A DNA stretch of 44,701 nucleotides, from contig JAJYTG010000007.1 of the NCBI GenBank assembly GCA_021793195.1, forward strand, positions 1 to 44,701. The letters run 5' to 3'. The stretch comes from Pseudomonadota bacterium. GTDB lineage: Bacteria > Pseudomonadota > Gammaproteobacteria > Xanthomonadales > Rhodanobacteraceae. The notes beneath the pieces are model-generated. The model ran no database searches and was not told where the DNA came from. It was given only the letters and a program-made list of their open reading frames with translations. The translations under genes were made by a program, and so were the position numbers. This document shows, piece by piece, positions 1-44,701 of this stretch (position 1 is the first letter of the stretch; the number at the start of each line of letters is the position of its first letter).

Positions 1-69
1 GTCGCGAAATCGCCTGGTGCATGCCGAGGGGGCAGCTTTCCTCGTTAATCCAGCCGCAAACATTCAGAC

Positions 70-102
70 GCCAACGACGACGTCTACGCTCTGGCCGCTT
101 AA
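70..102 (+). other. tmRNA proteolysis-tag reading frame
   Basis: GCC is the probable resume codon, and the encoded tag reads ANDDVYALAA followed by TAA. This matches the proteobacterial pattern (E. coli tag AANDENYALAA), including the C-terminal LAA that ClpXP recognises. The resume position is inferred from similarity to E. coli. Confidence 0.85.
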
Positions 103-296
103 GGCCTAAGCCCCGAACCCACTTGTGTCCGTGCTCGTGGATGTAGGGTCATCATCACGGGATCGCCCGCGCCGCTGCCTGTCGGCGCGGGTCAAATCAA
201 AACAGGCTGGTCCTGCGGTGTGCTTCGCCCACCGTGTTGCCGCAGGGCGAGACCAAACGGTGAGCTAAGCATGTAGGGCCGGGGATGGAGTGCCTT

Positions 297-329
<33 letters not shown>

Positions 330-336
330 ATATTGA

Positions 337-366
337 AACCCCAACCGTTCTCGGTTGGGGTTTTTT
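337..366 (+). terminator. Rho-independent terminator of ssrA
   Basis: The arms AACCCCAACCG (337-347) and CGGTTGGGGTT (352-362) pair around a 4-base loop, and a run of six T follows at 361-366. It starts 8 bases after the tmRNA CCA end. If the island integrated into ssrA, this terminator came with the island and the original one is at 11290-11320. Confidence 0.9.
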
Positions 367-408
367 CTTGGCCGTTCCCCGCGTGTTTGCTGCGTTTGCG
401 GGCATCGC

Positions 409-422
409 CCTTCGGACGCGGG
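409..422 (+). repeat. Extra copy of CCTTCGGACGCGGG
   Basis: This exact 14-base repeat of 293-306 lies in the otherwise featureless spacer (367-529) between the ssrA terminator and the island operon. It could be an accessory recombination site or a remnant of tandem integration. Chance is possible but unlikely at this distance. Confidence 0.4.
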
Positions 423-529
423 CGTGGCCGGTTCGTGCCGTCAGGCTTTCTGACGACTCTCTCTTCTCTGTTTTTCTCTGGCGTCCGTGGAGTGCTCCAA
501 GGGTCTTCGTATTTCGTCTCGCGACCGCT

Positions 530-3307
530 TCAGGCAGTCTTATTCACGATCTCGACATACCCGATCAACTCCGCCGAATAACTGCCATCACCGTTCGCGG
601 CCCCCTTGTGCTTCAGCTCCCGCTGCAAGGTCGGCTCGACGGCTTGGGCGAACAGCTTGCTTCGCTGCTCGGGCCGGAACATCGGCGTGGTGGTCGGGGC
701 TTGCAGGTACTGATCGCACAGACGTTCGACGGTCGGGACGCGCGTGCCGTCCTGCTTGACGGCGATGGGCTGTACCACTACGCGGCGCTCGCCGTTACCG
801 ACTGACGCCTCGACCATCCACAGCGACAACAGCACCGGCTCGTCCACGTCGCCCGACACCGCGATGCCGATGTCCTCCGGCGGCACGCTGCGCCAACGCC
901 CCAACTCCTCTTGCACCAGCGGGTGATCCAAGCCCATCAGTTGCAGCGCATCCTGATTCATCGCCGCTTCGCGGCTCAAGGTGAAGCGGGCGCGGCGCGT
1001 GCCCTCGGCGGTGACGAGGTCGTAGGTCGCATCGTCCACCTTGACCAGCTTCTGCTGGCGATCCGCGACCGCCGCCGAGAGGAAGCGCACCAGCCGATCC
1101 AGACTGGAGGACACGTCCGAGAAGGGCTTGTAGTCGTCGAGGCTGAAGCCATCGAGGTCTTGGAACAGATCGAACACCACCTGCCGCGCCTCGCGCGAGT
1201 TCGACAACGCCGCTTCCAGTTCCACCTGCGTGCGCTTCAGCTCCGGGTCCGACAAGGCTTCCTGATACAGGCGGTCGTAGTTCAAGCGTTCGGACAACTG
1301 GCCAAGAATCTGTGAGCGCAGGTCTTCGGCCACGTTGCCTTGTTCATCCACCTTGCCCACCGTGCGCGCGATCTCGGTCAGCTTCTCGTCGAGCAGCAGA
1401 AAGATGCGACCTTCGATGGTGTCCGACAGCACAAGGTTGTAGACCTGCGCGGTGTGGGCCTGGCCGTAGCGGTGGATGCGTCCGATGCGCTGCTCCATGT
1501 CCATCGGATTCCACGGCAGGTCGAAATTGAACAGGATGCGCGCGAACTGCAGGTTGATGCCCTCGCGCCCGGCCGCCGTACAGACCAGCACACGCGGGCC
1601 ATCCTTCAGGCGGAAGCGCCGTTCCGCCGCCACCTTCGCGCCGTGGTCGCCGCCGCGCAGCACCACCACGCCCTGGCCGGGGAAGGTCTGCTCGATCTCT
1701 CGGGCGATCATGTCCACCGTGCCGAGGTAGGTGGCAAAGATCACGATCTTCTCGTTCGAGTTCTGCCGCCACAGCGTGCCCAAACCATCGAGCAGCTTCT
1801 GCATCTTGGTCTCGCGCTCCGCAGGGAACACGCGCAGCAGGTCGCCGATGCGCAAGCGCTCCTCGGGCAGATGCAGGTTTACCACCGCCGACGCGGCTTC
1901 CTCGGCGTGCGAGGACGAGTATTCGCTGGCGTAAGGGTCGGAGGCCATCTCCAGCGCCTCTTCGTCCAGCTTCTTGACCAGCCGGTACTTCAGATCGGCC
2001 AGCACGCGATCCACCTCGCTGCGCCCGACGCTGTCGCGCGACAGGTTGAACTCCTGGTGGATCAGCTCGCGCGCCTCCTCGGTCAGGCGCTCGCGGCCTT
2101 CGATGTCCAGTTCCTTGTCGTGCAGAAACGCCTCGTGCAGCGTCAGCATCAGCAAGCGGCGTTTCATCGTTCGCCGCACAGCGGCGAAGCTCGACGCAGC
2201 AATCTTCTGGAAGATGGCCATCAAGAAGCCGAGGGCACGCCCCTGGCCGCCCTGGCGACGCGCAAGGTCGAAGCCATCCTCCAGGTACTCGCGCAGCTTC
2301 TCGTAGAAGAGGCGCTCCTCCGGGCCCATCAGGAAGGACTCGGTATGCACCCAGCGTCGTGCAAACAACGGCGAGCCATCTGGCTGACAGGCGTCCGCCT
2401 TCGTGCGACGGAACATCACCGTGTTCAGGCGGTGCCGGTGTTCCAGCATTTCCTCGGGGCTGCCGAATAGCGTTGGGTTCAGCAGTTGCGCCAGCATCCA
2501 GAACTGAAAGTGATTGCCCTGGTGCGGCGTGGCCGAGAGCAGCATCAAGTCGCGCGAATGGTCTTTCAGCGCCTCAGCCAGCTTGTAGTTCTCGGTCTTC
2601 CTGACCTTGCCGCCGTTGCGGTATGCGGTGAGGTGATGCGCTTCGTCGAACACCACCAGATCCCAACGCGGCGCATCCAGCAGGCGCTTGATGCGCGCCG
2701 GGCGCTTCAGGGTGTCGATGCTGGCGATCAGTCGGTCGTGCTTGGCGAAGGCGTTGGTTTTGCGGTCGGTGATGTCGCCCTCTGAGCCGAACACCTCGAA
2801 GTCGAGGTTGAACACTTCGTTCAGCTCGCGGTGCCAGTTGTTCACCAGACCCGCAGGCACCACCATCAGCGCCCGGGTCAGTTCGCCCCGGCTGGCCAGC
2901 TCCCGAAGAATGAGTGCCGTCTCGATGGTCTTGCCCAGCCCGACCTCGTCGGCGATGAGGTAGCGCCGGGGCGATGCGGTGGCGATGCGGTGCGTCAGCA
3001 CCACCTGATGGGGCAGCAGGTCGATCCTGGCTGAGGTCAGCGCCGACGCGCTTTCCATCACCGGCAGTGCGTGCGCCTCGTAGGAGAGCCACGCCTTGCG
3101 TGCGCGGTCGGCATTGCCGTCGACCGCACGCAGGATGCGCTCGGTGCGGGAGAGCTGGCGGCGAACCGAGCCAACCGGCACACGGCGCTCACCAACGCCG
3201 AAGAACGCGCGCAGGTAGCCGTCGCGCGCCGGATCAAGAACGACGCCCTGGCCGAATTCGTGATGAGTGATCCGTTCGCCGGGTTGGAGCTGAGTCTCTA
3301 CTTCCAC
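530..3307 (-). CDS. SNF2-family helicase/translocase of defence island (DrmD/BrxH-like)
   Basis: This 925-residue protein starts at GTG with GAGG seven bases upstream. It is a superfamily 2 SNF2-type DNA translocase, a motor that moves on duplex DNA using ATP. Visible motifs are DEVGLGKT (120-127, Walker A), DEAH (221-224, Walker B), LLSATPHQG (about 256-264, motif III) and RIGRIHRYGQ (near 610, motif VI). A long C-terminal region follows that I cannot assign. DISARM (DrmD) and BREX (BrxHII) systems carry helicases of this superfamily. It is the last gene of the overlapping operon and starts 9 bases after the stop of the 166-residue gene. A DNA-surveillance role alongside the methyltransferase is inferred. 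Confidence 0.88.
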   Translation of the reverse strand: MEVETQLQPGERITHHEFGQGVVLDPARDGYLRAFFGVGERRVPVGSVRRQLSRTERILRAVDGNADRARKAWLSYEAHALPVMESASALTSARIDLLPHQVVLTHRIATASPRRYLIADEVGLGKTIETALILRELASRGELTRALMVVPAGLVNNWHRELNEVFNLDFEVFGSEGDITDRKTNAFAKHDRLIASIDTLKRPARIKRLLDAPRWDLVVFDEAHHLTAYRNGGKVRKTENYKLAEALKDHSRDLMLLSATPHQGNHFQFWMLAQLLNPTLFGSPEEMLEHRHRLNTVMFRRTKADACQPDGSPLFARRWVHTESFLMGPEERLFYEKLREYLEDGFDLARRQGGQGRALGFLMAIFQKIAASSFAAVRRTMKRRLLMLTLHEAFLHDKELDIEGRERLTEEARELIHQEFNLSRDSVGRSEVDRVLADLKYRLVKKLDEEALEMASDPYASEYSSSHAEEAASAVVNLHLPEERLRIGDLLRVFPAERETKMQKLLDGLGTLWRQNSNEKIVIFATYLGTVDMIAREIEQTFPGQGVVVLRGGDHGAKVAAERRFRLKDGPRVLVCTAAGREGINLQFARILFNFDLPWNPMDMEQRIGRIHRYGQAHTAQVYNLVLSDTIEGRIFLLLDEKLTEIARTVGKVDEQGNVAEDLRSQILGQLSERLNYDRLYQEALSDPELKRTQVELEAALSNSREARQVVFDLFQDLDGFSLDDYKPFSDVSSSLDRLVRFLSAAVADRQQKLVKVDDATYDLVTAEGTRRARFTLSREAAMNQDALQLMGLDHPLVQEELGRWRSVPPEDIGIAVSGDVDEPVLLSLWMVEASVGNGERRVVVQPIAVKQDGTRVPTVERLCDQYLQAPTTTPMFRPEQRSKLFAQAVEPTLQRELKHKGAANGDGSYSAELIGYVEIVNKTA

Positions 3308-3316
3308 GCTCCGACC

Positions 3317-3817
3317 TCAGGTGATCCGCAAATGGAACAGGCCAGCAGGCTTGCTGCCTTCGCGGAGCAGGATCTCCTGCGGGTATTCGTTGGCCTCGCC
3401 CCACAGAATGCGGCCGAACGCGATCAGGCGTTCGCTATGCGGCGCAGCGCAGCGCCACTCAACCGAGTCGGTGGCGGGATGAAACTTGATCCGTCCGAGG
3501 CCTGATGGCAGCCAAAAGATCAAGGACGCTTCACCCTCGTAGTAGGACTGAAACGACAGGATCGCATCCTTGACCCCATCGCCCAGCCACGTCTCGGCGT
3601 CCTCGGGCGTCAGCAGATCCAGGCCGCCTTCCAGCCCGGCAACGACGAGTGTGTTGTTGCCATTGCTCGGCAGGTCGTCGGGCCAATGGCCCGACGCCTG
3701 CAGGAATTGGCGCAGGCTCCAGACCTCGCTGGCCGCGCACACCTGATTGCGTGCCTCTTCGTCCCAAACCCAGCTGGTGCCGCGCCGCTGCCACACCGTA
3801 TCGAGCAGTTGCTTCAT
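3317..3817 (-). CDS. Uncharacterised 166-residue protein of defence operon
   Basis: I do not recognise this family. The protein is soluble, without signal peptide or membrane segments, and fairly rich in Trp (about ten residues), Glu and Asp. The central part (about 85-125) has alternating hydrophobic residues around SYYEGEASLIFW and LPSGLGRIKF, which suggests a beta-rich fold. Its ATG overlaps the stop of the methyltransferase gene as ATGA, and the SNF2 helicase starts 9 bases after its end, so it is probably translationally coupled to both. That position suggests an adaptor or specificity subunit between methylase and helicase. This is inference from context only. Confidence 0.75.
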   Translation of the reverse strand: MKQLLDTVWQRRGTSWVWDEEARNQVCAASEVWSLRQFLQASGHWPDDLPSNGNNTLVVAGLEGGLDLLTPEDAETWLGDGVKDAILSFQSYYEGEASLIFWLPSGLGRIKFHPATDSVEWRCAAPHSERLIAFGRILWGEANEYPQEILLREGSKPAGLFHLRIT

Positions 3818-6800
3818 AGCTCGTACTCCTCAAACAGCGTGCCCTGCGTCGGCTTGACCGCCTGAGTCGCCGCCCAGCCGTTGTAGATCGAGACCGCACG
3901 CGAGGCCGCATTGCGACTGGCCTGATCGGGGCCGTTCTTGTGCAGCCATTCCAGCAAAGGCTTGAGCGCCACGTGGGGCTTGAAGTTTTCGTTCTTCAGC
4001 GTGTCGGAAGCGTTGATACCGCTGCCATCGAAGCACGCACCAATAAGCACCAGCGCCTGATCCAAATCGGACGTCAATCTGCGCTTGTGCTTGCCAGACC
4101 AGTCGCGGGCAAAATCCAGCGGGTTCACCCGCGTCACGACCTTGCTTTTCTCCGAGCACCAGCCACGTTGCTCAAACTCGTCGGGCGTGGTGATCGAGCC
4201 CTTCAAGAACTTCTGCAGCTGGTCACGCTTCATTTCGGTGACATTGCCGAAAGTGCGCAGGAATTGACGGGTCATCGGCTCGGCATTGACCGGCGGCGGT
4301 TCTTTGCCCTTGTCCGCGTCCTCGTCGATGAGCTGGTTGATACCGACCAACGCTTCTTTGACGGAGATTGCGCGCCCCTCGTCTACGAAGACCTTGCCGT
4401 AGTGGCGCGAGAAGTATTCCAGCGCCTTGCCACGCCGGATGACCTGAATGTCCGCGGCAGGCAGGCCTTCCTTGGCGTGGTTCTCCAGCATTCCTTGCAA
4501 TTGCCGCACGTCGGCCATGACTTCACGACGCATCCGGCCCCAGCTGACGGGCTTGGGTTCTTCGGTGCGCTTACGGCAAACGTGGATGATGTCGTACTCG
4601 ATGGTCTTGGAGCCGAATTCGCCTTCGCCCTTGGTCTCGTCGGAGCGAATCGGGTACGTCGCTTCGAGGTAGTACCCCGCATCGAAAAGCGATTCCAACA
4701 CGGCTACCCATGGCTCGTCCTCGCTGTGGTGGAAGGTGAACGCAAGGATGCCGCCTGGCTTGAGTATTCGGTGCGTCTCGCGCCAGCACTGGGTGAGCAG
4801 TCGCTGGTAGAAACCATCCGGATCTTCCGGCTCTCGGGCGCGGTTGGCCACGGCCTCCAGCGATTTGGGCGTGTATTCGGAGCCGAAGATCGCTGGGTAT
4901 TTGTTTTTAAGCGCCAGGCGCAGCCAGACGTAGAAGAAATCGGACAGCTCCGAGTAGTGCAGCAGGCCACCGAATGGAGGGTCGGTGATGACCAAATCGA
5001 GGCTGCCGGTTTCAAGCTGCGCAAGATCGGTAGACGAGCCCTGATACACGGCCACATCCAGCACCGGATCACCGGGGAAGACCTTTTCGCTTTTGCCGCT
5101 CAGTTGGTTAGCTAGCGCGGGGTCTCGGCGCTTCAGCGCCTCAATACTCAACGAGTCCCACGGCTGAGTTGCCCATTCTCGGCCTTCGATGATTCCCTCG
5201 ACACAAGAAGCCCAGTTACCGCGGCCCAGCAAAGGAAACACGCAGTTCTCGACGACATTGTTTTTCGGGTGATAGTTGTTATTGCTTAGATGGGGAGCAA
5301 GGCAGTCTCTACTGATGTCCCAGAAGCAGAACATGTTCTGGTTGCGCAAGTACTGCTGATAGGCACCAAGAACATACTCCCGCACCTGCCAGTCGTATGT
5401 GCCAACCTCTACTACTGCCTTGAGCAATTGGGCTTGCACCAGCAATTGGCGATGATTAAACATCGTCCACCAGTGCGTGAAGCCGTGGTTCGGAACGCCG
5501 CCTTGCAGGTGATGGGTCATGAAGCCGTAGGGAAGCTCCGAGCGAGGCCAGTAATCCTTTAGGTCGGCATCCTTGCGCGCCGCCCATTCCGCCAACGCCG
5601 CATCGTGTTGTTGCGCGTGTGCTGTGTTGAAGGCGGCAAAGAAGCGACCGCTGTAAGGCTTGCCAGCTGCATCGCGCTTGGGCGCGTAGCCCTGAACGGC
5701 GTAAGCAGCCATCGGCCCGGTCTTGCCTGTGGCCTTGATGGTGGTCAGGACATCCTGCACCGTGCCGCAGGCCGAACAAGCGTAGTGTGACTTCTTCGGT
5801 ACGGTGCCTTTCTCGGGCGCGAAGGTGACGCCCGTTTCCGGATCAGCCACTTCATCCGGCAGCGTGCCGCGCACTTCCAGCAAGCGAATATTTGCAGCGC
5901 GTGCCGCATCCCAACGTGTGGTCGCGGCCACATCGTCTTGTGCCGAGCCACCGTAGGTCTGTCCATTCGCGTCCTGCTTTGGAGCACCAGCCAGCCATTG
6001 CGGATGTACAAGTAGGCTCAATTCCACCTTCTTGTTTTTGCCCTTGCCGAGTTTGACTATGGCAGTGTGGCCGCAGTGAGGGCAGACGACGCCTTTCTTG
6101 CGATCCAGTACGGAGAACGGGTATTCATCCGTCGCGACGTGCAGGGGCGCATCAGGGGCCATGCGCGCAGCCTCTTCCTCGACGTGAAAATCATCGCCGC
6201 ATTTGCTGCAAGTGTGCTCCCAGTGTTTCACGCTGATGGTCTTCAGCGCCATCACCGGGCTGGTCATGATCGGCGTCTGGTGTCCGCAGCCCGTCACCTG
6301 ACAGGGACCGTGCTTGGCCCAGAAGGTGTAGATGACCTCCGGACCTTCGTAGCGGTAGTCTTTGCGCTCGTCGCGCGGAATAGACAGCGGGTCGAAGTCA
6401 GCAGGCATCACGCGCTTGGTCGGCACGTGCGTCCATTTGCCTTTCTCGCCATTGGGGCCGTCGCAGTAGTAGTACGGCATGATCTGCGGCTTGACCTCGG
6501 CCTCGATTTCGGCGAGCAGGCGCTTCACTTCCTCCAGATCGACATTGGCAAGCTCCTGCTTGACCACGAACCACGCGACTGGATTCAGGTCGTTGCCGAT
6601 CATCTGCATTCCGAGACGCGAGCCCTCGACCAGCGTCGTGCCACCGCCCATGAAGATGTCGGCCACCTTCAGGTGCTTGAACGCGCCTTTCTTCTGGTGG
6701 TTGGCGTAGTAGTTGTCCCACACCAGCTTGGCCGCGTGCGACTTGTCCTCGGGGGCCTTGGTGGCCGCTGCGATCAACATCGAACGGAACACGCTGGAGC

Positions 6801-7017
6801 GACGCCGCGCCCACCATTTCGACATTTGGTAAATCGGCTTACCCGCGTTGCCTTCGATGATCGCCACCTGATTGACCGGCAGGATCGGGAAATCGACCTC
6901 CAGGCAAGTCTTCGGTCGGTTCGGGTCGTTGAAGTCGACGGTTTCCATTGCGACCGTCTTGCCTGCGCCGACTGCCTTGGCGACTTCTTGCGCCGTCTGT
7001 TCTTTTTTGGTTGCCAT
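3814..7017 (-). CDS. DUF1156-type adenine-specific DNA methyltransferase with Zn ribbons
   Basis: This 1067-residue protein starts at the ATG at 7017. The open frame extends to 7119, but that extension would overlap the upstream gene. The N-terminus has the DUF1156 signature (VDFPILPVNQ at 41-50; KPIYQMSKWWARRR at 60-73). A SAM-binding loop FMGGGTT is at 122-128 and the catalytic motif TDPPF at 678-682. The amino-methyltransferase fold is therefore split by about 550 residues, which carry Zn-ribbon pairs (C239/C244, C270/C273, C312/C315, C413/C416). In this family the product is expected to be N6-methyladenine or N4-methylcytosine, giving self-recognition for the defence system. It starts 11 bases after pglZ ends and overlaps the next gene as ATGA. 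Confidence 0.9.
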   Translation of the reverse strand: MATKKEQTAQEVAKAVGAGKTVAMETVDFNDPNRPKTCLEVDFPILPVNQVAIIEGNAGKPIYQMSKWWARRRSSVFRSMLIAAATKAPEDKSHAAKLVWDNYYANHQKKGAFKHLKVADIFMGGGTTLVEGSRLGMQMIGNDLNPVAWFVVKQELANVDLEEVKRLLAEIEAEVKPQIMPYYYCDGPNGEKGKWTHVPTKRVMPADFDPLSIPRDERKDYRYEGPEVIYTFWAKHGPCQVTGCGHQTPIMTSPVMALKTISVKHWEHTCSKCGDDFHVEEEAARMAPDAPLHVATDEYPFSVLDRKKGVVCPHCGHTAIVKLGKGKNKKVELSLLVHPQWLAGAPKQDANGQTYGGSAQDDVAATTRWDAARAANIRLLEVRGTLPDEVADPETGVTFAPEKGTVPKKSHYACSACGTVQDVLTTIKATGKTGPMAAYAVQGYAPKRDAAGKPYSGRFFAAFNTAHAQQHDAALAEWAARKDADLKDYWPRSELPYGFMTHHLQGGVPNHGFTHWWTMFNHRQLLVQAQLLKAVVEVGTYDWQVREYVLGAYQQYLRNQNMFCFWDISRDCLAPHLSNNNYHPKNNVVENCVFPLLGRGNWASCVEGIIEGREWATQPWDSLSIEALKRRDPALANQLSGKSEKVFPGDPVLDVAVYQGSSTDLAQLETGSLDLVITDPPFGGLLHYSELSDFFYVWLRLALKNKYPAIFGSEYTPKSLEAVANRAREPEDPDGFYQRLLTQCWRETHRILKPGGILAFTFHHSEDEPWVAVLESLFDAGYYLEATYPIRSDETKGEGEFGSKTIEYDIIHVCRKRTEEPKPVSWGRMRREVMADVRQLQGMLENHAKEGLPAADIQVIRRGKALEYFSRHYGKVFVDEGRAISVKEALVGINQLIDEDADKGKEPPPVNAEPMTRQFLRTFGNVTEMKRDQLQKFLKGSITTPDEFEQRGWCSEKSKVVTRVNPLDFARDWSGKHKRRLTSDLDQALVLIGACFDGSGINASDTLKNENFKPHVALKPLLEWLHKNGPDQASRNAASRAVSIYNGWAATQAVKPTQGTLFEEYEL

Positions 7018-7028
7018 GCAGCGGGTCC

Positions 7029-8018
7029 TTATTTCGTGAGCTCGACGAAGGGCGACAGCACCTCGAGCAGTGAGAGGCCGCCGTGCGTCAACGTCGGGTA
7101 GCCGCCTTGGCTCTTCCACTTCCAGCGGCCAACGGCCAGAAGGTGAGCGCCGTGCGGGCTGTTGATCTGTAGTGCCACGGGCGGCACAAACGGGCCGGTC
7201 TCACCGGTACCCTTGGCGCTGCGCCCGCTGGCGAAGGTTTTCTTGAGGAACTGGCCAACCTCGCCATCCGCGTCAGGGAAGTAGCCTGTTGCTGCGTAGC
7301 CGTGGTCGGATGTGATGACCAGACGCCGCCCGGTGGCCAAGCTCTCGACGAAAGACCAGAAGTCGTCGCTGCTGAGTTGATCGGCGGCGTCGCGGGTCAG
7401 CGTGTCGAGGCCTTGGCCAGCGCCTGATCCGTCGTGAACCTTGCTGTCGGGCCAGTGGTGCCAGAACACCCAGTTCGGCGAGCCGTTGATCAGGCTCTCG
7501 CAATCCTTCCACGGCATATCGACACACTCGGTGTGCGTCGGTTGCAGCTTGTGGGCAAGACCGCCGCCGTTGTTCTGAAGCTGGCTGCGACTGCCGAAGC
7601 CCAACGCCTGCGCGAATTGGTTGGTTTCACCGGGCAGTTCTGAAGCGTTGGCAGACACCTCGTGCAGCGTGAAACCGCGCTCTTTGGCACCTTGCAACAG
7701 CCAAGGCAGTTCACGCAGGGATAGGCCATCGAGCACCAGCACCGCCTTGGCGCTGTAGGGCTCTGTCCACCAGCGAGCCAGTCGATCCGAGGTGCGCTCG
7801 ACGGTGTCGCCGAAGGCTTGCCACAAGTCCCAGCCGGTGGAGGACAGGAAGTGGTCAAGAGTGCCGATTTCGCGGTCGCGCTTGATGACCTCGCTGGGCG
7901 CGTTGCCTGCAGCCAGCGGCTTGGACGCGATCTCGACGGCGTTGTTGATGATGACGCGCCACGCGTCCTCGGCAGAGCCTTTAGTCAGGCTGTTCAATAC
8001 CCCGACGTCGAGTGCCAT
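7029..8018 (-). CDS. PglZ-domain protein (alkaline-phosphatase fold), short stand-alone form
   Basis: This is a 329-residue protein. The ATG at 8018 overlaps the upstream stop (TGATG); a GTG one codon earlier is the alternative start. PglZ proteins share the alkaline-phosphatase fold and are core components of Pgl and BREX phage defence. Visible motifs are VLVLDGLS (93-100, metal-binding Asp), VITSDHG (234-240, Asp and His metal ligands) and THGGLSLLEV (311-320). Family members in BREX are usually much longer; here little more than the catalytic domain is present, with about 90 residues before it. It sits between the DUF499 ATPase and the methyltransferase in a tightly coupled operon. Its biochemical role in defence is not settled. 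Confidence 0.9.
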   Translation of the reverse strand: MALDVGVLNSLTKGSAEDAWRVIINNAVEIASKPLAAGNAPSEVIKRDREIGTLDHFLSSTGWDLWQAFGDTVERTSDRLARWWTEPYSAKAVLVLDGLSLRELPWLLQGAKERGFTLHEVSANASELPGETNQFAQALGFGSRSQLQNNGGGLAHKLQPTHTECVDMPWKDCESLINGSPNWVFWHHWPDSKVHDGSGAGQGLDTLTRDAADQLSSDDFWSFVESLATGRRLVITSDHGYAATGYFPDADGEVGQFLKKTFASGRSAKGTGETGPFVPPVALQINSPHGAHLLAVGRWKWKSQGGYPTLTHGGLSLLEVLSPFVELTK

Positions 8019-10762
8019 CACTTGTCCTCTTTCTCAAGGCTGAGCTCAAAGGTCATACCGTCAGGCAGCTTCTTGAGCAGTTCCTTAAGTTGCGCCCCTG
8101 TCGCTGCCGACACCCTGATCGAGACTTCGGCGACGGGGGTTGCCGGGCCAATGCCCCAACCCTCGAGCTTGCCGATCAGATTCAAGGGAGAGGTCGCAGG
8201 GTTGCTCAGCGGAATGCGGGGCTTGCCACCAGTGCTGGAGCCACCGCCGAAGATTCCGCCGCCCGGCGGCGGCGTGCCACCTCCCGGTGTCGTTTCACCG
8301 CCCGGTGGGGGCGGCGGTGGCGCTGTGCCGCCACCCCAAAGGCCGCCGCCTTCGCCGCCGCCAGTTGGCGGCTGATGCGCGGGGGGCGTTGTGCCACCCG
8401 TGGTCGGCACCGCCGAGGGTTCCATCAGGAACACTTCATCGAGCTGGCGGCCGGTGTACGACAGCTTCGGGCGCAGGCGTTTCCAGGCGGAATCTTCATC
8501 CTCGCCCGGCTGGGTCTGCAGGTACTCAAGGCCGCGCAAGTTGATGGCGATCTTGCCCCGCGCGCACAGCCGCAGGATGCGTTCCTTCATTGCGGTTTCG
8601 CCAAGCCAAGGGATGCAGTCTTGGCCAGCAGGGCGAGGCTCTTGCAGCTCGCGCAGCAGCTTGCCAACGGCCGAGTTGTCTGCCGCAGCTTCGAGCACGA
8701 GGTCTTCAAAATCCTCGGGCACGAACAGGTCGTTGATCAGCGCCTCCTCGATCCCTTCGGGGATCTGAGCACCTTGCTTTTTCAGGCTCTCGACGCTGAA
8801 TACGCACTGATTCGGATCGGCGAAATTCCAGCGATGCAGCACTGCGAAACGGTCGAAGCGCTTTTTCAGGATGTCGCGCAGCGCACCCTGGTACTCGGTG
8901 TGCAGCTTCTTGTACTCGGGGTTCTGGCCGCTCCATTCCTGCGCCTTCATCTCAGCACGCGCGAGGATCAGCAGGTCGCGATCCTGGAAGGCATTGGTGG
9001 AGCCGGATCGCGGCAGCAGGAAGCGGATGGTGTTGCGGCGCTTCTGCAGATGATCTTTGATCCAGCGGCCCAGGCGCTGGTCGATGTTGTCCGGTTCCTC
9101 TGGCAGCACCAGAACGGGCAGGCGGTCGTCCCAGCGCTCCGGTTGCTCGGCTTCATCCAGACTGACCCAAGGATCGGTCTGCCAAGCCTTCGGTAGCGCG
9201 ATCACACGGAAGGTCTTGGCGACCTCATCGGTGCCACCGATCACGTAGCGAACCTGCTTGGCAAGCTGGGCTTGGTCGGAGCCGTCGGTGAACAGCTTGT
9301 CGTTGCGAGCACAAGCCATCAGCTTGGCGCGAGGGTTCTCTTCTTCCTTGAAGACCAGTCGGGGGCCGTCTTGGTGGATGTTGAAGCTGTTCTCGACGAT
9401 GGTCGCCAGCTCTACCTGGAACGCGTTGTCATCGACGGCTTTGGTGCGCGTGATGTCCACCTGCAGCGTTGCCGGTTCCGCTCCAGCCAAGTTGCCTACA
9501 GCAATTGATCGCAGCCACAAAGCGCCCACGATCTCCTGGAGGTGCGGGGCAAGGTTGGCGTGGTCGGACACCGCCTCGGTGACCGAAATGATGTTCTGTT
9601 GGGCCTTCGCGCGCAGGGTGCGGTGGTGCTCGTTGGAGACGGAGTCGAGCAGCGCGCCGATGCCCGAAGCATCGTCATCAAGACGGAAGTCCGCAGCCGT
9701 GAGCACCGGTGCCACCTCACCACGACTCTTGTAGAGATTGGCCAGGATGCGAATCATGTCGCGCGTTTCCTGCGCGTCGGTCGCAATCAGTACCTGCTCT
9801 TCAAGCAGGCGCAGCAGGTGCGGGGCAAACGGCCAGGAGACCAAAAACTCCTTGCGCTTGCGCTCGTGCTCAGCGGTGGGCACCTCCATCAAGCGCAAGC
9901 TCTCGGCCACGTGAGATTCAATGAGCGAGGCGATCTGGGGCTTGGTGATCTGCAGCCGGTTGGTAAACAGACGGTGTAGCAGCATCCGGCGTCGATCCTG
10001 CTGTACTCGCTCAGGGTTGCCGCCCGCCATGAAGTCGATGGCGACCGGATTGACGCGATGCACTTGTTGATAGGCGTCGCTTCCACCGTTGCGAACCGAA
10101 ATCACGAGCACCAGCAATTCCGGATGCTCCTTGGCGATCTCGGACAGGATCTGGATGAAGTTGAACGCCCAGTTCTTCCACGGGTACTGCTTGGTGTTGG
10201 TCAGGCCGTCGTACCAAGTCTGGAATTCGTCCAGCAGCAACATCGTCGGCGTGTGCTGCAACATCTCGAGGATCAGCTTGTCAGACGGGATGTCGGTTTT
10301 GGCCGCTCCCATTCCCTCCCATTTGCCCTTGATGTAAGTGCCGCGGGGATGGCGCTCGAACAGCAAGTCCCATAGAAACTTGTAGCGCTGCCGGTGAAGG
10401 CTCTCACCGATCACCGTCATTCCGCTGCGCAGCCCGATCTTGCTGATCTGCGGATCGCTCAAGGTGGTGGCCCAGGAGTTCAGCCACGCACCCGTCGAGG
10501 TCGCATCGTTGACTGCGTGGTACAGCGCGGCCATCAAGTGAGACTTACCGAGGCCCCGCTCGCCGATCACCACGACCGGACGCCCTTGGTTCGGGCCGAC
10601 CGCCTCGATCCCTTTCAGCAGATCGTGGGTCGGATACGTGATCTCCAAGAACTCCTGGGCTGCGATCTGAGTCGCGCCGGTGTTCGTGTCGTTGGAGAGC
10701 TCAATGGCTGTCCCTTTGAGGCGTTTGCCCCGGAATTCTTCTCGTAGAGTCAGTCCAAGCAT
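8018..10762 (-). CDS. DUF499-type P-loop ATPase of defence operon
   Basis: This 914-residue protein resembles the large AAA-like ATPases of the DUF499 family, found beside DUF1156 methylases and functionally comparable to BrxC/PglY. Walker A is GERGLGKSH (67-75) and Walker B is LLLDEF (175-180). The region from about 788 to 855 is a linker of almost pure Gly, Pro and Thr with runs of Pro. A compact charged C-terminal domain of about 60 residues ends in EKEDK. The linker suggests a mobile C-terminal module. Its ATG overlaps the stop of the HTH gene as TAATG, and its stop overlaps pglZ, so one polycistronic message with coupled translation is likely. Confidence 0.87.
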   Translation of the reverse strand: MLGLTLREEFRGKRLKGTAIELSNDTNTGATQIAAQEFLEITYPTHDLLKGIEAVGPNQGRPVVVIGERGLGKSHLMAALYHAVNDATSTGAWLNSWATTLSDPQISKIGLRSGMTVIGESLHRQRYKFLWDLLFERHPRGTYIKGKWEGMGAAKTDIPSDKLILEMLQHTPTMLLLDEFQTWYDGLTNTKQYPWKNWAFNFIQILSEIAKEHPELLVLVISVRNGGSDAYQQVHRVNPVAIDFMAGGNPERVQQDRRRMLLHRLFTNRLQITKPQIASLIESHVAESLRLMEVPTAEHERKRKEFLVSWPFAPHLLRLLEEQVLIATDAQETRDMIRILANLYKSRGEVAPVLTAADFRLDDDASGIGALLDSVSNEHHRTLRAKAQQNIISVTEAVSDHANLAPHLQEIVGALWLRSIAVGNLAGAEPATLQVDITRTKAVDDNAFQVELATIVENSFNIHQDGPRLVFKEEENPRAKLMACARNDKLFTDGSDQAQLAKQVRYVIGGTDEVAKTFRVIALPKAWQTDPWVSLDEAEQPERWDDRLPVLVLPEEPDNIDQRLGRWIKDHLQKRRNTIRFLLPRSGSTNAFQDRDLLILARAEMKAQEWSGQNPEYKKLHTEYQGALRDILKKRFDRFAVLHRWNFADPNQCVFSVESLKKQGAQIPEGIEEALINDLFVPEDFEDLVLEAAADNSAVGKLLRELQEPRPAGQDCIPWLGETAMKERILRLCARGKIAINLRGLEYLQTQPGEDEDSAWKRLRPKLSYTGRQLDEVFLMEPSAVPTTGGTTPPAHQPPTGGGEGGGLWGGGTAPPPPPPGGETTPGGGTPPPGGGIFGGGSSTGGKPRIPLSNPATSPLNLIGKLEGWGIGPATPVAEVSIRVSAATGAQLKELLKKLPDGMTFELSLEKEDK

Positions 10763-11016
10763 TACTTTCGCTCCCCATTGTTCGGTTGGCCAGTGGCGTC
10801 GCCATCTTGTTCACGGCTGGTTTCGAGCCCCTCCATCGACTGCTGCTTGATCCAGCTATCGATGTCAGCCCGCGAGAACCGCCAGCTCCCTCCCACCTTG
10901 AAGGCAGGGATCTGCTTGGCGGCTGCCAACCTGTAGATCGTCCGCTCCGTGACCTTCAGGTAGTCGGCGACCTGCTTGATGGTGAGGATCTCGCCCTCGC
11001 TGGTACTTTTAGACAT
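10762..11016 (-). CDS. Excisionase-like helix-turn-helix protein (HTH_17 family)
   Basis: This is an 84-residue protein. Residues 10-60 form a winged HTH of the MerR/excisionase type (LTIKQVADYLKVTERTIYR, then a wing ending in WRFSRADIDSWI). Such proteins act as Xis-like directionality factors or as small transcription regulators. It is the first gene of the defence operon and overlaps the ATPase start by one base. It could autoregulate the operon or be a leftover of the element's excision machinery. No integrase gene is in the window, which favours the regulator role. The ribosome binding site is weak. Confidence 0.85.
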   Translation of the reverse strand: MSKSTSEGEILTIKQVADYLKVTERTIYRLAAAKQIPAFKVGGSWRFSRADIDSWIKQQSMEGLETSREQDGDATGQPNNGERK

Positions 11017-11249
11017 TGGTAGTGGCCAAATTGGAGCAAACCACGACAGGATAGTGCAAAATTTTCAAGGCAGCAACGTCAGATGGCTGATTTGCGAAGA
11101 ATTTTCTAAGGATGGAGGCTCATGGGATGAGCCAGCAGGCGATGCTGCGTAGCGTGCAAGCGCTGTGAGGGCGGTGGTATCTGGCCAAGGCGGCCAAATC
11201 GTCGAATTCACGCCCTTATGGCCAAGACGTTACTATCCGGTTCGGATTA
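11017..11249 (-). promoter_or_regulatory. Leader region of defence operon with repeated GGCCAA boxes
   Basis: This 233-base region has no gene. TGGCCAA occurs at 11023-11029, 11182-11188 and 11219-11225, and CGGCCAAAT at 11191-11199. It is visibly AT-richer than the flanks. The boxes could be operators or arm sites for the HTH protein whose gene starts here. That is inference from repetition and position. Confidence 0.4.
11048..11076 (-). promoter_or_regulatory. Candidate sigma-70 promoter of defence operon
   Basis: On the minus strand TTGCTG (11076-11071) and TATCCT (11053-11048) are separated by 17 bases, about 32 bases upstream of the HTH gene's ATG. The -35 is a poor match, so the assignment is tentative. 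Confidence 0.35.
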
Positions 11250-11282
11250 CGGACGCGGGTTCGGTTCCGTGTTCCACCACCA
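11250..11282 (+). repeat. Displaced, degenerate ssrA 3' end (far attachment site)
   Basis: The first 14 bases are identical to 297-310, and the final CCACCA lies at the same spacing as in ssrA; the T-arm bases between them have diverged. No tRNA can be folded ending here. It is best read as the original tmRNA tail pushed away by integration of the island and no longer under selection. Confidence 0.5.
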
Positions 11283-11289
11283 TCTACAA

Positions 11290-11322
11290 GGGCTCGGACC
11301 CATCTCCGAGCCCTTTTTCTTT
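11290..11322 (+). terminator. Rho-independent terminator, probably the original ssrA terminator
   Basis: The arms GGGCTCGGA (11290-11298) and TCCGAGCCC (11305-11313) pair around a 6-base loop, followed by TTTTTCTTT. It lies 8 bases after the displaced tmRNA tail, the same spacing as the terminator after intact ssrA. No gene reads into it now. Confidence 0.85.
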
Positions 11323-11490
11323 GGGCGAATCCCAGCGTCGCGCGGGGTGCCTTACCTGCGGGCGGCACCCTGGTCGGAGGCGCCGAAGTGGTCCGTCTTC
11401 CGGTCGACGCGGTCACTGGCCGCCGCCATCGTTCAGACGCAGGCGAAATCAAGGCGCTGGCCGCCACAGCACCGCCGCCGCGCGCCGGCC

Positions 11491-12906
11491 TCAGGCGGGG
11501 CGATCACCACCCAGCAGGATCGGCTCGCCGGCGCCGGGCATCTGCCAGGCGATGCCGTCGCGATCGAGCAGTGCCGCGAACGACTGCATGCCGCGCTCGT
11601 AGTCGCCATGCACCAGAAACACCCGGCGCGGCTGGCCGCAGCGCGCCAGCCAGGCACGCAGCTGGCTCTGCCCGGCATGCGCCGAGAAGCCGTTGATGGT
11701 GTGGATCGCGGCCTGCACCTGCACCTCCTCGTTGAACAAGCGCACGCGTCGGGCGTCGTCGATGATCCGGCGTGCCAGCGTGCCCGCCGCGGCATAGCCG
11801 ACGAAGATCACGCTGCTGGCCGGATTCCACAGGTTGTGGCGCAGGTGGTGGCGCACGCGCCCGCCGGTGCACATGCCGGAGCCGGCCAGGATCACCGCGC
11901 CGCCGCGGATCGCGTTGATTGCCATCGACTCGGCGGTTTCGCGGGTGAAGCGCAGGCCGGGCAGGTCGAACGGGCGGTCGCGGTCGAACTCGGCGACCAC
12001 CGCCGCGCGCAGCGCCTCGGGGTGGTCGCGGAAGATCTCGGTCGCCGAGATTGCCATCGGCGAATCGAGGAACACCGGCAGATGCGCCGGCAATGCGCCG
12101 CGGGCAATGCCCCGATGCAACGCGTAGAGGATCTCCTGCGCGCGCTCCAGCGCGAAGGTCGGAATCACCACGTTGCCGCCGCGCCGATGAGTGGCGGCCA
12201 CGGCCTCGACCAGTTCGGTCACCGAGGCATCCCAGGGACGATGATCGCGGTCGCCGTAGGTGGTCTCCATCACCACGTAGTCGGGCGCACGCGGCGGCGG
12301 CGCGGGGTCGTCCAGCAGCGGCCGGCCGGGATTGCCGAGGTCGCCGGAGAACAGCACGCTGGCCTGCTCTGCGCCATCGTCGATCTCGAGCAACACCGAG
12401 GCCGAGCCGAGAATGTGCCCGGCGTTGACGAAGGTGGCGTGGCAACCGGGCGCGACCTCGCGTCGCTCGCCATAGGCCAGCGGCAGATCGAACAGGTCCA
12501 TCACCCGCAGCGCGTCGGTGATTCCGTACAGCGGCGCCGGCGCCGGCTCGCCGCTGTGGCGGGTGCGGCGCTCGGCGCGGCGCGCGTCTTCTTCCTGCAG
12601 GCCGGCGGCGTCGAGCAGCACCAGTCGGGCCAGCTCGCGGGTGGCAGCGGTGGCGACGATGCGTCCGCGGAAACCGCGCCTGTGCAGCAGCGGCAGGCGA
12701 CCGCAGTGATCCAGATGCGCGTGGGTCAGCAGGACCGCATCGACGGTCGCGACGTCGAAGCCGAACTCTGCGGCGTTCTCCTCCTCGATCTCGCGGCCGC
12801 CCTGGAACAGGCCGCAGTCCACGAGCACGCGGGCGCGCTGCGTTTCGACCCGATGGCAGGAGCCGGTCACCTGCTTGGCGGCACCATGGCTGCTGAAACG
12901 GATCAT
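11491..12906 (-). CDS. MBL-fold hydrolase with beta-CASP and RNA-specificity domains
   Basis: This 471-residue protein belongs to the metallo-beta-lactamase/beta-CASP nuclease group (relatives of CPSF73/Ysh1). The Zn-binding motif THAHLDH is at 61-67. Further metal-ligand regions are the NAGHILGS segment near residue 160 and FSGDLGNPG near 187. The C-terminal beta-CASP segment has AGSGMCTGGRVRHHL and the final NGFSAHAG motif. These proteins are predicted RNA-processing exonucleases, though many bacterial members are uncharacterised. It is transcribed away from the P-type ATPase gene, and the ANR/FNR box at 12966 lies between them, so low-oxygen control of one or both is possible. Bases 11323-11490 between terminator and stop hold nothing I recognise. 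Confidence 0.88.
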   Translation of the reverse strand: MIRFSSHGAAKQVTGSCHRVETQRARVLVDCGLFQGGREIEEENAAEFGFDVATVDAVLLTHAHLDHCGRLPLLHRRGFRGRIVATAATRELARLVLLDAAGLQEEDARRAERRTRHSGEPAPAPLYGITDALRVMDLFDLPLAYGERREVAPGCHATFVNAGHILGSASVLLEIDDGAEQASVLFSGDLGNPGRPLLDDPAPPPRAPDYVVMETTYGDRDHRPWDASVTELVEAVAATHRRGGNVVIPTFALERAQEILYALHRGIARGALPAHLPVFLDSPMAISATEIFRDHPEALRAAVVAEFDRDRPFDLPGLRFTRETAESMAINAIRGGAVILAGSGMCTGGRVRHHLRHNLWNPASSVIFVGYAAAGTLARRIIDDARRVRLFNEEVQVQAAIHTINGFSAHAGQSQLRAWLARCGQPRRVFLVHGDYERGMQSFAALLDRDGIAWQMPGAGEPILLGGDRPA

Positions 12907-12965
12907 GCGCGCGTCTCCGCTGCGTTCTCGCCCGGCAGACCTTACATCGCATGCACCCGCTGCGA

Positions 12966-13005
12966 TTGATCCCGGTCAAGAGCGACAGCGCGACAGCAGT
13001 ATGCT
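12966..13005 (+). promoter_or_regulatory. ANR/FNR box and promoter for P-type ATPase
   Basis: TTGAT-CCCG-GTCAA at 12966-12979 fits the ANR consensus TTGAT-N4-(A/G/C)TCAA. TATGCT at 13000-13005 is a plausible -10. The box centre would then be near -40, as in class II FNR activation. The box also lies 60 bases upstream of the divergent MBL gene. This suggests induction at low oxygen. Confidence 0.6.
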
Positions 13006-13028
13006 GGCACCCTGCGCTGCTGACGCGG

Positions 13029-13157
13029 ATGTCATCGACGATGAGTGCCGCCCTGCCCTCTCTGCTGCTGCAGTTCACCACTACCGTGGTGCTGAGCTTC
13101 GTGCCGGGCCTGGAGCTGCACAGCTATCGCCGCACGCAAGACGCGGGCAGCGGCTGA
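13029..13157 (+). pseudogene. MgtC/SapB-like N-terminal remnant (42 codons)
   Basis: The short frame encodes one hydrophobic segment followed by PGLELHSYRR, which resembles the first membrane helix and GLE(R/H) motif of MgtC/SapB-family proteins. The frame then stops at TGA, 13 bases before the ATPase start. The full family is over 100 residues, so this is a remnant or possibly a small leader protein. Similarity was judged by eye. Confidence 0.35.
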
Positions 13158-13170
13158 AATCGGAGCGCCG

Positions 13171-15525
13171 ATGACGCCGCCGCCCGCGTCCACGACGCCG
13201 TCCACCGATCGCACGCGCGGGCTGAGCATCGCCGAGGCGCAGCAGCGGCTCGCACAGTACGGACCCAACGCCATCGCCGACCAGACGCCATCGGTGTGGC
13301 GGCAGCTGGCAGCCCGGTTCTGGGCACCGGTACCGTGGATGCTGGAAGCGGTGATCGTGCTGCAGGTGCTGCTGCAACGGAGGCTGGAGGCACTGGTGAT
13401 CGCCTTGCTGCTGGTGTTCAACGCGGTAATGGCCTTCGTGCAGGAGCGGCGCGCCGTGGATGCACTGGCGCTGCTGCGCAAGCAGTTGCATGTGAACACG
13501 CGCGTGCTGCGCGACGGAACCTGGAGTCAGGTCCCGGCCGAGCAGGTGGTACCGGGCGACATCGTGCACCTGCGCGCGGGCGATCTGGTGCCGGCAGACC
13601 TCACCCTGTTCGACGGCGCCGTGGCACTGGATCAGGCGGCGCTCACCGGCGAGTCGCTGCCGGTCGACGCCGGCCCCGGCAAGCCGGCCTGGACCGGTGC
13701 GGTCGTGCGCCAGGGCGAGGCCAGCGGCGAGGTGACCGCCACCGGCAAGCACACCTTTTTCGGCCGCACGGCGGAACTGGTGCGCACGTCCAACGCGCCC
13801 AGCCACATGCAGCGCACCATCTTCGCCATCGTCAAACGGCTGGTGATCTTCGACGCCGCGCTGGTTGTGCTGGTGGTGGCCTACGCCCTGCTGCATCACC
13901 TGCCGTTGCTGGAAACGGCCGTGTTTGCGCTGATGCTGCTAGTGGCTTCGGTGCCGGTCGCGCTGCCGGCCACCTATACGCTGGCCACCGCGGTCAGCAG
14001 CCTCGAGCTCGCGCATCAGGGAGTGCTGGTCACGCGCCTGCCCGCGGTGGAAGAAGCCGCAGCGATGGACACCCTGGTGTCGGACAAGACCGGCACGCTC
14101 ACACAGAACACCCTGACTCTGGCCGGCACGACCGCGCTCGCAACGGGCAGCGACGAAGACGCCGTGCTGCGCGCAGCCGCCCTGGCCAGTGACGACGCCA
14201 CGCAGGACCCGCTCGATCTCGCCATCCTCGGCCCGGCGCGTGAACGCAAGCTGCTGCTCGAAGCGCCAACGCGCCGCGATTTTCACCCCTTCGATCCGGC
14301 TGTCCGCCGCAGCGAGGGCGTGTACAGCGTGGACGGACATGCATGGCACGCGCTCAAGGGCGCAGCCAACGTCATTGGCCCGCTGTGCAAGCTGACTGCT
14401 GATCGGCAAGCCGTTCTGGATGCCGCCGAACGCACGCTGGCCGCAAGCGGCGCGCGCGTGCTGGCGGTAGCGGCCGGCCCCGCCGATGCGTTGCGACTGT
14501 TGGGCGTGGTGAGCCTGTCGGATCCGCCGCGGCCCGACGCCGCCGCACTGATCGCCCAGCTCGCGCAACTCGGTGTGCGGGTGTGCATGGCCACCGGCGA
14601 CGCCCAGGAAACCGCGCGCGCCATCGGTGCCAAGCTGGGCCTGGGCACCCGTGTGTGCGAAGCGCAGGGCACGGGTGCGCAAAATCCTGAAGACTGCGAC
14701 CTCTACGCACGCGTGCTGCCCGAGGACAAGCACCACATCGTCGCCGCACTGCAAAAAGCCGGCCACGTCACCGGCATGACTGGTGACGGCGTCAATGACG
14801 CACCCGCGCTGCGTCAGGCCGAGCTGGGCATCGCCGTGGCCAGCGCCACCGATGTGGCCAAGGCGGCCGCCGGCGTGGTGCTCACCGATCCCGGCCTGGG
14901 CGGTGTGCTGACCGTGGTTCGTGCCGGGCGCGAGGTACACCGGCGCATGCTGACCTACACACTCAACAAGGTCCTTCGGGTGTTCGAGATCGTCATCTTC
15001 CTGACCTTGGGCCTGCTGCTGACGGGTCGCTTCCTGATCTCGCCGCTGCTGATCGTGCTGATGCTGTTCGCCAACGACTTCGCCACCATGAGCATCGCCA
15101 GTGACCGGGTGCGGCCCGCGGCGCGGCCGCAGCGCTGGCATGTACGCAAGTTGATCGGCGCGGCGATCGCGCTGGCCGCGCTGTCGCTCGCGTTCGCACT
15201 GGGCATGTACCTGGGCGCCACGGCCCTCGGCCTGAATGCCGCGCAGCTGCAGACGGTGGTGTTCCTGATCCTGGTGTTCAGCAACCAGGCCAGCCTGTAT
15301 GTCTTGCGCAATGACGACCGCCTGTGGCGGCTCGCACCTTCGCGCTGGATGGTGCTGGCCAGCCTCGGCGACCTCGCGCTGGTCAGCGTGCTGGCTGGTT
15401 TCGGACTGCTGATGGCCGCGCTGCCGTGGCTCGTGGTGCTGGCGCTGCTGGGCGCGAGCGTCGCCTTCGCGCTGCTGCTGGATCAGGCCAAGCGTTTCAT
15501 CTTCCCCCGCTTCGCCATCGTCTGA
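13171..15525 (+). CDS. P3A-type ATPase, plasma-membrane proton-efflux family
   Basis: This 784-residue P-type ATPase starts at an ATG preceded by GGAG. The order is: cytoplasmic N-terminus, two membrane helices, actuator domain with ALTGESLPV, helices with PVALPATYT (the PVALP of helix 4 typical of P3A proton pumps), phosphorylation site DKTGTLT with Asp305, nucleotide-binding domain, hinge TGDGVNDAP (537-545), and six C-terminal helices. It exports protons, or possibly another cation, at the cost of ATP and would help hold internal pH in acid or under low energy. The length fits archaeal and bacterial P3A pumps rather than the longer MgtA. An ANR-type promoter lies upstream. Confidence 0.88.
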   Translation: MTPPPASTTPSTDRTRGLSIAEAQQRLAQYGPNAIADQTPSVWRQLAARFWAPVPWMLEAVIVLQVLLQRRLEALVIALLLVFNAVMAFVQERRAVDALALLRKQLHVNTRVLRDGTWSQVPAEQVVPGDIVHLRAGDLVPADLTLFDGAVALDQAALTGESLPVDAGPGKPAWTGAVVRQGEASGEVTATGKHTFFGRTAELVRTSNAPSHMQRTIFAIVKRLVIFDAALVVLVVAYALLHHLPLLETAVFALMLLVASVPVALPATYTLATAVSSLELAHQGVLVTRLPAVEEAAAMDTLVSDKTGTLTQNTLTLAGTTALATGSDEDAVLRAAALASDDATQDPLDLAILGPARERKLLLEAPTRRDFHPFDPAVRRSEGVYSVDGHAWHALKGAANVIGPLCKLTADRQAVLDAAERTLAASGARVLAVAAGPADALRLLGVVSLSDPPRPDAAALIAQLAQLGVRVCMATGDAQETARAIGAKLGLGTRVCEAQGTGAQNPEDCDLYARVLPEDKHHIVAALQKAGHVTGMTGDGVNDAPALRQAELGIAVASATDVAKAAAGVVLTDPGLGGVLTVVRAGREVHRRMLTYTLNKVLRVFEIVIFLTLGLLLTGRFLISPLLIVLMLFANDFATMSIASDRVRPAARPQRWHVRKLIGAAIALAALSLAFALGMYLGATALGLNAAQLQTVVFLILVFSNQASLYVLRNDDRLWRLAPSRWMVLASLGDLALVSVLAGFGLLMAALPWLVVLALLGASVAFALLLDQAKRFIFPRFAIV

Positions 15526-15595
15526 CTGCAGCTTTCAAAGGCCACGCCCGCATGTCCGATCGGCCTGCCACGCTGCGCCCGACCACCCGGGCGGC

Positions 15596-15624
15596 TTGAC
15601 AGACTCTCTATGCTCCCGTAATCG
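15596..15624 (+). promoter_or_regulatory. Candidate sigma-70 promoter
   Basis: TTGACA (15596-15601) and TAATCG (15619-15624) are 17 bases apart, about 48 bases upstream of the next start codon. The -35 is perfect and the -10 weak. Confidence 0.45.
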
Positions 15625-15672
15625 AACACTGTTATCGCGCAGCACCATGGGGCGTCCGCCCCGGAGTCACCG

Positions 15673-16557
15673 ATGCCACCGATCGATCTCTGGAACCCCT
15701 CCCATCCGGGTGTGCTGGCGGCGCTGGTCACGGCCTGGCTGCTGGGCCTGGTGCATGGCGTGGTCCCGGACGAGCACACCTGGCCGATCACCTTCAGCTA
15801 TGCGATCGGCAGTCATTCCGGCCGCAAGGGCTTGCGCGCCGGACTGTTGTTCTCGCTGAGCTTCACCGTGCAGCGCGCGATCGCCAGCGAGCTGGCCTGG
15901 CTGGGCCTGTCGCACTGGATGCAGAACCGCTGGCTGGAGCAGGCGTTGTACGTACCCATCGGACTGCTGATGGCGGCGGGCGGCGTGCTGATGCTGCGCC
16001 AGCGCCGGGTGCTGCATCTGCATCTCATGGGCAGCTGTCACGAAAGCGAGCTGACCGAGCCCGTCGAGTCGGCGCGCTGGGCACGGATGACCGGCTGGAT
16101 GCCGGCCGTGCACGGCTTCGTCGCCGGCTGGGGGTTCGGTGCTTTCGCACTGATCCTGTACACCACGCTGGCCCCGGTCATGCCCGGGGCGGCATGGGGC
16201 TGGCTGCCGGGTGCCCTGTTCGGCTTCGGCACCCTGATCGTGCAGGCGCTGGCGGGCACCCTGTTCGGACGCCTCGCGGCCAGCCGCAAACTGTCACCGC
16301 AGGCGATCCATGATGTCGCGCTGCTGACCGCGGCGCGCACCTTGCTGTGGGGCGGACTGGCCTATGTGATCAGCGGCGTGCTGGCCACGCTGTTCCCGCA
16401 GCTGGCGCAGTGGCGTCTCGCCACCGGGCTGCGCGTGCATGGCTTGAGCTCGATCGACCTGCCGCTGCTGCTGGCGGTGGTATGCGTGGCCGGCGTCGGT
16501 CTCGGCACCTTCGCCATCGAAGTGCATCGGCATCGCCGGCGCGAAGCGGCTCGCTGA
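15673..16557 (+). CDS. Multi-pass membrane protein, nickel/cobalt transporter-like
   Basis: This 294-residue protein starts at an ATG preceded by GGAG and has about six or seven hydrophobic segments. Helix 1 carries GLVHGVVPDEHTWP (about 25-38). The spacing of His, Asp and His recalls the metal-binding HA(x)4DH signature of NiCoT/NicO permeases but is not identical. A short His/Cys-rich stretch (HLHLMGSCHESE, about 116-127) lies in a loop and could bind metal. The next gene encodes an Nramp-family protein, so a role in divalent-metal traffic fits the context. The substrate cannot be read from sequence. Alternative: a related UreH/TauE-like membrane protein. Confidence 0.55.
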   Translation: MPPIDLWNPSHPGVLAALVTAWLLGLVHGVVPDEHTWPITFSYAIGSHSGRKGLRAGLLFSLSFTVQRAIASELAWLGLSHWMQNRWLEQALYVPIGLLMAAGGVLMLRQRRVLHLHLMGSCHESELTEPVESARWARMTGWMPAVHGFVAGWGFGAFALILYTTLAPVMPGAAWGWLPGALFGFGTLIVQALAGTLFGRLAASRKLSPQAIHDVALLTAARTLLWGGLAYVISGVLATLFPQLAQWRLATGLRVHGLSSIDLPLLLAVVCVAGVGLGTFAIEVHRHRRREAAR

Positions 16558-16561
16558 CGCG

Positions 16562-16603
16562 GCGCATACGGCGTGGTCAAGCGCATACGCGAACGTGTAT
16601 CAT
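16562..16603 (+). promoter_or_regulatory. Possible operator/promoter of the Nramp gene
   Basis: The direct repeat GCGCATACG occurs at 16562-16570 and 16581-16589. An imperfect dyad ATACGC / GTGTAT and a possible -10 TATCAT (16598-16603) follow. It lies just upstream of the GTG start chosen for the Nramp gene. I do not recognise a known regulator site. Confidence 0.3.
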
Positions 16604-16634
16604 TTGCAGAACAACCGCCGCGCCCTGCCGCCCT

Positions 16635-17891
16635 GTGAGCATCCCCATCACCGATCGACCATCCACGCCGCGGACTACCTCGTCGTGGAGGCTCTTCCTC
16701 GCCGTGCTCGGCCCAGGGCTGGTGGTGATGCTCGCCGACACCGACGTCGGCAGCGTGCTGACCGCCGCGCAGAGCGGCGCGCAGTGGGGTTACCAGCTAC
16801 TCGGCCTGCAGCTGTTGCTGATTCCGGTCCTGTACGTGGTGCAGGAACTGACGGTGCGTCTGGGCATCTTCACCGGCAAGGGCCACGGTGAACTGATTCG
16901 TGAGACCTTCGGGCCGATCTGGGCTTGGGTCTCGGTCAGCGGCCTGGCCATCGCGACCATCGGCGCCCTGCTGACCGAGTTCTCAGGTGTCGCCGGGGTT
17001 GGCGAATTGTTCGGCGTGCCGCGTCTGTGGAGCCTTGCGCTGGCAGTCGGATTTCTGCTGATCGTGGTATGGAGCGGAAGCTACCGGCGCGTCGAACGCG
17101 TGGCCATCCTGCTGGGCCTGTTCGAGCTGGTCTTCATCGTCGTGGCGGTGCAGTCGCCGGTGCGCCTGCACGACGTGACCTCCGGGCTGCTGCACATGCC
17201 GCTGCACCGCGGCGATTTTGCCTATCTGGTCGCCGCCAACATCGGCGCCGTGATCATGCCGTGGATGGTGTTCTACCAGCAGTCCGCGGTGGCCGACAAA
17301 GGCCTGCAACCGCAGCAGTATGTCGCGGCACGCTGGGATACGGCGCTGGGCGCCGTGCTGACGCAGGTGGTGATGGCTGCCGTGCTGATGGTGACCGCGG
17401 CGACACTGTGGGCCGGACACCGCAGCCCGCCGCTGGACACCGTCGGCCAGGTCGCGCAGGCGCTGACCCCGGCGCTGGGCGAAACGCTGGGCCGCACCGT
17501 GTTCGGGATCGGATTGCTCGGTGCCGCGATGGTGGCCTCCATCGTGGTCAGCCTGGCCGCCGCCTGGGGTTTTGGCGAGGTCGCCGGCTATCGGCATTCG
17601 CTGGCGGACCATCCGCTCGAAGCGCCCTGGTTCTATGTCGTGTTCACGCTGGGCGTCGTCGGCGGCGCGCTGATCGTTGCGCTGGCTCCCGATTTGGTAG
17701 CGCTGTCGATCGGGGTCGAGGTGATGAACGCCCTGATGCTGCCGCTGGTGCTCGGGTTCCTGGTCGCGCTGGCGATCAAAGCGCTGCCCCCGGCGCATCG
17801 ATTGCGCGGCGCCTATCGCTGGGTGGTCATCGTCATTGTCGCGCTGACCACGACGCTGGGTGTGTTCGGCGCCTTCGGCAGCGTGCTCTGA
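16635..17891 (+). CDS. Nramp (SLC11)-family divalent metal transporter, atypical motif clade
   Basis: This is a 418-residue, about 11-helix transporter. The frame is open further upstream but only as high-GC read-through over the previous gene. GTG at 16635 is chosen because the conserved first helix begins shortly after it; no strong ribosome site is visible. Classical Nramp proteins have DPGN in helix 1 and MPH in helix 6. Here the positions read DTDVGS (35-40) and MPW (208-210), as in a distinct bacterial clade that may include magnesium-type (NRMT) transporters. It probably imports divalent cations by a LeuT-like fold. Mn2+ is not a safe assignment. Confidence 0.8.
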   Translation: MSIPITDRPSTPRTTSSWRLFLAVLGPGLVVMLADTDVGSVLTAAQSGAQWGYQLLGLQLLLIPVLYVVQELTVRLGIFTGKGHGELIRETFGPIWAWVSVSGLAIATIGALLTEFSGVAGVGELFGVPRLWSLALAVGFLLIVVWSGSYRRVERVAILLGLFELVFIVVAVQSPVRLHDVTSGLLHMPLHRGDFAYLVAANIGAVIMPWMVFYQQSAVADKGLQPQQYVAARWDTALGAVLTQVVMAAVLMVTAATLWAGHRSPPLDTVGQVAQALTPALGETLGRTVFGIGLLGAAMVASIVVSLAAAWGFGEVAGYRHSLADHPLEAPWFYVVFTLGVVGGALIVALAPDLVALSIGVEVMNALMLPLVLGFLVALAIKALPPAHRLRGAYRWVVIVIVALTTTLGVFGAFGSVL

Positions 17892-17915
17892 GGGCCGCCC
17901 GTGCGGGATCGGGGC

Positions 17916-17944
17916 TTGACGTTGCGTCTAGGCAACGGAATAAT
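17916..17944 (+). promoter_or_regulatory. Promoter of tRNA-Arg
   Basis: TTGACG (17916-17921) and AATAAT (17939-17944) are separated by 17 bases, followed by a GC-rich stretch CCGCTGC as often seen at stable-RNA promoters. The tRNA starts about 70 bases downstream. Confidence 0.6.
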
Positions 17945-18017
17945 CCGCTGCTCACCACGCGGCGCTCGACATCGCTCGCCGGTGAGCGGTGCAGCTATCG
18001 CACCGCAGCTGCACCAC

Positions 18018-18094
18018 GCGCCCGTAGCTCAGTTGGATAGAGTACCAGGCTACGAACTTGGTGGTCGGGAGTTCGAATCTCTCCGGGCGCGCCA
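18018..18094 (+). tRNA. tRNA-Arg (anticodon ACG)
   Basis: Acceptor arms GCGCCCG (18018-18024) and CGGGCGC (18084-18090) pair, followed by discriminator G and an encoded CCA. The anticodon loop is CTACGAA and the T loop GTTCGAATC. It sits in the conserved csrA-tRNA-Ser-tRNA-Arg neighbourhood, here on the opposite strand to tRNA-Ser. Confidence 0.95.
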
Positions 18095-18106
18095 TCTCCG
18101 GACGAA

Positions 18107-18140
18107 GGCCAGCGAATGCACTCTCGCTGGCCTTTTTCTT
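18107..18140 (+). terminator. Rho-independent terminator of tRNA-Arg
   Basis: GGCCAGCGA (18107-18115) pairs with TCGCTGGCC (18124-18132) around an 8-base loop, followed by TTTTTCTTT. Confidence 0.88.
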
Positions 18141-18297
18141 TGGCCGTCCATTCGCCGTGCCGTTTGTCACGCGACTCGCGCGTGCCACGACGGCAGCGAA
18201 AGCATGCATGTCGAACACGATCGCAGGCGTGCTGCACGAAGCCGAATCGCCAGCGCAAAATGAAAAGCCGCAGCGCGATGGCTGCGGCTCTGAAAAC

Positions 18298-18390
18298 TGG
18301 CGGAGAGAGAGGGATTCGAACCCTCGATAGAGCTTTTGACCCTATACTCCCTTAGCAGGGGAGCCCCTTCGGCCTCTCGGGCATCTCTCC
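18298..18390 (-). tRNA. tRNA-Ser (anticodon GCT)
   Basis: On the minus strand GGAGAGA (18390-18384) pairs with TCTCTCC (18308-18302). The anticodon loop contains TGCTA, a long variable arm is present as expected of Ser, and CCA is encoded at 18300-18298. It lies about 70 bases downstream of csrA in the same direction. Confidence 0.95.
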
Positions 18391-18460
18391 GTGGTGCGTT
18401 GTGGTCCCTGGCGGGTGCGCAAGCATAACGGCTGCGTTGCCCCGACGGAACCCTCGATGA

Positions 18461-18694
18461 TCACGCAGCGCCTTCGCTGCCCGTGCTGCCCGTGCTGCCT
18501 TCGTCAACGCCAGCCAGACCGGGCTCGCTTTGTTCGCGCTTGATGCGCTGATAGATCTCTTCGCGATGCACCGAAACATCCTTCGGTGCATTGATACCGA
18601 TGCGCACCTGGTTGCCCTTCACGCCGAGGACGGTGACCGTCACCTGGTCGCCGATCATCAGGGTTTCGCCCACCCGGCGGGTCAAGATCAACAT
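18461..18694 (-). CDS. csrA: Carbon storage regulator CsrA
   Basis: This 77-residue RNA-binding global post-transcriptional regulator dimerises and binds GGA motifs in mRNA leaders. The N-terminus [16 protein letters not shown] is the family signature; the RNA-contacting Arg44 is present in [10 protein letters not shown]. coli CsrA has 61 residues. The extra tail here (about 56-77) is acidic and Gly/Ser/Thr-rich and is partly encoded by a GTGCTGCCC-type microrepeat at 18478-18500. ATG at 18694 is chosen over an in-frame upstream ATG because it gives the canonical start and has GGAG nine bases before it. It lies downstream of alaS, as in most gammaproteobacteria. Confidence 0.97.
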
Positions 18695-18903
18695 GGGGTC
18701 GTGCTCCGATTCGCTGGCTCGCCTGCTCCTGTCGACCGCTTCCACCGTCGGAGGCGTCCAGGGAGCCGGTCAACGCCGTCAAATGCCATCAATTGCGGCG
18801 TCTTGATATTGAGTCGTGTTGCCGCGGCGAAACATGGGGGTCCGGTGCCGCAGCTTGGTGATACTAGCCCACGCGCAGTTGCCTGCGCAATGAAATCAGG
18901 GCA

Positions 18904-21537
<2,634 letters not shown>

Positions 21538-21596
21538 GGACACGCACACGGACGGGTCGAGGGGCACGGCTCCGGGCGGGGGTCGCGAGTACGCGA

Positions 21597-22097
21597 TCAG
21601 TCCGCGTCGTCGGTCGCCTCGTCCAGCTCAGCGTGAGTGACTGATCTTACCGTGGAAGCGTCGAATCCGCGCCGCAGCAGGTACTGGGCGCGCCGCGCGC
21701 GTTCGGTCGCGATGCGGGAGCCGACGGCGCCGAACTGCCGGCGCAGCTGTGCCGTCGCCAGGGCCAGCCAGTCGGTCGCGGCGGCGGCGAGCAGCCGCTG
21801 TATGGTCGCCACCGGCATGCCGTGCGTCGCCAGCTCGGCGCGGATGCGGCGCGGACCGTAGCCGTGCGCGATGCGGCTGCGCAGCAGCATTTCGGCGAAG
21901 CGCTCGTCGCTCTGATAGTGCTGGTCGTGCAGACGCGCGAGTGCCGCATCGGCGTCGGCTTCGTCATAGCCGCTGCGGTCAAGGCGCGTGCGCAGCTCGC
22001 GCTGCGAATGCTCGCGACGCGCCAACATCTCCAGCGCGCGGTCGTAGGCGCTGCGACGCGGGGCGTCGTCTTCGGTGCGGCTGCGGCGATGGATCAT
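21597..22097 (-). CDS. recX: RecA regulatory protein RecX
   Basis: This 166-residue all-helical protein binds RecA filaments and restrains their extension. The characteristic parts are visible: [19 protein letters not shown] near the N-terminus, Y(Q)[27 protein letters not shown] in the middle, and a C-terminal repeat ending [16 protein letters not shown]. It is co-directional with recA, 75 bases downstream of it, with a strong hairpin in the gap that probably lowers its expression relative to recA. Confidence 0.95.
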
Positions 22098-22120
22098 GCG
22101 CGAGCAGGGACCTCAGTGTC

Positions 22121-22165
22121 CCGCATCCGGGAGCACCGCGGCCGGAGCCACGGTGCCGGATGCGG
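22121..22165 (-). promoter_or_regulatory. recA-recX intergenic hairpin
   Basis: The arms CCGCATCCGG (22121-22130) and CCGGATGCGG (22156-22165) pair perfectly, and inner CACCG/CGGTG pairs extend the stem. No T run follows on the minus strand, so it is not a standard terminator. An attenuating or mRNA-stabilising role between recA and recX is likely. Confidence 0.55.
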
Positions 22166-22172
22166 CTGTCGC

Positions 22173-23213
<1,041 letters not shown>

Positions 23214-23250
23214 CGTGATTCCCTTTGAGCCGTCAGGTTGAAGCAAGAGT

Positions 23251-23309
23251 GCCGCGACGCTGTCGCAAAAGCCGCGACGCTGCTGGGCGCCGATTATCCC
23301 ACAGCGTCG
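23251..23309 (-). promoter_or_regulatory. recA upstream region: -10 element and CGACGCTG repeats
   Basis: GCCGCGACGCTG occurs at 23251-23262 and 23271-23282, exactly two helical turns apart, and the inverted octamer CAGCGTCG lies at 23302-23309. GATAAT (minus strand, 23298-23293) between them is a plausible -10 with no good -35. The layout suggests an operator for recA, but no known box is recognised. Confidence 0.35.
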
Positions 23310-23845
23310 ACAGCGGAACGCCGGGGCTCGCCGCCTGATTCCGTAAGGATCCGCCTCACCCCGACGAGGGCCGCGGCCACGGTATGGCGACGCACGGCCT
23401 CGCGATCACCGGCGAACTGGAACAGCCGCGCGCGCGCGTAGCCGCCGCGGCGTTTCCAGGCGATCCACACCGTGCCCACCGGCTTTTCCGGCGTGCCTCC
23501 CGACGGCCCGGCGATGCCGGTGACCGCGACCGCGATGCCGGCGCCGAAGCGGGCCAGGGCACCCGAAACCATCTCGAGCACCGCCTCTTCGCTGACCGCG
23601 CCGTGGCGCTCCAGCGTATGCGGATGCACGCCCAGCAGCGCTTCCTTGGCCTCGTAGCTGTAGGCCACGACGCCGCACTCGAACCAGGCCGAACTGCCGG
23701 CCAGGTCGGTCAGCGTCTTGGCGATCCAGCCGCCGGTGCACGATTCCGCGGCGACGATGGTCAGACCGTGGGCGCGCAAGGCGTCGGCTACAGCTTCGGC
23801 CAGCGCGTGCAGGTCGGCGTCGATGGGAACGGGGCTCGCGGCCAT
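23294..23845 (-). CDS. pncC: Nicotinamide-nucleotide amidohydrolase (CinA C-terminal type)
   Basis: This 183-residue enzyme converts NMN to nicotinate mononucleotide in the pyridine nucleotide cycle. Family motifs are [16 protein letters not shown] (about 31-46), with the catalytic Ser in ESCTGG, and [23 protein letters not shown] (about 107-129). The length fits the stand-alone CinA C-terminal family. It lies directly upstream of recA on the same strand and diverges from mutS, as in many proteobacteria. Confidence 0.94.
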
Positions 23846-23917
23846 GCGACACTCCGGAATCCGAAAGCCCCCCTTCTACTCCCGCGCCGTGCTCGCGCCA
23901 ACCCCGCCCTGCCGCTG

Positions 23918-26518
23918 ATGACCCGCGACGATCCCGTGCAGCACACGCCGCTGATGCGGCAGTACCTTGCCGCCAAGGCCGAGTACCCGGACACCCTGCT
24001 GCTGTTTCGCATGGGCGATTTCTATGAGCTGTTTTACGATGACGCGCGCAAGGCCGCGCGTCTGCTCGATATCACCCTCACCCAGCGCGGGCAGTCGGCG
24101 GGCGCGCCGATCCCGATGGCCGGCGTGCCGGTGCATGCGGTCGAGAGCTACCTTGGCAAACTGGTACGCGCCGGCGAGGCGGTGGCGATCTGCGAGCAGA
24201 TCGGTGATCCGGCGCTGGCCAAAGGCCCTTCGACGGGGCTCAGGGCAGGCCTGGTCGAACGCAAGGTGGTGCGCGTCGTCACCCCGGGCACGGTCACCGA
24301 CGAGGCGCTGCTGGAAGAACGCCGCGACACCCTGCTGCTGGCGATCGCCGCCGACCGCAACGGCTATGGTCTGGCCTGGGTCGATCTCGCCGCGGGCCGC
24401 TTCCTGCTCGCCGAGGTGGCCGATGCGGATGCGCTTGCGGCCGAGCTGGCGCGGCTGGCACCAGCCGAGACCCTGATCGCCGAGGACGCTGCCTGGCCGG
24501 TGACGGTCACCGCCCTGCCCGGCCTGCGCCGGCGCCTGCCCTGGCACTTCGATGTGACCAGCGCGCAGCGCGAACTGTGCCGCTTCTTCGGCACCCGTGA
24601 CCTGTCCGGCTTCGGCTGCACGACGCTGACGCGGGCACTCGGCGCCGCCGGGGCGCTGCTGAGCTATCTGCAGGAGACGCAGAAGAGCGCGCTGCCGCAC
24701 CTCGCCGGCCTGGCCATCGAGAATGCCGCCGAGACCGTCGCGCTGGATGCGGCCACGCGCCGGCATCTCGAACTCGACACGCACTCCGGCGGTCGCAGCG
24801 AGCACACCCTGCTCGGCGTGCTCGACCGCAGCGTCACGCCGATGGGTGCGCGCCTGTTGCGGCGCTGGCTGCATCGCCCGTTGCGCGCACGCGAAGTCCT
24901 GCGGCAACGCCACCAGGCGATCGCCGCGCTGATCGACCACCGCAGTTTTCCGCCACTGCGCGAGCGGCTGCGCGGGATCGGCGACCTCGAACGCATCCTC
25001 GCACGCGTCGCCTTGCGCTCGGCACGCCCGCGCGATCTGTCCACCCTGCGTGACGGCCTCGCCGCTGCGCCCGGGCTGCGCGCCGAACTGGCGGGCACGG
25101 ACAGCCCGCTGCTGGATGCGCTGCTGGCGCGGGTCGGCGACCACGGCGAGAGCGTGCGCCTGCTGACCGTCGCGGTGATCACGCAACCCCCGGCGCTGCT
25201 GCGCGACGGCGGCGTGATCGCCCCCGGCCACGACGCCGAACTCGACCGCCTGCGCCTGCTGTCCACCGACGCCGACCGCTTCCTGCTGGAGCTGGAGCAG
25301 CGCGAAAAGGCCGCCAGCGGCATCGCCACGCTCAAGGTCGGCTACAACCGTGTGCACGGCTACTACATCGAGATCGGCAAGGCGCAGGCCGAACGCGCGC
25401 CGGCGCACTACACGCGCCGGCAGACGGTCAAGGGTGCCGAGCGCTACATCACCGCCGAGCTCAAGGCCTTCGAGGACCAGGTGCTGTCGGCGCGCGAGCG
25501 GGCGCTGATGCGCGAACGCGTGCTGTACGAGGGCGTGCTCGACGCGCTCGCCGCCCGGCTCGCCCCGCTGCAGGACGCCGCGGCGGCGATCGCCGAACTC
25601 GATGTGCTGGCCAACCTCGCCGAGCGCGCCGAAGCGCTGGCCTGGGCCTGCCCGGAACTGGTCGATGCGCCCGGCATCCGCATCGAACGCGGCCGCCACC
25701 CGGTGGTCGAGCAGGTACGCGACGAGCCCTTCGAGCCCAACGACCTGCAGTTGGACGACGCCCGCCGCATGCTGGTGATCACCGGCCCCAACATGGGCGG
25801 CAAGTCCACCTACATGCGCCAGACCGCGCTGATCGTGCTGCTGGCGCATATCGGCAGCTACGTGCCGGCGCAGCGCGCCGTGCTGGGTCCGATCGATCGC
25901 ATCTTCACCCGCATCGGCGCCGGCGACGATCTCGCCCGCGGCCAGTCCACCTTCATGGTCGAGATGAGCGAGACCGCCGCGATCCTGCACAACGCGACCG
26001 CGCACAGCCTGGTGCTGATGGACGAGATCGGGCGCGGCACCTCGACCTACGATGGCCTCGCGCTGGCGCGCGCCTGCGCGGTGTGGCTGGCGACGGTCAA
26101 CCGCGCGTTCACCCTGTTCGCCACGCACTACTTCGAGCTGACCGCGCTGGCCGGGGACGTACCCGGCATCGCCAACGTGCATCTCGACGCGGTCGAATAC
26201 GGCGAGCAGCTGGTGTTCATGCACGCGGTCAAGGACGGCCCGGCCAGCCGCAGCTTCGGACTCGCCGTGGCCGCGCTGGCGGGCCTGCCGCGGGCGGTGA
26301 TCACCGACGCACGGCACACGCTGGAAGCGCTGGAGCGCAGTCCAGCACACGGCATGCCGCCGGCTGCCGCGCCCTCGCCACAGCTCGGCCTGTTTGCGCC
26401 GCCGGCACCCTCGGCACTGGAGGAAACCCTGCGCGCGCTGGATCCCGACGCGCTGAGCCCGCGCGAGGCACTGGAGGCGTTGTATCGGCTGCGGTCGCTG
26501 TTGCCGGCCCCGGATTGA
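23918..26518 (+). CDS. mutS: DNA mismatch repair protein MutS
   Basis: This 866-residue protein (E. coli 853) recognises mismatches and starts methyl-directed repair. ATG at 23918 gives the usual N-terminus; the frame stays open far upstream only as a shadow over pncC. The mismatch-binding [11 protein letters not shown] (about 33-43) contains the conserved Phe-x-Glu. Walker [11 protein letters not shown] begins at about 622, followed by the [12 protein letters not shown] Walker B region and the C-terminal HTH segment. Residues 105-112 (STGLRAGL) are an insertion between AKGP and VERKVVR, where E. coli MutS has no extra residues. The inserted DNA resembles a dispersed repeat. It is in frame, and the protein is otherwise intact. 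Confidence 0.97.
24224..24254 (+). repeat. Small dispersed repeat inserted in mutS coding sequence
   Basis: The sequence has inverted arms around CCCTTCG ... CTCAGGGC and resembles the repeats at 39684 and 41110 (CCCTTCG-CTGCG-CTCAGGG). It accounts for exactly 24 extra bases (24230-24253), or eight codons, compared with the conserved MutS sequence. Confidence 0.6.
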
Positions 26519-26822
26519 ACGACACGAGGTCATGCGTTCGTGACACGGCGGCGGCGGGTTCGCGAAGGGCAAGTTTCGGCCCCAACGCGACAGTCGCTAC
26601 CCGTATTCCATCGCCCCATAGCGGTCATTGGGGGTTGATGCAGCGACCAGTCGTCATATCCGCACTCCCACTCGGATTTCATCTGGTGGATGTGGAAGTC
26701 GTGCATTCCCAAATCGACGCTGATCAAACACTGCGCACCGATCGTGCCCTGATTGGCCACGATATCGGGCTTCGACGGCTCGCCCGCACGACATTGCGAT
26801 GATTGCTTCCCGCAGTGCCGTC
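26519..26822. other. Gene-poor gap between mutS and the propeller gene
   Basis: About 300 bases have no confident gene. A minus-strand frame (26530-26883) contains a plausible-looking stretch around HDFHIHQMKSEWECGYDDWS, but it overlaps the next gene's end, has no start signal and resembles no family I know. It may be a decayed insertion fragment. No terminator is seen. Confidence 0.4.
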
Positions 26823-28061
26823 TCAAGGGTTGCTGAAAACGGCGCCATGCGGAATGGCGCTCCCGCGCCAGCCGTCCGGCCATGCGCGTGTGAAATCGAT
26901 CGTCGCCGGATCGAGTGTCAGTTTGCCGGTGCGGCGATCAATCGTGGCGAAACGAACCTTGGTGTTGAGCGCGCCATAACCTGTGATGACTAGACGATCT
27001 CCACCCGGCTCGAGCGCCAGCCAATGAGGATATTCATCCGGCGGCAGAAGAATGCGGCTGACTTCGTGCGGATGCTCCGGATCGTGTACGTCCAGACTCA
27101 CGATGGCGTGCCCACTCTGCATGGTTTCCACCAGAAAATCACCTGCAACCACCGGCACCTCGCACGTGCGGTAGCCGAAGTCATAGACATGTTGCAGCGT
27201 CGGATTATCGCCTGCCAGATTCCGAACCATGAAGAGACCGCAGTTGAACGTCGGAACCAAAACCGTTTGGCCGTCTGCCAGCATGCGCGGCTCCGACGAA
27301 TCAGCCGCCGTGTCGTACAACCGAGATTGCGGCGGCAGTCGCATGGTCTTGATCAGCTTCAGATCGGAGAGCCGCCAGACTTGGGCAACATGGCTGACCT
27401 GCGCCCCCATCATGTCCGCGCTGCCGGTGACAACGCGGTTGAGCTTCGCAACGACCGCCAGGCTGTACGGGCGAATATCGGGATGTCCCGCCACGGCTGC
27501 CGAGGCGGATCTCACGACCCGGCCCTGGGGGTCGAATTCCACCAGTCCGCCCGCCGCGTGGTTGAACCCTTCGGAATACTGGAATGTCGCCAGCGTATTG
27601 CCGTTGGGAAGATAAACAAAGGAGTGTGGATTGCTGAAAGCGCCGACGCTGCCGAATTTGCGCAAGAGCCGCGGATGCAGGGGATCGCGAAGGTTGAAGA
27701 CGTAGGTACGATTCCCGAGCCAGTCGTTGGCGTACAGGACATCGTTTGGAGGTTCCGCATAGTTCGTGTGATGCGCCATCACCGCTTCGCCGACGGGCAG
27801 CATCGCGACGAGTTTCCCGAACGACGGGCCCGGGCGCACGTCGAAAACAGCGAGGAAGTCCTTGCCCAGTCCCAACGCGGTGCGCAGCGCCGTCCTCCGA
27901 TCGGTCGGCTTACTAAACGCCATCGCGGAGGCTTGAGGATGAGGATGCTGGGCTTCCATCGCCCATACGAAAAGATAGTGGCTGGATACCGACGTGGCTT
28001 CCGCGATCAGCGGGAAGGCCAGGACCAGGAGCAGCAAGCAGCGGGACATCGCCTTCTTCAT
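26823..28061 (-). CDS. Exported beta-propeller protein (YncE/selenium-binding-protein-like)
   Basis: This 412-residue protein starts at MKKAM (28061), with GAGGAGA about eight bases upstream. A signal peptide with hydrophobic core CLLLLVLAFPLIAEA ends near residue 22, so it is periplasmic or secreted. The mature part has repeated beta-blade segments such as VLYANDWLGNRTYVFNLRDP, HSFVYLPNGNTLATFQ and HWLALEPGGDRLVITG. These recall seven-bladed propellers of the YncE and SBP56 groups. The ligand or reaction is unknown. It stands alone between mutS and a broken gene, so context does not help. Confidence 0.6.
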   Translation of the reverse strand: MKKAMSRCLLLLVLAFPLIAEATSVSSHYLFVWAMEAQHPHPQASAMAFSKPTDRRTALRTALGLGKDFLAVFDVRPGPSFGKLVAMLPVGEAVMAHHTNYAEPPNDVLYANDWLGNRTYVFNLRDPLHPRLLRKFGSVGAFSNPHSFVYLPNGNTLATFQYSEGFNHAAGGLVEFDPQGRVVRSASAAVAGHPDIRPYSLAVVAKLNRVVTGSADMMGAQVSHVAQVWRLSDLKLIKTMRLPPQSRLYDTAADSSEPRMLADGQTVLVPTFNCGLFMVRNLAGDNPTLQHVYDFGYRTCEVPVVAGDFLVETMQSGHAIVSLDVHDPEHPHEVSRILLPPDEYPHWLALEPGGDRLVITGYGALNTKVRFATIDRRTGKLTLDPATIDFTRAWPDGWRGSAIPHGAVFSNP

Positions 28062-28246
28062 CGCTCGTCTCCTCGCTGATTTGGCAAAACCGGGGTCTTC
28101 AGAGTGCACTTTCACTGACTGTCCGCTTGAGGCCTCACTTTGCCACTCCGGAGAATGCGGTGCCAGTGGCCGCTGATCACATTCGCGACGGCTGATCCGA
28201 CCGCAATTCCGCGTCCGGGCGCGCCGCGTGTGTCGGGAGTCGCACC

Positions 28247-29022
28247 ATGAACAAGAACAATGCAGTGTGTCGATGGCTCGCCGTGATGGGTCTGGCGATA
28301 GCGGCAGCAGCCGGCGCCGTGCACGCCGAGGACAGCGGAGCGGTATCGCGGCTGTGGCTGGCCGAGGTGACGCCAGCGCAGGATCGGGCCTTCCGCGAAG
28401 GCATCAAGACTTACGCGCAGTGCCTGCATCAGCATGGCGCCAGACAAACCGTGTGGACCGGGAGCGCGCAGACCGACGATGTCGGTCGCTATGTCTTTGT
28501 GGTCGACGCCAAGACCTGGACCGGCCTCGACTTCATGGACCCAGCCGACAAGGACTGCGACCCGGTGTTCAATGCCAGCGTCCTGCCGCATACCGGCAAG
28601 TAGACCAGTTGGGTCGCCGAACGGATGCCCATGCTCAGTCACATGGCCGCGGATAGCGAGCCCGTTCCAGCTTTCGCGTACGTGTACAACGTGCGCATCA
28701 AACCCGGACACGGCCCGGCACTGATGCAAGCCATGGAGAAATACGCCAGCGCCGCGCGCAGCAGCAAGTGGGAAGGCAGTTGTTCGTGCGCCAGAACAGC
28801 GGCGGCGGGCGCGGCATGTCCGACTTCAGCATCATCTGGCCCAACGCGCCCTGGGCCGAGATCGGCAAGGAGCCCAATCCGTCGCTGAAGGCGATGTTGG
28901 AAAAGGCCTACGGCAAGGCGCAGGCGGCGGCCATTCGCAAGCAATTCATGGACGCCATCGCCGAGCAGTGGAATGGTGTCTGGCGCGCCAGCAAGGAACT
29001 CTGCTACATCCCCGCCGGTTGA
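28247..29022 (+). pseudogene. Broken gene for a secreted protein (amber stop and frameshift)
   Basis: The first frame encodes 118 residues with a signal peptide (hydrophobic core to about residue 26, AHA-like cleavage site VHAEDS), then TAG at 28601-28603. Reading through the TAG in the same frame continues coherently (residues such as AYVYNVRIKPGHGPALMQ) to about 28780. There the coding moves to another frame, giving QLFVRQNSGGG and running to TGA at 29022 with YIPAG. Together about 258 residues would form one periplasmic protein with two similar halves, each starting with an RLWLAEV/YVYNVRI-type strand. The family is unnamed to me. Two lesions point to a pseudogene unless they are sequencing errors. 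Confidence 0.7.
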
Positions 29023-29082
29023 GTACGGCGACAGCACGCGCACTCTGAAACTTTCGACGCGACCCCGGGCCGAAGCCTGGCG

Positions 29083-29508
29083 TCAGTCCTCGCCGAGGAT
29101 CTGCTTGAAGGCGTGGATGCGGCGCCGATCGCGCTTGCCGGGTCGCGCGGGCGGCGGCTGCGGTGTACCGGCGTGCTGCAGGCGCCGCTGCTCGCGCTGC
29201 ACGGCACGCGCGGCGAGGCTGGCTTCGGTTTCGCGATACAGCGTTTGCGCCACGGCGGCAGGGCCGCGCGTGTTGCCCAGCACCAGCACCTCGATCTCGA
29301 AACGTTCATCGCCGCGCGCGATATGCAACATCTCGCCCACGCGCAGCGTGCGCGCCGGCTTGCAGGCGACGCCGCCACTGACGATCTTGGCGCTGGCCAG
29401 CGCCTGCTTGGCCAGCGCGCGGGTCTTGAAGAAGCGAGCGGCCCACAGCCAGACGTCGGCACGCACCGCGGCTGCCACCTCGGCTGCGCCCGCTGCGCCG
29501 CGACTCAC
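29083..29508 (-). CDS. hslR: Ribosome-associated heat shock protein Hsp15 (S4 domain)
   Basis: This 141-residue RNA-binding protein of the S4 fold recycles blocked 50S subunits carrying nascent chains. The S4 core is RADVWLWAARFFKTRALAKQAL followed by VSGGV and LRVGEMLHI. The C-terminal tail is basic (PPARPGKRDRRRI). The GTG start at 29508 overlaps the htpG stop as GTGA; no later Met gives a full domain. Coupling to htpG and the sigma-32 promoter upstream of it fit a heat-shock operon. Confidence 0.88.
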   Translation of the reverse strand: MSRGAAGAAEVAAAVRADVWLWAARFFKTRALAKQALASAKIVSGGVACKPARTLRVGEMLHIARGDERFEIEVLVLGNTRGPAAVAQTLYRETEASLAARAVQREQRRLQHAGTPQPPPARPGKRDRRRIHAFKQILGED

Positions 29509-31391
29509 GCGGGCGTCGACTCCAGCAGCAGCCGGTTGACACGCCGCACGAAGCCGGCCGGATCGTCGGGGGTGACGCCCGCGGCCACCTGCGCCTGCTC
29601 CAGCAGCCACAGCGCCAGATCGCCGGCGCGCGCGGGATCGGTCTCGCCCTCGATGCGCTTGAGCAGCGGATGCTGCGGATTGATCTCCAGCACCGGCGGC
29701 TGCGCGGGCAGCGCGTGACCGGCCTCGCGCAGCAGGCGCTGCATGTGCAGGGCCATGTCGTGCTCCTCCAGCACCAGGCAGGACGGCGATTCGGTCAGGC
29801 GATGGCTGAGCTTGACCTCGCGCACGCGCACGCCCAGCAGCGCCTTCACGCGCTCGAGCAGCGGAGCGGCCGCGGCTTCCGCGGTCTTGCGCGCCTCGGC
29901 GTCGGCGGGATCGAGGTCCAGCTCGCCCTTGCCGACGTGACGCAGCGGCTTGCCGGCGTATTCGCGCAGGTAACCCAGCATCCACTCGTCGATGCGGTCG
30001 GTCAGCAGCAGCACCTCGAGGTTGCGCGCGCGCAAGGCCTCCAGCTGCGGGCTGCCGCGTGCCGCCGCCAGCGAGTCGGCGGTCAGCACGTAGATGGCCT
30101 TCTGATCAGCCTGCATGCGGCCGACGTAGTCGTCCAGCGACACCGTGCGCGCATCGCCTTCGCTGGCGGTCGAGGCGAAGCGCAGCAATCTGGCGATGCG
30201 CTCGCGGTTGCCGGCGTCCTCGGCGATGCCTTCCTTGAGCACGCCGCCGAAGCTGCTTTGGAAGATGGCGAACTTTTCCGGCTCGTCCCTGGCCAGCTTT
30301 TCCAGCTGGTCGAGCACGCGCTTGACGCAGGCGCTGCGGATCTGCGCCAGCAGGCGGTTCTCCTGCAGGATCTCGCGGCTGACGTTGAGCGGCAGATCGT
30401 CGGAATCGACCACGCCGCGCACGAAGCGCAGATAAGCCGGCAGCAGCTGCTCGCTGGCGTCCATGATGAAGACGCGGCGGATGTAGAGCTTGATGCCCTT
30501 GCGCTCGTCGCGGCCGCTGAAGGTGAGATCGAAGGGCGGTTTTTCCGGGACGTACAGCAGCAGGGTGTAGCTCTGGCTGCCCTCGACGCGGTTGTGGGTC
30601 CAGGTCAGCGCGTCGCCGAAGTCGTGCGAGATCGAGCGGTAGAAAGCCTGGTAATCCTCGTCCTTGAGCTCGCTCTTCGGTCGCGCCCACAGCGCGGAGG
30701 CGTCGTTGACGGTCTCGAACTCGGTCGTGGGCTTGCCCTCGGCGAGCCTGGGCACGCGGATCGGGAAAGCGACGTGCTCGGAATAGCGCGCGATCAGCTC
30801 GCGCAGCCGCCACGGCTCGAGGAACTCGTCCTCGTCGGCCTTGAGGTGCAAGGTGACCGCGGTGCCGCGCGCCGGCGCCGCGACCGTCTCGAGGGTGTAA
30901 TCGCCGCTGCCGCTCGAGACCCAGCGCACGCCCGCAGCGGCGTCCGCCTCGGCGCGACGGGTCACCAGCTCGACGCGGTCGGCGACGATGAAGGTCGAGT
31001 AGAAGCCGACGCCGAACTGGCCGATCAGCTGGGTGTCCTTGCGGGCGTCGCCGGAGAGCGCATCGAGAAAGCGCCGCGTGCCCGAGCGCGCGATGGTGCC
31101 GATGTTCTCGATCACCTCCTCGCGACTCATGCCGATGCCGTTGTCGCGCACAGTCAGCGTGCGCGCGTCCTTGTCGATCGTGATCTCGATGCGCAGATCC
31201 GCGTCGCCGGTGGTCAGTTCGGGTTTCGAAAGCGCCTCGTAGCGCAGCTTGTCGCAGGCGTCGGAGGCGTTGGAGATCAGCTCGCGCAGGAAGATCTCCT
31301 TGTGCGAGTACAGCGAGTGCGTCACCAGGTGCAGCACCTGGCTGACTTCGGCTTCGAAGGCGCGGGTTTCGGGGGCGGTAGCGGTGGTCAT
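29505..31391 (-). CDS. htpG: Chaperone protein HtpG (Hsp90)
   Basis: This 628-residue bacterial Hsp90 is a cytosolic ATP-dependent dimeric chaperone. Visible parts are the N-terminal GHKL ATPase (RELISNASDACDKLR near 36-50; DNGIGM; GQFGVGFYS), the middle domain with NVSREILQENR, and the C-terminal dimerisation domain. ATG at 31391 has GGAG upstream; the longer open frame lacks support. A near-perfect sigma-32 promoter lies about 50 bases upstream. It overlaps hsp15 by four bases and diverges from gluQ. Confidence 0.97.
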   Translation of the reverse strand: MTTATAPETRAFEAEVSQVLHLVTHSLYSHKEIFLRELISNASDACDKLRYEALSKPELTTGDADLRIEITIDKDARTLTVRDNGIGMSREEVIENIGTIARSGTRRFLDALSGDARKDTQLIGQFGVGFYSTFIVADRVELVTRRAEADAAAGVRWVSSGSGDYTLETVAAPARGTAVTLHLKADEDEFLEPWRLRELIARYSEHVAFPIRVPRLAEGKPTTEFETVNDASALWARPKSELKDEDYQAFYRSISHDFGDALTWTHNRVEGSQSYTLLLYVPEKPPFDLTFSGRDERKGIKLYIRRVFIMDASEQLLPAYLRFVRGVVDSDDLPLNVSREILQENRLLAQIRSACVKRVLDQLEKLARDEPEKFAIFQSSFGGVLKEGIAEDAGNRERIARLLRFASTASEGDARTVSLDDYVGRMQADQKAIYVLTADSLAAARGSPQLEALRARNLEVLLLTDRIDEWMLGYLREYAGKPLRHVGKGELDLDPADAEARKTAEAAAAPLLERVKALLGVRVREVKLSHRLTESPSCLVLEEHDMALHMQRLLREAGHALPAQPPVLEINPQHPLLKRIEGETDPARAGDLALWLLEQAQVAAGVTPDDPAGFVRRVNRLLLESTPA

Positions 31392-31438
31392 GCGGATCTC
31401 CAGACAGACGCGCCGCGCAGCGCGCGGCGCCGGACCCT

Positions 31439-31467
31439 GATTCGGGGCACCGTGCCGGCGTTTCAAG
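31439..31467 (-). promoter_or_regulatory. Sigma-32 (RpoH) heat-shock promoter of htpG
   Basis: On the minus strand CTTGAAA (31467-31461) is followed after 13 bases by CCCCGAATC (31447-31439). The E. coli RpoH consensus is CTTGAAA-N(11-16)-CCCCATnT. This fits HtpG as a heat-shock protein. Confidence 0.82.
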
Positions 31468-31480
31468 GTGGCCGAATGGC

Positions 31481-32374
31481 ATGATCCGCCGCATGGCCTC
31501 GATCGGACGCTTCGCCCCCTCGCCTACCGGCCCGCTGCACTTCGGCTCGCTGGTCGCCGCGCTCGGAAGCTGGCTTTGTGCATGCGCCGACGGCGGCATG
31601 TGGCGCGTGCGCATCGAGGATCTCGACCCGCCACGCGAACCCGCCGGCAGCGATCGCCGGATCCTCGAACAGCTGGCCGCGTTGGGCTTTGCCGGCGACG
31701 GCGAGACGATTCATCAAAGCACACGCCAGCAAGCCTACGCCGAGGCGCTTGCGCGTCTCGTCGCGGACGGTGCGGCCTACCCCTGCGCCTGTTCGCGCAG
31801 CGATCTCGAACCGTTCGCCGGCACCCATCCGGAAACCTGCGTGCGCGGCCATGCGCAGGGCCTGCCGACCGCGTGGCGGCTGCGCGTGCCGCACGGCAGC
31901 GTGATTGTCTTCGACGACGCCCTGCAGGGCCCGCAGCAACAGGACGTCGCCGTAGCGGTCGGTGATTTCGTGCTGCGTCGTGCCGATGGGATCTGGGCCT
32001 ACCAGCTGGCGGTGGTGGTGGACGACGCCTGGCAGGGCATCACCGAAGTGGTACGCGGCTCCGACCTGCTCGATTCGACGCCGCGGCAGATCCTGCTGCA
32101 GCGCGCGCTGGACCTGCCGACGCCGCGTTATCTGCATCTGCCGGTGGCCACCGATGCCGCAGGCCGCAAGCTGTCGAAATCGTCGGCGGATCGCCCGCTC
32201 GACGCCAATCCGCTGGAGTCGCTGCGCGCCGCGCTGGCGTTCCTTGGCCAGACTGAAGCCGCCCGTGCGGCAGCGGCCACGCCGACAGCGCTGCTCGCTG
32301 CGGCGCGCGAGCGCTTCCGGCGCGAGTCCCTGCCGCGCGCGGCCGCCCGTGTTGCACCGCGGGACTTTGCCTGA
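31481..32374 (+). CDS. gluQ: Glutamyl-Q tRNA(Asp) synthetase
   Basis: This 297-residue paralog of the GluRS catalytic core attaches glutamate to queuosine-34 of tRNA-Asp. Class I motifs are RFAPSPTGPLHFGS (HIGH-like, about 10-23) and KLSKSS (KMSKS-like). Zinc-site cysteines appear in YPCACSRSDL and ETCVRGH. The anticodon-binding domain of true GluRS is absent, as expected. ATG at 31493 is an alternative start. It diverges from htpG across about 90 bases that carry the heat-shock promoter. Confidence 0.94.
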   Translation: MIRRMASIGRFAPSPTGPLHFGSLVAALGSWLCACADGGMWRVRIEDLDPPREPAGSDRRILEQLAALGFAGDGETIHQSTRQQAYAEALARLVADGAAYPCACSRSDLEPFAGTHPETCVRGHAQGLPTAWRLRVPHGSVIVFDDALQGPQQQDVAVAVGDFVLRRADGIWAYQLAVVVDDAWQGITEVVRGSDLLDSTPRQILLQRALDLPTPRYLHLPVATDAAGRKLSKSSADRPLDANPLESLRAALAFLGQTEAARAAAATPTALLAAARERFRRESLPRAAARVAPRDFA

Positions 32375-32419
32375 GCGCACGCGCCTACACTCGCGCACGG
32401 TTCGCATGGAGACACGCTC

Positions 32420-33160
32420 ATGACATCACGGGTTGCGCTGGTTACCGGCGGCACCGGCGGCATCGGTACGGCGATCGTGCGACGACTGGCCGCCAGCGGC
32501 CATCGCGTCGCTACCAACTACCGCGACGAGGCCAAGGCCCGCGACTGGCAGGCGCGATTGCGCAGCGATGGCGTCGAAGCACTGCTGGTACCGGGCGACG
32601 TCTGCGATTCGGACTCCTGCGTCGCCATGGTGCGCGCCATCGAGAAGGCACTGGGTCCGATCGAGATCCTGGTCAACAACGCCGGCATCACCCGCGATTC
32701 GACCTTCCACCGCATGACCTACCAGCAGTGGAACGACGTCATCCACACCAACCTCAACGCCTGCTTCAACGTCACCCGGCCGGTGATCGAAGGCATGCGC
32801 GAACGCAAGTGGGGCCGCATCGTCCAGATCAGCTCGATCAACGGCCAGAAAGGCCAGTACGGCCAGGCCAATTACGCCGCCGCCAAGGCCGGCATGCACG
32901 GTTTCACCATCTCGCTGGCGCAGGAAAACGCGCGCTTCGGCATCACCGTCAACACGGTTTCGCCGGGCTACGTCGGCACCGAGATGGTGATGGCCGTGCC
33001 CGAGGAGGTGCGCGCCAAGATCGTCGCGCAGATTCCGCTCGGACGCCTCGGCGAGCCCGCCGAAATCGCCTACGCGATCCATTTCTTCGTCGGTGAAGAG
33101 GCCGCCTGGATCACCGGCGCCAACCTCGCCATCAACGGCGGCCACTACATGGGTTGGTAA
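32420..33160 (+). CDS. phaB: Acetoacetyl-CoA reductase (PhaB-type SDR)
   Basis: This 246-residue short-chain dehydrogenase reduces acetoacetyl-CoA to (R)-3-hydroxybutyryl-CoA with NADPH for polyhydroxybutyrate synthesis. It has the cofactor loop TGGTGGIG (9-16), NNAG (86-89) and catalytic Ser139, Tyr152 and Lys156; NGQKGQYGQANYAAAKAGMH is typical of PhaB rather than FabG. phaR and a second phaB-like gene follow on the same strand. phaA and phaC are not in the window. The downstream gap carries twin hairpin repeats. Confidence 0.9.
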   Translation: MTSRVALVTGGTGGIGTAIVRRLAASGHRVATNYRDEAKARDWQARLRSDGVEALLVPGDVCDSDSCVAMVRAIEKALGPIEILVNNAGITRDSTFHRMTYQQWNDVIHTNLNACFNVTRPVIEGMRERKWGRIVQISSINGQKGQYGQANYAAAKAGMHGFTISLAQENARFGITVNTVSPGYVGTEMVMAVPEEVRAKIVAQIPLGRLGEPAEIAYAIHFFVGEEAAWITGANLAINGGHYMGW

Positions 33161-33162
33161 CG

Positions 33163-33244
33163 CGCATGTCTTGAAGCTGCCAGTGGCAGCTTCAATGCGC
33201 GTTACCAGGTGAGGCATGGATGCCGAACGGGCAGCGGCCCAGGG
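33163..33244 (+). repeat. Hairpin repeat copy 1, phaB-phaR gap
   Basis: This 82-base unit is nearly identical to the unit at 33272-33352. It contains perfect 10-base arms GAAGCTGCCA / TGGCAGCTTC around one base (33173-33193), extended by outer arms AACGCGCAT / ATGCGCGTT (33159-33203). There is no T tract, so it is not a standard terminator. The CTGC...GCAG core recalls reported PhaR operators. Confidence 0.75.
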
Positions 33245-33271
33245 ATGGATGCTTGCCCGGCCCTCCGCAGA

Positions 33272-33352
33272 CGCATGTCCTGAAGCTGCCAGTGGCAGCT
33301 TCAATGCGCGTTGCCAGGTGAGGCAGGATGCCGAACGGGCGGCGGCCCAGGG
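33272..33352 (+). repeat. Hairpin repeat copy 2, phaB-phaR gap
   Basis: This second unit differs from copy 1 by three substitutions and one indel; the inner palindrome (33282-33302) is unchanged. The two palindromes are 109 bases apart. The rest of the 33161-33443 gap has no gene. Confidence 0.75.
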
Positions 33353-33443
33353 CCAGGTGTTTGCGCGTGAGGCCTGCATGCGCGCGCATTGCTGCGCAGC
33401 ATTCCGGCTGGTGCAACGCAATAACATCTGCTAGCGTTTCCGC

Positions 33444-33968
33444 ATGGCACAAGTGCGCATCATCAAGAAATACCCGAATCGCCGTCTCTACGACACCGAG
33501 ATCTCGAGTTACATCACGCTCGAGGAAGTGCGCCAGTTGGTGATCGACAACGAGGCCTTCGAGGTGCGCGACGCCAAGACCGGCGACGACCTCACGCGCG
33601 CGGTGCTGCTGCAGATCATCACCGAGCACGAGGATCGCGGCCAGCCGATGTTCTCGGTCCGCCTGCTGTCGCAGATCATCCGTTTCTACGGCGATTCGCT
33701 GCAGGGCTTCATGGGCCCCTATCTCGAAAAGAGCCTGCAGGTGTTCCTCGATCAGCAGCAGCAGTTCCGCAGCCAGCTGTCGAACCTGCTCGGGCAGACG
33801 CCGCTGACCATGCTCAACGACCTCACCGAGCGCAACCTCGACATGTGGAAGACGCTGCAGCGCGGCTTCCTCGAGGCCGCCGCCGGCCAGGCACGTGCAC
33901 GTGGTGACGAACCGCCGCCGGCCGCCGGACCGCCGCCGGCCGCACCGGGCACGCGCAAGCCGCGCTGA
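33444..33968 (+). CDS. phaR: Polyhydroxyalkanoate synthesis regulator PhaR
   Basis: This 174-residue repressor senses polyhydroxybutyrate granules and controls phasin and pha genes. The N-terminal DNA-binding domain is typical (RIIKKYPNRRLYDTEISSYI at about 5-24). The PHB-accumulation regulatory domain follows (LLQIITEHEDRGQPMFS; LSQIIRFYGDSLQGFMGPYLE). The C-terminal tail from about 155 is Pro/Ala-rich and probably disordered. It lies between two reductase genes on the same strand. The palindromes just upstream are candidate autoregulatory sites. Confidence 0.93.
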   Translation: MAQVRIIKKYPNRRLYDTEISSYITLEEVRQLVIDNEAFEVRDAKTGDDLTRAVLLQIITEHEDRGQPMFSVRLLSQIIRFYGDSLQGFMGPYLEKSLQVFLDQQQQFRSQLSNLLGQTPLTMLNDLTERNLDMWKTLQRGFLEAAAGQARARGDEPPPAAGPPPAAPGTRKPR

Positions 33969-33984
33969 TCGATCACGGTACGGT

Positions 33985-34013
33985 TTGACAGCCCCTTCGG
34001 CCCTGCCTACCAT
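33985..34013 (+). promoter_or_regulatory. Sigma-70 promoter of second phaB
   Basis: A perfect TTGACA (33985-33990), a 17-base spacer and TACCAT (34008-34013) lie 54 bases upstream of the ATG. Confidence 0.7.
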
Positions 34014-34067
34014 CGCGGCTTTGTTGCGCCGCACCAGATGGCGCCGCGCCGCATAACGGAGTCCCTC

Positions 34068-34814
34068 ATGTCCCAGCGCATTGCCGTCGTCACCGGCGGC
34101 ATCGGCGGTCTCGGTACCGCCATTTGTCTGCATCTCGCCCGCATGGGCGCCCAGGTGATCGCCGCCGACCTGCCCGGTCGCAGCGAACGCATCGCGGCCT
34201 TCAGGGCGGAAACCGCGGCACACGCCGAACACATCACCTTCGAGCCGGTGGACGTCACCGATGACGCCAGTTGCGCCGATCTCGCGCGCCGCGTCGGCGA
34301 ACGTCACGGCCGCATCGACATCCTCGCCAACGTGGCCGGCATCACCCGCGACGCCACCCTGCGCAAGATGACCGTCGCGCAGTGGGACCAGTTGATGCGG
34401 GTGAACCTCGATGGCCTGTTCCACATGACCCGTGCGGTGATCGAGGGCATGGTCGAGCGCGGCTTCGGCCGCATCGTCAACATCAGCTCGGTCAATGGCC
34501 AGACCGGCCAGTTCGGGCAGACCAACTACTCCGCCGCCAAGGCCGGCGTGCACGGCTTCAGCATGGCGCTGGCGCGCGAGGTGGCGGCCAAGGGCGTCAC
34601 CGTCAACACGGTCTCGCCGGGCTACTGCCTGACCGAATTGGTGATGGCGGTGCCGGAGGCGATCCGCGCCCGGATCGCCGCGCAGATCCCGGTCGGCCAT
34701 CTCGGCAGCCCCGACGACATCGCACGCGCGGTGGCGTTCCTGGTCGCCGACGACGCCGGCTACATCACCGGCGCCAACCTGCCGGTCAACGGCGGCTACT
34801 TCATGAGCTTCTGA
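34068..34814 (+). CDS. Second acetoacetyl-CoA reductase-like SDR
   Basis: This 248-residue SDR is clearly paralogous to the reductase at 32420 (shared NISSVNGQTGQFGQTNYSAA block and matching C-terminus GANLPVNGGYFMSF). It has cofactor loop TGGIGGLG (9-16) and catalytic Ser141, Tyr154 and Lys158. NNAG is replaced by NVAG, as in some PhaB/FabG paralogs. ATG at 34068 has GGAG upstream; an in-frame ATG ten codons earlier lacks it. It has its own strong promoter, so it may serve a different condition or acyl-CoA. Role in polyhydroxybutyrate synthesis is inferred from family and neighbours. Confidence 0.85.
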   Translation: MSQRIAVVTGGIGGLGTAICLHLARMGAQVIAADLPGRSERIAAFRAETAAHAEHITFEPVDVTDDASCADLARRVGERHGRIDILANVAGITRDATLRKMTVAQWDQLMRVNLDGLFHMTRAVIEGMVERGFGRIVNISSVNGQTGQFGQTNYSAAKAGVHGFSMALAREVAAKGVTVNTVSPGYCLTELVMAVPEAIRARIAAQIPVGHLGSPDDIARAVAFLVADDAGYITGANLPVNGGYFMSF

Positions 34815-34937
34815 TGGCCGTGCGCTCGGGCCCCTGATCGTGCGGGCCGTCGCCCCGGGCGGCCCAGTCGTCCGGCGTTCATGCTTCGCCGCAAAGGCAT
34901 GCGTATAACGGCCGCTCTGCTCCGATACTTCGGCCCG

Positions 34938-36299
34938 ATGAACATCCACGCCACAACGATTGACCGGCTGACACGCAGCGACGTGCACGACTATCACGCG
35001 ATACCGGGTGATCGCTACTACCGGCTGGCGATCCTGCTGGGCCTGGGCCTGGTGGTGCTCGCGAGCTGGCATCTGCAGGTCTTCCACGGCGTGATCCACA
35101 TGGCGCGCGAGCATGGCTGGGCCTCGCTCGTCGTGCGCCCGGCGATGCTCTGGGCCGGCATGGGCATGCTGATGCTGCTGTTTCGTACCCTGCTCTGGTT
35201 CCGCTACCGCACGCCGCGCAGTGCAGACCCGGGTGATGCCCCGCTGCTGACCGTGATCATCCCCGCCTACAACGAGGGGCCGATGGTGGCGCGTTCGATC
35301 CATTCGGTCGCGCAGGCCCGCTACCCGCGCGACCGGCTGGAAATCATCGTCGTCGACGACGGCAGCAGCGATGACACCTGGCTGTACATCGAGCAGGCCG
35401 CGGCGCAGTACCCGAACCTGGTCAGCACGCTGCGTTTCGAGCGCAACCGGGGCAAACGCGCCGCGCTGGAAGCCGGATTCCGCCGCGCCCGCGGCGAGGT
35501 GCTGGTGACGATCGATTCCGACAGCGTGATCGAGCCCGGCACCCTGCTGGCGATGGCCGGCCCGTTCCGTGATCCGCGCATCGGCGCGGTCGCCGGCAAG
35601 GTCAGCGTCTACAACCGCGAACAGGGCCTGATCCCGCGCATGCTCAAGGTGCGCTACGCACTGTCGTTCGATTTCCTGCGCGCGGTGCAAAGCACCTACG
35701 GCACCGTCTACTGCTGCCCGGGCGCGCTGGCGGCCTACCGCGCCGCGGTGGTGCAGCGCGTGCTCGATGCCTGGATCGGACAGCGTTTTCTCGGCCGCGC
35801 CTGCACCTTTGGCGAGGACCGCGCGCTGACCAACGCCATCCTCGAACAGGGCTACGACTGCGTCTATCAGCGCGCCGCCATCGTGCATACCCTGGTGCCG
35901 ACGCGCTATCGCCAGCTGTGCAAGATGTTCCTGCGCTGGGACCGCAGCTACGTGCGCGAGGAATTGCGCTTCGCGCGTCACATCGTCTGGAAGCGGCCGC
36001 TGCGGGCACGACTGATCACGCTGCTGGATCTGGTCATCACCAACCTGCGCTATCCGGTCGGCTGGGCGGTTCTCGTCCTGCTGGTGGTCATGACGCCGGA
36101 GCATCCGGATCTGCTGCTGCGCTTCGGCTCGGCGCTGTTGCTGGTGTCCGCGTTCAACATGCTCTACTACCTACGCGGCGAGCGGTCCTGGGATTTCGTC
36201 TACGGCATCGGCTACTCGTACTTTTCGGCCTTCGCGCTGTTCTGGATTTTTCCCTACGCGCTGCTCACCGCACGCACCCAGGGCTGGCTGACGCGCTGA
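34938..36299 (+). CDS. Membrane glycosyltransferase family 2 (hyaluronan/chitin-synthase-like)
   Basis: This 453-residue processive-type GT2 enzyme has two N-terminal membrane helices (about 28-50 and 64-88). The catalytic domain shows TVIIPAYNEG (105-114), VVDDGSSDD (138-146), DSDS (193-196, DxD), GEDR (292-295, catalytic Asp) and LRWDRSY (332-338, the QxxRW region with Gln not conserved). Three or four C-terminal helices form the channel part. NodC and HasA share this layout. It probably polymerises a UDP-sugar across the inner membrane; the sugar cannot be read. ATG at 34938 is preferred, as a TATAAC -10-like element lies inside the longer frame. Confidence 0.85.
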   Translation: MNIHATTIDRLTRSDVHDYHAIPGDRYYRLAILLGLGLVVLASWHLQVFHGVIHMAREHGWASLVVRPAMLWAGMGMLMLLFRTLLWFRYRTPRSADPGDAPLLTVIIPAYNEGPMVARSIHSVAQARYPRDRLEIIVVDDGSSDDTWLYIEQAAAQYPNLVSTLRFERNRGKRAALEAGFRRARGEVLVTIDSDSVIEPGTLLAMAGPFRDPRIGAVAGKVSVYNREQGLIPRMLKVRYALSFDFLRAVQSTYGTVYCCPGALAAYRAAVVQRVLDAWIGQRFLGRACTFGEDRALTNAILEQGYDCVYQRAAIVHTLVPTRYRQLCKMFLRWDRSYVREELRFARHIVWKRPLRARLITLLDLVITNLRYPVGWAVLVLLVVMTPEHPDLLLRFGSALLLVSAFNMLYYLRGERSWDFVYGIGYSYFSAFALFWIFPYALLTARTQGWLTR

Positions 36300-36415
36300 G
36301 TGGAAAGGCCGCAGGGCGCGTCTCCCGCATCCTGAACTCAGCCCGGTCTGTGCCAGCGCACCCTCGGCTCACGCCGAAACGGCGATGCGTGCCCGCTCTG
36401 CCGCAGCCGGAACGG

Positions 36416-38098
36416 CTAATGCGCGAACAGGTCGGCCGCGCGCAGACCGCGCGTCATGGCCGGTGCCCACACCAGTGCATAACGACCTGGTCGCGAAACC
36501 GTCAGCTCATGCGCCCCGGCCGCCAGCCTGCGCGGCCCGTCCAGCAGCGTGCCGTCGAGCACGCCGGCGACCGTGCCGGTTGCATCGACCAACAGATAAG
36601 TCTGTGGCACGTTCACCCGGAACCGGACCGGCACACCTGCCTGCGGCGCATCCAGCAGCAGCCCGGCCACCCGCAGCCGGCCGATGCCGATGGCAAGGTA
36701 GTTGGCCTCGATGAACGTCTGCGCACCCGGTGGCATGCGGTAATCGTCGACCAATGGCGTACCGGTGCGCACCAGACCCGCCGCCACATCGTCGGGGATC
36801 AGGCCCAGCTTCATGCGCTGCTGGGTGATGTTCTCGAACGCCCAGTAGATCGGGCGCATGCGGAAGATCGACTCGCCCTTGGCATCCATCACGTCGTCAT
36901 CGGGCCGGGTCAGGCGCAGCACCGCGGCGAGATGGGCTTCCTGCACGGCCGCGCGATCGCGCCACGGCGGCCGCAGCGCCAGGATCACGCCGAGATCGAA
37001 CAGCAGGAACAGCAGCACCCAGAGCGGCAAGGCACGCCGGGCGGTGATCGCCCCACGCGCGACGTGATCGCGCTCGACCAGCGCCACCAGGCCCAGCATC
37101 AGCATCGGCGTGACGGGGAGCAGGTCCTGCGCCGGCACCAGCGGCCAGTAGCTGATCAGCGCGCCGACGTAGAGCACGGCACCGGCGAGCACCACGCTGC
37201 GCCGCAGCCAGCGTTCGGCATCTGTCGTGCGCCGCAGCGTGCGCCACAACACGCCGGCGCTGAGCAGCAGCAGCGCCGGAAACACGCTTAACCGCATGGC
37301 ATGCGCGAGGCGATGTCCGCTCCAGTCGCCCAGCCCGGGCACGATGTTGTGCTGCACCGTGCAATACCAGGTCTGCGCCCACGCACCCTCGGCGGTGAAA
37401 AACGCCGCGAACACCGCCAGCGGCAAGGCCGCGGCCAGCGCAAATGCGATCGCGCCGCGAGTCGACGACGCGGCGGCCAGGCGGCGTCCGCTGCAGCGCC
37501 AGATCAGCAGCACCAACGCCAGCGCGATCGCGCCGGCGATCAGCAGCACCGTGGTCTTCAGTGACACCGCCAGCGCGAGACCGGCCAGCAGGCCGCTGGC
37601 CGCCATCCGCCGCAGGCCGGGCGCGCCGGTCACGCCAACCAGTACGGCCAGCACCCACAGCGGCGACCACAGGTCATCGGTACGAAACTGCGCCGAAAGC
37701 ACGAAGTAGAACGGAAACAGCGCGGTCAGCAGCGTCGCCAGCGCAGCCGTCCGGCGTGACCACAGCGCGCAGCCGATGCGCCAGCCCGCCCACAGCGCCA
37801 GTGCGTAGAACGGAATCATCGCCAGCCGCATCAACGGGACGATGTCGGCGCGCTCGCCCAGCAGCGCCAGCAACGGCGACATCAGCAGCTGGAACAGCGG
37901 CGTGTGATTGTCGAAGACATCGCGATACGGCAGCAGCCCCTGCGTCCAGGCCCAGACCACGTGGAGATGCTGCGGCTCATCGGAATCGACCTGCAGGGTG
38001 AATGCAAACAGCACGCGCAGCGCGAGCAGCAGCACGAGGCCTGAAAGCAGCAGGCTGCGGCGCCGAGGCGCGGCGGTCGATTCGGGGATGGTCGGCAT
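36416..38098 (-). CDS. GT-C fold membrane glycosyltransferase (GT39/ArnT-like)
   Basis: This 560-residue protein has about 11-12 membrane helices. The first periplasmic loop carries the acidic motif DSDEPQHLH (38-46), then PYRDVFDNHTPLF, the arrangement of polyprenyl-phosphate-dependent glycosyltransferases such as ArnT and protein O-mannosyltransferases. A soluble beta-rich C-terminal domain of about 130 residues (from about 430) faces the periplasm. It probably transfers a sugar from a lipid-linked donor to lipid, glycan or protein; the acceptor is unknown. It converges with the GT2 gene across 116 bases without a visible terminator. The 225 bases upstream (38099-38323), between it and argH, hold nothing I recognise. 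Confidence 0.75.
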   Translation of the reverse strand: MPTIPESTAAPRRRSLLLSGLVLLLALRVLFAFTLQVDSDEPQHLHVVWAWTQGLLPYRDVFDNHTPLFQLLMSPLLALLGERADIVPLMRLAMIPFYALALWAGWRIGCALWSRRTAALATLLTALFPFYFVLSAQFRTDDLWSPLWVLAVLVGVTGAPGLRRMAASGLLAGLALAVSLKTTVLLIAGAIALALVLLIWRCSGRRLAAASSTRGAIAFALAAALPLAVFAAFFTAEGAWAQTWYCTVQHNIVPGLGDWSGHRLAHAMRLSVFPALLLLSAGVLWRTLRRTTDAERWLRRSVVLAGAVLYVGALISYWPLVPAQDLLPVTPMLMLGLVALVERDHVARGAITARRALPLWVLLFLLFDLGVILALRPPWRDRAAVQEAHLAAVLRLTRPDDDVMDAKGESIFRMRPIYWAFENITQQRMKLGLIPDDVAAGLVRTGTPLVDDYRMPPGAQTFIEANYLAIGIGRLRVAGLLLDAPQAGVPVRFRVNVPQTYLLVDATGTVAGVLDGTLLDGPRRLAAGAHELTVSRPGRYALVWAPAMTRGLRAADLFAH

Positions 38099-38323
38099 GC
38101 GGGCTGGTGCCGGAACAGGTCAGCGAGGGCGCGCAAGGATCGCACACGCGCGCGACACCCGCGACCGCCATCAACGCATCCGCGCCGGTGCCCGCACCGG
38201 CCCGAACGGCCAGGACGGCGGGCTGAACCACGGCTTGCACAGGGCGGCGTACCCCCGCCCGGCAAGGCGAACACGCCGATCGCGGCGACGTCGAAGGTCT
38301 GCAGCAGCACTCAGGACCAGCGT

Positions 38324-39637
38324 TCAGGCACGCGTCGCGCCCGCAGCAGTCAGCGCGTCAAGACGTTCGCGCAGCACCGGCAGACGCAGATCCGCGGCGG
38401 CGCCGGGCGAGACGCGCGCGGCGAGACTCGCTTCGGGCGTGCGGCCGACGCCGGATTGCGCGGCGGCCTCGGCGGCCTTGCGATAGGCCTCGCGAAACGG
38501 CACACCGGCCGCGGCCTGTTCCACCGCCACATCGGTGGCGTACATCGCCGGCTCGATCGCCGCGCGCATCGTGGCGGCATTCCAGGCGAATCGCGCCAGC
38601 AGGTCCGGCAGCAGCGCCAGGGCGCCCAGCCCATGCCCGAAGGCATGCACCAGCGAGCCCTTGCTGTACTGCAGGTCACGCTGGTAGCCCGAAGGCAGGG
38701 ACAGCAGCTGCTCGATCTCGGTGCGCGCCGCGGCAACGGTGGCGTAACTGGCGCGCAGCAGTTCGATCACGTCGGGATTGCGCTTGTTGGGCATGATCGA
38801 ACTGCCGGTGACGTACTCCGGCGGCAGCGTGACGAAGCCGAATTCGGCGGTGGTGAACAGGCTGAGATCCCAGGCCAGCCGGCGCTGATCGAGCAGCGCC
38901 GAGGCCAGCGCCTCGATCGCCGCCAGCTCGAACTTGCCGCGCGAAAGCTGCGCATAGATCGGCGAGATCTGCAGCCGCGCAAAGCCCAGCGCGCGCGTGG
39001 TGTGGTCTCGATCCAGCGGCAGGTTGACACCGTAGCCGGCCGCCGTGCCCAGCGGATTGGCGTCGATCCAGGCCAGTGTCTGCGCCGCGCGCGCAGCATT
39101 GTCGATGAAGGCCTCCGCGAAACCGGCGAACCACATCGCGGTCGATGACACTACCGCGCGCTGCAGGTGGGTGTATCCGGGCAGCGGCAGCGCCTCGCGC
39201 TCGGCGCGATCCAGACAGGCCGCCGCAACGGCGCGGCACTGCACCGCCAGCTCCGTCAGGCGGTCCTTCAGCCACAGCCTTGTGGCCACAAGAATCTGGT
39301 CGTTGCGGCTGCGCCCGGCATGCACCTTGCGGCCGGTGTCGCCGAGGCGCTCGGTCAGACGCGACTCGATCGCCGAATGACCGTCCTCGAAGCGATCATC
39401 GAGAACGAAGCGCCCGGTGCGGAAATCCTCGGCGAGCGCATCGAGTTCGCGCAGCAGCATCGATGCCTCGTCGGCGCTCAGCAGATCGATGCGCGCCAGG
39501 CTCTCGACGTGCGCTCTGCTGGCGACGATGTCGTGCAGAAAGAACTCGCGATCCAGCAGCACGTCGTCGCCGGCAAGGAATTGCATGATGCGCGCATCGA
39601 CGCGCACGCCGTCCTTCTTCCACAGCAGGTCGCTCAT
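38324..39637 (-). CDS. argH: Argininosuccinate lyase
   Basis: This 437-residue fumarase/aspartase-superfamily enzyme splits argininosuccinate into arginine and fumarate, the last step of arginine synthesis. The signature [12 protein letters not shown] lies at about 275-286, HAGRSRNDQ at about 106-114 and PGYTHLQRA in the middle. It is the most downstream gene of the arg cluster. A 222-base gap to argC contains a tandem repeat, so its transcription may be partly independent. Confidence 0.96.
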
Positions 39638-39683
39638 GGATCGGTCCTGGTGCCGGCAGCGATCGGTGTACGGTTCGTCAGAC

Positions 39684-39783
39684 CCTTCGCTGCGCTCAGG
39701 GTGACAACCTTCTTGTGTCGCCTGTCATCCTTGCCTTCGCTGCGCTCAGGGTGACAACCTTCTTGTGTCGCCTGTCATCCTTG
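39684..39783 (+). repeat. 50-bp tandem repeat, two full copies
   Basis: Units 39684-39733 and 39734-39783 are identical; a partial third unit follows. Each contains CCTTCGCTGCGCTCAGGGTG, the repeat type also seen at 41101-41136 and, altered, in mutS. It fills the argC-argH gap (39638-39859). Confidence 0.85.
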
Positions 39784-39859
39784 CCTTGCCTGTCATTCCG
39801 AGGGCACAGCCCGAAGGATCTTCCTCGCGCATGCCGCTCCCTGTCCAACCGCTCGCCCC

Positions 39860-40828
39860 TCACGACTCGCCTGCCAGCGGAATCCCCGCTGTTTCCTCGA
39901 ATCCGAGCGCCCGGTTGAGATTCTGCAGTGCCTGCGTCGCCGCGCCCTTGAGCAGGTTGTCGAGCGTGACGACTACCACCACGCGCCGGCCATCGGCGGA
40001 TGTCGTGAAGCCGCCGACCTCGGCATGATGGCGCCCGGCGATGCGGCTGACCCAGGGCGCCTCGTCGAGCACGCGGACTAGCGGGTCACCCGCATAGCGT
40101 TCGCGATAGAGAGTGCGCACGTCCTCGACGTGCAGCGGCTGCGTCAGCCACAGATTCACGGTCAGGGTAATGCCGCGAAAATATCCCGCGACGTGCGGCA
40201 TGAACTCGACCGGCAGGCCCAGCTGGCGGCTGGCCTCGCGCTCGTGCATGTGGCCGGTCAACTGGTACGGCATCAGGTTGTCGCGCAGTGCATCGGGATC
40301 GTTGCGCTGCGACGGCGTGGTGCCGGCGCCGGAATAGCCCGAGACACCGAAACACACCGGCGGCCCGGCCAGACGATCCATCAACGGCGCGATCGCCAGC
40401 TGCATCGCGGTGGCGTAGCAGCCGGGGTTGCTGATGCGGCGCTGCCCCGCGTAGCGCGCGCGGGTCAGCTCCGGCAGGCCGTAGTACCAGCCGTCATCGA
40501 AGCGGTGATCGGCACTGAGATCGACGATCACCGTGTCCGGTGCCACGGCATCAAGCGCGGCCACGAATGGCGCGGCCTGATCGTTGGGCAACGCCAGGAT
40601 CGCCGCATCGGCGCCCCGGCGCGCGGCCTGCGCGGCATCGAGGCTTTCGTAGCGCAACGCGCCGGCGTATTCCGCAACATGATCGGCGACGCGCTGGCCA
40701 TCCAGTTCGCGCGACGACACGAAGACCAGATCGAGGCACGGATGTGCGGCGATCAGGCGGATCAGTTCGACGCCGGTGTGCCCGCGTGCTCCGACGATGC
40801 CGACGGTTTTCATGGACTCGTTGCTCAT
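39860..40828 (-). CDS. argC: N-acetyl-gamma-glutamyl-phosphate reductase
   Basis: This 322-residue NADPH-dependent enzyme makes N-acetylglutamate semialdehyde. The N-terminal nucleotide-binding motif is [13 protein letters not shown] (10-22), the catalytic Cys137 lies in SNPGCYAT, and the C-terminal HHAEVGGF contains conserved His residues. Start at 40828 (MSNESMK) or at 40813 (MKTVG) is uncertain; neither has a good ribosome site. The first 54 bases around this start are duplicated exactly at 40969-41022, so the normal leader of argC has been displaced by inserted sequence. Confidence 0.95.
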
Positions 40829-40833
40829 GCGAT
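40780..40833. repeat. 54-bp exact direct repeat, copy inside argC
   Basis: This covers the argC start and about its first 16 codons plus five bases upstream. It is identical to 40969-41022. Confidence 0.9.
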
Positions 40834-40868
40834 TCGGTTCCTTTTCTGGGCACAGCGATGACTAGGCT

Positions 40869-40968
40869 CGGCCTTCCCGGCCTCGCCAAGTCACCCCGCC
40901 CTCCGCTCCTGCTACGGGCGCTCGCCGGCGCGAGATGCGCTTCAACGCATCTCGCAAAATCCCGGCTC
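40869..40968 (+). repeat. Hairpin element A (CTTCAA loop)
   Basis: It starts CGGCCTTCC, contains GGGCGCTCGCCGGCGC (40916-40931), then a perfect 10-base stem GCGAGATGCG / CGCATCTCGC around loop CTTCAA (40930-40955), and ends CCCGGCT. The same frame with a different stem occurs at 41207-41275. It lies between the two 54-bp repeats. Confidence 0.65.
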
Positions 40969-41022
40969 GCCCGCGTGCTCCGACGATGCCGACGGTTTTC
41001 ATGGACTCGTTGCTCATGCGAT
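40969..41022. repeat. 54-bp exact direct repeat, upstream copy
   Basis: This is a truncated duplicate of the argC start region. Its reading frame runs out of homology immediately after, so it is a remnant rather than a gene. Confidence 0.9.
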
Positions 41023-41206
41023 GCGCATTCCTGTGTGGTCACCGTGGCGCAAGCGCCCTGGTCATTTCGATGCTCTATCCGCAGGTGATTCATCTTCCGT
41101 TCGTCAGATCCCTCGCTGCGCTCGGGATGACAACGGAAAAAAGCTCGCCCTTTCCCGAGTCCCGAGTCCTTTACGAACTATCCATCCCTGGTGCGTGGCG
41201 CCTGCC

Positions 41207-41275
41207 CGGCCTTCCTTGGCTGGGCGCTCGCCGGCGCACGCTGCCCTTCAAGGCAGCGCGCGTCACTTCCCGGCT
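41207..41275 (+). repeat. Hairpin element B (CTTCAA loop)
   Basis: It starts CGGCCTTCC, shares GGGCGCTCGCCGGCGC (41222-41237), then has stem CGCTGCC / GGCAGCG around CTTCAA (41239-41258), and ends TCCCGGCT. The stem sequence differs from element A while pairing and loop are kept. Confidence 0.65.
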
Positions 41276-41278
41276 TGC

Positions 41279-41303
41279 CCCGGGTCCCGGGTCCCGGGTC
41301 CCG
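41279..41303 (+). repeat. Heptamer array (CCCGGGT)3+
   Basis: Three full units plus a partial one lie nine bases downstream of the argBA stop codon. Related CCCGAGT units occur at 41154-41169. Confidence 0.9.
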
Positions 41304-41312
41304 TCTCATCAT

Positions 41313-42632
41313 TCACTCCATCAACGTCGCCGGCCGCGTGCGGCAGTGCTCGACGCAGGCCGCGATGCGATCCCAGCCGTCGAGGCCGTACCAGAACGCG
41401 GTCCAGCGCGGCTGCTTGAGGCAACCCTCGGCCTCGGCGAAATAGAACTCGTTGTTGACCGGATTGCCGTGGCGCGAGCGCCAGAACAGTATCGGATTCT
41501 CGGCGCGCATCACCTGCCACGCCGCACGTCCCAGGCCCTCGCCCTGTGCGTCCTCGGCCACCGCGAACTTGTCCAGATACGGCACGCCGTCCTCCAGGGT
41601 CAGGATCAGCGCGGCGCGGTAGTTCGCGCTGACGTAGGCGCGATACAACCGCGTGCGCTCGAAGTAATCCGGCAGCAGCGTGCGGCCGAAGCTCGACTCG
41701 ATCAACGCGCGCAGGCGCCGGGTGTCGATCTGGCTCCAGCGCGTGCAGCGGCGCACGCGCTCGCCGCGCCGCACCAGCGTGCCCGAGCCGCGATGCGTGA
41801 ACAGCTCCTTGGCCAGTTCCGCCGGACGGGTGATCGACACCGACGAGGTCAGCGGCAGGCGGTCCAGCAGTGCCTTGATCTGCTCGATCTTGACGCGCAT
41901 GCCCGAATGCAGCCACGGCTGTGCCATCAGCGCCTCGTAGTCGGTGCCGAGATTGATCGAGTCGATCACCCGGCCCTCGCCGTCCAGCAGCCCGCCGGTG
42001 CCGGTGAGGAAGATGATCTTGTACGGCTGCAGCGCCTGCACCAGCTCGTTGGCGGCGAAGTCGGCATTGACGTTGAGGATCTGCCCGCCCGCGGTTTCGC
42101 CCAGCGACGCGATCACCGGCACCGATCCCGCGTTGAGACTGGCCTCGATCGGCGCGAGATTGACCCGCGTCACCTTGCCGACCAGGCCATAGGTGCGGCG
42201 GCCGAGAAAGTCGGCCTCGAACACGCCCGACAGCACCGAGGTCGCGCGTGCGCCGACCTGCTGCAGCGCCTCGACCAGACGCAGGTTCTCGCTCTGCGTC
42301 ACCCGACGCACGATCGCCAGCGTCTCCGCCGAGGTCACGCGCAGGCCCTTGACGGTCTTCTTGGCGATGCCCGCCGCGGCCAGCTCGGTGTCCAGTTGCG
42401 GCCCCGCGCCATGCACCACGATCGGCGTCAGCCCCACCTGCTGCAGAAACGCGAGCGAACTGGTCAGCGCCTCGAGATCGTCGCGCAGGACCGCGCCGCC
42501 GACCTTGACCACGGCGAAGCGCTTGGCGTCGAGCTTGCTGAAGCGCTTGAGATACTGCTGGATCTCTTTCGCGCTGGCCATGTTGGAGAGCAGGCGCACG
42601 ATGGTCTGGCGCATGTGCTTGTGGGCGTCCAT
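41313..42632 (-). CDS. argB: Bifunctional N-acetylglutamate kinase / N-acetylglutamate synthase
   Basis: This 439-residue protein has an amino-acid-kinase domain (about 25-285; KVGGAVL at 43-49, [10 protein letters not shown] at 72-81, [11 protein letters not shown]) fused to a C-terminal GNAT acetyltransferase domain (about 290-439; [15 protein letters not shown] is the acetyl-CoA loop). This NAGS-K fusion is known from Xanthomonas and resembles vertebrate NAGS. It would both acetylate glutamate and phosphorylate the product, the first two steps of the pathway. The ATG overlaps the argE stop as TGATG, so translation is coupled. Arginine feedback is expected through the kinase domain. Confidence 0.92.
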
Positions 42633-43861
42633 CAGGCAAGACCCATGTCGATGATGCGATGCATGTGGGCCGCATAGACGGCCAGCTGATCCAGCGCAAC
42701 CCATTCGTCGGCGCCGTGCGCCTGGGCGATGTCGCCGGGACCGAACACGAACGTGGTGTACCCGGCCTGTGAGAACAGCGCGGCCTCGGTCCAGAAATCG
42801 ACCGCATTGCCGATCGTCAGCCCCAGCTCGTCGGCAAGATCGCGCGCCGCCAGCCGCCGCGCCTCGGCGCCGGCGATGTCGCCGGCCGGCAGCGGTGGGC
42901 CGCGAAAGGTTTCCTCGAACTGCGCGGGCGCTGACGGCGCAAGCCCGCGCAGATCGGCAAGCACCGCATCGGTATCCATCGACGGCAGCGGGCGCAAGCC
43001 GAAGCGCACTTCGGCCGCCGGCGCGATCACGTTGGCCTTGATGCCGCCCTCGACGCGACCGATGTTGAAGCGCAGCCCAGTCAGGCCCGCGAAGCGCTGG
43101 TGCGCCTGCGTGTCCACGTAGTCCAGCGCCCGTGCGCCCCAGCGCAGGGCCTGATGCAGGGCGCTGTCGGCCACGCCCTGCGCACCCGAGGCGTGACCCG
43201 CACGACCGGCGAAGCGCAGCAGCACCGCACTGATGCCGCGATGCGCCAGCACCGCCTCGCCGCGGGTGGGCTCGGCGACCACCACAGCTTGAAAGCACGG
43301 GATCCGGGACCCGGGACCCGGGACCCGGGAGGCCGGGACTCGGGGAGACGGAAAAGCGCGCAAGAAGGCGGGTACGCAGCGGGCGTCATTGGCTTCCTCG
43401 TCGGTGGTGAACAGGAAGGCGCAGGCACCGTCGCTGTGCGCGGCCGCGGCAAGCAGCGCCGCCGCCGCGCCCTTGATGTCGCACGCGCCCAGCCCGATGG
43501 CGCGATCGTCCGTCACCCGCAGCGCGAACGGGCTGGCGCTCCAGTGCGGCGAATCGGGCACGGTGTCGAGATGCACGTTGAACAGCAGACGCGGCTTGCC
43601 GCGCACGGCCAGCAGGCTGACCGCGCCGGCACCGTGATCGGTCAACGCGCACTCAAAGCCCGGCAGCTGCGCACGCAGGTAATCGAAGATCCCGTCCGTG
43701 CCGATCGCGCGCGGCGGGTTGCGCGTGTCGAAGGCGACCAGCGCGCGCAGGTGTTGCAGCGCGGCGGTCAGCAGTGAGGGGACCGGGGACGGGACCCGGG
43801 ACCCGGGACCCGGGACCCGGGGAGAGGTATCGCTACCGGAGGACTTTCGCATGTCAGTCAT
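42632..43861 (-). CDS. argE: M20-family N-acetylornithine (or N-acetylcitrulline) deacetylase
   Basis: This 409-residue zinc peptidase-family enzyme removes the acetyl group in arginine synthesis. Metal-ligand motifs are HLDT (His97, Asp99), GACDIKG (Asp128), TDEEAND (Glu156/157) and AEPT. In Xanthomonas the equivalent gene, beside a fused argB, acts on acetylcitrulline; that substrate is possible here. Two segments look foreign: residues about 11-28 and about 171-189 (SRVPGPGSR-type), both translated from GGGACCC heptamer arrays. The start is uncertain: ATG 43861 is chosen, ATG 43852 and GTG 43897 are alternatives. It is coupled to argB. Confidence 0.88.
43299..43345 (-). repeat. Heptamer array inside argE
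   Basis: Three perfect GGGACCC-phase units with degenerate flanks encode residues about 172-187 of ArgE. Because the unit is 7 bases, gain or loss of one copy would shift the reading frame. Confidence 0.9.
43777..43825 (-). repeat. Heptamer array in argE 5' region
   Basis: About four perfect GGGACCC units with degenerate edges are translated as residues about 13-28 of ArgE from the chosen start. Confidence 0.9.
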
Positions 43862-43919
43862 CTCGATCAGGCCGCGAAACGGCTCAAGCAGGGGCACAAG
43901 GCAGCACGACGCGCCCGCT

Positions 43920-44701
43920 TCATGCTTTTCCCCGGGTCCCGGGTCCCGGATCCCGAGTCCCGGCTTTCCGCGCTTCCCGATTCACCTCCGCCCACAGCGT
44001 GCTGCTCATGCCGTAGAGGCGGATGAAGCCCTCGGCCTCGGCCACGCCCCAGTCGGCGGACTGGGCATAGGTCGCGCCCCTGGCGTTGAGGATATGCGGC
44101 GAACGCACCGCCACCGCCTGCACGCTGCCACCCTGGGTTTCCAGCACGACCTCGCCGTTGACCATGCGCTGGCTGCTGGCCAGGAACGCCTCGAGATCTG
44201 CTTTCAGCGGATCGTGGAAAAAGCCCTCGTAGACCAGCTCGACCCACTGCCTGGCGACCTCGGGCTTGAAGCGGTTCTGCAGCTTGGTCAGCACTGCCTC
44301 CTCCAGCGCGCGGTGCGCGGCGAGCAGCGCGATCAGGCCCGGCGCCTCGAAGATGATCCGGCCCTTGAGGCCGATGGTGGTGTCACCGGTATACAGACCA
44401 CGGCCGACGCCATAGGCGGCGAAGGCCTGGTTGAGCTTCGCCAGCAGCACATGGCCCGGCAGTCCTTCGCCGTCCAGCGCCACCGCTTCACCGTGCTCGA
44501 AACGCAACGTGACGCGCAGCGGCGCCGCCGGCCACTCGGCACGCGGCGCGCACCAGCCGCGCGCGCCCTCGCCCGGCGCCTCCCAGCGGTCGATCTCGCC
44601 GCCCGACATGGTCAGGCCCAGCAGGTTCTCGTTGATGGTGTAGCTCTTCTGCTTGGCGCGCACGGCGTAGCCGCGCTGCTCCAGATACTGCTGCTCGTAG
44701 G
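43920..44701 (-). CDS. argG: Argininosuccinate synthase, C-terminal part (runs off window)
   Basis: The last 259 codons are visible; the 5' part lies beyond 44701. The enzyme joins citrulline and aspartate with [23 protein letters not shown] and the later [16 protein letters not shown] segment fit argininosuccinate synthase. The C-terminus after NREARKA reads [13 protein letters not shown], encoded by a heptamer array, so the natural stop was probably replaced by repeat-derived codons. It is the first visible gene of the arg cluster and ends 58 bases before the argE start. Confidence 0.9.
43929..43963 (-). repeat. Heptamer array at argG 3' end
   Basis: CCCGGGT units with variants CCCGGAT and CCCGAGT run across the last codons of argG, just before its stop at 43920-43922. 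Confidence 0.9.

Follow-up and report, generated by a model that had tools for sequence, protein, structure and literature searches.

The operon at positions 530 to 11,016 (minus strand) of the window, i.e. the whole analyzed stretch of 44,701 bases, which is the complete source contig, is likely to be a Type-3 BREX-related (BR) system of the subset whose methyltransferase carries two four-cysteine zinc fingers, working by the steps proposed below. It very probably protects cells from viruses. Type-3 BR was described computationally for 569 taxa in January 2026 (Rakesh & Krishnan, PMC12839542) and is named as a recognized BR subtype in PMC13326643. According to the first source, the set comprises a DUF499 ATPase, an N6-methyltransferase with a nested target-recognition region, a nuclease-free SNF2 helicase and a standalone PglZ, and a separate iSTAND gene occurs in 466 of the 569 taxa. 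Our assignment is based on composition: apart from the iSTAND, which is unproven, each feature of this definition is matched. The operon encodes a DUF499 ATPase with intact Walker motifs, a methyltransferase with a nested recognition region, a nuclease-free BrxHII-like helicase, a standalone PglZ with its active-site residues and a small extra core gene; it differs in the MAD1-type HTH gene at its head. The first-pass annotation had considered the exact set not well characterized, a view superseded by this description: the set corresponds to a described subtype of BREX-related systems, but not of BREX proper or DISARM.

Organization and conservation of the operon

The six genes are intact and co-directional, without internal stops in their reading frames. 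They are listed here in gene order together with two junctions:

10762..11016, minus strand: HTH regulator of the excisionase/MAD1 type, 84 aa, optional first gene (HTH_17, MAD1)
8018..10762, minus strand: DUF499 AAA+ ATPase, BrxC-like, 914 aa (Pfam DUF499, Walker motifs)
7029..8021, minus strand: standalone PglZ phosphodiesterase/nuclease domain, 330 aa (fold match, invariant residues)
7018..7028, no strand: PglZ/methyltransferase junction, empty here, main insert site in relatives (junction counts)
3814..7017, minus strand: N6-adenine DNA methyltransferase of the HmaB/DUF1156 kind, 1067 aa (HmaB, DPPF, Cys groups)
3317..3817, minus strand: conserved small protein, 166 aa, probable iSTAND, i.e. 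a BrxB/BrxF-like inactive P-loop protein (position, model)
3308..3316, no strand: 166-aa protein/helicase junction, empty here, HEC-01 site in relatives (junction counts)
530..3307, minus strand: SNF2/RapA-type helicase, BrxHII-like, 925 aa (PADLOC BrxHI|BrxHII, Pfam)

From the HTH gene to the helicase the junctions are a 1-base overlap (HTH stop with DUF499 start), a 4-base overlap, an 11-base gap, a 4-base overlap and a 9-base gap, which confirms the tight joining noted earlier (overlaps, gaps of at most 11 bases). The overlap between DUF499 and PglZ amounts to 1 base instead of 4 if PglZ begins at its own ATG. The open frame of the methyltransferase extends back to 7119, and the ATG at 7017 is preceded by TAAGGA; since 34 N-terminal residues of the over-long frame overlap PglZ, the protein was trimmed accordingly for the junction counts. 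Beyond the helicase 529 bases of the contig remain, and no generally conserved gene was found there among 39 relatives (best 80 of 93) whose sequence continues for 1 kb or more on this side. The G+C content is 62% in the operon and 68% in the remaining contig.

Relatives were gathered with the focal PglZ and comprise the best 80 of 93 matches, so that these 80 loci represent the close kin of the focal operon instead of a random draw from Type-3 BR, and any copy lacking PglZ is missed. All 69 relatives in which the four junctions are readable share the order DUF499, PglZ, methyltransferase, 166-aa gene, helicase. That this gene order recurs shows that the arrangement did not arise by chance, and it bears out the earlier proposal that the genes form one unit whose members should co-occur in other genomes. 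This holds for the five core genes. The HTH gene had been counted as one of the six members, but a similar gene lies immediately upstream of DUF499 in only 37 of the 73 assessable relatives (best 80 of 93). The five-gene order is also found in more distant copies, with a PglZ about 51% identical in one genome (G242) and 44% in E. coli. The record titles of the best 80 of 93 relatives span five phyla, with Pseudomonadota accounting for 75, and copies were found on conjugative plasmids, on enterobacterial plasmids and on E. coli chromosomes; one E. coli copy has "hypothetical protein" as the annotation for four of its six genes. A six-gene relative on an E. coli chromosome (locus L101) spans 3039-13474.

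ATPase, helicase, methyltransferase and regulator

The ATPase matches DUF499 (Pfam, E 3e-8) and retains Walker A (GERGLGKS from residue 67) and Walker B (MLLLDE, 174-179). No BrxC model was matched at E 0.01 or better in the PADLOC and Pfam scans, and the PADLOC matches to HmaC (E 0.0023) and mad8 (E 0.0018) are weak. The stretch around residues 800-850 is highly variable among relatives and the C-terminus following it is conserved. In the focal operon this most variable stretch is Gly/Pro-rich and not obviously the "hypervariable RRM" mentioned in PMC12839542. The helicase combines SNF2 and Helicase_C domains (Pfam) with the motifs GLGKT (123-127), DEAH (221-224) and QRIGR (606). Its best PADLOC match is BrxHI|BrxHII (E 2e-101 over 94-877), and HmaA is matched with E 1e-91; Pfam and PADLOC scans recognized no nuclease domain, the Pfam families being exclusively of the helicase type.

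The earlier label "DUF1156 methyltransferase" stands with respect to the enzyme, which matches HmaB in PADLOC (E 3e-36), followed by PglXI (E 1e-25) and, weakly, mad2 (E 4e-8). As for DUF1156, NCBIfam DUF1156_antiphage is matched with E 1e-23 and 83.5 bits, far below the cut-off of 1000, the Pfam DUF1156 model gave no match, and the counterpart is annotated as DUF1156 in three of four plasmid records. The DPPF motif at residue 679 is kept in 65 of 65 alignment rows, and two four-cysteine groups (Cys 239, 244, 270, 273, 312, 315, 414, 417) are kept in 61-65 of the 65, as in the zinc-finger subset described in PMC12839542. Residues 250-675 are variable between conserved flanks and represent the nested target-recognition region. 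In 47 operons the divergence of this region is only loosely correlated with that of the other genes (Spearman 0.24-0.40), against a coefficient of 0.71 with the core of the same enzyme; an exchange of specificity would produce such a pattern. The HTH protein matches HTH_17 (Pfam, E 1e-19) and NCBIfam MAD1 with 84.4 bits, above the cut-off of 80.

The 166-aa protein

The small protein is the probable, though unproven, iSTAND of Type-3 BR. Its gene occupies the same place in 69 of the best 80 of 93 relatives. The model is confident (pLDDT 91.8), and in the 50 rows of the VIA-align comparison all matches read as P-loop-type NTPases; they are weak (Z at most 4.8) and may reflect a mere common arrangement. 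BrxB was not among these rows, which is uninformative by itself. The sequence lacks a Walker A motif and found no family match in PADLOC, Pfam or NCBIfam; Foldseek returned no match to the model at E 0.001 or better. With hhalign, the alignment gave a probability of 0.3% against BrxF (shallow profiles) and no link to DUF499. Profile searches of PDB sequences with the 166-aa and the PglZ alignments retrieved only designed or chance-like proteins. A 166-aa profile match in genome G079 lay in an ABC-transporter frame and was dismissed as chance.

PglZ and the proposed mode of action

The protein at 7029..8021 clearly adopts the PglZ fold in its predicted structure, with a complete set of D, S, DxxxH, DH and H. 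It lacks a Pfam match, and PADLOC recognizes it by sequence with just E 0.0055. The model (mean pLDDT 73.4) aligns to PorX with Z 16.0 over 274 residues and to the BREX PglZ 9zn5_B with Z 11.6; the Salmonella BREX PglZ 9nv3_C reaches only Z 7.7, among unrelated rows. The candidate catalytic residues D98, S101, D192, H196, D239, H240 and H313 are invariant in 79 of 79 rows, the focal copy included; D192, H196 and H313 fall into the four stretches of the model with pLDDT below 50. The nucleophile is Thr in PorX and BREX PglZ, but Ser here.

The following working is proposed. The N6-methyltransferase would mark a short motif in host DNA via its large variable target-recognition region. On unmarked incoming DNA, the DUF499 AAA+ ATPase and the 166-aa protein, as a probable BrxB-like partner, may build a complex that the RapA/BrxHII-type SNF2 helicase would move or remodel. 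PglZ, the sole recognized nuclease-type enzyme among the core genes, would then nick the invader and halt its replication, and the small HTH protein, where present, may regulate transcription. A BREX PglZ is reported to be a metal-dependent nicking nuclease that is inactive as the T538A mutant (PMC12205998). According to the same source, a Type I BREX with this nuclease-dead PglZ loses about 3 logs of defence and retains much of it; therefore the effector function may not reside in nicking by PglZ alone. BREX PglZ itself is further stated not to discriminate modified DNA or BREX sites (PMC12205998), and discrimination must therefore come from elsewhere.

It is conceivable, if improbable, that PglZ, like PorX, acts mainly as a (cyclic) nucleotide phosphodiesterase; the system would then signal or deplete nucleotides without cutting DNA. 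PorX is the best structural match, one PorX structure is complexed with pGpG, the Ser in place of the Thr nucleophile fits this reading, and BREX PglZ cleaves cyclic and linear oligonucleotides too (PMC12205998). However, family scans recognized no nucleotide cyclase or second-messenger sensor among the six genes, and the focal copy contains no other nuclease able to be the effector. DNA nicking by PglZ is our preferred reading. In the open-licence literature we found no report of a Type-3 BR system being tested experimentally, and this defence class appears there only as a computational description; the focal operon is a clean and compact member of this class, which also occurs naturally in E. 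coli and on plasmids of enterobacteria. With PglZ as the only recognized nuclease-type core enzyme, it offers a simple setting for asking whether PglZ alone restricts phage.

Relationship to other defence systems

The first-pass annotation had placed the operon outside canonical BREX and DISARM, and the family scans agree. Canonical BREX was rejected, as no BrxC or BrxA match was found among the six genes (PADLOC, Pfam, NCBIfam). DISARM was rejected because its set of DrmA, DrmB and DrmC is lacking: the six genes contain no DrmB or DrmC match, DrmA is matched solely helicase-to-helicase, and the resemblance of the SNF2 helicase to DrmD remains below the NCBIfam cut-off (298.7 bits vs 610). MADS consists of eight mad genes, of which the PADLOC models mad1, 2, 3 and 8 were seen in the comparison. 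It was likewise rejected: the HTH protein passes the MAD1 cut-off, but the methyltransferase and ATPase match mad2 and mad8 only weakly, and no other MAD component was recognized among the six genes.

Type-3 BREX has the set brxF, brxC, pglXI, brxHII, pglZ and brxA, and shares with the focal operon a BrxHII-type SNF2 helicase, an N6-methyltransferase, a PglZ and an AAA+ ATPase. That the operon is a degenerate or minimal Type-3 BREX that lost BrxA and BrxF is nevertheless very unlikely. The helicase and PglXI matches are compatible with such a descent, and PMC12839542 calls Type-3 BREX the closest relative of BR systems. On the other hand, the ATPase is of the DUF499 and not the BrxC type, the methyltransferase is closer to HmaB than to PglXI, and PglZ has 330 aa compared with 866-879 residues in BREX PglZ structures. 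A search of the genome bin, which is 72.9% complete, for the BrxF family NF033453 gave no match, and this family could not be linked to the 166-aa protein either. Moreover, a one-off loss does not explain why many genomes carry this set in the same form.

Finally, an Hma (Type-1 BR) system merely accompanied by a PglZ-like neighbor is barely credible. Helicase, methylase and DUF499 ATPase do form the same trio, the helicase matching HmaA and the methylase HmaB, but the ATPase barely matches HmaC. In 69 of 69 readable relatives (best 80 of 93, collected with PglZ, so that PglZ-less copies are invisible) the operon encloses both PglZ and the 166-aa gene, and the DUF499/PglZ junction measures at most 60 nt in 78 of 79 (best 80 of 93). 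Pfam and PADLOC recognized no nuclease domain in the helicase; PMC12839542 describes a nuclease at the C-terminus of the helicase for 79% of Hma taxa, and no PglZ.

Inserted defence genes in the relatives

We tentatively suggest that the Type-3 BR operons of this clade may serve as a chassis with fixed sockets that exchange complete, otherwise independent defence systems on the same strand; these would form a second layer, firing when a phage inhibits the methylase/PglZ core. This pattern in the relatives bears on the assembly of layered immunity. Embedded defences are reportedly treated in a 2024 preprint by Payne et al. The socket pattern was not found described in the open-licence article texts searched. 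PMC12839542 catalogs OLD-ABC, HEPN, Schlafen and GmrSD-type HNH nucleases in BREX and BR loci generally, with neighborhood nucleases listed in its Data S4; its passages on Type-3 BR describe these systems as without auxiliary nucleases or keeping them in limited instances. In contrast, about half of the near relatives investigated here bear inserted genes, namely 35 of the 69 readable ones (best 80 of 93). The junctions of the focal operon itself are empty.

An insert of at least 150 nt is present at the PglZ/methyltransferase junction in 30 of 75 assessable relatives, and the junction between the 166-aa gene and the helicase is occupied in 10 of 69, nine of them by HEC-01 (best 80 of 93 in both cases). 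For four inserted proteins or loci (L025, L009, L013, L031) and for the two proteins of L072 (270 aa, 94 aa) neither Pfam nor PADLOC gave a match, and L034 and L053 found none in Pfam. PADLOC was run on one representative per module (two for HEC-01), and the remaining inserts were assigned by tblastn similarity, with identities of 47-100% for IetAS, SIR2-HerA and HEC-01. Counted inside the operon among the best 80 of 93 relatives, 10 of 10 IetAS and 7 of 7 SIR2-HerA inserts, one of them a remnant (L066), are located at the PglZ/methyltransferase junction, and 9 of 9 HEC-01 inserts directly precede the helicase. MazF/PemK-type and GmrSD inserts lie between PglZ and the methyltransferase, and Schlafen-ParA, HEPN-MNT or PIN inserts before the 166-aa gene. 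The recognized kinds thus keep to their own junction, and the contents change often on the tree of relatives, on which the HEC state includes L048 (Schlafen-TPR), the SIR2-HerA state includes the remnant, and one IetAS locus (L017) was left off due to a DUF499 cut by the contig end.

Operon structure and classification

The operon on the minus strand at 530-11016 is of a described kind, a Type-3 BREX-related (Type-3 BR) system, and comprises six genes of the same orientation with intact ORFs, separated by overlaps of 1-4 bases or gaps of 9 and 11:

10762-11016, minus: HTH, intact ORF
8018-10762, minus: DUF499, intact ORF
7029-8021, minus: PglZ, intact ORF
3814-7017, minus: methyltransferase, start at the ATG behind TAAGGA
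3317-3817, minus: 166-aa protein, intact ORF
530-3307, minus: helicase, intact ORF

A longer methyltransferase frame reaching 7119 is probably not the gene. The compact system that the first-pass annotation had proposed is real, and its description there was good, but its gene set, then thought to be not well characterised, is now defined as Type-3 BR: according to PMC12839542 (NAR, January 2026), systems with a matching gene set occur in 569 taxa, and the subtype is mentioned in PMC13326643 (July 2026). We noticed no experiment on Type-3 BR in PMC12839542, and the titles and abstracts of the open-licence literature yielded no experimental study of any such system. The G+C content is 62% in the operon and 68% in the remainder of the window. 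The source bin has 1.78 Mb and an estimated completeness of 72.9%; since the window is one complete contig of 44,701 bases, the known DNA beyond the helicase is limited to 529 bases.

Core proteins

In the proposed mechanism, modification would guard self, the ATPase and helicase would license the attack, and PglZ would nick foreign DNA. The sequence match of PglZ is near nil (E 0.0055). Its structural model, of middling quality (mean pLDDT 73.4; four stretches below 50, which contain D192, H196 and H313), matches PorX with Z 16.0 across 274 residues and the Acinetobacter BREX PglZ with Z 11.6; the following rows lie at 8.5, and the Salmonella BREX PglZ reaches only 7.7. D98, S101, D192, H196, D239, H240 and H313 are invariant in 79/79 full-length rows. 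Judged by motif order, S101 and H313 should match T272/H500 of PorX and T538/H741 of Escherichia fergusonii PglZ. In the latter, according to PMC12205998, T538A abolished nuclease activity and H741A shifted it toward nicking; T538A cost BREX about 3 logs of defence with much retained, and BREX PglZ by itself did not discriminate BREX sites or modified DNA. The residual defence and the lack of discrimination both speak against PglZ being the only effector or telling self from foreign DNA on its own.

DUF499 has a modest but real Pfam match with intact Walker A and Walker B motifs. The helicase combines SNF2 and Helicase_C; its top PADLOC match is BrxHI|BrxHII, followed by HmaA, and its score against DrmD is below the cut-off. 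The methyltransferase, with DPPF at 679, matches HmaB best and then PglXI. In its alignment of 65 rows, residues 250-675 are variable between conserved flanks, and eight cysteines, kept in 61-65 rows, form two 4-Cys groups, a trait assigned in PMC12839542 to a smaller Type-3 BR subset. Across 47 complete operons, the pairwise identity of the variable region correlates with that of the other operon genes at Spearman 0.24-0.40, versus 0.71 with the methyltransferase's own core; such weak tracking would be expected if target specificities are exchanged, although the test is a correlational one. The HTH protein matches HTH_17 and exceeds the NCBIfam cut-off for MAD1. It is optional, because a similar gene immediately 5' of DUF499 is present in only 37 of the 73 assessable loci (from the best 80 of 93 PglZ matches).

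No family match was found for the 166-aa protein, nor a profile link to BrxF. Its model is confident (pLDDT 91.8), and by reading of 50 rows its weak structural matches are all P-loop-type NTPases, with Z values up to 4.8 that may reflect a mere common arrangement, as the tool itself warns. The sequence has no Walker A. This combination fits a candidate iSTAND, the small Type-3 BR core protein characterized in PMC12839542 by eroded Walker motifs, a small sheet following strand 4 and no helical bundle.

Conservation and mobility

A single scan of named genomes with the window's PglZ matched 93 loci, the best 80 of which were kept (identity 66-100%). By record title, these 80 comprise 75 Pseudomonadota, two Acidobacteriota and one each from three more phyla, many of them metagenome bins. 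Among them, 75 show the methyltransferase start and 69 contain both the 166-aa gene and the helicase; ten of the other 11 reach the contig end shortly after, and one locus (L077) switches to unrelated genes inside PglZ. The core genes stand in identical order in all 69 loci with four readable junctions. Within the window's class, PglZ matches were found in 4/321 genomes, namely its own, G242, G196 (within an operon as far as the contig end) and G200 (weak), and matches of the 166-aa protein in three of the 321: its own and G242, both within the operon, and a third by chance. A locus titled Akkermansiaceae MAG16 (L002; bin titled Verrucomicrobiota) has a 100% identical PglZ protein and 86% operon DNA identity over 7.9 kb, representing either a transfer or a misbinned contig.

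Among 72,556 plasmid records, 39 contain a PglZ relative; 32 of these plasmids are predicted to be conjugative and 28 come from Klebsiella. A scan of 50,697 phage records gave no match. Of the 39 plasmid copies, four were inspected. The Ensifer and Aminobacter copies contain the five core genes without inserts; the conjugative Citrobacter (L102) and Klebsiella (L103) plasmids carry SIR2-HerA between PglZ and methyltransferase, with blaKPC-2 nearby. The DUF499 match of the Citrobacter copy begins only at residue 214 and hence has no Walker motifs, and the Klebsiella gene is annotated as similarly short; because of this shortening both copies may be non-working. The chromosome of E. coli EM22-18-53 (L101, 3039-13474) harbors a divergent six-gene copy including a MAD1-type HTH near Tn7-like genes (TnsD/TnsE-like), with 4/6 genes annotated as hypothetical. 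A helicase-gene match covering 69% of the query was present in 33/5,426 E. coli genomes, one of which was inspected.

Embedded modules

The socket-like embedding of modules in relatives is the aspect most worth following; the window's own copy has none.

Inserts (at least 150 nt between core genes) in the best 80 of 93 PglZ loci
DUF499/PglZ: 1/79; HEPN-MNT
PglZ/methyltransferase: 30/75; IetAS 10, SIR2-HerA 6 plus one remnant (L066), MazF/PemK-type toxin 4, ~310-aa family 3, GmrSD 1, other 5
Methyltransferase/166-aa: 6/69; Schlafen + ParA-like 3 (two with extra small genes), HEPN-MNT 1, DUF5615/PIN 1, unknown 1
166-aa/helicase: 10/69; HEC-01AB 9, Schlafen-TPR 1

Of the 69 loci in this set with all four junctions readable, 35 contain one or more inserts and eight contain two or more; insert-bearing relatives include L003, L011, L029, L032, L045, L048, L055, L061, L063, L064 and L067-L076. 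All insert genes of recognised family lie on the operon's strand, and the modules comprise IetAS, SIR2-HerA, HEC-01 ("HEC" in PADLOC names presumably denoting Hma-embedded candidates), Schlafen-ParA, MazF/PemK-type, HEPN-MNT, GmrSD and PIN. On a quick-method DUF499 tree (70 rows, 29/67 inner branches starred), nine IetAS rows require nine changes and seven SIR2-HerA rows seven, both the maximum possible, and neighbouring rows, among them L060/L059, L073/L067 and L068/L069, hold one or other of these two modules. Modules therefore come and go, with counts possibly inflated by within-operon recombination and gain indistinguishable from loss.

IetAS, subtilase and SIR2 are not mentioned in the main text of PMC12839542, which describes auxiliary and backup nucleases of Type-3 BR as absent or kept in limited instances. 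For BREX and BR loci in general, the same paper lists OLD-ABC, HEPN, Schlafen and GmrSD-type nucleases, and defence genes embedded in defence systems are an established theme in the literature, both of which count against novelty of the module pattern.

The ~310-aa inserts (L031 11003-11926, L034 11005-11952, L053 10993-11931) have no Pfam match, and that of L031 has no PADLOC match either; L053 shares 48% identity with it and L034 only 24%. A defence protein of no recognised family is possible. Beyond the helicase, 39 relatives from the best 80 of 93 with at least 1 kb there show no generally conserved gene, except one in four loci that lies immediately 3' of or overlaps the helicase stop (L008 11497-12801, L046 17464-18768, L072 18848-20188, L038 17500-18804). 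It encodes 434-446 aa in three and is in two pieces in L038; the proteins of L008 and L072 and the first piece of L038 lack a Pfam match.

Remainder of the window

Ten ORFs beyond the operon (11218-31466) were scanned, five of which had Pfam matches at 1e-5; two tRNAs are also present:

13171-15525: P-type ATPase
16347-17891: Nramp
18018-18390: two tRNAs
18904-21567: alanyl-tRNA synthetase
23384-26518: MutS
29505-31466: Hsp90-type
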